DNA of 64,000 nt. Source: Alphaproteobacteria bacterium (GTDB taxonomy: Bacteria; Pseudomonadota; Alphaproteobacteria; Elsterales; Elsteraceae). Under the pieces are notes generated by a model. It was not told where the DNA came from and searched no databases. It saw only the letters and a program-made list of their open reading frames with translations. A program made the translations under genes and the position numbers. Of the stretch, positions 1-64,000 are shown piece after piece (within the stretch, counting starts at the first letter, position 1; each line of letters opens with the position of its first letter). The stretch is from contig RDXE01000035.1 in assembly GCA_004292755.1 (NCBI GenBank), forward strand, positions 1 to 64,000, given 5' to 3'.

Positions 1-348
1 TGGGGGGACCAAGAGAGAGGGGGAGGCGGGGGAAGAGGGAGAGGCGGGGGGCGTCACGATATCCGTGACGTTCGTGACGTTCGTGACGATTTCCGTGACG
101 TTCGTCACGATTTCGTGACGCTGCCCGTGACGGCGCCGCTCTCGATAAGCGCGGGAACGCTCGGCGGCCGACTTTGGTCCAAGCGTCACGGCGTCGTGAC
201 GAACGTCACGAATTTCGCCTTGTTCGCGTAACGCGTTGGTGGCTGCTGCCACCAAATCGTCCGCCATGCGCTGGGCTAGATCGGCCACCGTCTCTGGCGA
301 TGCACCTAGCTCCAGCATTGTCAGGATCACGTCTCTGATTGCGGCCAT
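1..348 (-). CDS. Phage early protein, probable replication-initiator type (partial, runs off left edge)
   Basis: This reading frame is open from an ATG at 348 to the window edge (116 codons, no stop), so its end is unseen. It begins 2 bases after the helicase stop codon, so it is probably translationally coupled. Residues 1-60 look like an ordinary folded helical segment. Residues 61-74 are a basic patch (SAAERSRAYRERRR). Residues 79-99 are a Thr/Asn/Val repeat built on TNVT and EIVT, and a Pro/Ser-rich tail begins at about residue 100. A basic AERxRxYRERR patch followed by a low-complexity TNV/Pro-Ser linker is a style I associate with phage replication or replisome-organiser proteins, where a C-terminal domain follows. 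That assignment is inference. The DNA beneath the repeat is a cluster of CGTGACG/CGTCACG heptamers (52-210). Confidence 0.6.
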   Translation of the reverse strand, partial: MAAIRDVILTMLELGASPETVADLAQRMADDLVAAATNALREQGEIRDVRHDAVTLGPKSAAERSRAYRERRRHGQRHEIVTNVTEIVTNVTNVTDIVTPPASPSSPASPSLLVPP

Positions 349-350
349 AA

Positions 351-1766
351 TCAGAACACCATCTCGGACTGGCGCGCCTCAATCCTTTGCGCTGCAAGAT
401 CCACCTGGGCCGAAACCATTCCGATCCGCCCACCACGGTGTTTGACTAGGTGCATGTCGAGCCGCCCCTCAGCGTCTTTGCGCTGCTGTGCCCAGCGGGC
501 GAGGCGATCCGCGTAGGCCGACTCGGGCTCGTGCGCTTTGCGCTCTGGCTCGGTGCCACTCATCCGCATTTCAGGGCGATCCAGGATGATGACCGCGTCC
601 GCCTCAGCCTCAATCTCACTCGATCCAGCCAAATCGGAGAGGGTCGGGCAGCCTGCTTCCCTGCGGTCAATGTCGCGGTTCAATTGGGCTAGCACCAGGA
701 CACAACAGTTTAACTCGCGTGCGAGGGTTTTCAGTGCTTGGACGTTTCGCCCAAGCTCTTCGTGCCTCCTTGCCCCGCGGTCCGAGCTTGCGATCCGCCC
801 TAGATAGTCCACGACCAGGAGCGCAAGGCCGTGAGTCCTGGCGTGGCGGCGGGCGGCGACGCTGATTTGCGCCATGGTTAGACTTGGCCGGTCATCAATC
901 ATCAGTCGCTTAGCCGTCAGACGGGCCGAGTATTCCACGATCCGGTCCCAATGAAGCTGATGCAATCCGCCAACCCGCTGCTGATCGTGCTGATCAATGC
1001 CGAGGTCCGACGCGGCCATACGGCCCACCAGCTCCGCAGCTGGCATTTCCAGGCTCATGAATAGAACTGGCGCTCCGGTAGATACAAGCGACGCCATCTG
1101 CCACGCGACCATGGTTTTTCCCACGCCCGGTCGCGCGCCGAGCACTATCAGCTTCCCCCCGCGTAAGGAGGGTATCAGCGTTTCCAGCGGCTCAATGCCG
1201 TGCCGCAATCCGCCGATGCCGCGCTGCGCAGCCTGCACCTCCGCCTGCCACTCTTGGGCTGCCTCAGCCAGCGAGCGCATTGGCCGTCCGTGGCCAGAGT
1301 GGATCAGCAGTGCGTCCAGATGGTCGGCGTGGCGGCGGATCACTGACTCGACAGGCTCACCATCGTCTAGCCGTGCAGCAGCCGCGACGTCGTCGGCTCC
1401 CAGGATCACCTGCCGCCTCTGCCACAGCTCCACGATCGTGCAAGCGTAATCTACGGCGTTAGCTGCGGACGAAACCGATGCCGCTAGCTGCATCATGTAG
1501 GCCGCTGGCCTTGTCTCTCCGAGGTCCGGGTTACCTGCCAAGCGCGCTGCCAACGTGATCGGGTCCGCCGCCCTGCCCGCGCCGATCAGCTGCTGCATCA
1601 AGCCGAAAATCGTCGCGTGCAAGCGCAAGCTGAAGTGGTCTGGACTCAAGATACCAACCCGCTCAAAGACGGCGTTGTTCAGCAGGATGGCGCCCAACAG
1701 CGCCATCTCCGCCTCGACCGAAAGCGGTAGATCGCGCTCAGGCCTTGTCACTGGCGGCCTCTTCAT
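351..1766 (-). CDS. Phage replicative DNA helicase, DnaB-like
   Basis: This 471-residue protein has the two-part DnaB layout. The N-terminal helical domain (about residues 10-150, starting with the family-typical LPLSVEAEMALLGAIL) is followed by a RecA-like motor. Walker A is GARPGVGKT at about residues 210-220 and Walker B is LLVVDYLG; a later QLNRD...DLAGSSEIE stretch matches the DnaB H3/H4 motifs. As the replicative helicase it would unwind DNA ahead of the fork in the phage replisome and bind host DnaG primase. It overlaps the gene upstream by 29 bases at the proposed start; a GTG start five codons in is also possible. The length is normal for DnaB. It is followed by the probable initiator-type gene at 348, which together form the replication module at the end of the leftward operon. 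Confidence 0.93.
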   Translation of the reverse strand: MKRPPVTRPERDLPLSVEAEMALLGAILLNNAVFERVGILSPDHFSLRLHATIFGLMQQLIGAGRAADPITLAARLAGNPDLGETRPAAYMMQLAASVSSAANAVDYACTIVELWQRRQVILGADDVAAAARLDDGEPVESVIRRHADHLDALLIHSGHGRPMRSLAEAAQEWQAEVQAAQRGIGGLRHGIEPLETLIPSLRGGKLIVLGARPGVGKTMVAWQMASLVSTGAPVLFMSLEMPAAELVGRMAASDLGIDQHDQQRVGGLHQLHWDRIVEYSARLTAKRLMIDDRPSLTMAQISVAARRHARTHGLALLVVDYLGRIASSDRGARRHEELGRNVQALKTLARELNCCVLVLAQLNRDIDRREAGCPTLSDLAGSSEIEAEADAVIILDRPEMRMSGTEPERKAHEPESAYADRLARWAQQRKDAEGRLDMHLVKHRGGRIGMVSAQVDLAAQRIEARQSEMVF

Positions 1767-2247
1767 CGCCCACAGGCTGGGTTTCGACCGTCCGGATAAA
1801 GTTCCGCTTGATCACTTCCGCGGCCTGTTTGACGTCCCGACTCCAATGGTCTGGCACCCTATAGTCTTGCATTCGCCGCAAGACCGCCGCCCGAAACCGT
1901 TGCAGTTCCGAGGCCTGGACCGGGGTAACTAGCTGGTCCGCGGCGCCCTGCGGATGCGCGCGCGGCAAGACGGGCATAGGCCCAAGCACTTCTACAGTCA
2001 TGTTCCTGTGCGCGTTTTTTACTTCGCGCGTCGTAACGCCAAGATAAGCTTCTGCTGTATCCTCCACCACTAGGATTACAAACTGTCCCGCGGGAAATGT
2101 GGACAGTTGTTCAGTATCTTCTGGAAACCAATCAATCTCGGCCCGGACACCAACCCCGTAACGGTGCGATAAAAGCGCAGATTGCTTTTTCACCGTGCCA
2201 ATGAATGTCACGGCGATTTCCTTCCCTTCCCAAACAGTCTTGATCAT
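1738..2247 (-). CDS. Hypothetical phage protein
   Basis: A 169-residue protein I do not recognise. I chose the ATG at 2247 because a strong GGAGG stands 5 bases in front of it; the frame stays open 13 codons further upstream without a better site. The N-terminal half is rich in beta-strand-like Val/Ile runs (EIAVTFIG, FVILVVED), and the C-terminal third is basic and helical (ELQRFRAAVLRRMQDY). No catalytic motif was seen. It lies between a small zinc-binding protein and the DnaB-like helicase in the leftward early operon, so a role in replication or recombination is possible but unproven. Confidence 0.7.
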   Translation of the reverse strand: MIKTVWEGKEIAVTFIGTVKKQSALLSHRYGVGVRAEIDWFPEDTEQLSTFPAGQFVILVVEDTAEAYLGVTTREVKNAHRNMTVEVLGPMPVLPRAHPQGAADQLVTPVQASELQRFRAAVLRRMQDYRVPDHWSRDVKQAAEVIKRNFIRTVETQPVGDEEAASDKA

Positions 2248-2278
2248 CGTCACCTCCAACAAAAGACCAGTGTCATCG

Positions 2279-2503
2279 CTAGTCAAACAGCCCGCGCGAT
2301 TGATCGCGAGGGGCTGTGGTCTTAGTCTTCGCCTTGGCCGTAGCGCCTGGCTGTTCCTTTGGCGGCTGCTGCCGGAGACGCCACCATGCAGGGACGTGAT
2401 GGTCGCACCAGTTGGTCTGCACTCCCGTGGGAGAGCGGTAGCCGTTGCCCGCGTGCACCGATGTGCAGCCCGGAACGCAGCAGGGGGTGGTGCGGGGCGT
2501 CAT
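2279..2503 (-). CDS. Small phage protein with a putative zinc-binding Cys/His cluster
   Basis: A 74-residue protein starting at the ATG whose last bases overlap the stop of the MT-A70 methylase (ATGA, 2500-2503), typical of translational coupling. Near the N terminus are CCVPGC and, about 20 residues later, WCDHH, spaced like a CxxC...CxxH zinc knuckle or a minimal HNH/zinc-ribbon fold. The C-terminal half is basic with Lys/Thr/Ala repeats (AKAKTKTT). A nucleic-acid-binding role is inferred only from this composition and from its neighbours. Confidence 0.65.
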   Translation of the reverse strand: MTPRTTPCCVPGCTSVHAGNGYRSPTGVQTNWCDHHVPAWWRLRQQPPKEQPGATAKAKTKTTAPRDQSRGLFD

Positions 2504-3063
2504 TCTGCCGCCGAAAACTTCTGAGTCTCGTTGCCCCATACCGTCCACCCAGGCCGCGGCTCTCGGGCAAACAGTTCAACGCGGCGCGCGTCGGGCAGCA
2601 GGCGCTCCAGCATTGCGTGCATTTCGGCAGGCTTGCGGCTGTGCTCCCGCCGGGGCGACAGGATCAAGTTCCGCTCAGCCCGGCTCAGCCCAGGCGGCAG
2701 CTTTCCGCGGCGCGCCACCAGGAAAGGTTCGCTCGCGTCTCTCAGCACATATCCAGTGCCAAAAGCGGGCAACCCCTCTCGTGTGGTCTTTGCCCAGGCG
2801 CCACCGGAAGAGGCACGGAACCCCCAGCCCTCAATGATCCTGAGCGGCAGGCCTGATGCCAGCTGCGACCACGTGGTCCACATCACCAGCACCGAGTCAG
2901 CTGCAGCAATACTCGCGACCGGTAGAGCCGCGAGTTCCGCTTCGGTCATCACTGGATAGTGCCGTACCGCTGACTTGCCGTGTCCCTTCGCGCTGTAGGC
3001 GCGAAATGACCAAGGCGGATCAGCCAGGATGAGGTCAAAGGGGCCAGGGGGGAGCACGATCAC
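2500..3063 (-). CDS. MT-A70 family adenine methyltransferase
   Basis: About 187 residues, a small MT-A70-type N6-adenine methyltransferase. The catalytic DPPW is at residues 15-18 of the GTG-started form and is followed by a typical MT-A70 core (VLVMWTTWSQL, GWGFRASSGGAWAKT, GTGYVLRDASEPFLVARRG, REHSRKPAEM). Phages use such solitary enzymes to modify their DNA against host restriction. The start is uncertain: a GTG at 3063 overlaps the upstream stop as GTGA, while an in-frame TTG at 3075 has slightly better spacing. There is no partner restriction enzyme nearby, consistent with an orphan methylase. Confidence 0.88.
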   Translation of the reverse strand: MIVLPPGPFDLILADPPWSFRAYSAKGHGKSAVRHYPVMTEAELAALPVASIAAADSVLVMWTTWSQLASGLPLRIIEGWGFRASSGGAWAKTTREGLPAFGTGYVLRDASEPFLVARRGKLPPGLSRAERNLILSPRREHSRKPAEMHAMLERLLPDARRVELFAREPRPGWTVWGNETQKFSAAE

Positions 3064-3695
3064 CGCTCCACGCAAAAGGCGGCTGAAGAGCCTGTCACGG
3101 ACCGGGTGGGCACTCGCAGCGGCAACCGCTCGCGCGACCCGTAGTCCCGGCGTGCGCGCGGGTCGTCTTCAAACGTCACGCCCACCATGGGCACGTCAGG
3201 CGCCCTCACCTGCATGGCCCGACCGTCAAAGCCCGCGGCTCGCTGATTCATCCAGTAATCGATGGACGCCGCGGCCACTATGGCCCGAGCTCGAACCATT
3301 TCCGAAGCCTCATCGACAGGCATTGTCCAGCCCATACGGGCGCGCATTCGCGCCATCGCCGACCAAGTGATCTCTTGCGCGCCCTGGTCTTCTTCCCACC
3401 GGCCCAGCCAGACGCACGCCGTGATTGCGGCATTTAACTTGTACTCAGTATCGTCGATGTCCGCCGCCTTCTCCGCAGCGATCACCTCTTTTAGGCATGC
3501 GATCGACTGGTCGCTTGGCACCTCCAGCGGCCGTCCGCTCACGTACTGCCGTTTGCGATGGTGCGCAGGGCGGGGCCGCTCAGGAAAGCGCAGCAGGGCA
3601 AAAGCAATCTGCTGATGCGAGACTGGCACGCCGTGGTAATGGCAGTAGGACACCAGGGCGGATTCTTCCTCCGTCCAAGGAATGACAGCAGCCAT
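3060..3695 (-). CDS. Hypothetical phage protein
   Basis: A 211-residue protein with no motif I can name. The ATG at 3695 is preferred because AGGTGAT stands just in front of it; a GTG three codons upstream overlaps the previous stop codon and is an alternative. The N-terminus (WTEEESALVSYCHYHG...) resembles a SANT/Myb- or HTH-like helical DNA-binding segment found in other phage proteins, and the middle is a mixed-charge helical region with several Trp residues. It sits between the RuvC-like and MT-A70 genes with overlapping ends on both sides. Confidence 0.65.
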   Translation of the reverse strand: MAAVIPWTEEESALVSYCHYHGVPVSHQQIAFALLRFPERPRPAHHRKRQYVSGRPLEVPSDQSIACLKEVIAAEKAADIDDTEYKLNAAITACVWLGRWEEDQGAQEITWSAMARMRARMGWTMPVDEASEMVRARAIVAAASIDYWMNQRAAGFDGRAMQVRAPDVPMVGVTFEDDPRARRDYGSRERLPLRVPTRSVTGSSAAFCVER

Positions 3696-3700
3696 GACGA

Positions 3701-4174
3701 TCACCTCAAGGCAGCCCGAATATCGGGCGAATGATTGATTGCGACATACCAGCAGGCCAAAGCGTCTGCTTCGTTGTCGTCGCGGGGAGAGAAGCCAAGT
3801 TGAGCGCAGCGCTGCGCAACATCGTGCTTCTTGGCGCGGCCAGTACCGCAGAACGCCTTGCGGATCGTGCTAACCGGCAGCGTAAAGACTGGCCGGATCA
3901 GGCCGCTTCGGGCGGCGGTTAGCTCGACGACAGCAAGCAGGCCAACGGTGAGCAACGCCGTGTCGGCGCTGCGGTGGTCCATCATGATGGGCGCTTCGCA
4001 GACCAAGACCTGCGGCTGGTGGACCGCGATTTGATCACTGAGCCAGTCCTGGAGGTGGGCGTAGCGCGCACCACCCGTCCGCCCGCCACAGTCCACCGAA
4101 GAGGTGACGGGCCGGGAGCCGAAGCCCCCGACCGCCATCCCGGTCCTGGTCGCAAGATCCAGGGCCATCAGCAT
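3701..4174 (-). CDS. RuvC-like Holliday junction resolvase
   Basis: A 157-residue protein with the RNase H-like fold of RuvC-type resolvases. The first acidic residue is in the strand MALDLATRTG near the N terminus. A second is in VCEAP, and the C-terminal pair is in DNEADALA, matching the D-E-DxxD pattern. It would cut four-way junctions or branched phage DNA during replication or packaging. The start at 4174 (ATG overlapping the upstream TGA as TGATG) is chosen over a longer frame to 4279 because the upstream extension is only the shadow of the neighbouring gene. The length is typical of phage versions. Confidence 0.85.
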   Translation of the reverse strand: MLMALDLATRTGMAVGGFGSRPVTSSVDCGGRTGGARYAHLQDWLSDQIAVHQPQVLVCEAPIMMDHRSADTALLTVGLLAVVELTAARSGLIRPVFTLPVSTIRKAFCGTGRAKKHDVAQRCAQLGFSPRDDNEADALACWYVAINHSPDIRAALR

Positions 4175-4794
4175 CAGTGCGATGCCCCAAGCTCGGCCAC
4201 GCGGCCCCGCGTCTTGCGCCCCCCGGTCTTCACCGCCGCTGCCGCTGCGGAAACACCCAGCTTCCAGCCGCGCTTCCACTCATCGTGCTCGGCTGGCTTA
4301 TCATCAGCCGGATAGGGGTTGTCGTCCTCGGCCATCCCCTGTTGGCCGGACTTGTAGCCGCCAGCATTCGCCTGTTCCAACGCAGCGGCTTGCGACCAAA
4401 TCGTTTCTTTCTCGGCCTCTTTGGCGGCGGCCAACGCCTCGGTGTCGATCTTCGTGGCGACGCTGACCCCGTCGAAGTCGAGCCCAAGCTGTGTGCCCAG
4501 CGGGATGGACAGCAGGCGCGCCATTTCCGTGCGTTTCCGCGTCTCGCGATCAATGTCCTCCGGTTCTTGCTTGCGCGCTTGAATTGCCCAGTCGACCTGG
4601 GACGGGTCGAAGCCCAACGCCTTACCAAGAGACAGCAGGCGTTTCTTTGTCGCCCGCACCTTCGCTTGCGCCGCTCTCGCGATCTCGGTTTGGTGATCAA
4701 GCTCCTTCAAATCGTCCTTGAACGCTTGACGCGTTTTCTCTTGATCAACAGGAGACGGCGGCGGGCCGCTGTCTATTTTCGCCTTCCGGGCCAT
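4174..4794 (-). CDS. Phage protein with a C-terminal RMF/CrpP-like segment
   Basis: A 206-residue, highly charged protein. Residues 1-75 are helical and basic, and 75-135 are predicted helical with Glu/Ala-rich runs. Near residues 155-175 there is an NPY...H-x-x-W-x-x-GW segment that resembles the core of ribosome modulation factor and CrpP-like proteins, with normal spacing between the NPY and the WKRGW. The C-terminal tail is Lys/Arg-rich (TGGRKTRGRV). Such segments occur in many phage-encoded proteins and are of unclear function there; a ribosome- or nucleotide-directed role is inference. It is coupled to the resolvase gene by a TGATG overlap. Confidence 0.75.
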   Translation of the reverse strand: MARKAKIDSGPPPSPVDQEKTRQAFKDDLKELDHQTEIARAAQAKVRATKKRLLSLGKALGFDPSQVDWAIQARKQEPEDIDRETRKRTEMARLLSIPLGTQLGLDFDGVSVATKIDTEALAAAKEAEKETIWSQAAALEQANAGGYKSGQQGMAEDDNPYPADDKPAEHDEWKRGWKLGVSAAAAAVKTGGRKTRGRVAELGASH

Positions 4795-4857
4795 GGTGAG
4801 TCCTCAAGCTGCGGGGGAAAGATCAGGGCGGGCGGCAGCTATCACCCGCCCCGAAGA

Positions 4858-5625
4858 TCAGGCGGTCCGCGCCAGCGGGCACTCGAGAGGCGAGAGCAGA
4901 TTGCTGCGCAGCTGATGGCCTGCGGTCACCAGCAGTGTGTCCGCCGCGTGCCAGATCGGATCGCCGAGTTGGTGGGTGACGCCGTGACACGCAGCCGAGT
5001 ACCCCTTGCCACGGGGTCCGAGGCACCAGGAGTCAAAGGACCGCCCGCCTGGGCGCTGCTGGGAGGCGGGAATCAGTCCCACGATCCAGTCTGTGTGTGG
5101 CTCCCACAGGTAGGTGACGGGGTGGGCCAACTGATTGAGTAGCCGCCCGATTCCTGACCCGCGTCGCTCCCGCGAGACCCAGAGCGAGAAGTGCAGGACG
5201 ACACGTCCCTGAATGCGAGGTGCAGAAGGGGGGAGAGTAATCTTGTACTCGTGGGCAGCGTGCGGACTGGTGTGGTCGAACGGGATGCGCGGCCACAAAC
5301 CCTGAGCCGCCGCAACAGCGAGGTCGGCCAAGGGTCGCGCGCGATACAGGCTGATCGCCGCAATCGGGCAGCCAAAAGTGTCGTCGCACCGCAGGGTCAG
5401 GATGCTGGCGGAGTCATCAAGCCAAAACGGGGAGATCACCTGCCAGTCATCGGCAAGCTGTTCAGTGATCCGCCAGCGCAATGGCTCGTGCCCCTCTACG
5501 GCGGAGATATCGTCGACCCCAAGGTCCGAAAGGGCGTTGCAAATCTCGACCATGCGCCTCACCGCGGCCTCGCGGTATGGCGTGACGCCCTGCGGCGGAA
5601 AGTGGGCAGGATTAAGCAGCTGCAT
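4858..5625 (-). CDS. Hypothetical phage protein with a GNAT-like motif
   Basis: A 255-residue protein. The part around residues 150-175 reads LHFSLWVSRERRGSGIGRLL, which resembles motif A of GCN5-type N-acetyltransferases (R/Q-x-x-G-x-G acetyl-CoA loop preceded by a beta strand). The rest, including a C-terminal Trp/His-rich region, is not clearly related to that family, so the assignment is tentative. The gene overlaps the end of the upstream gene by 14 bases, consistent with operon membership. Confidence 0.6.
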   Translation of the reverse strand: MQLLNPAHFPPQGVTPYREAAVRRMVEICNALSDLGVDDISAVEGHEPLRWRITEQLADDWQVISPFWLDDSASILTLRCDDTFGCPIAAISLYRARPLADLAVAAAQGLWPRIPFDHTSPHAAHEYKITLPPSAPRIQGRVVLHFSLWVSRERRGSGIGRLLNQLAHPVTYLWEPHTDWIVGLIPASQQRPGGRSFDSWCLGPRGKGYSAACHGVTHQLGDPIWHAADTLLVTAGHQLRSNLLSPLECPLARTA

Positions 5626-6637
5626 GGCGAGCCTCGATTGTGCGGGGGGTCACGACCACCAGCGCCCCTGTGGGCTGGCCGGTCGCGGAGAGTGTTGGAG
5701 CAACGAGGATGTCGCTTGCGATCACCACACCGCCGATCCGCAGGTGCTGCCGCAGCGAGCGAGGGTGACCGGCTTCGATGATCGCAAGGCGCGCCTTTGC
5801 GACCGAGGCAGGCAACAGCAACGGCGCCAGCCCGCCAAACGGGCGTCCGATCACAGACAGCGGGGCCGCGCCGACAGGGCCGCCGACCATGCCGCCGATC
5901 CAGGACAGGCGAGCCTGTTCGCCCACGCCATCAATCGCGTAGGCGCTGCGCTCCGCGTGGTGCTGGGCCAAAAATCGCAGCAGCGCTGCGTGCTCCCCGG
6001 GCCCGCACCGAGAGCCGGCTATCTCCGCCGCTGATGCAGACAGGCCCGAGGGGTTGGCCTCTGCCTCGCTGATCAGCGCAACTGAGCCAGTACCAGGGCG
6101 CCTGATCGCAAGGGCGGCATTGATCCCAGACTCGAGGCGCGTCGACCGACTGCCTGCGCGCGCAGACCGCTCGACCAGAGTGATCGGGGTGGTGATGCTG
6201 ACAAGCGCCAGGACAACCGCTTCCCACGCCGATGGGGTCAGAGCCGAGGGGTCGATGATCACTTCTGCGTGAGCATCATCAATCACAGCGCCGCCCATCG
6301 ATGTGATGAGGATGGCGCGAGGGTCGACGCGGAGGCGGGTGGAGATGCCCGCCGCTGAAAGCGCAGCCGCCTCGACAGTGTCCGCCCGATGTAGGCTGCC
6401 GTCTGGTGCGATAGCCAGGACGCCACCAGTATTGGCGGGCTCCAGGATGTGTTTTGCGGCCACTGGCCCAGCGATGCGACACAACCGGGTCAGGTGGTCG
6501 AGCGTCCAGTGCTGTCCGCCTAGCAGATATTCGGCTGTGCGGATGGAGACGCCCAGAGCCGCAGCTAGATGGGGCGCGGTTTTACTCGGCCATAGCTGTC
6601 GGCAGAATTGGAGCGCTCTTGGGATAGCGTGATCCAT
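5612..6637 (-). CDS. Hypothetical phage protein with an N-terminal helix-turn-helix
   Basis: A 341-residue protein started at the ATG 6637, which has GGAGCAAGCA in front; nine codons of open frame lie upstream without a comparable site. Residues 15-55 contain a helix-turn-helix-like stretch (APHLAAALGVSIRTAEYLL). The remaining 280 residues are Ala/Gly/Ile-rich and beta-alpha in character, with several hydrophobic strands (AVVLALVSITTPITLV) but no catalytic motif recognised. It follows two small genes after the Cro-like repressor, where lambdoid phages often encode CII-like or other regulators, but it is far larger than CII. Confidence 0.6.
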   Translation of the reverse strand: MDHAIPRALQFCRQLWPSKTAPHLAAALGVSIRTAEYLLGGQHWTLDHLTRLCRIAGPVAAKHILEPANTGGVLAIAPDGSLHRADTVEAAALSAAGISTRLRVDPRAILITSMGGAVIDDAHAEVIIDPSALTPSAWEAVVLALVSITTPITLVERSARAGSRSTRLESGINAALAIRRPGTGSVALISEAEANPSGLSASAAEIAGSRCGPGEHAALLRFLAQHHAERSAYAIDGVGEQARLSWIGGMVGGPVGAAPLSVIGRPFGGLAPLLLPASVAKARLAIIEAGHPRSLRQHLRIGGVVIASDILVAPTLSATGQPTGALVVVTPRTIEARHAAA

Positions 6638-6699
6638 TGCTTGCTCCTGTGACTCCGCAATCACCCTGCGGCGGGGTTAGCTGGCGGGAGTGCCAGCGA

Positions 6700-6969
6700 T
6701 CAGCCAATCTCCGTTGCGAGGAGATCGACGCGGGTAGGCCCACACCACCGGGAGACGGTGCGGGCAGCAGGATCGACCGCGATTTTGGGGACCGCGGGGT
6801 GGGCGCAACCGCGCTCCACGACGAAAAGGTCGGGGTCTGCTTCCGCGTCGTAGGCGAGGAAGTAGGAGCTCTCCGGGTGCGGAGGTTCAGGCCAAAGCCA
6901 CGCGCCGCGACCGGCGGTGTATCCGGAGGACGCATGCGGGAGAGGGGAGCGTGTCGTGAAGGTGTTCAT
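6700..6969 (-). CDS. Small hypothetical phage protein
   Basis: An 89-residue protein whose ATG overlaps the stop codon of the Cro-like gene (ATGA, 6966-6969), which decides the start over a longer open frame to 7035. It has Trp/Tyr/Pro-rich patches (GAWLWPEPPHPESSYFL) and a short beta-rich core (DLFVVERGC). No family was recognised. Its position directly after the Cro-like gene suggests early expression. Confidence 0.6.
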   Translation of the reverse strand: MNTFTTRSPLPHASSGYTAGRGAWLWPEPPHPESSYFLAYDAEADPDLFVVERGCAHPAVPKIAVDPAARTVSRWCGPTRVDLLATEIG

Positions 6970-7379
6970 TGCTCGGCACCAAACTCGTTTAGGAAGGCTC
7001 GCATCGGAGCGATGCGCTCGCGCATGAACAGCCAAGCGGCGGCGTGGTCCGCCTGTAGGATCAGGCGGCCATCGTTGATTTCAGTGACAAGGCTGGGGCG
7101 GCGGCAGGCGCGGCGCCCAAAGTCTGTCGCATCCATCCCGGTGGCAGCGAGAAAGCGCTGCACGGGCTCGCGCAGCGAGGGCAATGCACGTTGCTCCGCC
7201 ATCCACTGGCGTAGCCGGTCCTTGGTCCGCTGGGTCCAAGCGCCAGCCGCCAGCCGGTCGAACAGCTTCTGGTCGTTTACAGCCAGGCGCCCGAAAGCAG
7301 GTTCGCTGAGCCCCGCGTCTACGCGGAACTGCTGGATTTCAGCCATGAGCGGGTCAGTGAGGATGGGGTCGGTCGGCAT
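6966..7379 (-). CDS. Cro-like regulator with two helix-turn-helix repeats
   Basis: A 137-residue protein divergent from the S24 repressor, the place of Cro in lambdoid phages. It looks like an internal duplication: residues 13-60 (IQQFRVDAGLSEPAFGRLA...) and 73-120 (VQRFLAATGMDATDFGRRA...) share the same pattern of a hydrophobic helix, a turn at Gly, and a second helix of HTH type. It would bind the operators in the 85-bp space between itself and the repressor. The start at 7379 lies in a 12-base sequence that is the inverted copy of the start of the repressor gene. A later ATG at residue 12 is possible. Confidence 0.72.
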   Translation of the reverse strand: MPTDPILTDPLMAEIQQFRVDAGLSEPAFGRLAVNDQKLFDRLAAGAWTQRTKDRLRQWMAEQRALPSLREPVQRFLAATGMDATDFGRRACRRPSLVTEINDGRLILQADHAAAWLFMRERIAPMRAFLNEFGAEQ

Positions 7380-7384
7380 GGCGA

Positions 7385-7432
7385 GAGTTTTCCCACGTCA
7401 TTTCTCATTTTGCAATGGGAGTTTTCTCACGT
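7385..7432. promoter_or_regulatory. Pair of candidate phage operators between Cro-like gene and repressor
   Basis: Two 14-base direct repeats, GAGTTTTCCCACGT (7385-7398) and GAGTTTTCTCACGT (7419-7432), differ at one base and are 34 bases apart. Both are followed closely by a TTTCTC/TTCTC. They occupy the divergent promoter space of the two regulators, and related 11-base cores recur on the other side of the repressor gene at 8216 and 8237. Direct observation; function as operators is inferred from position. Confidence 0.6.
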
Positions 7433-7453
7433 TTCTCGCTTGCCTTTGCGCGG

Positions 7454-7465
7454 TATCATGAGCCA
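7454..7465 (+). promoter_or_regulatory. Candidate repressor promoter -10 giving a leaderless transcript
   Basis: TATCAT at 7454-7459 matches the sigma-70 -10 consensus at five of six bases. A start site about 7 bases downstream would fall on the repressor ATG at 7465. No convincing Shine-Dalgarno precedes that ATG. Lambda cI transcribed from PRM is likewise leaderless, so this is plausible but unproven. No clear -35 was seen. Confidence 0.35.
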
Positions 7466-8151
7466 TGCCGACCAAGGATGAAGTGAACAAGACACTCCAG
7501 CAGGCCGTGGAAAGAGCTGGCGTGTCATTGCAAGCGCTATCGCTGGAGTGCGGTCGCTCTCCTGCCTATCTGTCTCAATTCATCCAGCGCGGATCACCGC
7601 GAGTACTGCCAGAGCACATTCGCCGCCACCTCGCGCACCGTTTGCAAGTGGCTGAGGCACTGCTAGCGGTTGATATACCACCAACGCTGCTGCCAATTTC
7701 ACTGCGCAGTACAACGATGATAGAGCGTGCTACTGATACCGACTTGACGATTGACGAAATCAACTCCGTTGCATCGGCTGGAGGCGGAAGCACGCTGGAA
7801 AGCCACGCCGTGCTAGGGCAGTGGCGGGTTCCGCTCTCCGCGATCCCAGTCCGTCCGAGCATCAATCCAAGCCTTCTCAAGATAATACAGGTGACAGGCG
7901 ATAGCATGGCGCCAACAATCGGCAGTGGCGCGCGCGTTCTCGTTGATCTGGGTGATCGACGGCCATCACCGGCGGGTGTCTTTGTCCTTTGGGATGGCGT
8001 CGGTATAGTTATGAAACGCATTGAGGCGGTGCCGGGACCGCAAGCCCTGCTTAGGATTATCTCGGACAACCCTGTGTATGCGCCCTATGAACGGGCAGCA
8101 GAAGAAACTCAAATCTTCGGTCGCGTTGTAGCTACTTGGCAGTGGCTCTAG
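7465..8151 (+). CDS. CI/LexA-type phage repressor, S24 peptidase
   Basis: A 228-residue two-domain repressor. Residues 10-65 form the XRE-type HTH (LQALSLECGRSPAYLSQFI). Residues 110-228 form the S24 self-cleavage domain, with the catalytic serine at 147 in GDSM and the catalytic lysine at 184 in VMKRIE. An Ala-Gly pair at 105-106 lies in the linker, the usual self-cleavage site, so the protein should be inactivated by RecA during the SOS response and release the prophage. It maintains lysogeny by binding operators, probably the motif pairs on both sides of its gene. It is divergent from the Cro-like gene. Confidence 0.93.
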   Translation: MPTKDEVNKTLQQAVERAGVSLQALSLECGRSPAYLSQFIQRGSPRVLPEHIRRHLAHRLQVAEALLAVDIPPTLLPISLRSTTMIERATDTDLTIDEINSVASAGGGSTLESHAVLGQWRVPLSAIPVRPSINPSLLKIIQVTGDSMAPTIGSGARVLVDLGDRRPSPAGVFVLWDGVGIVMKRIEAVPGPQALLRIISDNPVYAPYERAAEETQIFGRVVATWQWL

Positions 8152-8171
8152 ACCATCTCACACGACACGCA

Positions 8172-8211
8172 TGAAGCGCCCTGACGCGCTGTGATGCGCT
8201 GTGACGCGTGA
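8172..8211. repeat. Four tandem 10-bp repeats, consensus TGANGCGCTG
   Basis: The units are TGAAGCGCCC, TGACGCGCTG, TGATGCGCTG and TGACGCGTGA, in uninterrupted 10-bp steps. They begin 21 bases after the repressor stop codon. A period of about one DNA turn would place a bound protein on one face of the helix, so this may be a regulator- or initiator-binding array. No gene covers it. Confidence 0.6.
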
Positions 8212-8215
8212 CGGT

Positions 8216-8247
8216 GAAATTTCCCATTGACGGGCGGAATTTTCTCA
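8216..8247. promoter_or_regulatory. Second pair of candidate operators, before the rightward early operon
   Basis: GAAATTTCCCA (8216-8226) and GAATTTTCTCA (8237-8247) match the cores of the Cro-side operators at 9 of 11 and 10 of 11 bases. A TTGACG, close to the -35 consensus, lies between them at 8227-8232, though I see no good -10 at normal spacing. The position corresponds to lambda OL/pL. Basis: sequence similarity plus position. Confidence 0.5.
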
Positions 8248-8296
8248 GGGAAGGTTACCCCCGCACGCTGAGACGTGTGTCTCCTCCCTAACCTGC

Positions 8297-8320
8297 TGGG
8301 GTAGGTCTCCCCCTACCCCA
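8297..8320. terminator. Hairpin in the leader of the rightward operon
   Basis: TGGGGTAG (8297-8304) and CTACCCCA (8313-8320) form an 8-bp perfect stem around an 8-base loop. No T-run follows, so it is not a classical terminator. It could be an attenuator or antitermination-type element in the leader before the first small gene, or an RNA stabilising structure. Confidence 0.35.
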
Positions 8321-8341
8321 GCCCTCTTGCCGAGGCCAGTC

Positions 8342-8554
8342 ATGAACGACCAACCCCATTGGCCGTGGCCCCCGCTGCTTGCCTTGTTTTTCCTGCCTGA
8401 CCACAGGCAGCGCCGCGGCAACCGCGTCCGCGTCATTGACCCTGCGACCAAGACAATCCTCACCGACGGCGCCCTTCGCGAGGTTGCCGCTCTGCTGAAG
8501 CTCGGCCGCTATCAACACATCACGGGCTCGCAAGGCTGCTGGTTACGCGCCTGA
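8342..8554 (+). CDS. Small hypothetical phage protein, first gene of rightward operon
   Basis: A 70-residue protein starting at ATG 8342, with GAGG seven bases upstream; five more codons are open before it. It is Trp/Pro-rich at the N terminus (HWPWPPLLALFFL), then basic, and ends with a helical segment (GALREVAALLKLGRY). No family was recognised. In lambda the first gene of the comparable operon is the antiterminator N, but nothing in this sequence proves such a role. Confidence 0.55.
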   Translation: MNDQPHWPWPPLLALFFLPDHRQRRGNRVRVIDPATKTILTDGALREVAALLKLGRYQHITGSQGCWLRA

Positions 8555-8577
8555 CCCCTATCCTATCGGAGCATCCA

Positions 8578-9462
8578 ATGATCCACTCACCAGCTGGCGA
8601 ACGCATCATCCGTGCGTCCGCGTTGACCGGCTATGCCGACTGCCCGCGCCGCGCGGCAGCCAAGCTTTTCCGCCCCGATATCCGCGCTGCAGGATACGAG
8701 CTGCCTGAATTGCCATCCGGTATCGGGGCGGCTATGGGCACCGCTGTTCATTCGGCGGCCAAGGTCGCTCTGGATGAAGTGGCCAAGAGCGGCTCGCTCC
8801 CACCGTTGTCAGTCGCCACAGACGCCGCGCAAGCGGTGCTGCACGAAGGCGTGAAGAAAGGGGTCGCGTGGGAGGCGAAGGGCATAACGACAGCCCAAGC
8901 AGCGGAAGTCGTGGTCCAGAAGATGGTGGTTTCGTACCACGAAGAGATCGCACCGACGATCCAACCAATCTTGGTGGAAGAGCGGCTGGAGGCTACCGTG
9001 TCCTCTGACAGCCTGACCGGGATCAGCTTTGTGTTGTCGGGTCAGGCCGACGTTGTGGCGCGCGAGCCGGGTAAAATTCGCGACCTCAAGACTGGCAAGA
9101 AGCGCGGCGCGCACGGAGCGCAGCTTGGCGCCTACGACCTCCTGGCCGAAAGCAACGGGCTGCCGATCAAAGAGGCCGCGATCGACTTCATCCAGCGGGT
9201 CGGTCTGAAGACTGCCCAGCCGCCAGCCGTGGTCGACAACTACGATCTTGGCAACGTGCAGCAGCAGGCGCTGCGAGTGATCGCGCAGGCTGAAACTGAT
9301 CTGCGGACATTCTTGCTCGGCAACGCCGATCTTCGCCTCGCAGCGGGTGATCCGCGCGCGTTCCTGTCCAATCCGTCGTCAATGCTGTGCAGCCCAAAGT
9401 ACTGCCCCGCTCACGGCACTCCTTTCTGCCGCGATCACGCGCCGGTGGTGGACGATGAGTAA
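8578..9462 (+). CDS. Cas4/RecB-like PD-(D/E)XK nuclease with Fe-S cysteines
   Basis: A 294-residue nuclease of the RecB/Cas4/AddB group. Visible motifs are Cys22 in DCPRRA, His58 in GTAVH, Asp158 in GQADVV, the DLK of the core at 169-171, and the QxxxY motif (Gln182, Tyr186). Three cysteines near the C terminus (271, 276, 284) complete a four-cysteine set with Cys22 that would bind a 4Fe-4S cluster. In phages this enzyme stands in place of lambda Exo and makes 3' single-stranded ends for the annealase encoded next to it. It overlaps the recT start by 8 bases. Confidence 0.9.
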   Translation: MIHSPAGERIIRASALTGYADCPRRAAAKLFRPDIRAAGYELPELPSGIGAAMGTAVHSAAKVALDEVAKSGSLPPLSVATDAAQAVLHEGVKKGVAWEAKGITTAQAAEVVVQKMVVSYHEEIAPTIQPILVEERLEATVSSDSLTGISFVLSGQADVVAREPGKIRDLKTGKKRGAHGAQLGAYDLLAESNGLPIKEAAIDFIQRVGLKTAQPPAVVDNYDLGNVQQQALRVIAQAETDLRTFLLGNADLRLAAGDPRAFLSNPSSMLCSPKYCPAHGTPFCRDHAPVVDDE

Positions 9463-10507
9463 CCGTCCAACCCTGGCGCGCCCAAGTAAAAAGGACGCTG
9501 AGGCAGAGGCCACGCGCAACTTCCTCTCCATCATCAACCAAGCGGGGGTCAAAACGCGGCTGGCCCAACTGCTGTCGACACCGGAGGCGGCAGACCGCCT
9601 GATCCGCCTTATGGCAGTGGCGGCAGGCCGCACGCCGAAGCTACGGCTCTGCACGCGAGACTCTGTCTTGCAGGCGATGCTCCTTCTAGCAGCGCTTGAC
9701 CTAGACCCAAACGGCCCTCTGGGGCAAGCCTACCTCATCCCCTACGCCCGTAGGGGAAAGGTGGATGGCGTCTGGGTTGACGTCGCCGTCGAATGCCAAG
9801 TCCAGATTGGCTACCGCGGCCTGCTGGAGCTGGCAAGCAAGGTGCCGGGATGGCAAAGCATCAGTGCTGAAGCCGTTTATGAGCACGATGACTTTGATTT
9901 CGACAATGGGTCGGCGAATTTTCTCCGTCATAGGAAGAAAATGACGGGGGATCGCGGGGTGATCATTGGCGCTTACGCTATCGTGCATGTCAACGGCGGC
10001 ACCACGTTTCGCGTTTTGACGCGGAGTGAACTCGACTCCATTCGCGACCAATCCGAGACCTACACGTCTGCCGTGCGGGCACTTGAGAAGGCGCAGAAGG
10101 ACAAGAGTGCCAAAGACATCAAGACTGCGGAAAAGGACCTAGCCGCTACTCCTTGGGTAAAGTGGGAAGATGAAATGGCAGCGAAATCAGCAATCAAGCG
10201 ATTGCTAAAGGTGCTGCCACTTGGCCGACACAAGGAGTCTCAACGCGTCGCCGTGGCTGCCGCTGTCGATGATCGCCTGCTGGACCTGTCCGCCGTGACG
10301 CTCCAGAGCGATCCATTGGAAGCGCCGCTCCAAACCGAGTTGGCGGCCCCCGATGAGGATCCGATGGAGCATCTTGGCGCGGATGACCCTGAAGGGGCGC
10401 CGTTGACTGATGACGGCACGGATAACCCTGAAGGGGCGCCGGTCCCTGTCACAGCCACTCAAGCGCCGTCGCCACGCCGGTCGCGCGGCGAAGACCTAGG
10501 AGCATGA
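9455..10507 (+). CDS. recT: RecT-family single-strand annealing protein
   Basis: A 350-residue RecT homologue that binds single-stranded DNA and anneals homologous strands in phage recombination. The family core is clear: LRLCTRDSVLQAMLLLAALDLDPNG and the QIGYRGLLELA segment near residues 105-120, followed by EYVYEHD-like and AYAIVHVNGG strands and a KSAIKRLLKVLP C-terminal core. The start at 9455 is set by overlap with the nuclease gene. The last 60 residues are an acidic tail with an imperfect duplication (DDPEGAPL / DNPEGAPV), of the kind that recruits partner proteins in annealases. Confidence 0.92.
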   Translation: MSNRPTLARPSKKDAEAEATRNFLSIINQAGVKTRLAQLLSTPEAADRLIRLMAVAAGRTPKLRLCTRDSVLQAMLLLAALDLDPNGPLGQAYLIPYARRGKVDGVWVDVAVECQVQIGYRGLLELASKVPGWQSISAEAVYEHDDFDFDNGSANFLRHRKKMTGDRGVIIGAYAIVHVNGGTTFRVLTRSELDSIRDQSETYTSAVRALEKAQKDKSAKDIKTAEKDLAATPWVKWEDEMAAKSAIKRLLKVLPLGRHKESQRVAVAAAVDDRLLDLSAVTLQSDPLEAPLQTELAAPDEDPMEHLGADDPEGAPLTDDGTDNPEGAPVPVTATQAPSPRRSRGEDLGA

Positions 10508-12342
10508 CAATGGATCTCACGATTGAAAACGTCGGGGCGGTCAAATCGCTCCGGGCCACCGTGAAGCCAGGTCTGACGATCTTTGCTGGGCTGAACGGGG
10601 CGGGGAAGTCCACAGCGCTGCGGACTCTTGCTCAGATGCTGTCCGGGCTGGCCACGCCACCATCAATGCGAAGCGCAGACAATCCGCGGCTCGTCGCTGA
10701 CGGGGCGAAGATTGGGCACGCGAAGCTGTCTGGCGATGGTGTCCAAGTGACCTTGCGTCTGGGGAAAACGCCGGAGTGTGCGACCCAAGGCCCGGCTGCG
10801 GCACCGCTTCGACGGGCCGATACGCACGGGCTGCTACAGCAGTGCTTGTTGTGGTTGCGGGACCCGCTGGCTCTCGACACTGCACAACTCTCCACTGTTC
10901 TCCGAACCGCTTTGGGGACTCAGGATGGGTGGCCGGCTATCGCCGCGCGGGTTGCTGCGCTGCTGGGCGAAGAGCGCGTGGTGTCTGCTTGCGGGCTGAC
11001 CTTTGAGGCCATCACGAGCCACGGCGTCCACGGGATGGATGCGATCCGGAAGGGACTTGCTGACACCGGCAGCCGCCGTGATGGGAAGGACATCTACGAG
11101 CTTCACCGGCTCTATCGGCGGTTCGAGGCCCTGGTCACCGAAGGGCAGTGGGACCAAGCCCTGAAGGAAGCAGAAGCGCAGCGCGCCTCTGCCAAGGGGG
11201 AGTGGAAAGCAGCGACGAAGGAAACCTACGGCACCTCGAAGGCCGTGGGGTGGACAGGGGACGCGCCAGCGCTGGTGATCGACTCCAGCCTCGCGGAGTT
11301 ACAAACGCGGTTGGACGACAAAGCCAAGGCGCTGGAACAAGCGGTTGGGCGGCAAGCGGTGTCGGCCGCCGATGCCGAGCGGGTGAACGCGGCAATCAAC
11401 GCGGCCCGCAACGCGTTGCCGAGGCTGCAAGCGGAATACGATGCGGCTGCACTTGAGCTCGGGCGGTTGACTGCAGCCCGCGATGCTTTGCCCCGGCCAC
11501 CGACCCCACCCTCTCCACCGATGACATGCCCCCACTGCAACGGTGCTGTGAGGCACCACAACGGCACGTTGTCCACGGCTAGGCCGAATGAACAAGCCGA
11601 GATTGAGGCCGCCGAGCGGGCGCTGCAGCAGTGGACGCAGGACTACGCCGAGGCGACGGCACGCTGCAACGAAGCGGCGGCCAAGCGCGACGCCGCTCAA
11701 GTTTCGCTGAGGGCAGCGGAAACAGAGGCTGCCAAGTCTCTGATCACCGCGACCGAAGGCTCGACCGCGACTGACGTGGATGCGCTTCGCAAAGATTTGG
11801 CTGAGGCACAAATCGCCCTCGACCAGAAGCGGGCAATCATTGCTGCTACGGCAGCTCATCGGCGGGTGGAGGCGTTCGACTCGCTATCGCAGGGCCTCGG
11901 GCCAGACGGGTGGCGCCGGGAAGCCCTCTCGCGTGACCTAGACGCGTTCCGCGAACGCCTGCGCTACATCGCGGAGATCACCGACTGGGAAGTCGTCGAC
12001 ATCACCGATGACCTAGCCATCACTGTGGCGGGGCGCCCGCTAGCGCTGTTCGACCAGTTCAGCAGCGTCCGGTGGCGCGCGCGCGTTTCCCTCATGGCCG
12101 CTTTGGCTGAGGTATCCGCCGCCGCGTGGATCCTGGTGGATCACCTGGACATCTGCGACGGGCCGAAGCGCACGGGCCTGATCGACATCGCTCGCCACCT
12201 GCCAGACCTCCGCGTGGTCGCGGCTCTCACGGTCGGGAAGGCGGCGTGCCCTCCAAGCAAGCCTGCATCGGCAGACGATCCAGCCCGCACTGTTGTGTGG
12301 CTGGAGGCTGGCACGGCCAAACCGCTGCAACAAGCAGCCTAG
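10504..12342 (+). CDS. SMC/Rad50-like AAA ATPase of phage recombination
   Basis: A 612-residue ATPase coupled to recT by an ATGA overlap. Walker A is GLNGAGKST at residues 29-37. The middle (about 255-480) is a predicted coiled coil interrupted by CPHC near residue 340, like the zinc hook of Rad50/SbcC. The C-terminal half-site has a Walker B-like strand WILVDHLD in which the usual DE is D-H, and a diverged signature (SSVRWRAR in place of LSGGE). It is shorter than SbcC, as phage forms (gp46-like) are. It probably works with the neighbouring nucleases on DNA ends. Catalytic competence is uncertain because of the Walker B change. Confidence 0.82.
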   Translation: MTMDLTIENVGAVKSLRATVKPGLTIFAGLNGAGKSTALRTLAQMLSGLATPPSMRSADNPRLVADGAKIGHAKLSGDGVQVTLRLGKTPECATQGPAAAPLRRADTHGLLQQCLLWLRDPLALDTAQLSTVLRTALGTQDGWPAIAARVAALLGEERVVSACGLTFEAITSHGVHGMDAIRKGLADTGSRRDGKDIYELHRLYRRFEALVTEGQWDQALKEAEAQRASAKGEWKAATKETYGTSKAVGWTGDAPALVIDSSLAELQTRLDDKAKALEQAVGRQAVSAADAERVNAAINAARNALPRLQAEYDAAALELGRLTAARDALPRPPTPPSPPMTCPHCNGAVRHHNGTLSTARPNEQAEIEAAERALQQWTQDYAEATARCNEAAAKRDAAQVSLRAAETEAAKSLITATEGSTATDVDALRKDLAEAQIALDQKRAIIAATAAHRRVEAFDSLSQGLGPDGWRREALSRDLDAFRERLRYIAEITDWEVVDITDDLAITVAGRPLALFDQFSSVRWRARVSLMAALAEVSAAAWILVDHLDICDGPKRTGLIDIARHLPDLRVVAALTVGKAACPPSKPASADDPARTVVWLEAGTAKPLQQAA

Positions 12343-12351
12343 GGGGGAGCG

Positions 12352-12972
12352 ATGATCGCATTGTTCGACACCGAGACCACCGGCTTTCCGAACCGGGGCC
12401 AACTCTCTGACCAGCCTCACTTGGTCCAACTGGCAGCTGTGTTGGTCGACGACGCTTGGGCCGTTACTAGCAGCTATCAGGCAATAATTCGACCCGATGG
12501 CTGGGTGATACCAAAAGAGGTGAGCGACATTCACGGGGTCACCCAAGAGCGTGCGATAGATGAAGGCATCTCTGAGGCCGAAGCCTTGGAGGAATGGGTT
12601 GCGTTGGTGAAGCAGGCAAAGACCTTGGCCGCGCACAATCTGGCCTTTGACCTGAAGATCATGTACGCAGCCTATCGGCGCTACTCCGGACAAGGAGCTA
12701 GACCTTTCGGCGGCGTGATCCCGAAGCGCCTTTGGTGCACGATGGAGTCGTCCACCATTGTCTGCAATTTGCCTCCGACCGAGAAGCAGCCGGCTGCCGG
12801 GTTCACCAAGGCGAAAGCGCCAAAATTGGCGGAGGCGCTGAAGATCCTGTGCGGCGAAGAGCACGAGAGCGCCCACACGGCTGACGGTGACTGCGCGGCG
12901 CTCATCAAGGTGGCGCAAGAGCTGGACAAAAGGAAGTTGGCGCGGCTGGCACCGTCCAGGGGGTGGGCATGA
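12352..12972 (+). CDS. DnaQ-like 3'-5' exonuclease (DEDDh)
   Basis: A 206-residue exonuclease. The catalytic set is visible: Asp6 and Glu8 in FDTETT, Asp100 in HNLAFD, His175 and Asp180 in HTADGD, which defines the DEDDh class. It would remove nucleotides from 3' ends, as proofreading or end-processing activity in phage DNA metabolism. It starts 9 bases after the SMC-like gene, behind a GGGGGAG ribosome-binding site, and ends overlapping the HNH gene (ATGA). Confidence 0.9.
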   Translation: MIALFDTETTGFPNRGQLSDQPHLVQLAAVLVDDAWAVTSSYQAIIRPDGWVIPKEVSDIHGVTQERAIDEGISEAEALEEWVALVKQAKTLAAHNLAFDLKIMYAAYRRYSGQGARPFGGVIPKRLWCTMESSTIVCNLPPTEKQPAAGFTKAKAPKLAEALKILCGEEHESAHTADGDCAALIKVAQELDKRKLARLAPSRGWA

Positions 12973-13322
12973 CACCCTGCCCGAAGCCCCACACCATCCG
13001 GTCTAACACTCACCTCCGGTGGATCAGGACGCAACCGTGCGTGGCTTGCCAAGTGGCTCAGCCACCCGAACGGCTCCGGCCCCTCAATCAGGGGCGCCCG
13101 CGCGACGCCTGCCACGTCAGAACCGCGGCGAACGGCGGGGTGGCGATGAAGCCCTCCGATGAGTGGACGGTGCCGATGTGCCCCGCCCACCACCGGGAAC
13201 AGCATGAAGGGACGGAGTCATTCCAGACCACCTATGGCCTGGATTTGGCGGCCCTCGCAAAGAGCCATGCCGCCCGCTCGCCCTCGCGGAAGATAAGGGA
13301 CGCATCGGGGGATATGCCATGA
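12969..13322 (+). CDS. HNH/zinc-binding recombination nuclease-like protein (DUF968-like)
   Basis: A 117-residue protein. Cysteines and histidines are arranged as in phage HNH/DUF968 proteins: CVAC at about 24-27, ACHVRT near 45, then CPAHHREQH near 70-78. Two phrases typical of the group are HLRWIRTQPCVAC and MKPSDEWTVPMC. These proteins are thought to be structure-specific nucleases of phage recombination (NinG/Orf/Rap type). The start is fixed by ATGA overlap with the exonuclease gene. Confidence 0.82.
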   Translation: MTPCPKPHTIRSNTHLRWIRTQPCVACQVAQPPERLRPLNQGRPRDACHVRTAANGGVAMKPSDEWTVPMCPAHHREQHEGTESFQTTYGLDLAALAKSHAARSPSRKIRDASGDMP

Positions 13323-13864
13323 CGCCCTGGGAACAGGCGAGAGAAGCCGCAGTGACGCTCCGCGCACAGACGCTAGGCGAGGTGCGGGCGGACGCATCCG
13401 GTGCGCGCCGGGTGGACCTCGCAATCGAGCCCGGCGACTGGCCCGCGTCCTGGGATTGGTTGCCGGGGGGCACGACCCTGGTGCTCGTGGTCGTGGCGAC
13501 CGAGGCTGATGGCGCCCCGATCTCTCCGCAGCCTCAGTCGATGGCACACAGGGCACTGGCACAGGCTCACACGCTGGCCCGTGACCAGAAGTTTCAGGAG
13601 TGGATCGCGGCAGAGTACCCTATCGGAGTTCTGCGCCCGTATGAAGGCCGGGCCCCCAGCCCAGCAGAGGTTTGCGCGACCCGGCTTCGCGCCGCCATCG
13701 GGATCGACACCCGCGCCCAACTTCTGATCGACCCGTGCGCCCTCCAGCGCTGGCACGCACTGCTGACCAAGTGGGCTGATCACAACGGCAAGCGCCATTG
13801 GATGCCCGCCCGCTTGATGCCGCTGATTGCGGCCTTTGAGCCGGAAGAAGGAGACGGGCAATGA
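13319..13864 (+). CDS. Hypothetical phage protein
   Basis: A 181-residue protein with no motif I recognise. It is Trp-rich in the N-terminal half (DWPASWDWLPGG), followed by a beta strand (TTLVLVVVAT) and mainly helices. It overlaps both neighbours by 4 bases (ATGA), so it belongs to the recombination/modification operon. Confidence 0.65.
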   Translation: MTPWEQAREAAVTLRAQTLGEVRADASGARRVDLAIEPGDWPASWDWLPGGTTLVLVVVATEADGAPISPQPQSMAHRALAQAHTLARDQKFQEWIAAEYPIGVLRPYEGRAPSPAEVCATRLRAAIGIDTRAQLLIDPCALQRWHALLTKWADHNGKRHWMPARLMPLIAAFEPEEGDGQ

Positions 13865-14859
13865 CTAGCATCGAATGGACGGACGCAACCTGGAACCCAT
13901 TTGCTGGTTGCTCGGTGATTAGCCCAGGCTGCACAAACTGCTATGCGATGCGGATGGCCGCCCGCATTGAGCGGATGAAGCCGGACCTTGCGCAGTATCA
14001 GGGACTAACCAAACAGACCAGGGCCGGGCCGGTGTGGACTGGCAAGATCGGTCTGGCAGACCATTCCAAGTTGACGGAACCGCTGCGGCGGCGAAAACCG
14101 CAGCGCATCTTCGTCAACAGCATGTCTGACCTCTTTCATGAGACCATACCGGACCATTGGATCGACGAAATTTTCGCAGTTATGGCGCTGTCGCGACAAC
14201 ATACCTTCCAAATCCTGACCAAGCGCGCCGATCTAATGCGGGAATACTTAACCATGCCGCTGGTGCATGAGAATGTCAGCTACGCCGGAGCGCATATGGC
14301 TGAAGACGCCGTTGATCGCATCGCTGACACACCCTGGCCACTTCCCAATGTGTGGCTAGGCGTTTCGGTTGAGGACCAGCAGCGCGCCAATGAACGCATC
14401 CCATCTTTACTGGCAACGCCAGCCGCCGTCCGCTGGATTAGCGCGGAGCCGTTGCTTGGCCGGATTGATCTTGACGAAGCATGGCTGAAGTCTCCCCGGC
14501 TGGACTGGGTGGTGGTAGGCGGCGAGAGTGGCCCGAACGCACGCCCAATGCACCCACACTGGGTTCGCCGCCTGCGCAACCAGTGCGTAACCTCTGGCGT
14601 TCCTTTCTTCTTCAAGCAGTGGGGTGCGTACAGAGCACGGCACGCCTGCACCGAGGAGCTTGGAAGCGCAGAGACGCGAATTGAAGTTGCGGAGAACGGC
14701 GATTGGGTGCCGTACCGGCGCCGTGTCTCACGCGACGATCAGCAGATGATCGACCGATTCAGCACAGAGATGATCCGCACCAAGCCGGGGGAAAAGGCGA
14801 GGTCGCTGGACGGTCGCGTCTGGGAAGAGTTCCCAAAAGCAAAGGAGCGCATGCCGTGA
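13861..14859 (+). CDS. Phage Gp37/Gp68 family protein (DUF5131)
   Basis: A 332-residue member of the DUF5131 family, widely found in phages and some bacteria. The N-terminal signature is WTDATWNPFAGC...SPGCTNCYAM, a Cys-x7-Cys-x2-Cys cluster reminiscent of radical-SAM iron-sulfur binding. The family core follows (IFVNSMSDLFHE, FQILTKRADLM, VWLGVSVEDQ, RWISAEPLLG, DWVVVGGESGPNARPM and FFFKQWG). Its biochemical role is unknown; a radical-SAM-like or nucleic-acid-modifying function has been suggested by the cysteine cluster only. It overlaps neighbours on both sides. Confidence 0.92.
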   Translation: MTSIEWTDATWNPFAGCSVISPGCTNCYAMRMAARIERMKPDLAQYQGLTKQTRAGPVWTGKIGLADHSKLTEPLRRRKPQRIFVNSMSDLFHETIPDHWIDEIFAVMALSRQHTFQILTKRADLMREYLTMPLVHENVSYAGAHMAEDAVDRIADTPWPLPNVWLGVSVEDQQRANERIPSLLATPAAVRWISAEPLLGRIDLDEAWLKSPRLDWVVVGGESGPNARPMHPHWVRRLRNQCVTSGVPFFFKQWGAYRARHACTEELGSAETRIEVAENGDWVPYRRRVSRDDQQMIDRFSTEMIRTKPGEKARSLDGRVWEEFPKAKERMP

Positions 14860-15128
14860 TTGATCCATCTGTCCTGGAGCTTCGACTCCAGCAAGGCCTT
14901 CAGGGCATTGGCTGCATGGTGTTCGACGCACTCGCGCCATTGACGCGCCCTAGCGTGATTTTTAGGCCGTCTGTCTTCTTTGATGGCGAGCATTGGCGAG
15001 CTTTTTACGGGCGCGACCTTGCGAGCGGCGTGACCGGAATTGGGGATACGCCAGAGGCCGCCTGCAAAGACTTTGACAAGAAGTGGACCGAGGGGAGCTG
15101 CCCATCCACCCGGAGTGACCAGCCATGA
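14856..15128 (+). CDS. Small hypothetical phage protein, GTG start
   Basis: A 90-residue protein starting at GTG 14856, which overlaps the previous TGA (GTGA), a better choice than the ATG of a longer frame at 14703 that lies inside the upstream gene. It carries FFDGEHWRAFYGRDLASGVTG followed by TPEAACKDFDKKW, a layout similar to short phage proteins with a single beta-beta-alpha unit. No function assigned. Confidence 0.62.
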   Translation: MIDPSVLELRLQQGLQGIGCMVFDALAPLTRPSVIFRPSVFFDGEHWRAFYGRDLASGVTGIGDTPEAACKDFDKKWTEGSCPSTRSDQP

Positions 15129-15289
15129 CGTGGTTTCAAGCCCTGATCCTGTGCGGCCTGCTGGCGTGCCTAGCGGCTGTTGTCGCCGCCGACATCCTCA
15201 CGACGCGACTACTGCTGCGTGAACAGCGCGAGCGAATGCGAGTGGTTATGGAACTGTTGCGCGCGCTGAAGAGCGGAGAGCGGTCATGA
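15125..15289 (+). CDS. 54-residue membrane peptide
   Basis: A short frame with ATGA overlap at both ends (15125 and 15286-15289). Residues 5-24 form one hydrophobic helix (ALILCGLLACLAAVVAADIL) and are followed by a strongly basic amphipathic helix (LREQRERMRVVMELLRAL). It is probably a single-pass inner-membrane microprotein. The context gives no specific function. Confidence 0.6.
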   Translation: MTWFQALILCGLLACLAAVVAADILTTRLLLREQRERMRVVMELLRALKSGERS

Positions 15290-16041
15290 CCGACAAACCG
15301 ATCATGTTCTCCGGCCCGATGGTCCGCGCTTTGCTGGACGGCAAAAAGACGCAGACGCGGCGCCTGCTGCGAAAACCAAGCATTGAGGCCGATCTGTCTG
15401 GTCATGATCGGGTCTTTACTTGGTTTGCACCGCCACACGTCCCATCCGAGGGCGTTCCCGATCAGTGGGCACAGAGCGGAATCTGGGCTGAGAAGCTAGG
15501 GCCGCTGGGCTACTTGCGGTATGTCGGGCCGACATCGGTCCGCCCTGCCGACCGGCTCTGGGTGCGCGAAGCATGGCAGTACCCGCCAGCGCCTTATTGC
15601 TCCTGCCCGCAACCAACCGAGCCATCACCATGCGATGACTGGCGAATGGGGACGGGCTGCGTGTCCAACCGCACTGGTGGCGTGATCTATCGGGCCGATG
15701 GCGCCACAGCGCCTCGGTGGCGCCCGTCACGCCACATGCCGCGCTGGGCTTCGCGCATCACCCTAGTGGTGACGGACGTTCGGGTGCAGCGGCTGCAAGA
15801 CATCAGCGAGGCGGATGCAAAGGCGGAGGGCGCTGAAGATCAGGGACCTTGCGATCATCAACGGCAGGGGTGCGAGGATATCGGGTGTTGCGGTCCAGGA
15901 TATCGCGGCGGCTTCCACCTGATCTGGGCATCAATCCACGGCCCGGATGCATGGCAGACCAATCCCTGGGTGATGGCGATCACGTTCGAAGTCCACCAAT
16001 GCAACATTGACCGCTTGACTGAGGCAGAGGTGCAGCAATGA
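15286..16041 (+). CDS. ASCH-like phage protein
   Basis: A 251-residue protein whose features match phage proteins of the ASCH/PUA-like type. They are an N-terminal FSGPMVRALLDGKKTQTRR, then LWVREAW, VIYRAD..., W-x-PSRHMPRWASRITL, VRVQRLQDISEADA and WVMAITFEV. ASCH domains bind RNA or modified nucleotides; related phage proteins are widespread and uncharacterised. An extra Cys-rich insertion near residues 190-205 (CDHQRQGCEDIGCC) could hold a metal. It overlaps both neighbours by 4 bases. Confidence 0.8.
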   Translation: MTDKPIMFSGPMVRALLDGKKTQTRRLLRKPSIEADLSGHDRVFTWFAPPHVPSEGVPDQWAQSGIWAEKLGPLGYLRYVGPTSVRPADRLWVREAWQYPPAPYCSCPQPTEPSPCDDWRMGTGCVSNRTGGVIYRADGATAPRWRPSRHMPRWASRITLVVTDVRVQRLQDISEADAKAEGAEDQGPCDHQRQGCEDIGCCGPGYRGGFHLIWASIHGPDAWQTNPWVMAITFEVHQCNIDRLTEAEVQQ

Positions 16042-16109
16042 CCGCGTTTGAAATGCTTGCGCTGTTCGCCTTCTGCTTTGCTGTTGGCTTTATCGCTTCT
16101 TGGTTCTGA
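16038..16109 (+). CDS. 23-residue hydrophobic microprotein
   Basis: A tiny frame starting with ATGA overlap at 16038 and ending just before a strong GGAGGT for the next gene. It encodes one hydrophobic helix (MTAFEMLALFAFCFAVGFIA...). Its coupling on both sides and its neat fit between two genes suggest it is translated; similar very short membrane peptides are common in phage early operons. Existence as a protein is inferred. Confidence 0.45.
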   Translation: MTAFEMLALFAFCFAVGFIASWF

Positions 16110-16120
16110 CGGAGGTAACA

Positions 16121-16300
16121 GTGTCACGACTACTGACATACGACGAGGTTGCCGAGCGTTTATCTGTCAGCCGCTCGACTATCACCAGACTGGTCCAGCA
16201 AGGCAAGATCCTGGTGACGCGAGTCAGCGACCGCTCTCCGCGGATCGCCGAGCGGGACCTGGAGCGCTACTTAACGGCGCTCGCCGAAGCGGCACAGTAG
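16121..16300 (+). CDS. Excisionase/MerR-like helix-turn-helix protein
   Basis: A 59-residue protein starting at GTG 16121, directly behind GGAGGTAACA, which decides the start. The sequence LLTYDEVAERLSVSRSTITRLVQQGKI is the classic winged HTH_17 of AlpA and excisionase-like proteins. In lambdoid phages the excisionase lies in the pL-type operon just before the integrase, and this gene occupies that place, but no integrase follows. It might instead be a transcription regulator. Confidence 0.72.
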   Translation: MSRLLTYDEVAERLSVSRSTITRLVQQGKILVTRVSDRSPRIAERDLERYLTALAEAAQ

Positions 16301-16310
16301 GAGGCGGGCG

Positions 16311-16568
16311 ATGACCAAGTTGCTGACGCCAGACGAAGTGCGGAAACGGCAGGCCGCTATCGCCGCGGCTCTGGTGGATAGGCCAGCGGAGCCAGACCGC
16401 GCCCTAGCGGCAGCCGAACGCGCCGGTCGGATCGCGGGCCTGCAGCAAGCCATAGCGATAGTGGAGCGCAATCGCGCTGCCGTCGACAGCAGCATTGATG
16501 CCCAAGTTCTTGCAGGCAGCATCGCCGGAGACTTGGAGCGTGCACTTCATGCCGAGAGAACAGCATGA
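16311..16568 (+). CDS. Small helical hypothetical phage protein
   Basis: An 85-residue, Ala- and Arg-rich, almost entirely helical protein (coiled-coil-like, e.g. RAGRIAGLQQAIAIVERNRA). It starts after GGAGGCGGGCG and ends in an ATGA overlap with the RNase H-like gene. No family recognised. Confidence 0.6.
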   Translation: MTKLLTPDEVRKRQAAIAAALVDRPAEPDRALAAAERAGRIAGLQQAIAIVERNRAAVDSSIDAQVLAGSIAGDLERALHAERTA

Positions 16569-17125
16569 GCACGGCCTGGTACCGCGCCACTATGGCCGCG
16601 GCAGAGCGGCGCGAGCCCGACCTAGAGGGCGACCTCATGTGGATCGGAGCAAAGTGCCGCAGATGGAAGCCGGAAAAGACTGTGCTGCTAGCGGCTGATG
16701 CCAGCGGATACCCTGTGGCTGGGCAATGGTGGTGGGGTGCTGCCGCAGCATGCGGACATGACGTGGCGCGGTGGTCAGGCAGGCTCGGGCAAGCAATAAC
16801 TACGCAGGAGGCTGAAACTCTCGCGATTGCCGTTGCCGCACGCGCAGCTCAGGAGCACTGGAACTTGCATGGCGGCGACTACATTGCAGTGAGGACCGAC
16901 AGTAAGGCAGCGGTATCTATTCTTTGCGCTCCAACCGCAACTTGTTCGGCGGCGCTATCAGTGCTGAACGACTTGATGCACGCGCACAATGTCTACATCA
17001 GCGTGCAGTGGCTGCGAAGTAGACAGCAGGCCTTTACTCTGCCGAGTATCTTGCATCGTGAGGCTGACAGGTTAGCCCAGGCCACGCGGCGCCGTGACTC
17101 CCTCCCTCCGGGAGACCTCGTGTGA
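16565..17125 (+). CDS. RNase H-like phage protein
   Basis: A 186-residue protein with an RNase H fold signature. The acidic positions are in order: VLLAADASG (first Asp, about residue 45), QEAETLAIAVAA (Glu), YIAVRTDSKAAVSIL (Asp), and HREADRLAQ (last Asp in the HxxxD context of RNase HI). It would be expected to cut the RNA strand of RNA-DNA hybrids, perhaps removing primers or R-loops in phage replication. It is longer than bacterial RNase HI by an N-terminal extension of about 35 residues that is basic. Phage RNase H genes of this diverged type are often left unannotated. Confidence 0.72.
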   Translation: MSTAWYRATMAAAERREPDLEGDLMWIGAKCRRWKPEKTVLLAADASGYPVAGQWWWGAAAACGHDVARWSGRLGQAITTQEAETLAIAVAARAAQEHWNLHGGDYIAVRTDSKAAVSILCAPTATCSAALSVLNDLMHAHNVYISVQWLRSRQQAFTLPSILHREADRLAQATRRRDSLPPGDLV

Positions 17126-17385
17126 GCGACCTCGCCTACATGCACAACGGATCTCGCTACAGCTGCGCTCACACATGGGCCGAAGCTGTTGTGCGGGATT
17201 GGCTGATCGACACCGGCAACGCCAACAGCGACCAAGCCGTGGCGCAAGCGCTGTGCAGAGAGCACGGCGGCGATGACGCGCGGCGGCACTGCTGGGTGCC
17301 GCGCATGACCCTAGCACGGTGGCTGGATGCTGTGCAGCAAGTCCGGCGCGATTGGCAGCGGCGCTATGGGGAGCGCGGGAGATGA
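17122..17385 (+). CDS. Small hypothetical phage protein
   Basis: An 87-residue protein starting at GTG 17122 (GTGA overlap with the previous stop) and ending in an ATGA overlap with the methylase gene. It contains several Cys/His/Trp residues (YSCAHTWAEAVV, CREHGGDDARRHCW) and a basic C terminus (RRDWQRRYGERGR). No known domain. Confidence 0.6.
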   Translation: MSDLAYMHNGSRYSCAHTWAEAVVRDWLIDTGNANSDQAVAQALCREHGGDDARRHCWVPRMTLARWLDAVQQVRRDWQRRYGERGR

Positions 17386-18413
17386 GCGCCGAGACAAGCG
17401 TCAGGGTGATCACCGCTGATTGCCGCGCCGCGCTGCGAGACCTGCCAGACAGCAGCGTCCAGGCGATTGTCACGAGCCCTCCATACTATGGCCTGCGAGA
17501 CTACGGCGTGGCCGGACAGATTGGTCAAGAGGACAGTCTCGCCGAGTATGTTGGTAATTTGACTGCGGTCTTTCGGGAGGCGCGCCGTGTCCTGCGAGAC
17601 GACGGCACTCTGTGGCTCAATTTAGGCGACTCTTACGGCTCCGTTGGCGGAGATACTTACCACGGTTTTAATCGACGCTGGTCCGGCACTGGCGGCCACG
17701 GCTCCAAACAAGACGCAACACTGACCGGGGTAAAAGATCGGATACTCCGCACTGGTTTGGTGGCAAAGAACTTACTTGGCGTGCCATGGCGCGTTGCTTT
17801 TGCGCTCCAAGCCGACGGCTGGATCCTGCGGCAAGACATTATTTGGCACAAGCCTAACCCCATGCCAGAGAGCGTGCGGGACCGCTGCACGAAGGCGCAC
17901 GAGTACCTGTTCCTCCTGTCCAAGGCAGAGCGGTATTTTTTCGACACCACGGCGATGCAGGAGGACGCCGTTTATGGCGCGCGCGGGAGCGAATACTATT
18001 CGGGCAAAACACTTGAGTACCAGTCTGGCCGGACCAGTAAGAAGAAGCGCGAGTCGAGGAAGCGGGGCGAATTCGACGGCAAGACAAACGAACAGCCAGG
18101 ACGGGAGGCGTTTAGGGCGATCCGCGATACCCGCAACAGACGCTCCGTTTGGACTGTCGCCACGAAGCCATACGCGGGCGCGCACTTCGCCACCTTTCCG
18201 CCGGACCTAATTGCACCGTGCATCCTAGCCGGATCGAAACCTGGGGACGTCGTGCTCGACCCATTTGGAGGGGCTGGCACCACGGGGCTGGTTGCCCACC
18301 GGTTACAGAGGCGGGCTGTCTTGATTGAGCTTAATCCTGCCTATGCAGAGATGGCACGCGCGCGTGTGCGCGATGACGCACCGCTGCTTGCGACGGGGAG
18401 TGAACATGACTAA
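17382..18413 (+). CDS. Site-specific DNA methyltransferase (N6-adenine/N4-cytosine type)
   Basis: A 343-residue DNA methylase. The catalytic TSPPYYG is at about residues 31-37 and the S-adenosylmethionine-binding DPFGGAGTTG is near residue 290, i.e. motif IV before motif I, the beta class of the D12/N6_N4_Mtase family. The target-recognition region lies between, with a Lys/Arg-rich loop (GRTSKKKRESRKRGEF). It is a solitary phage methylase with no restriction partner, likely for protection of phage DNA or for regulation. The start at 17382 follows from ATGA overlap; a longer frame to 17319 is a shadow. Confidence 0.92.
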   Translation: MSAETSVRVITADCRAALRDLPDSSVQAIVTSPPYYGLRDYGVAGQIGQEDSLAEYVGNLTAVFREARRVLRDDGTLWLNLGDSYGSVGGDTYHGFNRRWSGTGGHGSKQDATLTGVKDRILRTGLVAKNLLGVPWRVAFALQADGWILRQDIIWHKPNPMPESVRDRCTKAHEYLFLLSKAERYFFDTTAMQEDAVYGARGSEYYSGKTLEYQSGRTSKKKRESRKRGEFDGKTNEQPGREAFRAIRDTRNRRSVWTVATKPYAGAHFATFPPDLIAPCILAGSKPGDVVLDPFGGAGTTGLVAHRLQRRAVLIELNPAYAEMARARVRDDAPLLATGSEHD

Positions 18414-18753
18414 GCGCAAAACCTTTTTCCACAAGCTTTCGCCGGAGATAGCTGGCCAGATCGTGGAGGCCCGCGGTGCGCGCCGGTCCAGCCAGCAGAT
18501 TGCCATGGCTCTGGCGGCCAAGGGATTTACCGTGGGACCATCAACGATCCGCCGCGTGCTGCTCGCATGGGAGGCGTTGCGCCAAAGCCGCAATGATTGC
18601 GATGCCCACCGGATCGCCTTGGCCTTGCGCGACGGCGGCTCTATCGACGCGGCGATGGCGGCCACCGGCCTGCCAAGGCTTACAATCACCAAGATGACAG
18701 CCGCCGTCAGGGCGGTGCGGTCAATGTCCGCGAAGGAGAATTGCGATGCCTGA
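18406..18753 (+). CDS. Helix-turn-helix phage protein
   Basis: A 115-residue protein begun at ATG 18406, overlapping the methylase end by 8 bases; a longer frame to 18325 is inside that gene. Two HTH-like segments are visible: one at residues 12-45 (SPEIAGQIVEARGARRSSQQIAMAL) similar to the HTH of Hin-type recombinases, and one at 70-95 (SIDAAMAATGLPRLTITKM). It may be a DNA-binding regulator or a terminase-small-subunit-like protein; the sequence does not decide. Confidence 0.6.
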   Translation: MTKRKTFFHKLSPEIAGQIVEARGARRSSQQIAMALAAKGFTVGPSTIRRVLLAWEALRQSRNDCDAHRIALALRDGGSIDAAMAATGLPRLTITKMTAAVRAVRSMSAKENCDA

Positions 18754-19108
18754 ACAGGAAAAAACGCTACTCAACTACAGGGATCCGGCGATATTTTGCA
18801 ACATTTACCTTGGCGACGACCCGGTGGTGTCTGCGCAGCGCGAAACTCTGGATAACGCTTTAAGATCTACGCTGGCGGCCTTCCAAGCGAAACTAGCGCA
18901 GATCGCGGCACTTAACGCAGACAAACAGGTAACGCTTGTCGTTTGTTCGATGCATGGCCCCGATTATATGACAGAGCACAGAAGAACGAAGTTCTGTGTA
19001 TTTCTGCACCGCCGTTCGGCTCCTCAAGATACACCACTAACCCCAGCGGCGGTGCCACCTGTCACGAGACCCGTTCTCTGCAGCACGGGTTCCGGCGCGG
19101 AACAATGA
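18746..19108 (+). CDS. Hypothetical phage protein
   Basis: A 120-residue protein overlapping the HTH gene by 8 bases and followed by an ATGA overlap. The middle is a helical stretch (SAQRETLDNALRSTLAAFQAKLAQIAALN) and then a beta strand (VTLVVCSM). The C-terminal 40 residues are Pro/Thr/Ser-rich. No function recognised. Confidence 0.5.
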   Translation: MPEQEKTLLNYRDPAIFCNIYLGDDPVVSAQRETLDNALRSTLAAFQAKLAQIAALNADKQVTLVVCSMHGPDYMTEHRRTKFCVFLHRRSAPQDTPLTPAAVPPVTRPVLCSTGSGAEQ

Positions 19109-19359
19109 CTCGGCTCGCCACCATGACCCTGTACTGCCCAGTGCAGCCGTGCGGGCCGGGCTGGTATCTGGTGGCAAGTGGCCCCCGGTCACGAGCGGCC
19201 TACCTTGTCCACGGAGTGCGGGCTGTCCAACATCGCACGAAGGCGCCGGTCCAGGGCTGGCGCATCAGCGTCGAACCGGTGAGGGCTGACTGCATCCCCG
19301 CCGGATCGCAGGTGGAGACCTTCACCTGGCTGAAACGGAACAAGCGCCGCTGCCCCTAG
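19105..19359 (+). CDS. Small hypothetical phage protein, last gene of the rightward operon seen
   Basis: An 84-residue protein started at the ATG that overlaps the previous stop codon (19105-19108). It is beta-rich and basic (PGWYLVASGPRSRAAYLVHGV, TFTWLKRNKRRC) and could be a small nucleic-acid-binding protein. The space after it (19360-19579) has no convincing gene. Confidence 0.5.
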   Translation: MTRLATMTLYCPVQPCGPGWYLVASGPRSRAAYLVHGVRAVQHRTKAPVQGWRISVEPVRADCIPAGSQVETFTWLKRNKRRCP

Positions 19360-19579
19360 GTTGGACGCTTGTTGGAACCAGGCAGCACTGAAGCATGCAA
19401 TCCCGCAATTAGCCAAGGCTTGCGACGCCCTCCGGGGGCGCCATCTTCAGGTTATCACGCCGAGCGCGGACGGTCCTGGCCAAGAATTGGTCTCGCTGGC
19501 GCTTTGCCTCTCTCGTTGCCGCATCCCGGCGTGTCGTCGTGTTCACACCAGTACTTTTCGAAACACAACCAGGGGAAGC
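19360..19579. other. 220-bp space between phage operon and ABC-3C operon
   Basis: The phage genes end at 19,359 and the ABC-3C ATPase gene ends at 19,580 from the other side, so this is a convergent junction. Short frames exist on both strands but none has a recognisable product, ribosome-binding site or codon pattern. No stem-loop with a T-run and no tRNA fragment was seen. Confidence 0.35.
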
Positions 19580-21343
19580 CTACTCGAAGCGTAAGCCGAA
19601 AAGTCCGCCTGTATCTGTCGCATCGGTTAGCTTCGGGTCAATAACATGTGCTTCAACGTCAAAGCCGCGTTGGAAGCCCTCCCGTGGAAGCGCGTCTGAG
19701 TTCATCGTAACAATATACTGAAAGCCAACTGCCTCGGCACGCTCTGCACCGAGTTGCAACGCCTTAGCAACTTGTCGCTCATCCACGCCATCGAACAAAT
19801 GGCTGTCATGGATCAGGAATCCAGGGCCACGACCATTCTTTAGGCTAATCTCAGTCAACATGAGATCGAAGCAGAATATCTGCATGTTGGTGATGCCCTT
19901 GCTTCGCTGGCCGTCGATATTGACCTGGAATTGAGGGCCATTGCTGGATTCGGAAATCGTGAGGCTACCAGCATTTTCGTACAGTGATTCGGAGAGCGCC
20001 TCGAAGGCGAGGGTGGCTTCTCGGATGATATCGGCACGTTCGTGAATGTCGTCAAGCAGCGCTTTGGTTAGGTTGGCGCGCTCAATATCAAGTTCAGCCT
20101 TGGTGCTCTCGATCCGTTCGGCGGTATCGAGACGCTGGCGAAGGCTCTCGACTTCGGCTTCGGCCCGACCGGCCTCTTCGCGGAGCGCGGTGTAATGTTC
20201 CAGTGCGCCACCGGAACTCAGCACACCCATGATCTGCCGCCGACGCCGGTCACGCTCGGCGGTGCGCTGATCACGTTCGGCTATGCGAGTCTCGGTGGAG
20301 GCGATCTCCGCCGTCAGATGCGCGCGGCGGTTCTCAATGATGGTCCGGTGGAAGCGCTCGACCTCGTCGAAACGTCGCCGCACCATGTCGGGGAGAACAA
20401 TACCGGCCTCGGCATAGAGCTTGGTGACATCACCCAGATCGGGCGCATCCTCTTCATACAGCGAGGCACGAAGCTGTTGCAGGAGCTCGCCATCGACCAG
20501 ATTCTCGACGTTCAGGCCATCGATTTCGCGCGTAATCTCGTTCGCCTCGCGCTCTAGGACCTTGTATTCCGGCACGACCTCGAAAGTCTCAAGCTGCTGA
20601 CGCAGCCGCGCTGCGCGTGCCTGGGCGACGGTCAGTTTCGTTCTGAGATCAGCCGCCTTGCTGAAGAACCGGCCAAGGTCGCCGCTACTTGCGGCCTTTC
20701 GCAGTTCCTGCGCGACCTTCTCCCGCGCGCGCAGCTCCTGAAAACGACCGGGAATGCCCCAGTCGAGGCCGAGTAGGTAGCAGATCGAGACCTGTTGATC
20801 CCATGCCTGCTGCATCCCTGAATGCTGCATCGGCTGTTGAAAGCCGCCACTGTTCTGGCGGCGGACGAAATAGGAAAAAAGCGAGCGAAATGATGGTTGG
20901 AAACGCTCGTCTTCATCCCCGGCTGAAATCGGTAGGCCGAACCAGAGTTGGCCGAGATTCGCCTTCCAGTTCTCATTGGATAGCTCGAACAGCCCGGCGC
21001 GGCTGTCGAACTGCGGCGGGATCGGCCAGGTCTCGACCGGGCCATTGACCACGATACGGCTCGGCTTAGCGGCGCTGCGCGCCGCCACGATGGTGTTTGC
21101 CGCGATATCGACGGCGACGTCGAACGTCCGGGCCGTCAGCGCATCGGAACGGAAGATGCTGTCCTTGCGGGCATCGGCGCCAAACAGGAAATGGACCAGT
21201 TCGATGAAGCTGGTCTTGCCAGCGCCATTTCTCGACTGGCGGTCGTTTGCGCCCTCGCTCTTGTCGGCCAGCAGGATATTCAGGCCGGGCTTGAAGGTCA
21301 GCGTCTTGAAACATGGAAGGTCACTGCTGAGCCGACGGATCAT
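19580..21343 (-). CDS. DUF2326 ATPase of an ABC-three-component (ABC-3C) system
   Basis: A 587-residue ATPase of the DUF2326 family. Walker A is in SRNGAGKTS (residues 37-45). A long predicted coiled coil occupies roughly residues 235-430. The C-terminal domain holds the family-typical FLIHDSHLFDGVDERQ segment that carries the Walker B acid and DUF2326 signature. These are SMC/Rad50-like proteins that act with a small middle component and a DNA- or nucleic-acid-attacking effector in bacterial conflict systems. The start at 21343 is decided by ATGA overlap with the middle-component gene; longer frames (to 21424) run over that gene. Base use and GC content look close to host style. The distal end of the operon is here. 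Confidence 0.9.
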   Translation of the reverse strand: MIRRLSSDLPCFKTLTFKPGLNILLADKSEGANDRQSRNGAGKTSFIELVHFLFGADARKDSIFRSDALTARTFDVAVDIAANTIVAARSAAKPSRIVVNGPVETWPIPPQFDSRAGLFELSNENWKANLGQLWFGLPISAGDEDERFQPSFRSLFSYFVRRQNSGGFQQPMQHSGMQQAWDQQVSICYLLGLDWGIPGRFQELRAREKVAQELRKAASSGDLGRFFSKAADLRTKLTVAQARAARLRQQLETFEVVPEYKVLEREANEITREIDGLNVENLVDGELLQQLRASLYEEDAPDLGDVTKLYAEAGIVLPDMVRRRFDEVERFHRTIIENRRAHLTAEIASTETRIAERDQRTAERDRRRRQIMGVLSSGGALEHYTALREEAGRAEAEVESLRQRLDTAERIESTKAELDIERANLTKALLDDIHERADIIREATLAFEALSESLYENAGSLTISESSNGPQFQVNIDGQRSKGITNMQIFCFDLMLTEISLKNGRGPGFLIHDSHLFDGVDERQVAKALQLGAERAEAVGFQYIVTMNSDALPREGFQRGFDVEAHVIDPKLTDATDTGGLFGLRFE

Positions 21344-21576
21344 GGCTGGCTCCTCCGCACCAGACCGCGATCGAAATCGACCGCGCCGATCATGAAAAGC
21401 AGATCGAGCGACAGGATGAACCATTGATAGTCAATTGGAGCATGGAGCGAGCGGCGTCCGCGCATCTCGTCCCACAGCCGCGACATGGTCATCGGTCGCT
21501 TGAGGATGTCGAGAACCTCGGCACCGACACCGATCAGCGCGCGATCAGGACTGACATGCTTCGTCGGGAGGATCAT
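21340..21576 (-). CDS. ABC-3C middle component (MC6-type)
   Basis: A 78-residue protein between effector and ATPase, overlapping both by 4 bases. It opens MILPTKHVSPDRALIGVGAE, then has LDILKRPMTMSRLWDEMR and a final DYQWFILSLDLLFMIGAVDF. This pattern, resembling a short winged HTH, is that of the ABC-3C middle component 6 group. It is thought to bridge the ATPase and the effector. The assignment rests on sequence style, size and position. Confidence 0.85.
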   Translation of the reverse strand: MILPTKHVSPDRALIGVGAEVLDILKRPMTMSRLWDEMRGRRSLHAPIDYQWFILSLDLLFMIGAVDFDRGLVRRSQP

Positions 21577-22487
21577 GACGCCTCCGCAGAATTGAGACTG
21601 GGGTCCTCGAAAATGTCGCAGCTATCGAAAAAATAAGCGAGGACAGCCAGCGCCGCGGCTTGCCGTTTCGGTTCGCCATTGCAGCCAGCATAGTCCTGAA
21701 GATGCTTGAAGATCAGATCGGCTGGCAGATCGAAAGCTTTCAGCTCGGCATAGCGCAGCCGAAACGCCTCGGCGATGCGCTCACCGAGATCAGGACGCGG
21801 GCTTTTACGGAAAAAGGTGTCGACGAGCGCCGACTTCCGGCGACCGATGCGCAGGAAAAGGCCCGATTCCTCAGACAGGGCGTTCTTCTCCAGCTTTTCT
21901 GGCGATGGCGGCGTCAGCGGCGGATCGCTTGGATTGGGTTCCTGCCGCTGGAGCGCCTCGATGATCGGCACCAGATCGGACATGACGAGACGATCGACGA
22001 TGGCGATCGACGCCGCAGGACCGAAGAGCGCCTGAAGCGCCGACAGATCAAGCTTCATGGCGATGCCGAGCAGTTCCGGCTCAGACCAGGTTGCGATCTT
22101 AAGCGGCACGTGGGCTTGACGAAGCCCGTCGAGATGCTGAACGGCATTCGGCGGAAGCCCGCGCCCGTCATTATGGACGAACACCCACTCCTGGATGTTG
22201 CCGGCCCAATGCGCGCGGGCGCCGTGGAAATCCGCATCGACCTTCGCGATGAGGTCGGCTTCTTTCATGGCATCGGGTGCGTAGCACTGGAATACGGAGC
22301 CGGTGCTGATGCGGCGGCCGTCGCATTTCAGGTCGCCATAGGGTCCGTAGGGACGGACTTCCTCGAAATCCGGGCCGAAAGCGTAGCCTGCCAGAAGGAC
22401 GAACCAATCCTGAAAGGCCGCGCCCTTCTTCTCATGAAACGCCAGACGGAAGCGGTCGACGTAGATGGAGCGTTGCAACTCATCCAT
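21573..22487 (-). CDS. ABC-3C effector with nuclease-like N-terminal domain
   Basis: A 304-residue protein, start at ATG 22487, which overlaps the regulator gene by 8 bases. Residues 20-110 look like a restriction-endonuclease-type domain: FQDWFVLLAGYAF, then YGPYGDLKCDG (Asp52, Asp56) and VFQCYAP (Gln67-x-Tyr69), where other PD-(D/E)XK enzymes have QxK. QxYAP is the form I know from ABC-3C effectors. A Pro/Ser-rich linker (about 195-215) joins it to a C-terminal helical domain (to residue 304) with RIGRRKSALVDTFFRKSP, which contacts the ATPase complex in this family. It would cut nucleic acid when the system is triggered; this is inference from the family. Confidence 0.82.
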   Translation of the reverse strand: MDELQRSIYVDRFRLAFHEKKGAAFQDWFVLLAGYAFGPDFEEVRPYGPYGDLKCDGRRISTGSVFQCYAPDAMKEADLIAKVDADFHGARAHWAGNIQEWVFVHNDGRGLPPNAVQHLDGLRQAHVPLKIATWSEPELLGIAMKLDLSALQALFGPAASIAIVDRLVMSDLVPIIEALQRQEPNPSDPPLTPPSPEKLEKNALSEESGLFLRIGRRKSALVDTFFRKSPRPDLGERIAEAFRLRYAELKAFDLPADLIFKHLQDYAGCNGEPKRQAAALAVLAYFFDSCDIFEDPSLNSAEAS

Positions 22488-22860
22488 GACGCCGCCTTGG
22501 CGATGTATCATCGCTCTTCTTCCGGGCAGATACCACGCCGACGGGGGCAAGATTGCCCAGATGAAAAATCGGCAGCGCCGGTCGCTGTCGCAGCTTCACG
22601 CTCATCTCCAGCTCACCGCCGACCGCTTTCACACAATGTCGCAGCGTGGACAGATGCATGTCGGTCTGGATCTCGATCTTCGAGACCGAGGGGTTCGTGA
22701 TGTTGAGGGCAGAGGCGATGTCTGCCTGCGCCTTTCCAACGTTTTGGCGCAGCTCGCGCAAGCCTTCAAGGTGCTGCTTCGATGCGTCATGGTGCGCTTT
22801 GATCACAACCTTTTCGTCGGGAGGACGGGCTGCGATGGTGTCGTCGAGACTCCGGCCCAT
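22480..22860 (-). CDS. XRE-family regulator, first gene of the ABC-3C operon
   Basis: A 126-residue DNA-binding protein. The HTH lies at residues 30-70 (RELRQNVGKAQADIASALNITNPSVSKIE), followed by TDMHLSTLRHCVKAVGGELEMSVKL and a short tail. The DLLLSTLRxYVEAMGG-type segment is shared with antitoxin-like XRE regulators. It probably represses its own operon. Two dyads directly upstream (TTCCTCAAGGAA at 22872-22883 and TTGATAGTTCAA at 22886-22897) are candidate binding sites. The start is at 22860 with GGAAGGACA in front. Confidence 0.82.
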   Translation of the reverse strand: MGRSLDDTIAARPPDEKVVIKAHHDASKQHLEGLRELRQNVGKAQADIASALNITNPSVSKIEIQTDMHLSTLRHCVKAVGGELEMSVKLRQRPALPIFHLGNLAPVGVVSARKKSDDTSPRRRHG

Positions 22861-23388
22861 CCTACTTGTCCTTCCTCAAGGAAAATTGATAGTTCAAGTC
22901 GTTGCTCTTCAGTCGTAATCGACAATGAGTTGATTTCGGCATCAGCGCATGTACGCATATAGCTCTGAGGCTATGTTGGGGTCAACGGAAGAAGAGACTT
23001 TGCGTCGGTTGGCGGTGCGTGGCGCCGATACCACAGACCAGTCCGCTAGCGGCCTATTGGTGGTCCTTCTCTGATCGGCTGTATCGCCTCGCGAGAATGA
23101 CAACCGCTGCAACCACACCAATCGGACTGGGGAGCCTTCCAACAACCGGGCGAAGGCTCGGCGACCAAGCCGCTCCAACATCCACGCCTTGAGCGCAGCC
23201 CCTGCCCTCGGGGCTGTCGATGGCACCGAAACCTAGCCACAGACCGCCCAGACCAAACACCCATCAGACCCTCACGATACCAGGTCCCGACCGGAGGGCT
23301 GGGTCGGCATCAACCCGCCCGCAATCCTCAGCCCAGCGGCGATTGACGACATGACAAGCACGGTGCGGCGGGTCAGGATGCCGCCCGC
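22861..23388. other. 528-bp stretch without a convincing gene
   Basis: Besides the two dyads near the ABC-3C promoter I found no tRNA, integrase remnant or terminator with a T-run here. A perfect 10-bp palindrome CCGCTAGCGG is at 23043-23052. A 34-codon frame begins at ATG 22973 (+) and several short minus frames are open, but none has a recognisable protein or ribosome-binding site. If the phage or island ends in this region, an attachment site would be expected, but no repeat pair was identified. Confidence 0.4.
22872..22897. promoter_or_regulatory. Two dyads upstream of the ABC-3C regulator
   Basis: TTCCTCAAGGAA (22872-22883) and TTGATAGTTCAA (22886-22897) are adjacent imperfect palindromes (5-bp and 4-bp arms), lying 12-37 bases ahead of the regulator start codon, where an autoregulatory XRE protein would bind. 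Weak evidence: position and symmetry only. Confidence 0.3.
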
Positions 23389-24390
23389 ATGATCACGCTC
23401 TACGCCACCGAAGCCGGTCGTCTGGTGCGCTTGGATGAACAGCCGCCCCCGCCGTGGGACAATGGCGTGGTGTGGGTGGACCTGTTGGCGCCGGACGCCG
23501 TCGAACGCGCCCATGTCTCGGCGGCCACGGGTCTTGATTTGCCCACCCTGGATGAAGCGCAGGAGATTGAAGAGTCCTCCCAATTGTATGAGGAGGGCGG
23601 AGCGCTGTTCATGACGGCGCGGGTGGTCTGGGGTGGGGCAACCAGAGATGCGCGCGCCACACCGGTTACCTTCGTGCTCTCGCACCACCGATTGGTCACT
23701 CTGCGCTGGCTCGATCCGCAGCCCTTTCGCACCTTCGCGCAACGCTGCGTCAGTCGGCGCGAGGCGTTGATGGCACCCGACCTAGTGCTGGTGGGCCTGC
23801 TGGAGACCATCGTCGATCGAGCAGCCGACACGCTGGAATTGGTGGCGAAGGATTTGGACGACCTCTCCCGCGCAGTGTTCGTCAAACGCACCGGGCGACG
23901 GCAACAATCGCGGGGCAGCCCACCCCCAGCAGCTCCGCTGGACCTTAACGATGCCGTCAAGCGAATCGGCGAACGTCAAGGCCAAGTGTCGCTGTTGCGG
24001 GAAAGCCTGGTCTCGTTGACGCGGCTGATCGCCTATGTCCAAACCGGGCCGATCCGCGGCATCGCCGAGGAAAGCCGCAAACGCTTGAAAATCCTGGACC
24101 GCGACGTGCGGGCCCTCAGCGAGCACGACGCCTTCATCTCCGCCAAGATCAACTTTTTGCTGGATGCAGTGCTGGGCCTGGTCACGATTGAACAGAATGC
24201 CATCATCAAGATCTTCTCGGTGATGGCAGTGATTTTCATGCCGCCCACCATGATCGCCTCCATCTACGGCATGAATTTCAAATACATGCCGGAGCTGGAG
24301 TGGCTCTATGGCTACCCGATGGCGATTGTGTTGATGGTGTTGGCGGGATTGCTGCCGTGGTTGTACTTCCGCTGGCGGCGCTGGCTGTAA
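23389..24390 (+). CDS. corA: CorA-family magnesium/divalent metal transporter
   Basis: A 333-residue CorA protein. The N-terminal cytoplasmic domain (1-265, rich in acidic and helical segments such as LDEAQEIEESSQLYEE) is followed by two C-terminal transmembrane helices (about 270-295 and 305-330). The family signature YGMNF lies between them. It forms a pentameric channel for Mg2+ and related divalent ions in the inner membrane. The final helix is followed by RWRRW, a cytoplasmic positive cluster. A stem-loop spans its stop codon. Confidence 0.92.
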   Translation: MITLYATEAGRLVRLDEQPPPPWDNGVVWVDLLAPDAVERAHVSAATGLDLPTLDEAQEIEESSQLYEEGGALFMTARVVWGGATRDARATPVTFVLSHHRLVTLRWLDPQPFRTFAQRCVSRREALMAPDLVLVGLLETIVDRAADTLELVAKDLDDLSRAVFVKRTGRRQQSRGSPPPAAPLDLNDAVKRIGERQGQVSLLRESLVSLTRLIAYVQTGPIRGIAEESRKRLKILDRDVRALSEHDAFISAKINFLLDAVLGLVTIEQNAIIKIFSVMAVIFMPPTMIASIYGMNFKYMPELEWLYGYPMAIVLMVLAGLLPWLYFRWRRWL

Positions 24391-24397
24391 CAGCGCC
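24377..24397. terminator. Stem-loop shared by convergent corA and hisE ends
   Basis: GGCGCTG (24377-24383) and CAGCGCC (24391-24397) form a 7-bp GC-rich stem around the corA stop codon and reach the hisE stop codon. It may serve as a bidirectional terminator. There is no T-run, so Rho-independent action is uncertain. Confidence 0.4.
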
Positions 24398-24714
24398 TAC
24401 AGTTCCCGTCCAATGTGGGCTGAGCCTGGATGGCCCTCGCGCTTCACCAACTCCGCCCACACTTCGGCGGGGTCAAGACCGGCATCGGCCCACAACACCA
24501 GCAGGTGATACAGCAAATCGGCGCTCTCGGAGGCGAGGCGCTGTTTCTTGCCGCGCACGGCTTCGATCAGCGCCTCGACTGCCTCTTCGCCCACTTTCTG
24601 GGCGATCTTGTGTGTACCCTTGGCAAACAGCTTGGCGGTGTAGCTGCTTTCGGGATCGGCCCCCTTGCGGCTGAGGATCAGGGTGTGCAGGCGGTCCAGA
24701 ACATGCTCGGTCAT
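24397..24714 (-). CDS. hisE: Phosphoribosyl-ATP diphosphatase
   Basis: A 105-residue HisE, which hydrolyses phosphoribosyl-ATP to phosphoribosyl-AMP in the second step of histidine synthesis. The MazG-like all-alpha core is plain: LILSRKGADPESSYTAKLFAKG, then KVGEEAVEALIEA (the metal-binding EExxE helix) and SESADLLYHLLVLWAD. The start at ATG 24714 gives the standard length; upstream codons to 24753 are dispensable. No other his gene is in the window, which is unusual because hisE often ends the hisBHAF cluster. Confidence 0.93.
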   Translation of the reverse strand: MTEHVLDRLHTLILSRKGADPESSYTAKLFAKGTHKIAQKVGEEAVEALIEAVRGKKQRLASESADLLYHLLVLWADAGLDPAEVWAELVKREGHPGSAHIGREL

Positions 24715-24839
24715 CAGCTCAATCCTCGCCGACCAGCCCGCTCGGCCGCACAAGCACGCCGTTGGTCTGAAGGCAGGAGCGGGCGTTACATCGGAACGCC
24801 GGTCCGGTCAATTGGACTCAAGCCCGCTCTCAGCAGCCC

Positions 24840-26423
24840 TCACCATCCTGCAACCCGACCATCACTGCGCGGGTCGCTGGCCCCTTCCAACAACCCATTG
24901 GCGTGGCGTGCAATCAAGCCGGCATGGCCACAGGTGTCGGACCAGACCGGCAACCGCTCAACGGGGTGACCAATCGTCTCCAGTTGCGAGATCAGCGTGT
25001 CCGGCCAGTCGGCTTCCAGCTTCAATGTGACGCTATCGGCACCCCAGGTTCGTCCCAACAGCCAGCGGGGGGCTGAAACGGCGCGCTGCGGCTCCTGGCC
25101 AAACAGGGCGTAGCGGGCAAACACCGCTGCCTGGAACTGCGGTTGACCGTCGCCGCCCATGGTGCCGAACACCACATCCCGACCATCTTTCAGCCGCGCA
25201 AAACTGGGATTGAGCGTGTGATAGGGCCGACGGCCAGGCGTCAGGTGGTTGGGGTGCTGTGGATCGAGCGAAAAGCCAGCGCCGCGGTTCTGGAGCACAA
25301 CGCCAGTGCGAGGGCTGACGACACCGCTGCCAAACTCCCAGTACAGGCTTTGGATCAGGCTGACAGCACGGCCCTCGCCATCGATAACACCCAGCCAGAT
25401 GGTGCCGCCTTCATCTTCGGGCATCGGCCAGGGGGCAGCGCGATTGGGCGCAATCGCCGCTGCTTCCCGCGCCAGCACGAAGGAGGACAGCTGCTCTGCC
25501 ACATCCACGCGCATGGACAATGGATCGGCCAGTTCCGCATCGCGCACACGGAAGGCGCGCTTGGTCGCCTCCACCAACGTGTGGACGAAGTGGACATCAT
25601 CCGCCCGGTCCAATGGCATCCGCGCCAGAATGCCAAGGATCATGGCGGTGCAGAACCCCTGGGTTGGCGGTGGCAGCACATGCACCGTGCCAATCGGCAG
25701 GCTGACGCTCAAAGGCGCAACGATGCGTGCGCGTTGCTGTGCGAAATCGCTGGCCGCCAGCGGGCTGCCCGCCGCGGCAAGGTCGGCGGCAAGGGCAGCC
25801 GCAAGCTCACCGCGGTAGAAATCATCCAGCCCAGCCTCGGCCAATCGTGCCAGGGTTGCTGCCAAGGCCGGTTGGCAGAAGCGGGCACCGGCCCGCGGTG
25901 CCACACCGTCGATCAGGTAGGTGGCCGCAAAGCCCGGCTGATCGCTGAGGTCTGCCAGCTTGTCCTCGGAATAGCGGGCCTGACTTGGCGTGACAGGCAC
26001 GCCGTCGCGCGCATAGGCGATAGCATCGGCCAGGATGCGGTCCAGGGGTAATCCAGCACCCCACCGCTCGGCATGGGCAAGAGCCGCAGCCCAGCCCGAG
26101 ATGGTGCCGGGCACCGTCAAGGCCGCGCCGGGTCCGCGCGTTGGCAGCCGGTCCAGCCCACGATAGCGCTCCGGCGTTGCAGCGGCTGCCGCGGGGCCTG
26201 CTGCATCAATCGCGATTGGGGCGACGCCGGGTTCGGCGATGATCCAGAAACCATCCCCGCCGATGCCGGTCATGTGTGGGTAGACCACAGCAATCGCGGC
26301 CGCCGTCGCCACAGCGGCCTCAACGGCATTGCCACCTGCGCGCAGCACTGCGAGACCCGCCTCGGATGCCAGCGCGTGGGGGCTAGTCACCATGCCGTTG
26401 TAGCAACGCACCGTCTCACGCAT
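24840..26423 (-). CDS. ggt: Gamma-glutamyltransferase family protein
   Basis: A 527-residue Ntn-hydrolase proenzyme. The large-subunit part starts without a signal peptide (VRCYNGMVTSPHALASEAGLAVL) and includes HMTGIGGDGFW. The predicted catalytic Thr follows DEGG (EDEGGTIWLGV, near residue 345), where autocleavage would make the small subunit. Later GRRPYHTLNPSFA and FGTMGGDGQPQ are family-typical. It would transfer or hydrolyse gamma-glutamyl groups, e.g. from glutathione. Lack of an obvious export signal suggests a cytoplasmic member, such as cephalosporin-acylase-like GGTs. Confidence 0.9.
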   Translation of the reverse strand: MRETVRCYNGMVTSPHALASEAGLAVLRAGGNAVEAAVATAAAIAVVYPHMTGIGGDGFWIIAEPGVAPIAIDAAGPAAAAATPERYRGLDRLPTRGPGAALTVPGTISGWAAALAHAERWGAGLPLDRILADAIAYARDGVPVTPSQARYSEDKLADLSDQPGFAATYLIDGVAPRAGARFCQPALAATLARLAEAGLDDFYRGELAAALAADLAAAGSPLAASDFAQQRARIVAPLSVSLPIGTVHVLPPPTQGFCTAMILGILARMPLDRADDVHFVHTLVEATKRAFRVRDAELADPLSMRVDVAEQLSSFVLAREAAAIAPNRAAPWPMPEDEGGTIWLGVIDGEGRAVSLIQSLYWEFGSGVVSPRTGVVLQNRGAGFSLDPQHPNHLTPGRRPYHTLNPSFARLKDGRDVVFGTMGGDGQPQFQAAVFARYALFGQEPQRAVSAPRWLLGRTWGADSVTLKLEADWPDTLISQLETIGHPVERLPVWSDTCGHAGLIARHANGLLEGASDPRSDGRVAGW

Positions 26424-26481
26424 TCCCCGTGCTCCCTCTCGCCAATTGCCGACTATGGCCCAAGCGCAACCAGTTGGAGCG

Positions 26482-27372
26482 CTACACCCAGATCTGCAAG
26501 GTGACCAGCGCCACCAGTGTTTGCAGCGTGATCATGGCCGCGACCATCGGGGCATCGCCACCCAATTGCCGCGCCAACACGTAGGAGGAGGGTGCTGTTG
26601 GCGTTGCCGCCAGAATCAGCGCAACCGCCGCCTCCACCCCACCAACGCCCAGCCAGCGCAGCAGGATTGCCACCAGCGCAGGTACCACCAGCAGTTTCAG
26701 CCCCGTTGCCAGGGCCACCGGCCAGAGATCGCGCCGCACAGCCCTCACATCCAGCCCGGCACCAACGCACAGCAAACCAACCCCGATGGACGCCTGCGCC
26801 AGAAGCTTCAGGCTGGTCATCGCTGCTTCGGGAATGGGCAAGCGCGACAGCGACAGGGCTGCGCCAATCACACAGGCCAAGACCAAGGGATTGGTCGCCA
26901 ATTGGCGCGCCACCGCGAGCGGCGTGGTTCTATGCCCCGTGAGCAAGGCAAAGCTGAGCACGACGATGACGTTTACTGTCGGCACCACAAAGGCCGACAA
27001 GATCGCCGCCATCGCCGTGCCAAGCGTGCCGTAAAGCCCAGCGGCCAATCCAAAGCAGATGAAGTTGTTAAACCGGATCGCCCCCTGGACGACGGAGGTC
27101 TGCGCTGGCCCGCCGCAGCCAATCGCGCGGGCCGCTAGGGCGCTGATAACCGCAACCACCAGCAACACCGGCAGCACGGCCAGGGCCAATCGGTCAACCG
27201 CCACCATGGTCAAGTCGGTCTGGGCCAAGCTGCCGATCAGCAACGCGGGCAGCAGCACCATGTAGGATAGCCGTTCAGCCCCCGCCCAGAACCCGTCTGC
27301 CAAGCGACCATAGCGCTTCAGCCACGCCCCAAACGCAATCAGCACCACCAACGGCGCAATGGCCTCAATCAC
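26482..27372 (-). CDS. AEC-family transporter (auxin efflux carrier type)
   Basis: A 296-residue inner-membrane protein with about ten hydrophobic helices. N-terminal IEAIAPLVVLIAFGAWLKRYG and C-terminal ATPTAPSSYVLARQLGGDAPMVAAMITLQTL are characteristic of the AEC family, which exports or exchanges organic acids or amino acid-like compounds. The substrate cannot be read from sequence. It is downstream of nothing obvious on its strand and 58 bases from the transferase gene. Confidence 0.85.
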   Translation of the reverse strand: MIEAIAPLVVLIAFGAWLKRYGRLADGFWAGAERLSYMVLLPALLIGSLAQTDLTMVAVDRLALAVLPVLLVVAVISALAARAIGCGGPAQTSVVQGAIRFNNFICFGLAAGLYGTLGTAMAAILSAFVVPTVNVIVVLSFALLTGHRTTPLAVARQLATNPLVLACVIGAALSLSRLPIPEAAMTSLKLLAQASIGVGLLCVGAGLDVRAVRRDLWPVALATGLKLLVVPALVAILLRWLGVGGVEAAVALILAATPTAPSSYVLARQLGGDAPMVAAMITLQTLVALVTLQIWV

Positions 27373-27574
27373 CCGGTTCTCCCGGCCCAGGGGGACGATC
27401 TGGCTAGGCTAGAGCCCACCAGCCCCCTTGCCCACCAGACACATCGGCTGACGGCCATGCAGCCCTCGCAAAGCGCAAACGCTGCGGCGCAGCAATGGTT
27501 GCCGTGTGCCGATGGCGGGAGTACAACCCGCCCATCATGGATAGAACGGCCCCATCCGCCATCGGTGGCTGCCG

Positions 27575-28954
27575 ATGAGTGCGCGCCACGACCCATCGGC
27601 GGCAGATCGCCCGGTGAGCGGTGCCTCCTCAGTGGGCGCGCTGTTGCGCAGTCACCGCCAAGCCGCACGCGTCTCTTTGACGGATGTTGCGGCAACCTTG
27701 CGGATTCGCATCAGCCTGTTAGAGGCACTGGAAGATGGTGCCCATGACCGCCTGCCCGGTGCCACATACGCCGTCGGGTTCGTCCGCAGTTACGCCGATT
27801 ATCTGGGTTTGGATGCAGAAGATATCGTCAGCCGCTTTAAGGAAGAGCGGGCAGAGGATCTGCAACGCCCTGCGCTGAATTTCCCGTCACCGGCGCCACA
27901 AGGGCGGTTTCCGGGCACGGGCGCTCTGGTGGTCTCGATCCTGGGTCTGCTGTTGCTGGTCGGTGGCTGGCTCGCCTTCCAAGACGAGCAAGGCAGTTTC
28001 AATCTTCGGGTGCCGGAGTTGCCCTCACGACTGATGGCCCTGTTGCCGGAGGCATCCGGCACTTCAACGGCGGCGTCCAACAACCCAGTCGTGACGGCAC
28101 CGCCCATCCCCGCGCCTGTGCCTGCGCCGGGTGACCGCCCGTCGCCAGCCGCTGCGCGCGCAACACAGCCAGCAACCACGGACGCGCCGCCGTCGGCACC
28201 CGCGCCCGGGCCAGCGCCAGCGGCTGCCGGGACGACACCTCCGCCGGTCGCCACCGCGGCACCGCCCGGTGCGCCCCTGACCAGCGGGGCCCTGGTCGCT
28301 GCCGCGGCCCCGACTGGACAACCATCCTCCCCGCAGCCACCCGCACCACAGGCAGCGCCACCGCAGCCACCCGCACCACAGCCGGTGTTGCTGTTGCCAA
28401 CTCCACCGCTGCCGCCAGCCCCGCTGCCCCCACCGCCAGGGGACGCCCCTCGCACCACCGTCGCACCAGCGCTGGTCGCTGCGCCGCCGCCTGCCGAGCG
28501 GACGGCACCGGAAGACGATAGTCCCGCTCCAACGGCCTTGACGGTCGGGGCGGCGGCGCTGTCCGTCACCGAAGCACCGACGCCCCCTGCTGTAACCCCG
28601 CCCCCCCCACCCCAGCCACCCGTGCTGGAGGGCCGTGTCTACGGCCAAGCCTCTGCCGATGTGCGGGTCGTGCTGCGCGCGAAGGGCGACAGCTGGGTTC
28701 AGGTGCGCTCCTCCTCTGGGGAGGCGCTGTGGTCCCGCCTGCTGCGCGCGGGTGACAGCTATCTGGTGCCGAACCGCAACGGCTTGGTGATGGCGACTGG
28801 CAATGCTGGCAACCTGGACATTCTGGTCGATGGTGACGTTGTGCCGTCAGTGGGCGACGTGGGTGTTGTGCGCCGCGCCGTGGCTCTGGATCCCGAGCGG
28901 CTGCGGACAGGCACCGCAGTGATCGCCAACGCGCCGCCGATCTCCAACAACTAG
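27575..28954 (+). CDS. RodZ-like helix-turn-helix membrane protein with DUF4115
   Basis: A 459-residue bitopic protein. Residues 20-90 are the RodZ-type HTH (LLRSHRQAARVSLTDVAATLRI...GATYAVGFVRSYADYLGLD). One transmembrane helix is at about 115-135 (GALVVSILGLLLLVGGWLAF). Residues 165-350 are a very long Pro/Ala-rich periplasmic linker, and residues 350-440 form DUF4115 (LEGRVYGQASADVRVVLRAKGDSWVQV). RodZ links MreB to the cell wall machinery. The linker is much longer than usual. Its stop codon shares the sequence CTAG with the stop of the convergent eutC. Confidence 0.9.
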   Translation: MSARHDPSAADRPVSGASSVGALLRSHRQAARVSLTDVAATLRIRISLLEALEDGAHDRLPGATYAVGFVRSYADYLGLDAEDIVSRFKEERAEDLQRPALNFPSPAPQGRFPGTGALVVSILGLLLLVGGWLAFQDEQGSFNLRVPELPSRLMALLPEASGTSTAASNNPVVTAPPIPAPVPAPGDRPSPAAARATQPATTDAPPSAPAPGPAPAAAGTTPPPVATAAPPGAPLTSGALVAAAAPTGQPSSPQPPAPQAAPPQPPAPQPVLLLPTPPLPPAPLPPPPGDAPRTTVAPALVAAPPPAERTAPEDDSPAPTALTVGAAALSVTEAPTPPAVTPPPPPQPPVLEGRVYGQASADVRVVLRAKGDSWVQVRSSSGEALWSRLLRAGDSYLVPNRNGLVMATGNAGNLDILVDGDVVPSVGDVGVVRRAVALDPERLRTGTAVIANAPPISNN

Positions 28955-29739
28955 CGCAGACGCTCGGACCCACGGGAGGGGGTGAGCGCGAGTGCTGTGT
29001 CTTCCTTCAAACCAACCCCGGACAGGCCAAGCTGCAACGCCGCGCGCACCAAGGCGGCGATGCGTTCGGCTGCAGCGTCCGGCGGCAAGCCTGCCGGGCG
29101 GATGTTGGAAACACAATTGCGGTCAGCATCGCGGGTGACCCCCGGCTGCGGCTGGTAGGTCACATAGGCGCCAAGACTGTCAGCGCTGGAGAGGCCCGGA
29201 CGCTCCCCAATCAGCATCACCACCAAACGCGCGCCCAGCAGCGCTGCGATGTCATCGGCCGTGGCGACCCGCGCCTGATGCACCAACACCAGCGGTGCGA
29301 CGCTTAAGCCCGTCAAGTGCTGGACCAGCGGTTGGATGACAGCGGCTGCGTGGCTGTGCACGGCATGCGCGGACAGTCCGTCACCAACGACCACCGCCAC
29401 ATCATAGCCGCCGGCGTGCGCCGCCACGGTGGTGCGTCCTGCGTCTGACAGGCGCCGACCAAGGTCGGGGCGCTTCAAATAGGTCGCACGGTCTGGCGCT
29501 GCGCTGCTGACCACGAGGGGGGTGAAGCTTGGCAGGAGGCTTTGCACCACCTCTGGCGCGAATGGCATCCACACTGCATCACGCGCCGCGGCATGATCGG
29601 CTTGAAATGCCAGCAGAGGCGCGGTCGCCAGCCCATCACCAGCGCGGGCCAAACCAATCCGCGCGACTGTCGCCGTTGACAGGCGCTGCCACAGCTCAGC
29701 TGGAAGGGCTGGCGCCGCCGCCGGTGTGTCGTCGCTCAC
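28951..29739 (-). CDS. eutC: Ethanolamine ammonia-lyase, small subunit
   Basis: A 262-residue EutC, the light chain that completes the B12-dependent lyase converting ethanolamine to acetaldehyde and ammonia. Family segments include RIGLARAGDGLATAPLLAFQADHAAARDAVW, YLKRPDLGRRL, VVVGDGLSAHAVHSHA, MLIGERPGLSSADSLGAY and NCVSNIRPAGL. It overlaps eutB by 4 bases (ATGA at 29736). Confidence 0.95.
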   Translation of the reverse strand: MSDDTPAAAPALPAELWQRLSTATVARIGLARAGDGLATAPLLAFQADHAAARDAVWMPFAPEVVQSLLPSFTPLVVSSAAPDRATYLKRPDLGRRLSDAGRTTVAAHAGGYDVAVVVGDGLSAHAVHSHAAAVIQPLVQHLTGLSVAPLVLVHQARVATADDIAALLGARLVVMLIGERPGLSSADSLGAYVTYQPQPGVTRDADRNCVSNIRPAGLPPDAAAERIAALVRAALQLGLSGVGLKEDTALALTPSRGSERLR

Positions 29740-31121
29740 GCGGCAGCGATCCCCAGCAACTCCGCCCCCCGCCCGGTAAGCTGGGGGCGCACGCGGTGCC
29801 GGTCATCCAGAATGCCCACCCGGCCTAGCCATGCCTCGAACTCTGGCGCCATGCCAAGACCCAACACCTGGCGCAGGTACAGCGCATCGTGAAACGATGT
29901 GCTTTGGTAGCCGAGCATGATGTCATCCGCCCCTGGCACGCCCATGATGTAGGTGCAACCTGCCACCCCCAGCACCGTCAGCAGGGTATCCATATCGTCC
30001 TGATCGGCTTCGGCATGGTTGGTGTAGCAAACATCCACCCCCATCGGCAGTCCCAACAGTTTGCCGCAGCAGTGATCCTCCAGTCCAGCGCGCAAGATTT
30101 CTTTGCCATCGAACAGATACTCGGGCCCAATAAAGCCGACGACACTGTTGACCAACAGGGGACGAAACTGTCGGGCGACAGCATAGGCCCGACATTCCAT
30201 GGTTTGTTGGTCAACGCCATGATGCGCCTCGGCCGAAAGGGCGGAGCCCTGGCCGGTTTCGAAGTACATCACATTGTCGCCCAGCACCCCACGCTTCAAC
30301 GCTAACGCCGCCTCGTGCGCTTCCTGCAGCAAACTTAAAGAGATGCCGAAGGCTTGATTGGCGGCCTGAGAGCCTGCAATCGACTGAAACACCAGATCAA
30401 CTGGTGCTCCTGCCGCAATGGCTTGCATCTGTGTGGTGACATGGGCCAGCACGCAGCTTTGCGTTGGGATGTGAAAGCGCTGACGCAGGCCGTCAATCAA
30501 CTCCAGCAAGCGGATGGTTTGCCGGGCACTGTCAGTTGCGGGATTGATGCCGATCACGGCATCGCCTGCCCCCAACAGCAGGCCATCCAGGATGGCGGCG
30601 GCGATGCCCGCCTCATCGTCGGTTGGATGGTTCGGTTGCAACCGCACGGATAGCCGCCCCGGCAAACCAATGGTGCCATTGAAGCGGGTAACCACGGTCA
30701 CCTTGCGCGCAACTGCAATCAAGTCCTGGTTGCGCATCAGTTTAGAGACGGCTGCCACCATCTCCGGCGTCAATCCCGGAGCGAGGGCAGCCAGTGCCGA
30801 GGTGGTTGCGGCGTCGGACAACAACCAGTCGCGCAACCCCCCAACGGTCAACGACGCGACGGGTGCCATTGCCGCGGGCTGATGCTGGTCGAGGATCAGG
30901 CGGGTCACCTCATCCTGCTCAGGCGGGACAACCCAGTCGATCAGGAACTGGCGAAGCGGCACATCCGCCAGCGCGAGCCGTGCCGCCACCCGCTGTTGCG
31001 CACTGTCGGCGGCCAGGCCTGCCAGATGATCGCCCGACCGCGCGGGCGAGGCCTTCGCCAACAGATCGGCCAGACTATCGAACTGCCAGCGCGTGCCCGC
31101 CAGGGTGCTGGAATAGACCAT
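29736..31121 (-). CDS. eutB: Ethanolamine ammonia-lyase, large subunit
   Basis: A 461-residue EutB, the catalytic heavy chain with the substrate and cobalamin barrel. Typical segments are IGLPGRLSVRLQPNHPTDD, GDAVIGINPATDS, DLVFQSIAGSQAANQAFGISL, MYFETGQGSALSAEAHHGVDQQTMECRAY and GADDIMLGYQSTSFHD. Full length. No EutA reactivase, EutD, transporter or microcompartment gene is nearby, so it is a minimal eutBC pair for use of ethanolamine as nitrogen or carbon source. Confidence 0.96.
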   Translation of the reverse strand: MVYSSTLAGTRWQFDSLADLLAKASPARSGDHLAGLAADSAQQRVAARLALADVPLRQFLIDWVVPPEQDEVTRLILDQHQPAAMAPVASLTVGGLRDWLLSDAATTSALAALAPGLTPEMVAAVSKLMRNQDLIAVARKVTVVTRFNGTIGLPGRLSVRLQPNHPTDDEAGIAAAILDGLLLGAGDAVIGINPATDSARQTIRLLELIDGLRQRFHIPTQSCVLAHVTTQMQAIAAGAPVDLVFQSIAGSQAANQAFGISLSLLQEAHEAALALKRGVLGDNVMYFETGQGSALSAEAHHGVDQQTMECRAYAVARQFRPLLVNSVVGFIGPEYLFDGKEILRAGLEDHCCGKLLGLPMGVDVCYTNHAEADQDDMDTLLTVLGVAGCTYIMGVPGADDIMLGYQSTSFHDALYLRQVLGLGMAPEFEAWLGRVGILDDRHRVRPQLTGRGAELLGIAAA

Positions 31122-31163
31122 CGCACGCTTCCCCCCTGTGATCCTGGGCTGTCGCGCTCAGCG

Positions 31164-32501
31164 TCACCGCCGTCGGAACACCGCCACCAATTCAACATGG
31201 GCCGTCCAGCGGAACTGATCCACTGGCTGCACACTGTCCAGCGCATAGCCGCCATCGATCAAAATGCGCGCGTCGCGGGCAAAGCTGGCCGGGTTGCAGG
31301 ACACCGCGACCACCACGGGCACGGCACTCTCGGCAATCTCCTCCGCTTGACCGCGGGCGCCGGTGCGCGGTGGGTCGAATACGAGGCCTGCGACATCGGC
31401 GAGATCGGCTGCCGTCAGTGGTCGATCGTCGAGGTCGCGCCGCTCGGCAGTGACGGCCAGCATTGCGCCGCGCGCGGCAGCCCCAAGCGCTGCGATGGCG
31501 GCTGCATCGCCTTCGACAGCGCGCACCTCTGCCCCCCGCGCCGCGAGGCGCAGGGCGAAGGTGCCACAGCCTGCAAACAGGTCCACCAGTCGCCCACGCT
31601 CGGGCAAGGCACCCAGCACCACCTCGGCCAGGGTTGCCTCGCCATGCTCCGTCGCTTGCAGAAAGCCGCCGGGTGGGGGCTCAACGGCGACGGGCCCAAA
31701 GGGCACGCGAAAGGGGCGGCGCCAGGCGATCGGTTGGCTCTCCCCGCGGTCATGAGCCCAAGACACCCGCGCCAGGTCCAGCGACTCGGCCAAGGTGGCC
31801 AGGGCTTCGCGATCTTCCAGGCTCGGCTCATGGGTGGCGCGGATCAGCATGTCGATGCTGCCATCGCCTTCGGTCAACGAGACATCGGCCGCTTCGCCCG
31901 CGTGCAGCCAGCCGGGGGCACTGGCGCGAATGGGCGCCACCAAGGCAGCCAAGCGCGGGCGCACGACTGGACATTCTGCAATGTCCACCACGCGCGCACT
32001 CTCTGGTGCATTGAAGCCAAGGATCACGCCGCGCGCGGTGCGCCGGATCGCCAAAGTGGCCCGCCTGCGACTGGCTGCGGGTGAGACGCGCGTCGGCAAC
32101 ACCGGCACCCGGATTGCCCTGCGCGCCAGCGCCTCCACCACCAGCTGAGCCTTGAAGTCAGCAGCAGCCCCGTCGGCCAAATGCTGCAAGTCACAGCCAC
32201 CGCACTCCCCATAATGCCGACAGGCGGGCACCGCGCGCTCTGCTGCAGGCGCCAGCACCTCCACAATCGTGGCGGCCAGGCCGTCGCCCCGACGCCCCGT
32301 GATCTCCACCCGCACCCGCTCGCCTGGCAGGCAGAGGGGGATGTAGAGCGCGCGATCATCATAGCTGGCCAGACCGTCGCCAGCAGCCCCCAGACCAGTG
32401 ATGGTGACCTCGACCGTGCGCCCCACTGCCGGGTCGCGCGGGCGCGCCCGCACAGGCCGCGCACGCGGGCCGCGCCCCGCTTGGCTTCGATCGGTGGTCA
32501 C
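31164..32501 (-). CDS. Class I SAM-dependent RNA methyltransferase (RlmD/TrmA family)
   Basis: A 445-residue RNA (uracil-5-) methyltransferase. An N-terminal basic tail is followed by a TRAM domain (about 26-85, GRTVEVTITGLGAAGDGLA). An iron-sulfur cluster motif is CRHYGECGGCDLQHL (three of the four cysteines). The SAM-binding core LVDLFAGCGTFALRL, the FDPPRTGA motif and the catalytic cysteine in VVAVSCNP are present. It would methylate a uridine in 23S rRNA or tRNA; RlmD versus RlmCD or TrmA cannot be decided from sequence alone. Confidence 0.92.
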   Translation of the reverse strand: MTTDRSQAGRGPRARPVRARPRDPAVGRTVEVTITGLGAAGDGLASYDDRALYIPLCLPGERVRVEITGRRGDGLAATIVEVLAPAAERAVPACRHYGECGGCDLQHLADGAAADFKAQLVVEALARRAIRVPVLPTRVSPAASRRRATLAIRRTARGVILGFNAPESARVVDIAECPVVRPRLAALVAPIRASAPGWLHAGEAADVSLTEGDGSIDMLIRATHEPSLEDREALATLAESLDLARVSWAHDRGESQPIAWRRPFRVPFGPVAVEPPPGGFLQATEHGEATLAEVVLGALPERGRLVDLFAGCGTFALRLAARGAEVRAVEGDAAAIAALGAAARGAMLAVTAERRDLDDRPLTAADLADVAGLVFDPPRTGARGQAEEIAESAVPVVVAVSCNPASFARDARILIDGGYALDSVQPVDQFRWTAHVELVAVFRRR

Positions 32502-32522
32502 AGGTCTTGGGTCCTGGTCAGC

Positions 32523-33563
32523 TCATGGCGCACAGACTGCGTCTCCTGTCGGTTCAGCCTCCAACCCCGAGGGCAGCGGCCGGCGCGCATCATTCAACCA
32601 AGCGACCACATCTGCAATCGGGATGGCTGCAGCCCGGTCCCGCAACAGCATGTGATAGCCTTGGGGATAGAGGGCAAGGCGCCGCGCGTCCGTCCTTGGC
32701 AAGGCCGTCAGGAATTCGCACACCGCTCGCGGCGGCACAATATCCTCGCGCCGTCCATAGAGGATGAGCATCGGCGGCAAGGCTGGCTGTTTGGGGGCGG
32801 AGGCGAGCGCCGCATCCATCAAATCCACAAGGCCATGAATGGCATCAATGCGCGTCGATTTGATCACCAAGGGGTCGCGCCCAAGGCGGCGTAGCATCTC
32901 GATGTTATCCGAGGGGGTGCGGCCCGTCCCCTCGCCGGTCAACTCAAACCACGGCAGGATGCGAGCGAACAGCCACAAGGCCCCGCGCTGCATCGGCCCC
33001 ATCACGGAGCGGCCCCACACGGCTGGAGCCGAGAGCACCAACCCCTCCACGGGCAACGGCGTCTCGGCATTGGCGACCAGCATGATCGCCGCCCCCATGC
33101 TCTCGCCCAAGAGGGTGAGGGACAGGTCGGGGTGGCGCTGACGCAGCAAGGCAATGGTGGCGCGGAGATCGGCAATATAGCCAGCTGTCCCTGCCCAGCG
33201 CCCGCGGTTCGGCGCGCCGCCAAACCCGCGCTGATCCAGTGCGTAAACATGGTACCCGGCCGCGGCGAGTGCTGCTGCAGGCTCTTCTATGAACAGTCCG
33301 TAGTCATTGAAGCCATGCAGGGCTAAAATCACGCCCCGTGGCGTCGGCGCAGCCCAGCGCCGCAGCGGCAAGTGCGCACCATCCCCCGCGATCACCGCTG
33401 TGTCGGTCAAAGTGGGTGTCTGCACGGCAGGTCCTGGCGCGCGGATGTGCGGCCCACAGCCGATCAGGGCCAGCGCCATCGCGGCGGCCAGGACAATCCG
33501 ACCGACACGAGGATTAAGCGCGCCCCAGTCCAAGACGATAGACCGAGGTGATTGGCACGACAC
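32523..33563 (-). CDS. Alpha/beta hydrolase lipoprotein, monoacylglycerol lipase-like
   Basis: A 346-residue hydrolase. An N-terminal hydrophobic stretch ends in a lipobox (LALIGC), so the protein is probably lipid-anchored in the envelope. The catalytic serine is in GESMG, the oxyanion region in ALHGFNDYG, and the Asp/His triad members in YGRREDIVPP and YPQGYHMLL. It resembles the PldB/monoacylglycerol lipase group. The start is uncertain: GTG 33563 overlaps the upstream gene by 50 bases and no ATG fits the signal peptide. Confidence 0.87.
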   Translation of the reverse strand: MSCQSPRSIVLDWGALNPRVGRIVLAAAMALALIGCGPHIRAPGPAVQTPTLTDTAVIAGDGAHLPLRRWAAPTPRGVILALHGFNDYGLFIEEPAAALAAAGYHVYALDQRGFGGAPNRGRWAGTAGYIADLRATIALLRQRHPDLSLTLLGESMGAAIMLVANAETPLPVEGLVLSAPAVWGRSVMGPMQRGALWLFARILPWFELTGEGTGRTPSDNIEMLRRLGRDPLVIKSTRIDAIHGLVDLMDAALASAPKQPALPPMLILYGRREDIVPPRAVCEFLTALPRTDARRLALYPQGYHMLLRDRAAAIPIADVVAWLNDARRPLPSGLEAEPTGDAVCAP

Positions 33564-34554
33564 TCACCCCGTCCTGGGCTGCGCGCGGCACCCAATCCGC
33601 CAACAGCGCCAAGGTGCTGTCGTAGGGGTGACCAATCGCAATCGCGCGGCCCGAGCGTTTGGCGCTGGCGATCAGAGTGGTCAATTGAGCCCTGACCGCG
33701 CTGGCTGCAGGGTCATTGTCCAGGAACACTTGGCGTTGCAGCGTTGGAATGCCTGCCCGCTCGCTCTCGCGCGCTGCGACCGAGCGACCAGAGGTGCGGC
33801 TATCCACGAACAACAAACCGCGGCGACGCACCTCGGCCAGCACCGGTGCCATCGCCCGCCCATCTTCTGTAAAGCGACTGCCCATGTGGTTGTTGAGGCC
33901 AACAGCACCCGGCACCCGATCCAATCCCCAGCGCAAACGGCGCAGCACCTCTGCCTCCGACAAGCCGAGGGTCAGGGCCTGGGGGCCTGGATCGATGGCG
34001 CCAGTCGGCTGCATGGGAACATGGGCCATCACCTCGTGCCCCTCGGCCCGCGCCTCGCGCGCAAGAGAGGCGGCGTCGGAGGCATAGGTCATCACCGCCA
34101 GGGTCACCTCTGGCGGCAGGGCCAGCGTACGCCGCACCCGTGCGCGATCAATTCCCACATCATCGACAATGATGGCGATCACCGGGCGGCCATCGCCATC
34201 CTGATAGGCCTGCGCATAGCGCATCCAGGCTGGGGATGATGGGTCGACTGGTGGTGGCTCCGCCCGCGGGGGAGGAGTGCCAGGCACCTCCCCCGGCGAC
34301 TCCACCGGCAGGGTCGGTGCCTGCGGCAGGGCGGTGACATTGGGAACCGGTGGGTCCCACGTGCCACCAGGGCTGCTGGTTGGTGTTGTCGCGGGGGCAA
34401 GCGCGGGAACCGATGCGATGGATGCTGGACCCGTCGACCACCATGCGGCTGATCCAGCAGCGGCAAGGCCGCCAAGCCCCAGCAACCACGCCCGGCGATC
34501 CAGCATCTGACCCAGGGCTTGGCCCAGTGGTTGACCCGGCACTCCCTCGGTCAT
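33514..34554 (-). CDS. Divergent polysaccharide deacetylase family protein (YibQ-like)
   Basis: A 346-residue protein. A signal anchor near residues 20-40 is followed by a Pro/Ser/Thr-rich linker (to about 110), then a deacetylase-like domain with AIIVDDVG, HVPMQPTG, LNNHMGSRFT and FVDSRTSG. YibQ-type proteins keep the NodB-like fold with changed metal ligands and are predicted to act on envelope glycans. It is coupled to the CHAP lipoprotein gene upstream by a 4-base overlap and to the lipase-like gene downstream by a longer overlap. Confidence 0.88.
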   Translation of the reverse strand: MTEGVPGQPLGQALGQMLDRRAWLLGLGGLAAAGSAAWWSTGPASIASVPALAPATTPTSSPGGTWDPPVPNVTALPQAPTLPVESPGEVPGTPPPRAEPPPVDPSSPAWMRYAQAYQDGDGRPVIAIIVDDVGIDRARVRRTLALPPEVTLAVMTYASDAASLAREARAEGHEVMAHVPMQPTGAIDPGPQALTLGLSEAEVLRRLRWGLDRVPGAVGLNNHMGSRFTEDGRAMAPVLAEVRRRGLLFVDSRTSGRSVAARESERAGIPTLQRQVFLDNDPAASAVRAQLTTLIASAKRSGRAIAIGHPYDSTLALLADWVPRAAQDGVSVVPITSVYRLGLGRA

Positions 34555-35135
34555 CGCCGAGCCGCCGTTTGCGTCGACTGATGAATAAACCCCTGGGCCG
34601 GATAAACCCGGCCAAAGGTACCGCCAGTGTTCATCAGGCGAATCTCACTCCAATCATTGCGCGCGGACACGTCAATCACTGGCATGCGCTCATGGATCAC
34701 GCCGCGGGTGTTACCATCCATGCCCCAATTGGCATGGCTGACAAGAATCCGGCGAGCATCCAGAACCGACACCACCACCGCCACATGGCCCTGCGGCATG
34801 GAGCGCGTCGCTGGCATCGCCAGAACCGACCCAACCCGCGGTTGGTTGCCCCGCTCAAACCGCCCAGCTGCCTGGCCCCACCAGGTGTGAGCGTCCCCGC
34901 GAATGTCGATGCCGGACACATGGCGCGCGAACGGCACGCAGTAGAGGAACCGATCCGTCACCGGGAACGGGTTCAACCGCCCCGGCGAGCCGGGTGCTGC
35001 CACTGGCGTCGCGACGGGCGCAGAGGGCGGCGGGGCAGGTGGCGTGCTGGCACAGCCAGCCAGCATCAAGATACCGACACCCAGGGCCATACCCAGGGAG
35101 AAAAACGGTGCGCTGCGCGCGCCTGACCGCTGCAT
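34551..35135 (-). CDS. CHAP-domain lipoprotein (putative peptidoglycan amidase)
   Basis: About 194 residues. The signal peptide ends in the lipobox LAGC, followed by a Pro/Ala linker and a CHAP domain: Cys in YCVPFARHVSG, His in GHVAVVV and Asn in SHANWG form the expected Cys-His-Asn catalytic set. CHAP proteins cut peptidoglycan cross-links. The start at ATG 35135 gives a proper signal sequence; the in-frame ATG at 35150 is an alternative. It heads a three-gene envelope operon with the YibQ-like and lipase-like proteins. Confidence 0.87.
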   Translation of the reverse strand: MQRSGARSAPFFSLGMALGVGILMLAGCASTPPAPPPSAPVATPVAAPGSPGRLNPFPVTDRFLYCVPFARHVSGIDIRGDAHTWWGQAAGRFERGNQPRVGSVLAMPATRSMPQGHVAVVVSVLDARRILVSHANWGMDGNTRGVIHERMPVIDVSARNDWSEIRLMNTGGTFGRVYPAQGFIHQSTQTAARR

Positions 35136-35251
35136 ACCAACCCCCCTCACACCATCGCCGCGACAACAGTGCCAGAGGAGTAGAAATTTTCAAGCAAAAC
35201 CTTCAGAAACCGTCTTAACCCCCTTTATTTTATCGATGTTTTTCATCTCTG

Positions 35252-36022
35252 CTAATGGCTATTCTCTGTCACGGTCAAGGCGCGCACCACGTCAGGGTCC
35301 AAGCGGGCGAGACCCGCTGTCAGCAGGTCCTGGGCAATCTGTCCGTGGGGGGAATTGCGGAAGGCGACGTGCAAGGTGCGTTCCGCCAGCAGGCGCGGAT
35401 GGAACAATAGCGGCTGAGGCTGTCCGCGCAGGCTGGGCTCCGCCGCGATCAGCCAGCGCATCACGGATTGGTCGATCACCGCAACACCGATACGCCCAGC
35501 GGCCAAGCGGCGCAGATTGCCGAGGTCGTCCAGGGCTGGTTCGGAACGCAGCCGACCCGTCGCGATCATCCGATCCAGATCAGGCTCATTGATATAGCTC
35601 CCGACCACACCAATCGGTTGATGGGCGACCAAGTCATCGAGCCCCTGCCACTGAAACACCCGGTCGGCGCGATACGCAAAGCCAAGAGGCGACAACCCAA
35701 GCATGGGGGAGATGGTGAAGTCTGCCTCTACCTCGGCATATTCAGGGAAGTAACCTGCAACTGTGTGGTCGGAGCGGGCGCGTTGCACTGCCCGACGAAA
35801 GGGCAGGAACTCCACCTCCACCTGCACGCCGACGGCGCGGTACGCCATCCGCACCAACTGCACCTGCGACCCCCCCTCTGGCAGTGCGGCGCCAGCGTAG
35901 GGAGGCCAATCAAGGGAGGTTAGGCGAATGATCGATGGTTGTGCCATCGCGCCACCGCACCAAAGCAGTAGTGCAAGCACCAACCACCAGAACCGAGAAG
36001 AACGCAAGGGTTGGGCAGTCAT
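35252..36022 (-). CDS. Periplasmic substrate-binding protein, family 3 type
   Basis: A 256-residue exported protein. A cleavable signal (FWWLVLALLLWCGGAMA) precedes a two-lobed amino-acid-binding-like domain: IRLTSLDWPPYAG at the start, VEVEFLPFRRAVQRA, AGYFPEYAEVEADF and GVVGSYINEPDLD. No ABC permease or ATPase gene adjoins it, so it may be an orphan receptor or a sensor-type protein rather than part of an importer. Confidence 0.85.
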   Translation of the reverse strand: MTAQPLRSSRFWWLVLALLLWCGGAMAQPSIIRLTSLDWPPYAGAALPEGGSQVQLVRMAYRAVGVQVEVEFLPFRRAVQRARSDHTVAGYFPEYAEVEADFTISPMLGLSPLGFAYRADRVFQWQGLDDLVAHQPIGVVGSYINEPDLDRMIATGRLRSEPALDDLGNLRRLAAGRIGVAVIDQSVMRWLIAAEPSLRGQPQPLLFHPRLLAERTLHVAFRNSPHGQIAQDLLTAGLARLDPDVVRALTVTENSH

Positions 36023-36111
36023 GCGTCCAAAATGATGGCGCTCTGTAACGATTCAATGACAAGGCAGTGAATCATTGACACTGAGACAAAAGGGGTCATG
36101 TGCAGGGGCGG

Positions 36112-38100
36112 TCAGCGCGATCTAACACCCTCAAAGCCAAGAGCGATCAGGGCATCAGCGATCCGCTGCCGACGCGCGGCGACCGTTGGCGAGGCCGTGG
36201 CGTAGACTTCCTGAAACATCTCCAGGCTGAGGCGAGGATCAAGAGAGATCGCTCTGCTGAATAGGCTGCGCGCCTCCTCCCTTGCCCCGCCAAGCCACAG
36301 CGCCGCTGCTGCCAAGGCGTGAAACTGCGCGCTGGTCGGGGCTTGACGAGCCAACCGGCGTGCCGCCTCCGCTGCTTCCTCATCGCGCTCCAGTAGCATC
36401 AGCACCACGAGGCGGTGCCCAGTCCAGACCGGCAGCAGCGGATCGCGCGGGCTCAACTCCATCGCGCGGTCGATCATCGCCAGCGCCTCTTCCCCCTCGC
36501 CCATGCGGGCAAGATCGAAGCCGAGGCGGGAATAGGCCGGGGCGTGGCTGCGGTTCAGGGCAATCACCCGGCGCAGCGTCTCCACAGCTGCCACGATGTC
36601 ATTGCCAACCGACAGCGCCATGGCGAGGGCGAACTGCGCCTCTGGACTGGAGGGGTCCGCTGCAACTGCGCGCTGGCCATAGTCCTTGGCGGCAGCGACC
36701 AGACGCCGACGATCCTCGCCCGGTGGCAATTCCAACGCGCGGCGGACCGAGGTTTGCGACACAACAGTGAGCGCCAAGGGCGAGGCCGGGTCGCGCGCCA
36801 GGGCGGCCTCAGCCAATCCCTGCGCTTCGAGGGTCGCCTCCGGCGAGAAGCCACGGCTGAGCAGCACCGACCATGCCCGCTGCGCCAACACCCCAGCATC
36901 GCCATCGCGTCGCCGCCCCGCAAGGCGCCGACCCTCCGCCTGGGCCAACTCCAACTGCAAAGCGCGGGAAACCTGCAGCGCAATTTCATCCTGGAGGGCG
37001 GCAATGTCGCCCGCATTGCGATCATAGCGCTCAACCCACAGGGCAGCGCCGCTGGGATCGGCCAGCTGGACGTTGAACCGATACCCCTCGCCCTGGCGCC
37101 GCATGGTGATGGAGACGATGTAATGGAGGTTCAAATCACGCGCCGTCTGGCGCACATCGACGCCGCGATAGGCGAACATTGTCTCCCGCGCGATCACAGT
37201 TGTGCCCGTCAGCCGGGACAACTCGGCGATCAAATCCTCCGTCAACCCCTCGGCCAGCCCCTCATCACCAGCCGCGGCGCCACCAGCGCCGCCGACCATG
37301 CTGACGGGTGCAACCCCGAGCATGACCCGTTGCCCGCTGGAGCGGCGCGGCACGGTAGACGGCACCGTCGGCGACGGTGGTGTCAGCTGTCCGGCCCCAG
37401 CGGGAAGTGATCCCGCCGTTGGTGCGCTGGTGGCCGCCGCCTCCCGCCCCTTCTGCCCTGCCATCCAGCCGAGCCCAGCCATCGCCACCACAGCGAACCC
37501 AACCAAGCCTGCGATGACCCAAGGACGGTGACGCCCCGTGGCGTCGATTGGCTCCACAGCATAGGCGCGCACCGGCGGCACAATGTTCTTCAGCGCCCGT
37601 GTGCCCAGATCGCGAAACCGCCGCGGCACCCGGCCACGCACCTGATCGCGCACCGCCCGGCTGACGACAATGCCGCCGGATGCGGCGAGGGTTTGCAGCC
37701 GCGCCGCGCGGTTGACGCAGTCGCCATAAAGGGCATCGGGCTCAGCCAGAACATCGCCCAGGTCCAAACCAATGCGAAACTGCATCCGCTCCGCCTCGGG
37801 CAGCAGAGCGTTGAGGTCGGCCAACTCGGCCTGGATGGTTTCCGCTGCGATCAACGCCGCTTGGGCGGACGGAAACTCCAGCAGCACTGAATCGCCTGGC
37901 GCATTGACCAAGCGACCACCCGCCACTTCCGCCTCGTCGCGGAAAATCTGCTGACGCTCCTTCAAACGGGCGAGCGCAGTGGCCTCACCCCGCGCGATGT
38001 GGCGGGTGTAGCCCACCACATCGGCCATCAGTGCAACCGCCATCCGTCGCACCGGCTGCGCGGTGACCAGGGCAACGGTGGCAGCGGATGGATCGGTCAT
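36112..38100 (-). CDS. Class III adenylate/guanylate cyclase with transmembrane segment and TPR domain
   Basis: A 662-residue multidomain protein. Residues 18-165 are a class III cyclase catalytic domain, with metal ligands Asp27 (MADVVGYT) and Asp70 (PGDSVLLEF) and a later GDCVNRAARLQ that holds transition-state residues. One TM helix lies at about 195-213. Residues 245-380 resemble a TolB/FlgO-like domain (VSITMRRQGEGYRFNVQL...). Residues 390-640 are TPRs. It would make cAMP or cGMP at the inner membrane. A cNMP-binding protein is encoded 10 kb away (47689). Confidence 0.93.
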   Translation of the reverse strand: MTDPSAATVALVTAQPVRRMAVALMADVVGYTRHIARGEATALARLKERQQIFRDEAEVAGGRLVNAPGDSVLLEFPSAQAALIAAETIQAELADLNALLPEAERMQFRIGLDLGDVLAEPDALYGDCVNRAARLQTLAASGGIVVSRAVRDQVRGRVPRRFRDLGTRALKNIVPPVRAYAVEPIDATGRHRPWVIAGLVGFAVVAMAGLGWMAGQKGREAAATSAPTAGSLPAGAGQLTPPSPTVPSTVPRRSSGQRVMLGVAPVSMVGGAGGAAAGDEGLAEGLTEDLIAELSRLTGTTVIARETMFAYRGVDVRQTARDLNLHYIVSITMRRQGEGYRFNVQLADPSGAALWVERYDRNAGDIAALQDEIALQVSRALQLELAQAEGRRLAGRRRDGDAGVLAQRAWSVLLSRGFSPEATLEAQGLAEAALARDPASPLALTVVSQTSVRRALELPPGEDRRRLVAAAKDYGQRAVAADPSSPEAQFALAMALSVGNDIVAAVETLRRVIALNRSHAPAYSRLGFDLARMGEGEEALAMIDRAMELSPRDPLLPVWTGHRLVVLMLLERDEEAAEAARRLARQAPTSAQFHALAAAALWLGGAREEARSLFSRAISLDPRLSLEMFQEVYATASPTVAARRQRIADALIALGFEGVRSR

Positions 38101-38162
38101 CAGGGTCCCACTCAGTCACGGTCAGCCACAGTGCCAACCCACGAGCTATACGCGAGCACCGG

Positions 38163-38762
38163 CTAGTCTATCGCCTGAACCAACCGCAACCGCCAGAACA
38201 AGTTGCGGTCCTCGTTGAACAGGGTGACCGAGTCCAACACCTTCCAGCTTGCCTGCTCCAGCGCTGACCACAGGTCCTGGGTTTGGCGGCGGGCACCGGA
38301 GGTGGCGCGCGGCGTTTGGTAGAAGCTGACCGCCATCACGCCACCGGGTGCCAGCCACTGCCGATAGCGGTGGAGCGCGGCGTAGGGATCACCCGCATGG
38401 AAGAGCACTTCATTGAACAGGATGGCGTCAAAGCGCTCGCCGGGATCGGCGTCAAAGGTTTCCAACGCCGAACACATCGTGCGGACATTGGCGACACCAC
38501 GGGGGCTGAAGCGGGCAAGCGCCGTCTCGGAGATATCAACACCGACATAGCGGGTCAGGCGTTGAGGGTCGAGGTGGCGCAAAAACACCCCCTCCCCACA
38601 GCCAACATCCAGGACCGCCACTTGGTCGAACATGTGGTGGATCCAGCCCGCAACAATGCCAAAGCGCGCCGCCTCCTGCATGGAGTGCAGGAAATCCCAG
38701 CGGCCACTTTGGTACTCACTGTCCCAGCGCTGGCTGGAATGGACAATCGACATGATGCTCAA
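38163..38762 (-). CDS. Class I SAM-dependent methyltransferase
   Basis: A 199-residue methyltransferase with motif I VLDVGCGEG, post-I GVDIS and motif IV FDAILFNEVLFH. It looks like the NodS/tellurite-resistance-type small-molecule group. The substrate is unknown. It is 15 bases from the transporter permease on the same strand and 62 bases before the cyclase gene, so co-transcription with the importer is possible. Confidence 0.88.
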   Translation of the reverse strand: MSIMSIVHSSQRWDSEYQSGRWDFLHSMQEAARFGIVAGWIHHMFDQVAVLDVGCGEGVFLRHLDPQRLTRYVGVDISETALARFSPRGVANVRTMCSALETFDADPGERFDAILFNEVLFHAGDPYAALHRYRQWLAPGGVMAVSFYQTPRATSGARRQTQDLWSALEQASWKVLDSVTLFNEDRNLFWRLRLVQAID

Positions 38763-38777
38763 ACCTCACCCGTCAGG

Positions 38778-39926
38778 TCAGCGGCTGTAGGGATCGGCCG
38801 CGTCGCGCAACCCATCGCCCAGGAAGTTGAAGGCAAGCACGGTGATCATCACCGGCACAACGGGCGCCATCAGCCAGGGATACAGAACCACGGCGTTGAT
38901 GTTCTGTGCCTCCGCCAGCATCACCCCCCAGGAGGTAATGGGCGGTCTAAGGCCAAGACCCAGAAAGCTTAACGCCGTTTCGCCCAGGATCATCCCTGGA
39001 ATCGCCAAGGTGGCGGATGCAATCAAGTGCGACATGAAGCTGGGCATCAAATGCCGCAGAATGATGCGTGTGGGCGAAGCCCCCATCAGCTCCGCGGCCA
39101 CACAAAAATCCTCCTCACGCAGGGCAAGGAACTTGGAACGGACCGAGCGCGCAAGTCCTGTCCAGTCCAGCAGGCCCAGAATGATCGTAATGCCGAAATA
39201 AATAACCACTGGTGACCAATCAACTGGCAAGGATGCTGACAATGCCATCCACAGCGGCAGTTCCGGAAAGCTACGCAGGACTTCGATCGCGCGCTGAATG
39301 ATGTTATCAACCCAGCCGCCATAGTATCCTGCCAGCCCTCCAAACAGCACGCCCAGAACCAAGCTGATGGCGATACCAAGGATACCGACGGTGAGCGATA
39401 TTCGCATGCCATACAGCAGGCGGGAGAAAATATCGCGACCCAGCCGATCCGTTCCCAGCAAAAACACAGTGCCACCCTCGGCTGGGCAGACCAGATGCAA
39501 CGTTCCCTCGATCATCCCCCAGAAGCGATAATCATCACCATGACAGAAGAACCGAAGTGGCTGCACTTTCTGCGGGTTGGGTGTATAGTTGCGCTGTAGA
39601 GTTTCTAGATCAAGCTGATAATCAAATCCATAGACGAATGGTCCAACCAACCGCCCCTCGTGAAACAGATGGATCGATTGCGGCGGCGCAAGGATGTGGT
39701 CAGAATGCCGGGTCTCCAAGTCGTAGGGGGCGAGGAATTCGATACATAGACAAGCCAAGTACATCGCGACCAGAATGACAGCGGAGACCACGGCTGGCTT
39801 GTGGCGCAGGAATCGATACCAGAACAATTGCCGGGGCGTAGCGGCGTAGAAGCGTTCCTGCGCTGCGCTCAATGGCACAGTATGGGCAGGATCATAGGGC
39901 TGATCGCTAACAAATCGCCGGGTCAT
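38778..39926 (-). CDS. ABC importer permease, Dpp/Opp type (second)
   Basis: A 382-residue inner-membrane permease with five or six helices. A long segment after the first helix (periplasmic, about residues 75-160, including HEGRLVGPFVYG and HLVCPAEGG) is followed by LGTDRLGRDIFSRLLYG and the typical Opp-C core, ending with the EAA-like loop (AAELMGASPTRIILRHLMPS). It pairs with the adjoining permease to form the channel. Its extended periplasmic loop resembles that of oligosaccharide or peptide importers of the alpha-proteobacteria. Confidence 0.93.
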   Translation of the reverse strand: MTRRFVSDQPYDPAHTVPLSAAQERFYAATPRQLFWYRFLRHKPAVVSAVILVAMYLACLCIEFLAPYDLETRHSDHILAPPQSIHLFHEGRLVGPFVYGFDYQLDLETLQRNYTPNPQKVQPLRFFCHGDDYRFWGMIEGTLHLVCPAEGGTVFLLGTDRLGRDIFSRLLYGMRISLTVGILGIAISLVLGVLFGGLAGYYGGWVDNIIQRAIEVLRSFPELPLWMALSASLPVDWSPVVIYFGITIILGLLDWTGLARSVRSKFLALREEDFCVAAELMGASPTRIILRHLMPSFMSHLIASATLAIPGMILGETALSFLGLGLRPPITSWGVMLAEAQNINAVVLYPWLMAPVVPVMITVLAFNFLGDGLRDAADPYSR

Positions 39927-40918
39927 CGACTGGTATCCTGCAGGCGAATGCGTGGGTCCAGCGCGGCCAGCGCCAGATCGGACAACAACACCCCGACCAC
40001 CGTTAGCAGGGCCAGGAACAGCAGGAACGAGCCTGCCAAATACATATCCTGGCTGCGCAGGGCGTCCAGCAGCATCGGGCCTGTTGTTGGCAACGACATA
40101 ACAATCGAAACCACAGCCGCACCCGATACCAACTGCGGCAGTAGATTCCCGATGTCTGCGATGAAGGGGTTGAGCGCCATGCGCAAGGGATACTTGATCA
40201 ACAGGCGCCCAGGCGCCATGCCTTTGGCACGGGCGGTGGTGACGTATTGCTTGTGCAATTCATCCAACAAATTGGCCCTGAGGCGCCGGATCATTGCCGC
40301 GGTGCCCGCTGTTCCAATCACGATTGTCGGCACCACCAGATGCTCCAGCACCGAGACAACTTTGCCCCATGACCAAGACTGCCCGAGATAAACCGGATCC
40401 ATCAAGCCGCCAATCGACGTGCCGAAGACACGATTGGTGGCGTACAATAGAATCAGCGCCAGCAAAAAATTGGGCGTCGCCAACCCCAAAAATCCCAGAA
40501 ATGTTAACCCGTGATCAGCCAGAGTGTAGCGATGGGTGGCAGAGTAAATACCAATTGGAAACGCCACGATCCAGGTGAACAGCACTGTGGAGAAGGATAG
40601 GATAATCGATAACACCAATCGATCCCCCACCACTTCCGAGACTGGCCGCTCATACTCAAAGGACCAACCGAAATCTCCCTGCAAACATCCGAACAGCCAA
40701 ACGACATACTGCTCCAGAAACGGGCGATCCAGACCGTACTGCTGACGCAGAAAGTCAATCTTGGCCTGGTCGACTGCTTCCCCCTGGCTTTGCAGCTCAG
40801 CGATGTAGGTGGAGAGATAGTCGCCCGGTGGTAACTGGATGATCACAAAGCACAGGAAGCTGATTGCCACAAGAGTTGGTATCATCAGCAAGATGCGCCG
40901 GATCAGATAATCGATCAT
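39923..40918 (-). CDS. ABC importer permease, Dpp/Opp type (first)
   Basis: A 331-residue permease of the DppB/OppB type: YLIRRILLMIPTLVAISFLCFVIIQLPPGDYL at the start, the GLDRP segment, and an EAA loop (TTARAKGMAPGRLLIKYPLRMAL) near residue 225. It overlaps both neighbours by 4 bases. With the second permease it forms the membrane pore of the importer. Confidence 0.94.
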   Translation of the reverse strand: MIDYLIRRILLMIPTLVAISFLCFVIIQLPPGDYLSTYIAELQSQGEAVDQAKIDFLRQQYGLDRPFLEQYVVWLFGCLQGDFGWSFEYERPVSEVVGDRLVLSIILSFSTVLFTWIVAFPIGIYSATHRYTLADHGLTFLGFLGLATPNFLLALILLYATNRVFGTSIGGLMDPVYLGQSWSWGKVVSVLEHLVVPTIVIGTAGTAAMIRRLRANLLDELHKQYVTTARAKGMAPGRLLIKYPLRMALNPFIADIGNLLPQLVSGAAVVSIVMSLPTTGPMLLDALRSQDMYLAGSFLLFLALLTVVGVLLSDLALAALDPRIRLQDTSR

Positions 40919-42828
40919 GGCCGCACCTCGGCGCTACGCTGCGGGCCGTCGAACCAAAACAAGTCCGTGCGATGCAGGCCGAAATGGGCACCGGGGTCCC
41001 AGTTGTACAGCGCCCGTTCTGGTACATTGCGCAACCGGTTGGACACCACCACTGGCTGCGGCACGCCCGAGATCAGCCCAATCGTCAGCACTTCTTCTGC
41101 GTGAAGGCTCAACATCTCCCGCCAGATCGTCGCTTGATCCAGGGGATCGGTCGCAGTCAGCCAGCGGTGATAGAGGGCCAGCAAGCGACTGCCAATCGCC
41201 ATATCGATGGCCTCCCCCGCCTGCCCGGCCGTCTCCACATGGTTGCCCCAGCGCGACCACTGCCACTGGGTCTGGTCGGTCGGTGCCCACTCAGCCGGTG
41301 ACATCACAGGCGTTGGAATGCCGTTCTCCGCCCCTGGGGCGATGGTCATCAGTGTGGAGCCCGCAAACACCCGGTTGCGCAGCCCCTCCATCTGCAACGG
41401 TTTGGTCAGCAGCCGGATGCCCAGCCCCTGCCAGCTATCGCGGATCAATTGCAGGACGTCCGACTGCTCGGCGCCTTCACCAGGAGCCTCCACCACAATG
41501 GTCAGCGGTCGGCCATCGGGCAGGCGACGCTGACGATCCAGACCCTGGCGTGGGAGACCAATGGCATCGAGCAGGCGATTGGCCTCACGCGGGTCATAGC
41601 TGGCATAGGCCGTGCGCCAAGCGGGGTTCGCAAGGGAACTTTCGGCCTGCAGGGTGTTTTGGCCCTCCCGCGCCAGCCCGAAATAGACCACCTGATTGAT
41701 TTCGTGCCGGTTGATCCCCAACGACAGCGCGCGGCGGAAGCGAACATCGCGCATCAAGTCGCGCCAAACCGGATCGGTGACGGTTAGGTTGGGGAACAGG
41801 GCTAAGTGGGCCCCCCGGGCCGGCGTCCACAGATGAACGCGATACCCATTGCGTCGTGCTGCCTGCTGCAGGAATGGGTAGTTGTCGAACCCCAGATGGC
41901 GGGCCTGAAGGTGGCTTTCACCGGCACCGGCTTTCACCGGCACGATCTTGGGGTCCACCACTTCCAGCACCCAACGGTCGATGTAGGGCAGCTGGCGCCC
42001 CTGCGCGTCGACACGATGAAAGTAGGGATTGCGGACGAACACAAACCGCTCCGCTGGGGCACGGGTGGTGTTGACCCAGGGGTCGAGGGTCGGCAGATCG
42101 GGATTGTCCGCGCGGTAAAGATTGTCCAGCCGATTGTGAAGCTGCGCCCAGTTGCGGGCCGACGCCTCGCGCACCCTCCCCTCCAACGCCGCGCGATCGG
42201 CATAGCGCTCGTGAAACGGCTTCAGATAGTGGGCGGGACGGTAAGGAAAGAACGGCGCGGCCCCGGCGAGACTGGTCAGGAAAGTCGGGTGCGGTCGATC
42301 CCAGGAATACCGAACGGTGTGGGCGTCCAACACCTCAAAGCGCGCCAACTGACCGCCCACCACCAGTTGATGCGGCGGGCCGGTTGGATTGAGGCGGCGG
42401 TTCTGCGCCACATCCTCGAAATAGTAGCGGAAATCCTCCGCCGTGAACGGGTGACCATCAGACCAGCGATGGCCAGGCCGCAGCCGGAAGGTGAAGCTGC
42501 GGTCGGCCTCCACCTCCACCCCTGCCAAAATGTCGGGGACGAGCGCCAGGGTCTCGTCAAACACCATCAGCCGGGAATAGCCGTAAACGGACATCAGCCG
42601 GGTGTCCCGCGCACGCGACACCAGCGTGACCACCTCGCCGCCATAGCGCCCAGGGGTTTGCTCGGCGCGCGCGCCGCCCTGACGCGGCAGGCTCGGCAGG
42701 CGCTCCGCCATCGCAGGCAGGCGCCCGGCCGCCACCTCCGGCTCGAACAGCGGCACCTCCGCGCCGGCCGCCAAGGGGTGGAGCGGGGCCAGGAAGCTGC
42801 CCAGCAGCGCGAGTGCAAGCCAGCGCAT
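40915..42828 (-). CDS. ABC importer extracellular solute-binding protein, family 5
   Basis: A 637-residue periplasmic protein. The signal peptide at the start ([23 protein letters not shown]) fixes the ATG at 42828, which also overlaps the ATPase stop (TGATG). The family 5 core follows: TFRLRPGHRWSDGHPFTAEDFRYYFEDV and RFRRALSLGINRHEINQVV. Family 5 proteins bind peptides, opines or sugars. The large size and a tryptophan-rich C-terminal half fit oligosaccharide or peptide binders; the substrate is not known. Confidence 0.93.
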   Translation of the reverse strand: MRWLALALLGSFLAPLHPLAAGAEVPLFEPEVAAGRLPAMAERLPSLPRQGGARAEQTPGRYGGEVVTLVSRARDTRLMSVYGYSRLMVFDETLALVPDILAGVEVEADRSFTFRLRPGHRWSDGHPFTAEDFRYYFEDVAQNRRLNPTGPPHQLVVGGQLARFEVLDAHTVRYSWDRPHPTFLTSLAGAAPFFPYRPAHYLKPFHERYADRAALEGRVREASARNWAQLHNRLDNLYRADNPDLPTLDPWVNTTRAPAERFVFVRNPYFHRVDAQGRQLPYIDRWVLEVVDPKIVPVKAGAGESHLQARHLGFDNYPFLQQAARRNGYRVHLWTPARGAHLALFPNLTVTDPVWRDLMRDVRFRRALSLGINRHEINQVVYFGLAREGQNTLQAESSLANPAWRTAYASYDPREANRLLDAIGLPRQGLDRQRRLPDGRPLTIVVEAPGEGAEQSDVLQLIRDSWQGLGIRLLTKPLQMEGLRNRVFAGSTLMTIAPGAENGIPTPVMSPAEWAPTDQTQWQWSRWGNHVETAGQAGEAIDMAIGSRLLALYHRWLTATDPLDQATIWREMLSLHAEEVLTIGLISGVPQPVVVSNRLRNVPERALYNWDPGAHFGLHRTDLFWFDGPQRSAEVRP

Positions 42829-44630
42829 CAAGCGGCCTCCCTCATGTGGGCTTGGCGGACAAAGTGGCCGGGCGCCACTTCGATCAACGGCAATCGCTCG
42901 CCCGGGCCAATGCGCCATGGCTCCGGCCATGCCGCTGGGTTGGAGGCTCGACCATCACGAATGCGGCTGAAATCCAATGGCCGATCCGGGTCTGGCAGTG
43001 GCACTGCAGCCAGCAGTGCAGTGGTGTAGGGATGGCGCGGGGCGCGGAACAACTGCGCAGCCGGTGCAACCTCCACCAACCGCCCCGCGCACATCACCGC
43101 AATCCGGTCGGCCAGCGTGTCCACCACGGCGAGGTTGTGGGAGACGAACAGCATGCTCAGCCCCAACTCCCGCTTCAACTCGGCCAGCAGCGCCAGGATC
43201 TGCGCCTGGATGGAGACATCAAGGGCCGAGACCGGCTCGTCACACAGCAGCACCCGCGGCTCCAGCGCCAGCGCCCGTGCAATTCCAACGCGCTGGCGCT
43301 GCCCGCCAGAGAAGCTGTGCGGATAACGCAGGCGGTGGCGCGGGTCGAGGCCAACGCGGTGCAGCAACTCCTGCACCCGCGCGGCGCGACTGGCCTCAGT
43401 CCCAATGCCGTGGATCACCATCGGCTCGGCAATGATGTCGGCGACCGTCATGCGCGGGTTAAGGGAGGCGAAGGGGTCCTGAAACACATATTGAACGGCC
43501 CGCCGATAGGCCTTCAGCCCCGCCCCACCAAGATTGGCAACTGAGTGCTCCACCCCCTGATCATCCCGCCACAGGATGCGTCCCTCGTCGGGGGTGAGTG
43601 CATGCAGGATCATTTTGGACAGGGTGGTCTTGCCACACCCGCTCTCGCCCACCAGTCCCAGACACTCGCCGCGCCGCACCTCTAGATCGACAGAATCGAC
43701 GGCGACATGGGGGGGTTGGGTACTGGCTTTGAACCAACCGCTGGCGCGCACGGCGAATCGTTTGGTCACCCCCTCCACCCTCAGCACGGCGTCGCCCTCC
43801 GGCGGCGTCGGACGCGGCCGATCGGCGATGCTGGGGACTGATGCCATCAGGTGCTTCAGATAGGGGTGCTGCGGAGCACGGAACAGCTCAGCCGTCGGGC
43901 CTTGCTCCATCACCTTGCCACGCCACAGCACCACAACGTCTTCGGCAATGTTGGCGACCACCCCCAAGTCGTGGGTGATCATCAACAGCGCCATGCGCAG
44001 TTCCGCCTGCAGGTCCTTCAATAGGTGCAGAACCTGCGCTTGAACCGTGACATCCAGTGCCGTGGTCGGCTCATCCGCTATCAACAGGGCGGGACGACAC
44101 ACCAGCGCCATCGCGATCACTGCGCGCTGGCGAAGGCCGCCAGACAGCTCAAATGGATAGGCATCAAACGCCCGCTTCGGATCGGGAAAGCCAACCAGCC
44201 GCAGCATGTCGCGGGTCAACTCCGCCCCTGCGGCTCGGTCCAGCCGCCGATGCAGGTGCAGGGCTTCGGACACTTGATCGCCGATGGTGTGCAGCGGCGA
44301 CAGCGCCGACATCGGCTCCTGAAACACCAGTGCGATGCGCTGGCCGCGGATGCGCCGCCACGCGGCATCGTTGGGCAGCGTCATCAGGTCCATCTCGGGG
44401 CTGGTATCGCGGTCCCGGAACCACACCTGACCGCCAACCACCCGACCCGCACTTGGCAGAATGCCAAGGATGGCCTGCGAAATCACCGACTTGCCTGACC
44501 CGCTCTCCCCCACCAGCGCGACACTGCCGCCAGTCGGAATCGAGAACGAGACCCGATCCACAGCCGTAAAGCTGCCGCCGGGCAGATCAAAGGCGATCGA
44601 CAGATCCTCGACGCGCAGCATCTCCGCCAT
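42828..44630 (-). CDS. ABC importer ATP-binding protein with two nucleotide-binding domains
   Basis: A 600-residue duplicated ATPase of the YejF/GsiA type. The first domain has GESGSGKS (Walker A), [15 protein letters not shown] (signature, with LSGGL) and [12 protein letters not shown]. The second has [23 protein letters not shown] and [12 protein letters not shown]. The start at 44630 ([11 protein letters not shown]) is chosen because the upstream open frame to 44990 has no homology-like sequence and runs into the divergent gene. It is the first gene of the importer operon (ATPase, binding protein, two permeases). Confidence 0.94.
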
Positions 44631-44840
44631 GGCCCTGATCCTACTGTGACCATCGCCAAGCGCAACCATTAGGGCATGACGATGGCAAGACGGTTGACAG
44701 CACCAGCTTGCGCCGGACCGAGATGACCAGAATCGGCCAATCGGTCCCCACCATTGCTTTTGGGTGAACCCAAAACCACCGGCCGTTCGACTCCGACATC
44801 CCTCTTGGCGGGCAGCACTTCCCTCACGCACAATAGGGAT

Positions 44841-47504
44841 ATGACCCAGCCAACGCCGCCCGAAGATCGTCTGCCCCCCACCCTTTTCGCCTTCATCCGG
44901 CGCCACAGCCTGCAGCAGCAGATTGTGGTGACCTGCATCACGTTGGTATCCTTCCCTTTTCTGTATTACTCGTTTGAACTTCCAAAGCAAATCATTAATC
45001 AGGCAATTGGTGGTAAGGATTTTCCAAAAGATTTTTTCGGTGTGTCGCTGGACCAGATGCCGTTCTTGATGGCACTGTCGTTCTTATTTTTGTTCCTGGT
45101 TTTGATCAATGGCGGGTTCAAATACTATATTAATGTCTACAAGGGAAGATTGGGGGAGCGCATGCTACGGCGCCTGCGCTTTGATCTCTACAGCCGAATG
45201 CTGCGCTTTCCACTGTCCCACTTCTCCCGCAACGCACCGGGCCAATACATCCCGATCATTACCTCTGAGGTTGAACCCCTGGGCGGGTTCATCGGCGACA
45301 GCATCAGTTTACCAGTGTTTCAAGGCGGCACGCTGCTGACGATCCTGGTGTTCATGTTCATGCAAGACCCGGTGCTGGGTCTGGCGGCGATCTCGCTATA
45401 TCCCTTGCAAATTTGGCTGATCCCAAAGCTGCAGGCCAAGGTCAACCGCATGGCGAAACAGCGGGTGCGATTGGTGCGCCAGCTGTCCGATCGCATTAAC
45501 GAGACGGCGATTGGCCTGACCGAAATCCATGCCAGCGGCATATTGCGTCATCAGCGGGCAGATTTCAGTGCTCGATTGATGCAGAACTACTCTATTCGTT
45601 ATCGGATTTTTGTTTGGAAATTCCTGATCAAATTTCTGAACAACTTTATCGCACAGCTTACCCCATTTTTCTTCTACGCTATTGGTGGGTACCTAGTGAT
45701 TCGGAATGAATTATCTTTCGGTGCGCTCGTTGCGGTGCTAGCGGCCTACAAGGATCTCAATTCGCCTTGGCGGGAACTGCTGGATTATTACCAGCAATTG
45801 CAAGATAACAAGATCAAGTACCAGCAAGTGGTTGAGCAGTTTGAACCGCCCGGCCTGCTGCCTGCCGCTCTAGCAGAAACCAATGACCTGCCCGCACCAA
45901 AGGGGCATGCCGATCTCGCCGCTTCTGGCCTCACGGTGCTGGGCGAGGGGGACACCCGGCTGGTTGATGGTGTGTCGCTTCGCCTCGCCGGGGGGCAAGC
46001 CGTCGCCCTGGTTGGCAGTGATGGCGGCGGCAAGCGGGAAGTGGCGCGGGTCCTCGCGGGCTTGGAGGCGCCAAGTGCCGGTCGGGTTACCCTCGACGGG
46101 GTAGACCTTGGCGCACTGCCGCGTCCGGCGATTGCCCGCCGCATCGCCTATGTCAGCTCCGACCCTGTGCTGTTCCAGGGCACGGTGTTGGACAACCTGA
46201 CCCTCGGCTTGAAACATCAGCCAGCCAACCCCGCCCCACCCCTGTTCGCAGCCGAGGCCCAGCGCACGGGCAACAGTGCCGATGACATTGCGGCTGATTG
46301 GATCGACCGGCATGTCGCCGGTGCGGACGATGAGGCGGGCTTCAACGACCGTTTGAGTCAGGTGCTTTCCCGCGTGGACTTGTTCGATGAACTGCGCGAG
46401 TTATCCTTCCGCTCGATCATCGACCCGGATCGCCATCCCACCCTTGTTGCCGTGGTGCTGGAGGTGCGTGCCGCGCTGCGCACCCACCTGCCAGAGCAGG
46501 CAACCCGCGGCTTTTTTGAGCCCTTCGACGCCGACCGCTTCACCGACCAAGCCAGCATCGGCGAGAACCTGCTGTTTGGCACGCCGGTCGGGCCGGCCTT
46601 CGATCTCGCCAACTTGGCGGACAATGCCCATGTCCGCAAAATCCTGACCGACGAACGTTTGATCGACCGTCTGTGCGAGATGGGCGCGCAAGCCGCCCGC
46701 CTGTTGGCGGAGATTTTCCGCGGCCTCGCCCCCGATGCCGACATCATCCGCACCTACTCCTTCGTCGATGCCGATGAACTGGCCGCCCTGGAGCCCGTGG
46801 TGCAGCGCCACCAGCGCCAGGGGCTGGACGGGTTACGACCGGAAGAGCGCATCTCGTTTGCCTCCCTCGCGCTGCGCATGGTCCCGGCCCGCCACCGGTT
46901 GGGTCTGGTCGACGATGGCTTGCGCTCTGCGATTGTGTCGGCCCGCCGCTGTCTGGCCGACACCATGCCGCCGGCACTGCGGGAGCAGTTGGAGTTCTAT
47001 GACTTCACCCGCTACAACCGCGCCGTTTCCGTGCGCGATAACATGTTGTTCGGGCGCCTCGTGCCGGGGCAGGAGGTTGCCTCCAGCCGCATGCGAACGA
47101 TGATCGTCCAGGCGCTGGATCAGGTTGGCCTGCGTCAGCGCTTGCTCGAAGCCATCACCGCTGTCGGGTTGGATATCGATGTCGGCGTCGGCGGTTCCCG
47201 CCTTTCCGCACCCATGCGCCAGCGCCTCGCAATCGCGCGCGCCCTGTTGCGCCAGCCAGATGTCTTGGTCGTGCAGGATGCCGCTTCCCATCTCGACCCC
47301 GCCGACCAACCGGGTTTGATTGCCGCTGTGCGCGAGGCCATGGCAGGACGCCCCTTGGTTTGGGTCATGCAGCGTGCAACCTTAGCCCAGGCGTTCGACG
47401 AAGTGATGGTGGTTGACCGCGGTCGCATCGTTGAACAGGGGCGCTATGAGGACTTGGTCCAGCAAGCGGGTGGTGCACTCGCCAAGCTGGTGCAGGTTGA
47501 CTAG
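44841..47504 (+). CDS. ABC exporter-like protein with degenerate, enlarged nucleotide-binding domain
   Basis: An 887-residue protein. Residues 25-315 are an exporter-type six-helix transmembrane domain with a long periplasmic-type loop (GGKDFPKDFFGVSLDQ). The NBD begins near 355. Its motifs are all altered: Walker A GSDGGGKR (392-399, Ser/Thr replaced by Arg399), signature LSAPM (789-793), Walker B VLVVQDAASHLD (808-819, Asp to Gln812 and Glu to Asp813) and H-loop VMQR (Gln844 for His). A 280-residue insertion (about 455-735) separates the halves. Three xDN/ENLxFG-like motifs occur at 450, 575 and 733. ATP hydrolysis by this copy seems unlikely. It is followed by a cNMP-binding gene and glycosyltransferases, so a role in glycan or lipid export is inferred. 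Start: ATG after GGATAT. Confidence 0.9.
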   Translation: MTQPTPPEDRLPPTLFAFIRRHSLQQQIVVTCITLVSFPFLYYSFELPKQIINQAIGGKDFPKDFFGVSLDQMPFLMALSFLFLFLVLINGGFKYYINVYKGRLGERMLRRLRFDLYSRMLRFPLSHFSRNAPGQYIPIITSEVEPLGGFIGDSISLPVFQGGTLLTILVFMFMQDPVLGLAAISLYPLQIWLIPKLQAKVNRMAKQRVRLVRQLSDRINETAIGLTEIHASGILRHQRADFSARLMQNYSIRYRIFVWKFLIKFLNNFIAQLTPFFFYAIGGYLVIRNELSFGALVAVLAAYKDLNSPWRELLDYYQQLQDNKIKYQQVVEQFEPPGLLPAALAETNDLPAPKGHADLAASGLTVLGEGDTRLVDGVSLRLAGGQAVALVGSDGGGKREVARVLAGLEAPSAGRVTLDGVDLGALPRPAIARRIAYVSSDPVLFQGTVLDNLTLGLKHQPANPAPPLFAAEAQRTGNSADDIAADWIDRHVAGADDEAGFNDRLSQVLSRVDLFDELRELSFRSIIDPDRHPTLVAVVLEVRAALRTHLPEQATRGFFEPFDADRFTDQASIGENLLFGTPVGPAFDLANLADNAHVRKILTDERLIDRLCEMGAQAARLLAEIFRGLAPDADIIRTYSFVDADELAALEPVVQRHQRQGLDGLRPEERISFASLALRMVPARHRLGLVDDGLRSAIVSARRCLADTMPPALREQLEFYDFTRYNRAVSVRDNMLFGRLVPGQEVASSRMRTMIVQALDQVGLRQRLLEAITAVGLDIDVGVGGSRLSAPMRQRLAIARALLRQPDVLVVQDAASHLDPADQPGLIAAVREAMAGRPLVWVMQRATLAQAFDEVMVVDRGRIVEQGRYEDLVQQAGGALAKLVQVD

Positions 47505-47688
47505 AGCACAGACAGCGCCATCCCGCGGGGTCACGGGTTGGCGCTTTGATGCTCGCTGAACAGAGGGTAGAGCGGGTTGGCTGAGCGACAGCGCGGTCCC
47601 CTCGCTCTTGTGGTCTGATCGAAGCGCTTGATGTCCAAGTGTGTCGTCACTCAGTCCACCACCTCACAGCCACTGGAGGGGCGGGGCA

Positions 47689-48147
47689 ATGAGCTTGATG
47701 GAAGAAGCGGAAAGCCTGCGCAAGGTACCGCTGTTCGCCAAAGTGGAGGAATCCCACCTGAAGCTGTTGTCCTTCACGGCGGAGCGGGTGAGCTTCATGG
47801 ATGGCGAAACCTTCATTCGCCAGGGCGACATTGGCGACCACGCGTTCCTGATCCTGGATGGTGAGGTGGAAATCCTGTTCGAGACGACGGAGGAGGCACG
47901 CCTGTTCAATGTCATGCGTGCCAACCAGATGGTGGGGGAGATCGCCTTGCTGCGCGATAGCCGCCGCTCCGCCAGCTGTCGCGCGCGCGGAGCGGTGACC
48001 TGTCTGCGCCTGTCACGGGACGTGTTTTTCCACTTAATTCGGCATTCTCCTGACTTTGCGATCGGAATCATGAAAGAGCTGGCCTACCGCCTAGATTATG
48101 GTGCGGAGCAGGTGCGTGACATTCTGCGCACGCAACGCAGCCGCTAG
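47689..48147 (+). CDS. Stand-alone cyclic nucleotide-binding domain protein
   Basis: A 152-residue single-domain protein. The cNMP-binding fold is clear: FIRQGDIGDHAFLILDGEVEILF, then the phosphate-binding cassette VGEIALLRDSRRSASCRA with Gly-Glu and Arg-x-Ser, and a C-terminal lid helix. There is no DNA-binding HTH, so it is not a CRP-type regulator. It sits between the degenerate ABC protein and the glycosyltransferase cluster; a link to the cyclase at 36112 is possible. Start ATG 47689 with GGGGCGGGG in front. Confidence 0.87.
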   Translation: MSLMEEAESLRKVPLFAKVEESHLKLLSFTAERVSFMDGETFIRQGDIGDHAFLILDGEVEILFETTEEARLFNVMRANQMVGEIALLRDSRRSASCRARGAVTCLRLSRDVFFHLIRHSPDFAIGIMKELAYRLDYGAEQVRDILRTQRSR

Positions 48148-48220
48148 GGTGAAAGCGCCACACATGCCCAAGAACCACCGAACCCGACCACGCTCTGCCA
48201 CAGCTTCACCATATTTTTGC

Positions 48221-48250
48221 TCGACAGGGTGCCCGGCGGCGTGCCCTAGT
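48221..48250 (+). promoter_or_regulatory. Possible sigma-70 promoter before the glycosyltransferase operon
   Basis: TCGACA (48221-48226) matches TTGACA at five of six bases, and CCTAGT (48245-48250) is 18 bases downstream, a weak -10. It lies 84 bases ahead of the first glycosyltransferase start, in a 186-bp space. Weak evidence. Confidence 0.25.
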
Positions 48251-48333
48251 CTCGCCGATGGCGGGTGGAGACACGGGCCCCGAGCTTGTGTTGCGCCCCT
48301 GCCGATCTGGCATCGTTCGGTCTAGGCCCCCGC

Positions 48334-49554
48334 ATGGCGCGTCGGAAGCTCCTTATCTACAGCCACGACAGCTTCGGGCTGGGTCACCTCCGGCGCTGCC
48401 GTTCCATCGCGCTGAACCTCGTCGCTTCCAACCCTGAGTTGGAGGTGATGATCGTTTCTGGTCTGCCGTTGATCAGCCAGTACGATTTCCATCCGCGCGT
48501 TCAGATCGCCTTGGTGCCGCAGATCATCAAGCAACGCGATGGGGAGTATCGCGCCAGCCGCAATGGCGATCTGTCCAGCGCGATTGAGCAGCGCTCGCAC
48601 GTGATCCTGGAGGTTGCGTTGCGGTTCCAGCCCGACGTGTTCCTGGTGGACAAGGAACCCCTGGGCATCCGGGGCGAGGTTGCTGCCACCTTGGAAGCAC
48701 TGGCAGACCGCGGGTGCCGCATCGTGCTTGGCTTGCGCGATGTGATGGACGACCCCGCCGTGCTTCAGCGGGAGTGGGAGCGCAAACACGCCCTTGATGC
48801 TGTTGAGCGGTACTACGACGAAATCTGGATTTACGGCTTGGAGCGGATTTATCAGCCGCTTCAGGGCCTGCCGCTCAGTAAGAACGCCGCCCGACGCCTT
48901 ATCTACACCAGCTATCTGCGCCGTGACCCCAGTGGCACAGCACCATCGGTCGCCACCGATGGTGGGCGCGGTCACTTGCTGGTCACTCCCGGCGGTGGTG
49001 GGGATGGAGAGGATCTGGTCGCAGCGGTGCTCGGTGCGTTGGAGGCCGGGTCCTGGGCGAATCGGCCTGTGGTGATTGTCTCCGGCCCGTTCATGCAGGC
49101 CGACCTGCGCCGCAGCTTTGCCAAGCGGGCAGACCAGCTTCCAATGGTGCGGATGCTGGAATTCGTGCCCTCGATGGAAGACCTAGTCGCCGACGCCACG
49201 GCGATTGTTGCGATGGGTGGATACAACACCTTCTGTGAAATCCTGTCCTTTGACAAACCAGCCCTGGTGGTGCCCCGCACCAAGCCGCGGTTGGAGCAGT
49301 TCATCCGGGCCGAGCGGGCCGATGCCCTGGGGCTGGTGCGCATGCTGACCGATGTTGACGCGGCTGACCCCGCGCGCATGGCGTCGGCGCTTGACGCGCT
49401 TGCCAGCCAGGCCCGGCCCAGTGCGGCAGCGATCCCGCACCTGCTGGATGGTCATCAGACCATTGCCCGCCGGATGCAGGCCTTGTTGGCGCCGCTGCCG
49501 GTGCCGGCGGTGCATCGGCGGCCAGCCCTGAAGCTGGCGGGTGCGCGCGCCTGA
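48334..49554 (+). CDS. MurG-like glycosyltransferase (COG4671 type)
   Basis: A 406-residue GT-B fold enzyme. The N-terminal half begins LIYSHDSFGLGHLRRCRSIA; the C-terminal half has LLVTPGGGGDGEDLV and a MurG-like AIVAMGGYNTFCEILSF donor-binding segment, then ALVVPRTKPRLEQFIRAERA. It would transfer a sugar from a nucleotide-sugar; acceptor unknown. The ATG at 48334 is chosen as the start at the first beta strand; the longer frame to 48265 is unconvincing. It is the first gene of the seven-gene cluster, followed by 1 base and then a second glycosyltransferase. Confidence 0.9.
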   Translation: MARRKLLIYSHDSFGLGHLRRCRSIALNLVASNPELEVMIVSGLPLISQYDFHPRVQIALVPQIIKQRDGEYRASRNGDLSSAIEQRSHVILEVALRFQPDVFLVDKEPLGIRGEVAATLEALADRGCRIVLGLRDVMDDPAVLQREWERKHALDAVERYYDEIWIYGLERIYQPLQGLPLSKNAARRLIYTSYLRRDPSGTAPSVATDGGRGHLLVTPGGGGDGEDLVAAVLGALEAGSWANRPVVIVSGPFMQADLRRSFAKRADQLPMVRMLEFVPSMEDLVADATAIVAMGGYNTFCEILSFDKPALVVPRTKPRLEQFIRAERADALGLVRMLTDVDAADPARMASALDALASQARPSAAAIPHLLDGHQTIARRMQALLAPLPVPAVHRRPALKLAGARA

Positions 49555-49555
49555 C

Positions 49556-50788
49556 ATGGCGGATGCACCGTCGCTGGTGGTGGTGCTAAAGGGCTATCCG
49601 CGCCTGTCTGAGACGTTCATCGCGCAAGAGCTGTTGGGCCTTCAGCAGCGCGGGTTCAACCTCACGCTGCTGTCTCTCCGGCGTCCAACCGACGCCAGCC
49701 TGCACCCGATCCATCGCGAGATCACGGCACCAGTCCACTATCTGCCGGAGTATCTGCACGAAGCACCGGTGAGGGTCCTGCGTGCCCTGGCAGCGGCCCG
49801 CCACCTGCCGGGGTGGAGCCGTGCCCTGGCCGCGTTTCGAGCCGACGTGGTGCGGGATCGAACCCGCAATCGCGTGCGGCGCTTCGGCCAGGCCGCAGTT
49901 GCCGCCGCGCTGGTGCCGCCCACTGCGACGGCTCTCTATGCTCATTTCCTCCACACCCCAGCCAGTGTCGCCCGCTATGCGGCGCTGATGCTGGGTTTGC
50001 CCTGGGCTGCCTCCGCCCACGCCAAAGACATCTGGACCACACCGGAGTGGGACCTCGCCGAGAAACTGGCGGAGGTGCAGTGGTGTGCCACCTGCACCCA
50101 GGTGGGCGCCGACCACTTGCGGTCGCTGGCACGCAACCCGTCCCGCGTGATGCTGGCCTATCATGGGCTGGACCTTGGCCGCTTTGCCGATCCCGGCCCC
50201 CGGCCGCAGCAGCGCGATGGCAGCCTGCTGGAGGATCCGGTGCGGCTGCTGTCGGTTGGCCGCTTGGTGGAAAAGAAGGGGTTTGATGACGTCGTTGCCG
50301 CATTGGCCGCGCTGCCGCCGCAGCTTGCGTGGCGGTGGGACCATATCGGCGGCGGCCCCTTGAAGCGCACCCTCGCTGCGGCGGTTGCTGAGGCTGGACT
50401 CAGCCATCGGGTCACATGGCATGGTGCCCAACCGCAGCAAACTGTGCTGGCCGCCTATCGCGAGGCTGATCTGTTCTTGTTACCCGCCCGCATTGCGCGC
50501 GACGGGGATCGCGATGGCCTGCCCAATGTGCTGATGGAGGCTGCCAGCCAGCGATTGGCCTGTGTTGCGAGCACGGTCTCCGCCATCCCGGAGTTCATTG
50601 TCGCGGAGGAGAGTGGCCTGTTGGTCGCCCCCGGAGACCGCGAGGCCCTGACCACCACCTTGATCCGCGCGATCACCACGCCCGCCTTGCGCCAGCAGCT
50701 GGCCAACGCTGGGCGCCAGCGTCTGGTCGCAGGGTTTTCCATGGACGCTGGCATCGACGCCATCGCGGACCGCCTACGCCAGCTATGA
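49556..50788 (+). CDS. Glycosyltransferase, GT4 family (WcaL-like)
   Basis: A 410-residue GT-B enzyme. The N-terminal domain opens VVVLKGYPRLSETFIAQELLGL, common in colanic-acid-type transferases. The C-terminal donor domain has LLSVGRLVEKKGFDDVV, IGGGPLKRTL and the ExFGxxxxE-like loop (PARIARDGDRDGLPNVLMEAAS). The transferred sugar is not evident. It follows the MurG-like gene by 1 base and overlaps the next gene by 4. Confidence 0.9.
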   Translation: MADAPSLVVVLKGYPRLSETFIAQELLGLQQRGFNLTLLSLRRPTDASLHPIHREITAPVHYLPEYLHEAPVRVLRALAAARHLPGWSRALAAFRADVVRDRTRNRVRRFGQAAVAAALVPPTATALYAHFLHTPASVARYAALMLGLPWAASAHAKDIWTTPEWDLAEKLAEVQWCATCTQVGADHLRSLARNPSRVMLAYHGLDLGRFADPGPRPQQRDGSLLEDPVRLLSVGRLVEKKGFDDVVAALAALPPQLAWRWDHIGGGPLKRTLAAAVAEAGLSHRVTWHGAQPQQTVLAAYREADLFLLPARIARDGDRDGLPNVLMEAASQRLACVASTVSAIPEFIVAEESGLLVAPGDREALTTTLIRAITTPALRQQLANAGRQRLVAGFSMDAGIDAIADRLRQL

Positions 50789-51861
50789 CGATCGCGTTCT
50801 ACGCCCCGATGAAAGCGCCCGACCATCCTGTCCCATCGGGTGATCGCGCGCTGGGCCGCCTGCTGGTCCGCGCGCTGGAGGCGACTGGCGAGCCCGTGGA
50901 GATCGCCTGTCGCCTGCGTACGTGGGACCGCACCGGCGACTCCGTCCGCCAGCAGCGGCTGGCCGACCTCGGCGCGCGCGCCGCTCGCTGCCTGTTGGCG
51001 CGCCCGCGTGCGCGCTCCTGGCGGTTGTGGTTCACCTACCACCTCTACCATCGCGCCCCTGATCCCATTGGCCCTGTCGTTGCCAGTGCCCTTGGCATTC
51101 CCTATGTCGTCGCAGAGGCGTCAGTTGCGGCCAAGCAGGCGCGCGGCCCGTTCGCCAGCGGCCATGCCAGCACGATTGCCGCGCTGGGCACAGCCGCGCG
51201 GGTGATCGCGGTCAACCCGGTGGATGTGGAGGGGGTACGCGCGGTGCTGCCTGATCCGTCTCGTCTCGGCCTGCTACCACCGTTTCTCGACCTCGCCAAC
51301 CGACCGGTCACGCCCATCACCCCGCCCGCGGAGGGACCGTGGCTGCTGGCCGTTGGGATGTTCCGCGCTCGTGCCAAGCTCGCCTCCTACCAAGTGCTGG
51401 GTGACGCCCTCGCGCGGCTGCTGGATCGCCGCTGGCGGCTTGCTGTGATTGGCGCTGGCCCGGCGGAGCGGGAGGTACGCCACGCCCTCAGTGCTCTGGG
51501 TGCGCGGGTGTGGTTTCTGGGCCAGCAGCCAGACGCCATCGTAGCGGGCTGGATGGCGGCAGCAGATCTGCTGGTCTGGCCCGCCATCGACGAAGCCTTC
51601 GGCATGGCAGTGCTGGAGGCCCAAGCGGCTGGTCTGCCAGTGGTCGCAGGCGCCTCCCCCGGTGTGGGCGCTGTCGTGCGCACGGGCGAGACGGCCTTGC
51701 TCCCACCCCTCGGCGACGCTGCCGCCTTTGCTGAGGCGGTCGCCTGGTTCCTGGATCAACCGGACCTCCGCCGCGCGTTTGGCGCACGCGCCGCTGCTTG
51801 GGTGCGCTCGGAGCGTGACCTGCCGACAGCCGCAGCCCGGCTCGCAGCCCTGCTGCCATGA
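50785..51861 (+). CDS. Glycosyltransferase, GT4-like
   Basis: A 358-residue transferase, coupled by ATGA overlaps on both sides. Donor-domain marks are LLAVGMFRARAKLASYQVL, IGAGPAEREV and DLLVWPAIDEAFGMAVLEAQAAGLPVVAG (the Glu-x7-Glu element). It is slightly shorter than its neighbour and the N-terminal acceptor domain is unusual for the family, with little family-typical sequence in the first 100 residues. Confidence 0.88.
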   Translation: MTIAFYAPMKAPDHPVPSGDRALGRLLVRALEATGEPVEIACRLRTWDRTGDSVRQQRLADLGARAARCLLARPRARSWRLWFTYHLYHRAPDPIGPVVASALGIPYVVAEASVAAKQARGPFASGHASTIAALGTAARVIAVNPVDVEGVRAVLPDPSRLGLLPPFLDLANRPVTPITPPAEGPWLLAVGMFRARAKLASYQVLGDALARLLDRRWRLAVIGAGPAEREVRHALSALGARVWFLGQQPDAIVAGWMAAADLLVWPAIDEAFGMAVLEAQAAGLPVVAGASPGVGAVVRTGETALLPPLGDAAAFAEAVAWFLDQPDLRRAFGARAAAWVRSERDLPTAAARLAALLP

Positions 51862-52418
51862 CCGGACCCTGCCATCTGGTCCTGATTCGCCATGGACCAA
51901 CGGCCTGGAGTGCTGAGAAGCGCTTGCAGGGTCGCCGGGACATCCCGTTGTCCCAGGCCGGTGCCGCCATGGTTGCGACCTGGCGGGTACCACCGGCTTG
52001 GCGCAGCTGGCGCTGGCACACATCCCCCCTCACCCGGGCGCGCGCCACGGCGGCGCTGTTGCACAGCGGCGCGATTGACGTCACCGCAGCGCTGATTGAG
52101 ATGGATTTCGGCGCCTGGGAAGGGCTGACCAGCGCAGACCTGCCCGCCAGCGAAACCAGCCGGGGCCTCACCATGACGCCCCCCAGTGGCGAAAGCCCGG
52201 CGATGGTGCAGGCCCGGCTTCGGCCTTGGCTGTCCACCCTTGCGGAGGATACCGTCGCCGTCACCCATAAAGGAGTGATCCGCGCCGTGCTGGGCCTTGC
52301 AACGGGTTGGAGCTTTCTTGGCAAGCCACCGGTTCGACTGGACTGGACGGCGGGTCATCTGTTCGCCGTGGAGGCAGGCCTGCCCCGCTATCTGTCAAGT
52401 CAGTCGCTGCTGCCGTGA
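51858..52418 (+). CDS. Histidine phosphatase family protein
   Basis: A 186-residue phosphoglycerate-mutase-like phosphatase: LIRHGPTAW (catalytic RHG), SPLTRARATA, the acid in MDFGAWEGL, and the second catalytic His in VAVTHKGVIRAVL. It is embedded in the glycan cluster by 4-base overlaps, so a sugar- or lipid-phosphate substrate is plausible (compare CobC and GpmB types). The substrate is unknown. Confidence 0.88.
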   Translation: MTGPCHLVLIRHGPTAWSAEKRLQGRRDIPLSQAGAAMVATWRVPPAWRSWRWHTSPLTRARATAALLHSGAIDVTAALIEMDFGAWEGLTSADLPASETSRGLTMTPPSGESPAMVQARLRPWLSTLAEDTVAVTHKGVIRAVLGLATGWSFLGKPPVRLDWTAGHLFAVEAGLPRYLSSQSLLP

Positions 52419-53554
52419 CGCGGGTGCTGTTCCACGTCCAGCATCTGCTGGGCATCGGCCACCACCGACGCGCAGAGCGGTTGGCGCAGGCGTTGGTTGC
52501 AGCCGGGGCAACCGTGACCGTCGCCGCGGGCGGCGAAGCCGTGCCGGGAGAGGATTGGGGCGGCGCCCACGTCGTGCGTCTGCCCGCCGCGCGCGCCGAC
52601 GGCGTTGACTTCAAAACCCTGCTGGATGCCACCGGCACCCCAATCACAGAGGCGTGGAAGCAAGCCCGCACGGCCACCCTGCTCGGCCTGGCGCAGCAGG
52701 TGCAGCCCGACGTGCTGCTGCTGGAAGGCTTCCCCTTCGCCCGCCGTCAGTTGCGCTTTGAATTGCTGCCCCTCTTGGAGCAGTTGGCCAACCGCACCCC
52801 CCGCCCCAAGGTGATCGTGTCCTTGCGTGACATACTGGTCGCCAAATCTGACCCCAAACGCGTGCGCGAAGTTGTCAACCTGGTGCAGCAGCGGGTGGAT
52901 CGCGTGCTGGTTCATGGCGATCCCCGCCTTGTTCGGTTGGACGCCAGCTTCCCCGCGGCGACCGAGATTGCTGACCGGGTGGTCTACACCGGCTATGTCG
53001 CCCCGTCGGCACCCAGCCTGATCCCGGTTGAGCGGCGTGGCGTCTTGGTCTCGGCCGGGGGCGGTGCTGTTGGGAGCCCCTTGTTCGCCGCTGCCCTGGA
53101 TGCCTGCGCTGCCGGGGCAGCCGCTGACCAGCCCTGGCGGATCGTCTGCGGCCCGCAACTGCCCGAGGCTGACCGTCGGCAGGTGCATCAACGGGCAGCT
53201 GCCTTGGGGGTCGCCGTGGATGATCACCGGACGGACCTGCCCCAATTGATGGCAGCAGCCGCCCTGTCCATCAGCCAAGCGGGCTACAACACTGTCTTGG
53301 ACCTTGTCGCAGCTGGGCCGCGCGCCATCCTGGTGCCCTTCGCCACGGGCGGCGAGACGGAGCAGCCTTTGCGGGCTGCCTTGCTGCAAGCCGGTGGCCG
53401 CGCTTGGGTGGTCCACGAGGCGACGGTGAGTGGTGCATCCTTGGGGGCCGCCATCACCAGCGCGTTGAGCCAGCCGCTACCTCTGCCCCTCACTCTTACC
53501 CTCGATGGTGCCGCCACCAGTGCGCGCCTTATCCTTGCCGAGGCCAGTCAATGA
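52415..53554 (+). CDS. MurG-like glycosyltransferase (second COG4671-type)
   Basis: A 379-residue GT-B protein, starting at GTG 52415 (GTGA overlap). N-terminal VLFHVQHLLGIGHHRRAERLAQAL resembles the FGLGH opening of the first cluster gene, and GVLVSAGGGAVG, ISQAGYNTVLDLVAAGPRAILVPF are the matching donor-binding segments. The two MurG-like proteins may be paralogues with different sugars or acceptors. Longer frames upstream are shadows of the phosphatase gene. Confidence 0.88.
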   Translation: MTRVLFHVQHLLGIGHHRRAERLAQALVAAGATVTVAAGGEAVPGEDWGGAHVVRLPAARADGVDFKTLLDATGTPITEAWKQARTATLLGLAQQVQPDVLLLEGFPFARRQLRFELLPLLEQLANRTPRPKVIVSLRDILVAKSDPKRVREVVNLVQQRVDRVLVHGDPRLVRLDASFPAATEIADRVVYTGYVAPSAPSLIPVERRGVLVSAGGGAVGSPLFAAALDACAAGAAADQPWRIVCGPQLPEADRRQVHQRAAALGVAVDDHRTDLPQLMAAAALSISQAGYNTVLDLVAAGPRAILVPFATGGETEQPLRAALLQAGGRAWVVHEATVSGASLGAAITSALSQPLPLPLTLTLDGAATSARLILAEASQ

Positions 53555-54294
53555 CGCTGTGGACACCCCTCGATCAAGAATTGGCGCTGTGGCGGCGGGC
53601 TGGTCGGCTCGCCACTCTGTGGTGGCGCGATGATGATGCCGAGGCCCCCTCGCCTGCCCTCGACCGCCTGCTGCGCGTCACCCGCGGCCTGCCCGTTGCC
53701 TTGGCGGTGGTGCCCGCTGGTGCTGGGGGCGATCTTGCCCACCGGCTGACGACGGAACCTGGGATCGGCATCATCCAGCACGGTTGGCAACACCGAAACC
53801 ACCAGCCTGTCGGCAGCAAAACCGCAGAGTTCGGTGATGCCCGCCCGGTGCAAGACAGTCGCCGCGACCTGCAATACGGCTGGATGGCCCTGACCCGCCT
53901 GTTCGGTAGCCGGGTGCGTCCGGTGTTGGTGCCGCCCTGGAACCGGATCGACCCAGCCTTGGCGGGCGACTTGCCAGGCTATGCTGCGATCTCCGTCTTT
54001 GGCAGCCGCCGCACCCGAACGACGGGCCGGAGCCTGTGGCTGAACACCCACATCGACCCGATCCGATGGCGCGATGGCCGCCGGTTTATCGGCGCCGAAG
54101 CGTTTGTTGCCCGGCTGGTTGAGCATCTGGCCGCACGCCGCACCGGTGCGGTTGACCCGGAAGAAGTGACCGGTCTGCTGACCCATCACCTAGCCCACGA
54201 TGAGGCGCTGTGGGAGTTTTTGGAGGAGGCTGTGCCCCGCCTCGCCGCCAATCGCCAACTGCGGTTCTTGACCCTGGATGAGGTATTGGCATGA
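53551..54294 (+). CDS. Polysaccharide deacetylase-like protein
   Basis: A 247-residue protein with NodB-like features: LWWRDDDA near the N terminus (catalytic Asp-Asp), IIQHGWQHRNH (metal-binding His pair), VPPWNRID and a final LLTHHLAHDEALW. It would deacetylate N-acetyl-sugars in the glycan. It has no signal peptide, so it probably acts on cytoplasmic precursors. It overlaps neighbours by 4 bases each. Confidence 0.85.
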   Translation: MTLWTPLDQELALWRRAGRLATLWWRDDDAEAPSPALDRLLRVTRGLPVALAVVPAGAGGDLAHRLTTEPGIGIIQHGWQHRNHQPVGSKTAEFGDARPVQDSRRDLQYGWMALTRLFGSRVRPVLVPPWNRIDPALAGDLPGYAAISVFGSRRTRTTGRSLWLNTHIDPIRWRDGRRFIGAEAFVARLVEHLAARRTGAVDPEEVTGLLTHHLAHDEALWEFLEEAVPRLAANRQLRFLTLDEVLA

Positions 54295-56357
54295 GCCGAC
54301 TGGACGATGCGCGCCGCCATCACGAGGCGGGCGATTTCGCCAGCGCCGCCCCCCTGTATCAGGCGCATCTGGAGCGTGCGCCCGACGACATCGATGCGCT
54401 TTACCTGTTTGGCACCCTGTTGCTGCAGATTGGTGAGGTGGAAGCTGCGCGCGAACCGTTGACCCGCGCCGTCACACTGTCCCCCAACCACGTCCCGGCG
54501 TGGAGCAATCTGGCCGTAGCCGCCGAAGCCATGGGTGACGCGGACGGCGCCCTGAGTGCTTTGGACCAAGTGCTGCGACTGGAACCGGGCGATGGCGATG
54601 TCCGCTCCGTTGCCACCCGCCTGCGCCTGGACCTCGCGGCCGAACGGGCGGCAACGGGCGATTTGGGCGATGCGCTGGAGGTGCTGGCCCCCTTGCGCAC
54701 CGCTGGTGCCGTCGACCCCGATGGTGCTGCACTTGGCTGTGTGGCTGCGGCCTCGCTGCTGATGCAGGCCGGTCACCTGGACGCCGCGCGGGAGGCTGCC
54801 GTTGCAGCGACGGACCTTGCCCCTGGCCCCGAGACCTGGACAGTGCGGGCTGAGATTGACTTGGCCCGCCGCGATCCACGGGCTGCCTTGATTGCAGCAG
54901 AGGCTGCGGTGTTGGAGGGTGGCGGGCTGAACGCGGCCCTTACCCGTGCCACCTGTCTGGCCGCTGTGGGGCGGGCCAGTGACGCGCGCGCCGCCTTCCA
55001 GGCGCTTGCGGACTCAACGGGCGACCCAGTTCTGCACCTGCGCGCCAGCCTGTCCATTGATCCTGTTCCTGCGGATCAAGGAGAGATCGATCACCACCGC
55101 AGCGCCTTCGCCGCCGCCCTGGCGCGGCTGGAAGCGGACCCGCCGGTGATCGATGATCCAGCCGATGCAATCCAGCAACCCGCCATGATGTTCGCCTATC
55201 ATGGCGAGGATGAGCGACCAGTGGTGGAGCGTTATGCCCATCTGCTGCGCCGCTGCTGCCCGCTGTTGACGGAACCGGTGCCGCTGGTGCCAAGGCGGGC
55301 GCGCCCGCGGGTGGCGCTGGTCTCTGCCTTCCTCCACGCCCACACCATTGGCAAGTTGACCCAGGCCCTGGTGCATTGGCTGGCCCCGCGGGTGGAGTTG
55401 ATCCTGGTGCGCTGGCCGGGTCCGGAAGACGGACTATGGCAGAGCCTCGCGCGCGTTGCTGCTGGCACCCTCACTCTACCGCCACGCTTTGCCGATGCCC
55501 GCCGTGCCTTGGCCGAGGTGCAGGCAGACGTGATCCATTACCCCGAACTCGGCATGCATCTGCCAACCCTGTTGTTGGCCCATGGACGCCTCGCGCGGGT
55601 GCAGACCGTTGGCTGGGGGCACCCTGTCACCACTGGTCTCGACAGTCTGGATGCCATGCTCTCGGTTGCGGTGATGGAGCCTGCGGGCGCCGAGGCACAC
55701 TACACTGAGCCGCTGATTGGCTTGCCGGGCCCTGGCGTTTTCTACCCTACCCCTGTCCTGCCAGCCGACCGGCCAGGGCGGGAGGCGCTGGGCCTACCCG
55801 CTGGGCGCCTGTATGTCTGCCCGCAAAGCCTGTTCAAACTGCATCCCGCGTTCGACGCCACTCTGGCGGCCGTGTTGGCGGAAGACCCCAAGGGCTACCT
55901 TGTGTTGATTGACGGGGAGCATCCGTCCTGGACCACCGCGCTGCGTCAGCGCCTCGCCCCCCGGTTGGACCTCAGCCGCGTGATCCTGCTGCCGCGGCTG
56001 GATCAGCGCCAGTTCTATGGCCTGATGGCTGCAGCCGATGTGCTGCTGGACGTGCCGCATTGGTCCGGTGGTAACAGCACGCTGGAAGCGCTGGCACTCG
56101 GCACCCCTATTGTCACCACCCCCGGACGCTTCATGCGTGGCCGTCACACAGCTGGCTTCCTTACTCTGGCCGATCTGCCGGTTCTGGCAAGCGCCACCCC
56201 AACCGACTACGCCACCGCCGCCCACAGTCTCGCCACCAGCGCCGCCCGCCCGCACTGGCAACGCCACGCCGCCTGCCTGTTCAACCGCGAAGACCCCGCG
56301 GCCGCCACCCTCGCCCACTGGCACGCTTTGCTGGAGGCCGGTGGGGCGCTGCGGTGA
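54291..56357 (+). CDS. TPR protein with GT41/SPINDLY-like glycosyltransferase domain
   Basis: A 688-residue protein. Residues 5-260 are TPR repeats (AGDFASAAPLYQAHLERAPDDIDALY...). Residues 310-680 are an O-GlcNAc-transferase-like domain: RPRVALVSAFLHAHTIGKL, VQTVGWGHPVTTGLDSLDAML, CPQSLFKLHPAFD and the donor-site-type HWSGGNSTLEALALGTPIVTTPG...FMRGRHTAG. Such proteins glycosylate proteins (e.g. flagellins, autotransporters) or take part in glycan assembly. It is the last of the seven coupled genes. The next minus-strand sequence is a decayed methyltransferase that overlaps its end region. Confidence 0.88.
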   Translation: MSRLDDARRHHEAGDFASAAPLYQAHLERAPDDIDALYLFGTLLLQIGEVEAAREPLTRAVTLSPNHVPAWSNLAVAAEAMGDADGALSALDQVLRLEPGDGDVRSVATRLRLDLAAERAATGDLGDALEVLAPLRTAGAVDPDGAALGCVAAASLLMQAGHLDAAREAAVAATDLAPGPETWTVRAEIDLARRDPRAALIAAEAAVLEGGGLNAALTRATCLAAVGRASDARAAFQALADSTGDPVLHLRASLSIDPVPADQGEIDHHRSAFAAALARLEADPPVIDDPADAIQQPAMMFAYHGEDERPVVERYAHLLRRCCPLLTEPVPLVPRRARPRVALVSAFLHAHTIGKLTQALVHWLAPRVELILVRWPGPEDGLWQSLARVAAGTLTLPPRFADARRALAEVQADVIHYPELGMHLPTLLLAHGRLARVQTVGWGHPVTTGLDSLDAMLSVAVMEPAGAEAHYTEPLIGLPGPGVFYPTPVLPADRPGREALGLPAGRLYVCPQSLFKLHPAFDATLAAVLAEDPKGYLVLIDGEHPSWTTALRQRLAPRLDLSRVILLPRLDQRQFYGLMAAADVLLDVPHWSGGNSTLEALALGTPIVTTPGRFMRGRHTAGFLTLADLPVLASATPTDYATAAHSLATSAARPHWQRHAACLFNREDPAAATLAHWHALLEAGGALR

Positions 56358-56617
56358 GAGCCGCGGTACACCCGACAGGCCCCGAAGATAAGGCGCAAAG
56401 GTGGAATGGCGGTGGATGTCCATAAACCCCGCAGCCCTCAGGTCCAGCAGCATGCGGCTGATCTCGCCGGTCCCAGTCCCGCGGCAATCAACCGTCGCCA
56501 GTCGGTCGCCTCAAGACCCTCCCGAACGCCGTGCCTACGTCACGCATCAAAGCTCGCAGCACGGCTGGACCAACGGTCGCGGATGTCCTCCTTCACACTC
56601 CAATTGGTGCCAGTCAT
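56358..56617 (-). pseudogene. Decayed class I SAM methyltransferase
   Basis: The start is intact: an ATG at 56617 overlaps the stop of the iron ABC ATPase (ATGA) and encodes MTGTNWSVKEDIRDRWSSRAASFD, the usual opening of this family, but a TGA follows after codon 25 (56540-56542). The same frame then continues with readable protein (EATDWRRLIAAGLGP), stopping again. In a different frame come GTGTGEISRMLLDLRAAGF and DIHRHSTFAPYLRGLSG, which look like the SAM-binding motif fused closely to the C-terminal end. So the gene has a nonsense or frame change plus an internal loss. Intact homologues often follow siderophore-type ABC genes, matching this position. Confidence 0.72.
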
Positions 56618-57387
56618 GGCAGGCTCGCTTCAATCAGCAAGGCACCAGAGGGTGATGTGGTGGCCGTGAGTTGCACGCCATAGGCAGCGCCACAAGCATC
56701 ATCTCCAACCACGGCGGCAGCGGAGCCATCGGCTGCGACCGATCCATGGGACAGCAGGATCACCCGGTCCGCATAGCGGGCCGCCAGGGACAGGTCGTGC
56801 AGCGCCATGGCGACGGCGATGCCATCGTCCCGCGCAGCGGACCGGACGAGGTGCAGCGCCTCCAGCTGATTGCGCAGGTCGAGGGCGCTGGTCGGCTCGT
56901 CCAGCAGCAGAACCGGCGCTGGGCTGACCAATCCCTGCGCCAGGGCCACCAATTGCTGCTGACCACCACTGAGATCGCACACCAGACGATCAACGAGGTC
57001 CGCTATGCCCGTGCGTGCCAGTGTTCGCGCGACGGCCCGGTCACCCTCGCGGCGCGCGGCTGTTGGGTTCCCAGCCCGAGCTGCGACCAGCACGGCGTCA
57101 CCGACGGCCAAACGGGCGGAGGTGGCGTAGACTTGCGGCACATAGCGGACATAGCGCGCCCGATGCCTCAATCCAAGCCTGTCGATCCGCGTGTTGCCAA
57201 CGAACACTGCACCAGCGTGAAGCGGTGACAACCCGGCAATTGCACGCAAAAGGGTGGACTTGCCCGCGGCATTTGGGCCAATCACGGCCGTCAGCGTCCC
57301 CGGTTGCAAGGGTGCGAGTGTGACGGCGCGCAGCACGGATCGCTGTCCAAATGCGACCGCCAGCCCCTCGACACGCAATCCGCTCAT
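56614..57387 (-). CDS. Iron/siderophore ABC transporter ATP-binding protein
   Basis: A 257-residue FecE/FhuC-type ATPase: Walker A GPNAAGKST, Q-loop in PQVYATS, signature LSGGQQQ, Walker B VLLLDEPTSALD, and the H-loop in ALHDLSLAARYADRV. The ATG at 57387 overlaps the permease stop codon. It energises uptake of an iron chelate through the inner membrane. Confidence 0.95.
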   Translation of the reverse strand: MSGLRVEGLAVAFGQRSVLRAVTLAPLQPGTLTAVIGPNAAGKSTLLRAIAGLSPLHAGAVFVGNTRIDRLGLRHRARYVRYVPQVYATSARLAVGDAVLVAARAGNPTAARREGDRAVARTLARTGIADLVDRLVCDLSGGQQQLVALAQGLVSPAPVLLLDEPTSALDLRNQLEALHLVRSAARDDGIAVAMALHDLSLAARYADRVILLSHGSVAADGSAAAVVGDDACGAAYGVQLTATTSPSGALLIEASLP

Positions 57388-58424
57388 CGGACACCCCGGC
57401 GATGACTGGCGACAATCGACAAAAAAACCGGCACGCCAACCAGTGCGGTAACGATCCCAATCGGGTAGATCACGCCGGGGGATAGGGTTTTGGCAGCAAT
57501 CGACGCTGCCGACAGGAGGGCCGCGCCCGCCAATGCCGAGAGCGGCGCGAACCATCGTTGATCCTCGCCGACTGCCAAGCGGGCGATGTGCGGTCCCACC
57601 AACCCGATGAAGCCGATCACACCTGCGAACGAGACAGCCGTGGCGGACAGCAGGGCGATCAGTAACAGGGTCTCCAACCGCAGGCGCTTTGGGTCGATGC
57701 CAAGGCTGGCGGCGCGATCATCGCCAAACCGCATGGCGGTTAGGGCCCAGCGTCGCCGCCACATCAAAGCAAAGACTGCCACAAACACCAGCAGGCCACC
57801 GATCAGCCGCTCTGGCGTTGCGCGTTGGAGCGAGCCCATCATCCAGAACACGATCTGCACCAACTGCGATTCCGACGCGCGATACTGCAGCATCGCCAGC
57901 AGCGCGTTGAAGGCGAACATCAAGGCGATGCCGAACAGGATCATGGTCTCGGCACTTGCACCGCGCGCGACACTGAAGCCAAACACCATCAGCGCTGCTG
58001 CAAAGGCGAAGGCAAAGGCATTGGCCGACACAAGAAATGGCCCAGCGCCAGGTAGCACCGACAAGCCAGTTACGATGGCGAGCGACGCCCCGACACCCGC
58101 TGCCGAGGACACTCCTAAGGTGAATGGATCGGCGAGTGGATTGTCGAGAATGGTTTGCATCTGCGCCCCAGCGAGGCCCAGCATCCCGCCCAGCAAAGCT
58201 GCATTCAGAGCAACCGGCAGGCGGATATCCCAGACGATCACTGCTTGGCGCACCTCCACGGCGTCGGGCGTTAGCAGCGCAGCTGCGACTGCTGCCAAAG
58301 GCAAGCCCCCAGGACCGGTGCTGATATCCACCAGCACCAGCGCGACCACAACGAACCCAGCAGCGAACGACAAGCCGAGGCGGCGATGGGATGGCCGCGC
58401 GGTGGATACCGCGGCGCCACTCAT
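57384..58424 (-). CDS. Iron/siderophore ABC transporter permease (FecCD family)
   Basis: A 346-residue permease with about nine to ten helices. Family segments are LPVALNAALLGGMLGLAGAQMQTILDNPLADPFTLGVSSAAGVGASLAI, IALMFAFNALLAMLQY and VSFAGVIGFIGLVGPHIARLAVG. The start at 58424 (ATGA with the binding-protein stop) is chosen over the longer frame to 58535. A homodimer would form the channel, since only one permease gene is present. Confidence 0.95.
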   Translation of the reverse strand: MSGAAVSTARPSHRRLGLSFAAGFVVVALVLVDISTGPGGLPLAAVAAALLTPDAVEVRQAVIVWDIRLPVALNAALLGGMLGLAGAQMQTILDNPLADPFTLGVSSAAGVGASLAIVTGLSVLPGAGPFLVSANAFAFAFAAALMVFGFSVARGASAETMILFGIALMFAFNALLAMLQYRASESQLVQIVFWMMGSLQRATPERLIGGLLVFVAVFALMWRRRWALTAMRFGDDRAASLGIDPKRLRLETLLLIALLSATAVSFAGVIGFIGLVGPHIARLAVGEDQRWFAPLSALAGAALLSAASIAAKTLSPGVIYPIGIVTALVGVPVFLSIVASHRRGVR

Positions 58425-59578
58425 GCGAGTTGCGCCCAGAACACGCCCGAGAGCGGGATCGGCGAGAACCTCTCGTGATACTCCTGCCAGGTGTTCTGGG
58501 GGTCGAGACCGCGAAACTGCTCGGGGTAGAGCCAAGTCGCGAAGACCTGTTGGGCCACCAGATGGGCCGGGCTGGTGTAGAATTGGTGATAGATGGAAAA
58601 GAACCGCTTGGTTTTGACCGCCCGCAACGCCTGCCAGCCCGGTCGTTCAGCAAGAGCCCGCAATGCTGCTTGAACCCGCGCTGGTGTTGCCTCGTAGCCG
58701 AATGGCACACCCTGTGAGGCAGGTGTGCTTTCGGCCCAATCAGCGCCGGTGCCGATGATCACCTCGGGGTCGAGGGTCAAGATCGCCTCAGGACTGGCAG
58801 TGCCACCGATACCAGGAAAGCGCCCTGCCCCCCAATTGATGCCGCCAGCGTCCTGCAGCGTCACCCCCAGGTTCGCATTGCCGAAGGTCATGCAGCAGGT
58901 GTTCGGATCGATGCCAGCTGCCCGCTCCATGAAGACCGTGGTGCGCTTGGCGGCAGGCAGATTCCAAACCTGGGACGATACCCGCCGGGTCTCGCGCAGA
59001 TAGAACCGGTTGAAGGCGGCTGCTTCAGCTTCCAGACCCAGGAGTGCGCCCAAAATCTCGATGCTGGGCTGGGTGTTTTGGGCCAAGGACTCCCGCAGGT
59101 CGATCACAGCTGTGGGTATCCCGGCACGCGCGAGCTTTTCGAAAGTGCCAGCCTGCTGTTGGCGCTGATAGGCGGACAGCGGGAACAGAATCAAATCAGG
59201 ATCAGCCGCCAGGGCCGCTTCAACCGAAAAGTCAGAATTGACCGCTGAGCCGAACCGCGGCACTCGGTCGGCAGTCGGGTGGGCAGCACGGTAGGCACGC
59301 CACGTCCCAGGGTCGAACAACACCATGTCGTCGCCCCACGCAACCACGCGCTCAAATGGAGCCTTTGGTTGCAGGATGGAAAAGCCGTACATCAGCCGCC
59401 CCTCCGCCAGGATCACACGGCGGGCGGGCCTGCGCAGGCGAACAGGGCGCCCCGCGATGTCCACCACATCGATCTCTCCCGCTGCGAGTGCGGGAGCCGC
59501 GCACAGGGCAGCTCCTGCGGCGACGGCTTTGAGGACTGATCGTCGCCCAAGGGTCATCGCGTGGCATCGCTTGCTCAT
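58421..59578 (-). CDS. Iron/siderophore ABC transporter substrate-binding protein
   Basis: A 385-residue periplasmic protein. A Tat-like signal (GRRSVLKAVAAGAALCAAPALA) precedes the family 8 binding domain: RRVILAEGRLMYGF, ADPDLILFPLSAYQRQ, AGIPTAVIDLRES and DPEVIIGTGADW. It starts at ATG 59578 with GGAGACC 8 bases upstream, a clean ribosome-binding site. A Fur-box-like palindrome lies 44 bases upstream of the start, so the operon should be switched on by iron shortage. Confidence 0.94.
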   Translation of the reverse strand: MSKRCHAMTLGRRSVLKAVAAGAALCAAPALAAGEIDVVDIAGRPVRLRRPARRVILAEGRLMYGFSILQPKAPFERVVAWGDDMVLFDPGTWRAYRAAHPTADRVPRFGSAVNSDFSVEAALAADPDLILFPLSAYQRQQQAGTFEKLARAGIPTAVIDLRESLAQNTQPSIEILGALLGLEAEAAAFNRFYLRETRRVSSQVWNLPAAKRTTVFMERAAGIDPNTCCMTFGNANLGVTLQDAGGINWGAGRFPGIGGTASPEAILTLDPEVIIGTGADWAESTPASQGVPFGYEATPARVQAALRALAERPGWQALRAVKTKRFFSIYHQFYTSPAHLVAQQVFATWLYPEQFRGLDPQNTWQEYHERFSPIPLSGVFWAQLA

Positions 59579-59621
59579 CGGTAAGGTCTCCTGAAAGCGG
59601 ACCGATTCATCCGCGGATCGT

Positions 59622-59642
59622 GAATGAGAACGCTTCTTATTC
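59622..59642. promoter_or_regulatory. Fur-box-like palindrome
   Basis: GAATGAGAA (59622-59630) and TTCTTATTC (59634-59642) are inverted copies (8 of 9) around CGC. The 21-bp site resembles the classical Fur/Irr-type iron box and stands 44 bp ahead of the iron-importer binding protein. A second dyad (TTCG...CGAA, 59640-59652) adjoins it. Confidence 0.6.
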
Positions 59643-59802
59643 GTATTGCGAATGCGTGTCAATTGCGTATGTGTTTTGGGGATATCCCTGCTGATGCCAG
59701 CCAGGGCGGCCTGCACCTCCCCATTGCCCCGCAGGCAGTGGGGGACGATACTCAAGCGAACGGCCTCGGGGAGGGCCGAGCCATCAGCGGGAGGGAACAG
59801 GG

Positions 59803-60852
59803 ATGCTTCGACGCGACCTAATGCGGGGTGCTGCCCTTGGGGCGGCGGCCATCGCGGCGCCGGCGATTGTGCGACCGGCGTCAGCGCAAACCACCACTTT
59901 GCGCCTGCACCACTTTCTGCCTGCCGGTTCCACCTTCCAGCAGCAGGTGGCAGAGCCTTGGGCGCGCGATCTGGCGGCGGCGACCAACAATGCCTTGAAG
60001 GTGGAAATCTTCCCCTCCATGCAATTGGGCGGGGCGCCGCCAGCGTTGTACGACCAAGCGCGCGACGGTGTGGTGGACCTCGTGTGGACGCTGCCGGGCA
60101 ACACACCCGGTCGATTCCCCCTTATTGAGGTGTTTGAGCTGCCGTTTATGGCGGGCTCCGCCACCACCAACTCGCTGGCGCTGGCTGAGTTTGGTGACCG
60201 TCACCTGCGCCAGGAATTCCGCGACACCCACGTGATCGGCTGGTGGGCCCATGATCCAGGTTTGATCCACACCATCAACCGCCCGATCACACGGCTGGAA
60301 GACCTTCAGGGCCTGAAGCTGCGCTTCCCCACCCGTCAGGCGGGACGGGCGTTGGAGGCGTTGGGCGCCTCCACGGTTGGCATGCCGCTGCCCGCTGCCC
60401 CCGAAGCGCTGCAACGCGGCACGGTCGACGGTCTGGTGGTTCCGTGGGAAGTGATGCCCAGCCTGCGCTTGCAGGAGCTGACCCGCTTCCACACCGAGGT
60501 GCCGGGTGTGCCTTCGCTCTACACTGCCACCTTTGTGCTGGCGATGAACCGGCGGCGGTACACCGACCTGCCAGCAGAGCTGAAGCGGGTGCTGGATCAG
60601 CACTCGGGCGTGGCGTGGTCGCGGCGCGCGGGTCAAGCGTGGGATGCAGCCGCCCAGAATGGCATCGCCGCAGCCCGCCAGCGCAACAACCAGATCACCA
60701 GCCTCAGTGCAGGCGAGGTGACCCGCTGGCGGGAGCGCACGGCCTCGGTCGCGCGACAGTGGCTGGCCGATGTGCGCGGGCGCGGCGCCAACGGCGACGC
60801 CTTGTTGAGCGAGGCGCAAGCCTTGATCCAGAAACACAGCCGCCCGGCCTAG
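59803..60852 (+). CDS. dctP: TRAP transporter substrate-binding protein (DctP family)
   Basis: A 349-residue periplasmic protein. A Tat-like signal (RRDLMRGAALGAAAIAAPAIVRPASA) is followed by LRLHHFLPAGSTFQQQVAEPWARDLAA, then PSMQLGGAPPALYDQARDGVVDLVW, PGNTPGRF and LKLRFPTRQAGRALEALGAS, all DctP features; the Arg in LRFP is the usual carboxylate-binding residue. It delivers an organic acid to the TRAP permeases. The ligand is not known. Confidence 0.94.
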   Translation: MLRRDLMRGAALGAAAIAAPAIVRPASAQTTTLRLHHFLPAGSTFQQQVAEPWARDLAAATNNALKVEIFPSMQLGGAPPALYDQARDGVVDLVWTLPGNTPGRFPLIEVFELPFMAGSATTNSLALAEFGDRHLRQEFRDTHVIGWWAHDPGLIHTINRPITRLEDLQGLKLRFPTRQAGRALEALGASTVGMPLPAAPEALQRGTVDGLVVPWEVMPSLRLQELTRFHTEVPGVPSLYTATFVLAMNRRRYTDLPAELKRVLDQHSGVAWSRRAGQAWDAAAQNGIAAARQRNNQITSLSAGEVTRWRERTASVARQWLADVRGRGANGDALLSEAQALIQKHSRPA

Positions 60853-60855
60853 GGA

Positions 60856-61374
60856 ATGGCTGAAGCCATCAGTCAAGACGTGCGCCCGACGGACCCCGTC
60901 GGGCGCGCCTTGATGACCGCCAGCCGATGGGCCGCCCTGTTCGGTGGTGTCACACTCTGCGCACTCGCGGTGATGACCTTGGTCAGTGTGGTGCTGCGTT
61001 GGCTGACCACGCGCCCGATCCCTGGGGACTTTGAGCTGGTCCAGTTGGGCATGGCCCTGGTGATCTTTGCGTTTCTGCCGTGGTGCCATATGCGCAAAGG
61101 CAATGTGCTGGTGGACGTGTTTACGGTCCGCGCGCCCAAGCGTCTGACTGCGGCTCTCGATGCCTTCGGCGGCGTGCTCTATTGCGCCTTTGCTGTGCTG
61201 CTGCTGTGGCGCATGCACGAAAGCGCACTGGATAAATATGACTTTGAGGAGACGACCATGCGCCTGGCACTGCCAGTCTGGCCGGTGTTCGCGGCCATTC
61301 TGCCGCTGTTGGCGCTGTTGGTTGCCACCACGGTGTATCGTGCGGTGAGCTGGGCGCGCGAGGCCAGCCGGTGA
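60856..61374 (+). CDS. dctQ: TRAP transporter small permease (DctQ)
   Basis: A 172-residue four-helix membrane protein of the TRAP DctQ family, with VVLRWLTTRPIPGDFELVQLGMALVIFAFLPWCHMRKGNVLVDVF as the conserved segment. It begins 3 bases after dctP and ends in a GTGA overlap with the large permease, as in other TRAP operons. Confidence 0.93.
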   Translation: MAEAISQDVRPTDPVGRALMTASRWAALFGGVTLCALAVMTLVSVVLRWLTTRPIPGDFELVQLGMALVIFAFLPWCHMRKGNVLVDVFTVRAPKRLTAALDAFGGVLYCAFAVLLLWRMHESALDKYDFEETTMRLALPVWPVFAAILPLLALLVATTVYRAVSWAREASR

Positions 61375-62690
61375 GCGGGGTTGAACTGGGGCTGGCGAGC
61401 TTTGCGGCCCTCCTGCTGTTGCTCGCGATCCGCGTGCCGATTGCTGTGGCGATGATTACCTGCGGCACCGTCGGCTTTATCGCTGTGGCAGGCTGGACGC
61501 CGCTGCTGGGCTATTTGAAGAACGCCGCGTTCTCCAAATATGCCTCCTACGACCTGTCGGTCATCCCGCTGTTTCTGGCAATGGGCGCGTTTGCAGGTAA
61601 GGCCGGGGTGAGCCAGGCCCTCTTCCGATGCGCAGCCGCGTTCCTGGGCCATCGTCGTGGCGGCATGGCCATGGGCACCATTGGGGCGTGTGCTGGGTTC
61701 GGCGCGATCTGCGGCTCCTCCCTCGCCACAGCGGCCACGATGTGCCAGGTCGCTTTGCCGGAGATGCGCCGCTATGGCTACCATGACCGGCTATCGACGG
61801 GTGTGCTGGCAGCGGGTGGCACGCTGGGCATTCTGATCCCGCCCTCCATCGTGCTGGCCGTCTATGGCATCTTGACCGAACAGAACATCGGCACGCTGTT
61901 CATCGCCGCCATCATCCCTGGCTTGATCGCCACGGTTGGCTACATGCTGGCAATCGCGATTTATGTGCGTCTGCACCCCACCCACGGCCCAGCCGCCCCT
62001 CCCGTCCCATGGGCGGAGCGTTGGCGGACGGTGATCGATGTCTGGCCGGTGCTGCTGATCTTCGCCGTGGTGATTGGGGGCATTTATGGCGGCGTGTTCA
62101 CCCCGACAGAAGCCGCGGCTGTTGGCGCGGTTGCGACCGCTGGCCTTGGCATCGCGCGGCGCCGCCTGAGCCTTGCGGACCTGCAGGAGTGTCTGCTCAG
62201 CACAGCCGAAACCACTGCGATGATTTTCTTGATCCTGCTGGGCGCTGACTTGTTCAACGCCTTTCTGGCGTTCACCCGCCTGCCCTCCCTCGCAGCGGAG
62301 TGGATTGTGGGCACTGGCATCAGCCCCCTGATGGTGGTGGTGGTCATTCTGATTCTGTACTTTGTGCTGGGCTGCCTGATGGACAGCCTGAGCATGATTC
62401 TGCTGACCATCCCAGTGTTCTTCCCCACCATCATGGCGCTGGACTTCGGCATGCCGCGTGACGACGTCGCGATTTGGTTCGGCATCATTGTGCTGATGAC
62501 GGTGGAGGTTGGGTTAATCACACCGCCCGTGGGCCTGAATGTGTATGTTATCAATGGGATGGCGAAAAGCGTACCGATGGCGGAAACCTTCCGCGGCGTG
62601 CTGCCGTTTCTCGCCTCCGACGCCGTGCGCATCGTGCTGTTGACAGCGTTTCCGATCCTAACCCTCGGTTTGGTTTACTGGCTCGACTGA
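61371..62690 (+). CDS. dctM: TRAP transporter large permease (DctM)
   Basis: A 439-residue membrane protein with about twelve helices, start GTG 61371. Family segments include PLFLAMGAFAGKAGVSQALFRC, GAICGSSLATAATM, GGTLGILIPPSIVLAVYGILTEQNIGTLF, GVFTPTEAAAVGAVA and GLITPPVGLNVYVINGMA. It is the sodium-coupled transport subunit. Confidence 0.96.
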   Translation: MSGVELGLASFAALLLLLAIRVPIAVAMITCGTVGFIAVAGWTPLLGYLKNAAFSKYASYDLSVIPLFLAMGAFAGKAGVSQALFRCAAAFLGHRRGGMAMGTIGACAGFGAICGSSLATAATMCQVALPEMRRYGYHDRLSTGVLAAGGTLGILIPPSIVLAVYGILTEQNIGTLFIAAIIPGLIATVGYMLAIAIYVRLHPTHGPAAPPVPWAERWRTVIDVWPVLLIFAVVIGGIYGGVFTPTEAAAVGAVATAGLGIARRRLSLADLQECLLSTAETTAMIFLILLGADLFNAFLAFTRLPSLAAEWIVGTGISPLMVVVVILILYFVLGCLMDSLSMILLTIPVFFPTIMALDFGMPRDDVAIWFGIIVLMTVEVGLITPPVGLNVYVINGMAKSVPMAETFRGVLPFLASDAVRIVLLTAFPILTLGLVYWLD

Positions 62691-62743
62691 AGGCGCCGAG
62701 CCTGTCACCTTCCACCCCGGCGGGCCTCCCAGCGGAGCTGATG

Positions 62744-63445
62744 ATGACCACCCCTTATGAAGACCTGATGAATGGCGCCCTCAATGCCGTGCGCGTGCTG
62801 GTGCAAAACACTTTGGGCAAGGAGCGCTCGGTTGCAGCAGCCGTCGCGCTGTCGGAAAAGACCACCGAGATCACCGAGTTGATGATTGCCGAACTGATGC
62901 GGCTTCACCCGCCAGAACAGCCTCTGGCCTGTGCGCGCGGCTGCGACGCGTGTTGCCGCTTGATCCGGGTTGCGACCGATGTGCCAAGCGTTGTTCGCAT
63001 TGTCATGCACGCGCAAACCCATCTGTCTCAAGCCGAGTTGCTGGACCTGCGGGACCGCTTCCTAGAAAGCACCGACCAGTCGCCGGGCTGCGTGTGGTTG
63101 GTCAACAAGGCCTGTTCTGTCTATGGCGCACGGCCTGTCGTGTGCCGGGTGTTCAATGCCTATGATGCTGGCGCTTGCAACGTTGGCCGCTTCATCGACC
63201 CGTTTGGGGTTGATACTGACCGCAAGCTGGCCGAACCAAACCGCATCATCATCGGCGCCGCGGTGCAGGACGGCATGCGCCAAGGCCTTGAGTCCCTCGG
63301 TATTGATGGTCGGCAGGTGCTGTTGCGCGCGGCCTCGCTGCGCTTTCTGTCACAAGCCGACACCTTTGCCCGCTGGATCAAGGGGGAGCGGGTGTTTGAG
63401 GACATTGCCGTCGGTATCGGCGGTGGTTCCGCTCAGGTGCACTGA
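62744..63445 (+). CDS. YkgJ-family cysteine cluster protein
   Basis: A 233-residue protein. The metal-binding Cys motif is CARGCDACCRL (about residues 64-74), followed by CVWL, CSVYGARPVVCRVFNAYDAGAC. These cysteines form the zinc/iron cluster of the UPF0153/YkgJ group, of unknown function. The ATG at 62744 is preferred over the adjacent ATG at 62741 because of a better spacing from GGAG. It lies 53 bases after the TRAP genes. Confidence 0.88.
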   Translation: MTTPYEDLMNGALNAVRVLVQNTLGKERSVAAAVALSEKTTEITELMIAELMRLHPPEQPLACARGCDACCRLIRVATDVPSVVRIVMHAQTHLSQAELLDLRDRFLESTDQSPGCVWLVNKACSVYGARPVVCRVFNAYDAGACNVGRFIDPFGVDTDRKLAEPNRIIIGAAVQDGMRQGLESLGIDGRQVLLRAASLRFLSQADTFARWIKGERVFEDIAVGIGGGSAQVH

Positions 63446-63558
63446 GGCCAGAGGCAACCAACAGCGGCGCGACACCATCACACGCTGTCTCTGCCTTGGA
63501 TCGGCCACGCCATGCACCTAGCTTAACGATCATGACATCGGCGAGGGGGAGATCGGGC

Positions 63559-64000
63559 ATGCGCCTTGGGCTGGTCGGCAGACTGATGGGGTGGGTGGTC
63601 GTGACTGCCCTCACGACTGGAGTGGCGCTGCCCGCAGCAGCCCAGCAACCGGTCCACGCGTTGGCCCTGCATGGGGAGCCCAAATACCCTGCCTCCTTCA
63701 CCCATTTCGACTACACCAACCCTGCAGCACCTAAGGGTGGGGATGTGCGGCTGGGGACGATCGGCACCTTCGACAGCTTGAACCAGTTCATCCTGCGCGG
63801 CGTGCCAGCCGTGGGCTTGTCGCGGCTCTATGACAGCCTGACGGTCGCCTCGGGTGATGAGCCGTTCACCCAATACGGGCTACTGGCTGAATCGATGGAG
63901 TTGGCTCCAGATCGCACCTCGATCGCCTTCAATCTGCGCGCTGAGGCCCGGTTCCATGATGGCCGACCCGTCACCGCCGAGGATGTGGTGTGGACCTTCC
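63559..64000 (+). CDS. ABC transporter extracellular solute-binding protein, family 5 (YejA-like; partial)
   Basis: The first 147 codons are seen; the gene runs past the right edge. A signal peptide (LVGRLMGWVVVTALTTGVALPAAA) precedes HALALHGEPKYPASFTHFDYTNPAAPKGGDVRLGTIGTFDSLNQF, which is the YejA-type opening, and later TSIAFNLRAEARFHDGRPVTAEDVVWTF. It would bind a peptide (microcin-like) or oligosaccharide. The start was chosen because AGGGGGAGA lies 8 bases upstream; an ATG at 63532 is also in frame. Confidence 0.9.
   Translation, partial: MRLGLVGRLMGWVVVTALTTGVALPAAAQQPVHALALHGEPKYPASFTHFDYTNPAAPKGGDVRLGTIGTFDSLNQFILRGVPAVGLSRLYDSLTVASGDEPFTQYGLLAESMELAPDRTSIAFNLRAEARFHDGRPVTAEDVVWTF

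Follow-up and report, generated by a model that had tools for sequence, protein, structure and literature searches.

A co-inherited alphaproteobacterial gene set, with a degenerate ABC protein tied to a cyclic-nucleotide sensor, that looks like a surface-sugar system

Why would bacteria keep an ABC exporter-fold protein that has lost its catalytic residues, next to a cyclic-nucleotide sensor and a run of glycosyltransferase genes? Such an arrangement is found in the window, a stretch of 64,000 nucleotides from an alphaproteobacterium of the family Elsteraceae (assembly GCA_004292755.1, contig RDXE01000035.1, positions 1 to 64,000). A reading of the letters alone (the original prediction) had proposed a candidate glycan locus under cyclic-nucleotide control at positions 44841 to 56357. 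The question is whether these genes belong together and, if they do, what they could do.

All nine genes of the block are present, as judged from Pfam, NCBIfam and open reading frames with likely starts assigned. They are listed here together with the genes upstream.

36112 to 38100, minus strand: class III cyclase with TPR (PF00211, 6.2e-5)
38778 to 39926, minus strand: importer permease of the OppC type (PF00528 and OppC_N; 64% identity to the permease of the Rhizobium pRL11 locus)
39923 to 40918, minus strand: importer permease of the OppB type (PF00528; 62% identity to the pRL11 homologue)
40915 to 42831, minus strand: solute-binding protein of family SBP_bac_5 (Pfam; profile match to SPH1118)
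42828 to 44630, minus strand: importer ATPase with two nucleotide-binding domains, both Walker A motifs intact (GESGSGKS and GESGCGKT)
44841 to 47504, plus strand: degenerate ABC exporter-fold protein, 887 amino acids, with an insert in the nucleotide-binding domain (Pfam, motifs, AlphaFold, structure match)
47689 to 48147, plus strand: stand-alone cyclic-nucleotide-binding (cNMP) domain protein, 152 amino acids, the sensor (PF00027, 6.4e-19)
48334 to 49554, plus strand: GTa, a MurG/GT28-C-like glycosyltransferase (PF04101, 5.7e-9) that co-occurs with the ABC
49556 to 50788, plus strand: GTb, a GT4 glycosyltransferase (PF00534, 3.5e-27) with conserved active-site blocks
50785 to 51861, plus strand: GTc, a GT4 glycosyltransferase (PF13692, 2.1e-26)
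51858 to 52418, plus strand: HisP, a histidine phosphatase of branch 1 (PF00300, 4.8e-31)
52415 to 53554, plus strand: GTd, a MurG-like glycosyltransferase (PF04101, 1.8e-12)
53551 to 54294, plus strand: Deac, a NodB-like deacetylase (invariant motifs and PGAP names of homologues; no Pfam match)
54291 to 56357, plus strand: TPR-GT41-like protein (Pfam), a genus-level addition outside the conserved unit

The predicted gene content (dead ABC, cNMP sensor, four glycosyltransferases, phosphatase, deacetylase and TPR-GT41) is borne out by Pfam, NCBIfam and motifs. So is the tight packing of the seven genes from 48334 to 56357. GTb/GTc, GTc/HisP, HisP/GTd, GTd/Deac and Deac/TPR-GT41 each overlap by 4 bases in the checked sequence, and GTa and GTb nearly abut. 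Gaps of about 190 bases each separate the ABC gene from the sensor gene and the sensor gene from GTa. The block was also said to be without wzx, wzy, ligase or nucleotide-sugar genes. This stands for the nine block genes and the upstream genes scanned with Pfam, but not for relatives, since the Rhizobium, Sinorhizobium and Sulfitobacter loci carry an adjoining UDP-sugar dehydrogenase. A Wzx/Wzy flippase-polymerase pair or an active export ABC is found neither in the window block nor in the R. etli, pRL11 and Sulfitobacter loci. The same four, together with the annotation of A. ramasamyi, contain no initiating phosphoglycosyl transferase and no oligosaccharyltransferase; polymerase and ligase are likewise absent from the loci examined. 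An Rfam search gave no match.

Do the genes travel together? When genome contigs were scanned with an alignment of the ABC, more than 570 relatives came out; the best 80 loci were retained, each flank being up to 10 kb long. Among these 80, GTa occurs in at least 53, GTb in at least 59, GTc in at least 58, HisP in at least 49, GTd in at least 52 and Deac in at least 45. These counts are lower bounds because many contigs stop within the block. Of 142 alphaproteobacterial genomes sampled, 42 have ABC and GTa together, 2 have only the one, 2 only the other and 96 lack both (p=4e-31, a value that ignores relatedness). For ABC and deacetylase the corresponding numbers are 37, 7, 2 and 96 (p=1e-24, again ignoring relatedness). 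Genome G069 was left out of the count, its match being a generic ABC with 21% identity. In 11 of the 42 genomes with both, ABC and GTa are not adjacent, hence the association is more than physical linkage. The order of the block also recurs across orders of Alphaproteobacteria. Recurring order and genome-wide co-occurrence together argue against chance, and from such comparisons we conclude that the set is co-inherited. The conserved, undescribed glycan locus that was predicted, a claim that hung on the genes co-occurring in other genomes, has thus held up. About one third of the sampled alphaproteobacterial genomes have the set, among them marine species and the nitrogen-fixing plant symbionts Rhizobium, Sinorhizobium and Azospirillum. 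In a phylum sample of 299 genomes the ABC family is confined to Alphaproteobacteria, bar one partial match.

The limits of the unit differ from those first drawn. Its core genes stand, yet the block as bounded is incomplete without the importer and, in other families, without a sugar-nucleotide dehydrogenase. The divergent four-gene ABC importer at 38778 to 44630, which had been left outside and called peptide-type, is part of the block by locus comparison. The TPR-GT41 gene, in contrast, had been counted as a member and is rejected: it is found in none of the 80 loci and recurs in the same-genus genome G001 only. The cyclase at 36112, proposed as a dedicated partner, fares no better. A partnership is possible but unsupported, as its position beside the block is not conserved: any class III cyclase lies within 10 kb in 7 of 80 loci, a number that does not stand out clearly from background.

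The Rhodospirillales-like order is ABC-cNMP, then GTa-GTb-GTc-HisP-GTd-Deac, in some cases a membrane protein, and then the importer. In some relatives the importer genes come after the deacetylase gene, share its strand and are separated from it by a gene for a small membrane protein; an importer divergent from the ABC, as in the window, also occurs in the same-family genome G003. A single helix is predicted in the small membrane protein, which matches DUF5114 weakly (L059, 3719-4285, and 26 other loci). Rhizobiaceae, Roseobacteraceae and Azospirillum have rearranged forms. On R. etli p42e and R. leguminosarum pRL11 the first part comprises cNMP, ABC, GTd-, GTb- and GTa-type genes, importer and cyclase; the rest comprises a nucleotide-sugar dehydrogenase and a methyltransferase, another cyclase, this one predicted to have six membrane segments, and then a GTc-type gene and a deacetylase. 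Rhizobium loci thus include two cyclases. In one of them (L132, 31329-33047) a cyclase that resembles CyaC comes just before the GTc-type gene and the deacetylase; it has a ferredoxin-like cysteine motif as well as the six predicted membrane segments. Most of the Rhizobium set is found on Sinorhizobium meliloti pSymB at about 822-845 kb. Sulfitobacter plasmids carry the importer, an MscS-type channel, the dehydrogenase, GTa to deacetylase and then an ABC-cNMP fusion. In Azospirillum ramasamyi an ABC of fusion length is followed by the importer and then by GTa to deacetylase.

A small methyltransferase (PF12692, Methyltransf_17) directly follows the sensor in 42 of the 80 loci (L050-L129; for example L058 13155 and L117 13147) and also lies near the block in Rhizobium. 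PF12692 has no match in the source genome, but control genomes are equally blank, so this is no proof of absence. One phenotype was found for the set: pRL110056 of R. leguminosarum is reported to be important for root colonization (PMC11103875), and by counting genes from repA we infer that it is the dehydrogenase of the locus. The genes smb20804 and smb20805 (PMC5539429) were also considered; no tie to the S. meliloti copy of the locus was made. By concept or by locus tag, we found no published description of the set in the openly licensed literature.

At the centre of the set stands the ABC protein. Its exporter membrane and nucleotide-binding domains are recognisable (PF00664, 3.3e-22; PF00005, 1.1e-17), and the whole AlphaFold model matches IrtAB, SAV1866, TM287/288 and MsbA with Z of 28-29. 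The best NCBIfam model is MsbA, with 202 bits against a cut-off of 602, followed by related exporters. The features that set the protein apart lie in the nucleotide-binding domain.

46014 to 46037, plus strand: Walker A, GSDGGGKR, with S/T lost (motif alignment)
46221 to 46976, plus strand: insert of about 250 residues, limits approximate (alignment; folded in prediction)
46512 to 46592, plus strand: repeat 2 of the Q-loop/helical segment (...SIGENLLFG...; hhalign to repeat 3, E=7e-15)
46995 to 47069, plus strand: repeat 3 of the same segment (...SVRDNMLFG...; alignment and profile comparison)

In the window protein Walker A ends in GGGKR, the Q-loop is without its glutamine, Walker B has become VVQD and glutamine replaces the histidine of the H-loop. 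Of the six canonical residues it retains the Walker A lysine alone. The predicted degeneracy is real not only here but family-wide. None of 112 members has all six catalytic residues, and 111 of the 112 retain at most four. Walker A S/T is kept in 12 members, the Walker B aspartate in 11 and the Q-loop glutamine in 24; the H-loop histidine is kept in 44, the Walker A lysine in 72 and the catalytic Walker B glutamate in 65; the D-loop aspartate (104) and the signature glutamine (102) are kept in most. The protein is full length and aligns over nearly 890 residues in 111 relatives, so it is not a decayed gene. Hence, as far as its residues tell, it is an exporter-fold protein without the residues for Mg-ATP hydrolysis, though some residual hydrolysis may be possible. 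In S. meliloti 1021 and R11 the ABC is split over two frames at different places (L131, 26003-29540; L135, 23601-29000), which may be sequencing error or real decay. Some genomes (G222 and G254) have two or three degenerate copies, and the reading frames of these have room for a fused sensor.

The insert sits between the Q-loop and the signature. It holds an extra copy of the segment that enters the helical domain at the Q-loop, giving three copies overall, and profile comparisons link copies 2 and 3 (E=7e-15), 1 and 3 (7e-7) and 1 and 2 (6e-7). The insert is folded in the AlphaFold model, with a mean pLDDT of 86.5 for the whole ABC and 87.3 for the insert region alone. Pfam assigns it to no family, with a single weak match in 1 of 46 members, and Foldseek with the insert alone gave no significant match (nothing below E 0.7). 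In a second structure search the matches were weak (Z 3.5-5.5), and the ten best all fell on the helical part of nucleotide-binding domains from ABC exporters, in agreement with the sequence repeats.

The sensor is a cNMP domain alone. It has no helix-turn-helix, so it does not belong with CRP or Clr. Its phosphate-binding cassette is conserved (GEiAi...PRtA, 78 sequences), and its best PDB matches include eukaryotic cAMP- and cGMP-dependent kinases. Domain and cassette make it a predicted cyclic-nucleotide-binding protein. An anti-phage (Pycsar) identity was rejected: the match, to PycTIR, is limited to the cNMP domain, and the locus has neither a TIR nor a Pycsar effector. The association of sensor and ABC, which had been foreseen, is close. 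In 74 of the 80 loci the sensor gene comes directly after the ABC gene, and in another three the two are fused. Fusions with the sensor at the C-terminus occur in several lineages (L079, Thalassospira L118 and L124, strain UR115, Sulfitobacter); in Azospirillum ramasamyi and S. indolifex a fusion is judged by length only. Such fusions are good evidence that both proteins work together, and a functional link between sensor and ABC appears to be real. No CRP-like palindrome was found between ABC and GTa in 50 intergenic regions.

What does the importer bring in? It has the Opp/Dpp architecture, with an SBP_bac_5 protein, two permeases and two nucleotide-binding domains. Among profile matches of the binding protein, the uncharacterised 'oligopeptide' protein 5ipw comes first (1.1e-125), then SPH1118 (8.9e-100), with the alpha-galactoside-binding protein 6epy lower (1.3e-52) and DppA far below (4.5e-19). 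SPH1118 is the nearest relative with a characterised ligand. In Sphingomonas sp. A1 it serves pectin chemotaxis and assimilation and was once annotated as oligopeptide-binding (PMC7055323, PMC9314435); pectin is bound, yeast extract and tryptone hardly at all (PMC9314435). Since SPH1118 is nearer than DppA and binds pectin, an acidic oligosaccharide is a better guess for the ligand than a peptide.

The deacetylase has invariant RDDD, HGxxH, PPWNR and HH motifs and thus the aspartate and histidines that bind metal in NodB/CE4 enzymes, and PGAP calls its homologues polysaccharide deacetylases. Its profile has no significant match in the PDB and it has no match in Pfam, so that it would be a remote NodB/CE4 member at best.

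Taken together, the set looks like an undescribed signal-controlled surface-sugar system. We tentatively favor, as one possibility among several, the view that, under the control of a cyclic nucleotide, it produces and handles a short glycan of the cell surface or periplasm, which might be free or part of a glycolipid or glycoprotein, with the ATPase-dead ABC as membrane gate or scaffold. GTa to GTd, the phosphatase and the deacetylase would assemble a glycan of about four sugars on the cytoplasmic face. The glycan would be partly de-N-acetylated and, in several families, would contain a uronic acid, as the UDP-sugar dehydrogenase of those loci suggests. The dead ABC would not pump; for the glycan or its enzymes it might act as a gate, a scramblase or a docking platform, and its switch would be cAMP or cGMP bound to the sensor beside the nucleotide-binding domain. 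The importer would return acidic oligosaccharide for recycling, priming or feedback. A sharper form, in which the dead ABC is a cyclic-nucleotide-gated conduit or scramblase for the short glycan, under post-translational control by cAMP or cGMP, and the importer closes a feedback loop, is unlikely to be right in all its parts.

Could the ABC still be transporting, slowly or by unusual chemistry, as a cyclic-nucleotide-regulated exporter of a glycan or glycolipid? In favour of this, exporter fold and membrane part have been preserved, MsbA and related exporters are the nearest NCBIfam models, and the Walker A lysine (72/112), the D-loop aspartate (104/112), the signature glutamine (102/112) and the catalytic glutamate (65/112) are often kept. 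However, the Mg-coordinating positions have gone as a group (S/T of Walker A in 100/112, aspartate of Walker B in 101/112, glutamine of the Q-loop in 88/112), no member has all six residues, and a partner subunit would not repair both ATP sites, the signature being altered as well. We therefore doubt that the protein works as an exporter. If it does not transport, the ABC-cNMP pair may instead only regulate, or sense the state of membrane or glycan, and move nothing, much as SUR does in the KATP channel; what it governs would be the importer or the glycosyltransferases. The dead nucleotide-binding domain and the fused sensor fit such a role, and the folded insert could serve interactions. Against it, the membrane half is conserved to exporter level, and no conserved partner channel is found, MscS being present in some loci only. 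This makes a purely regulatory role somewhat improbable, though it deserves to be kept in mind.

The importer suggests a different emphasis, in which the set mainly takes up an acidic plant or algal oligosaccharide that is modified inside the cell, the glycosyltransferases using it as acceptor. Its SPH1118-like binding protein, its intact ATPase and the sharing of one operon by importer and glycosyltransferases in many genomes point this way; yet among the identified frequent neighbour families neither a polysaccharide lyase or glycosidase nor a gene of sugar catabolism was recognised, and uptake as the main function is quite unlikely. Finally, unrelated envelope genes might have come together by chance in large alphaproteobacterial genomes. 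Carriers of the set are mostly large, so that its presence could track genome size. The same order in distant families, the co-occurrence of unlinked genes and the fusions contradict this, and leave coincidence very little room.

A dead ABC tied to a sensor is unusual and, as it turns out, widespread, and it belongs to a set whose membrane protein is currently annotated as an ordinary ABC transporter. If our reading is true, a bacterial ABC fold has come to serve as a regulator or gate under cyclic-nucleotide control, and these bacteria have a non-transcriptional cyclic-nucleotide target at the cell surface. The locus occurs in genetically tractable species that are not pathogens, hence the question is directly testable.

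How does the set compare with known systems? The ABC shares the membrane and nucleotide-binding fold with type IV ABC exporters such as MsbA, NdvA/ChvA and PglK. Unlike them it is without catalytic residues, has a repeat insert of about 250 residues and carries a sensor alongside or fused; the intact Walker A S/T, Q-loop, Walker B DE and H-loop of an active type IV exporter are not found in the window protein. From the SPH1118 system, to which the importer is related by sequence, it differs in that the importer adjoins glycosyltransferases. The Campylobacter pgl locus has several GT-B glycosyltransferases and an ABC exporter for a short glycan, with a PglC-like initiator and the oligosaccharyltransferase PglB. 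Several glycosyltransferases and an exporter-fold ABC are common to both, but the set described here has no PglC-like enzyme and no PglB, and its ABC is dead. SUR of KATP channels is an ABC exporter fold that serves as a nucleotide-responsive regulator, with one working site and a channel as partner. The ABC model also matches SUR structures (Z about 28), although no partner channel is recognised for it. A parallel in signalling is cAMP-Clr of S. meliloti, in which a DNA-binding protein exerts transcriptional control over the polysaccharide genes smb21240-48 (PMC5498481). Its gene set is different, and our sensor has no DNA-binding domain and is linked with a membrane protein instead. What the two have in common is a cyclic nucleotide and a surface polysaccharide, in a species that has the locus.
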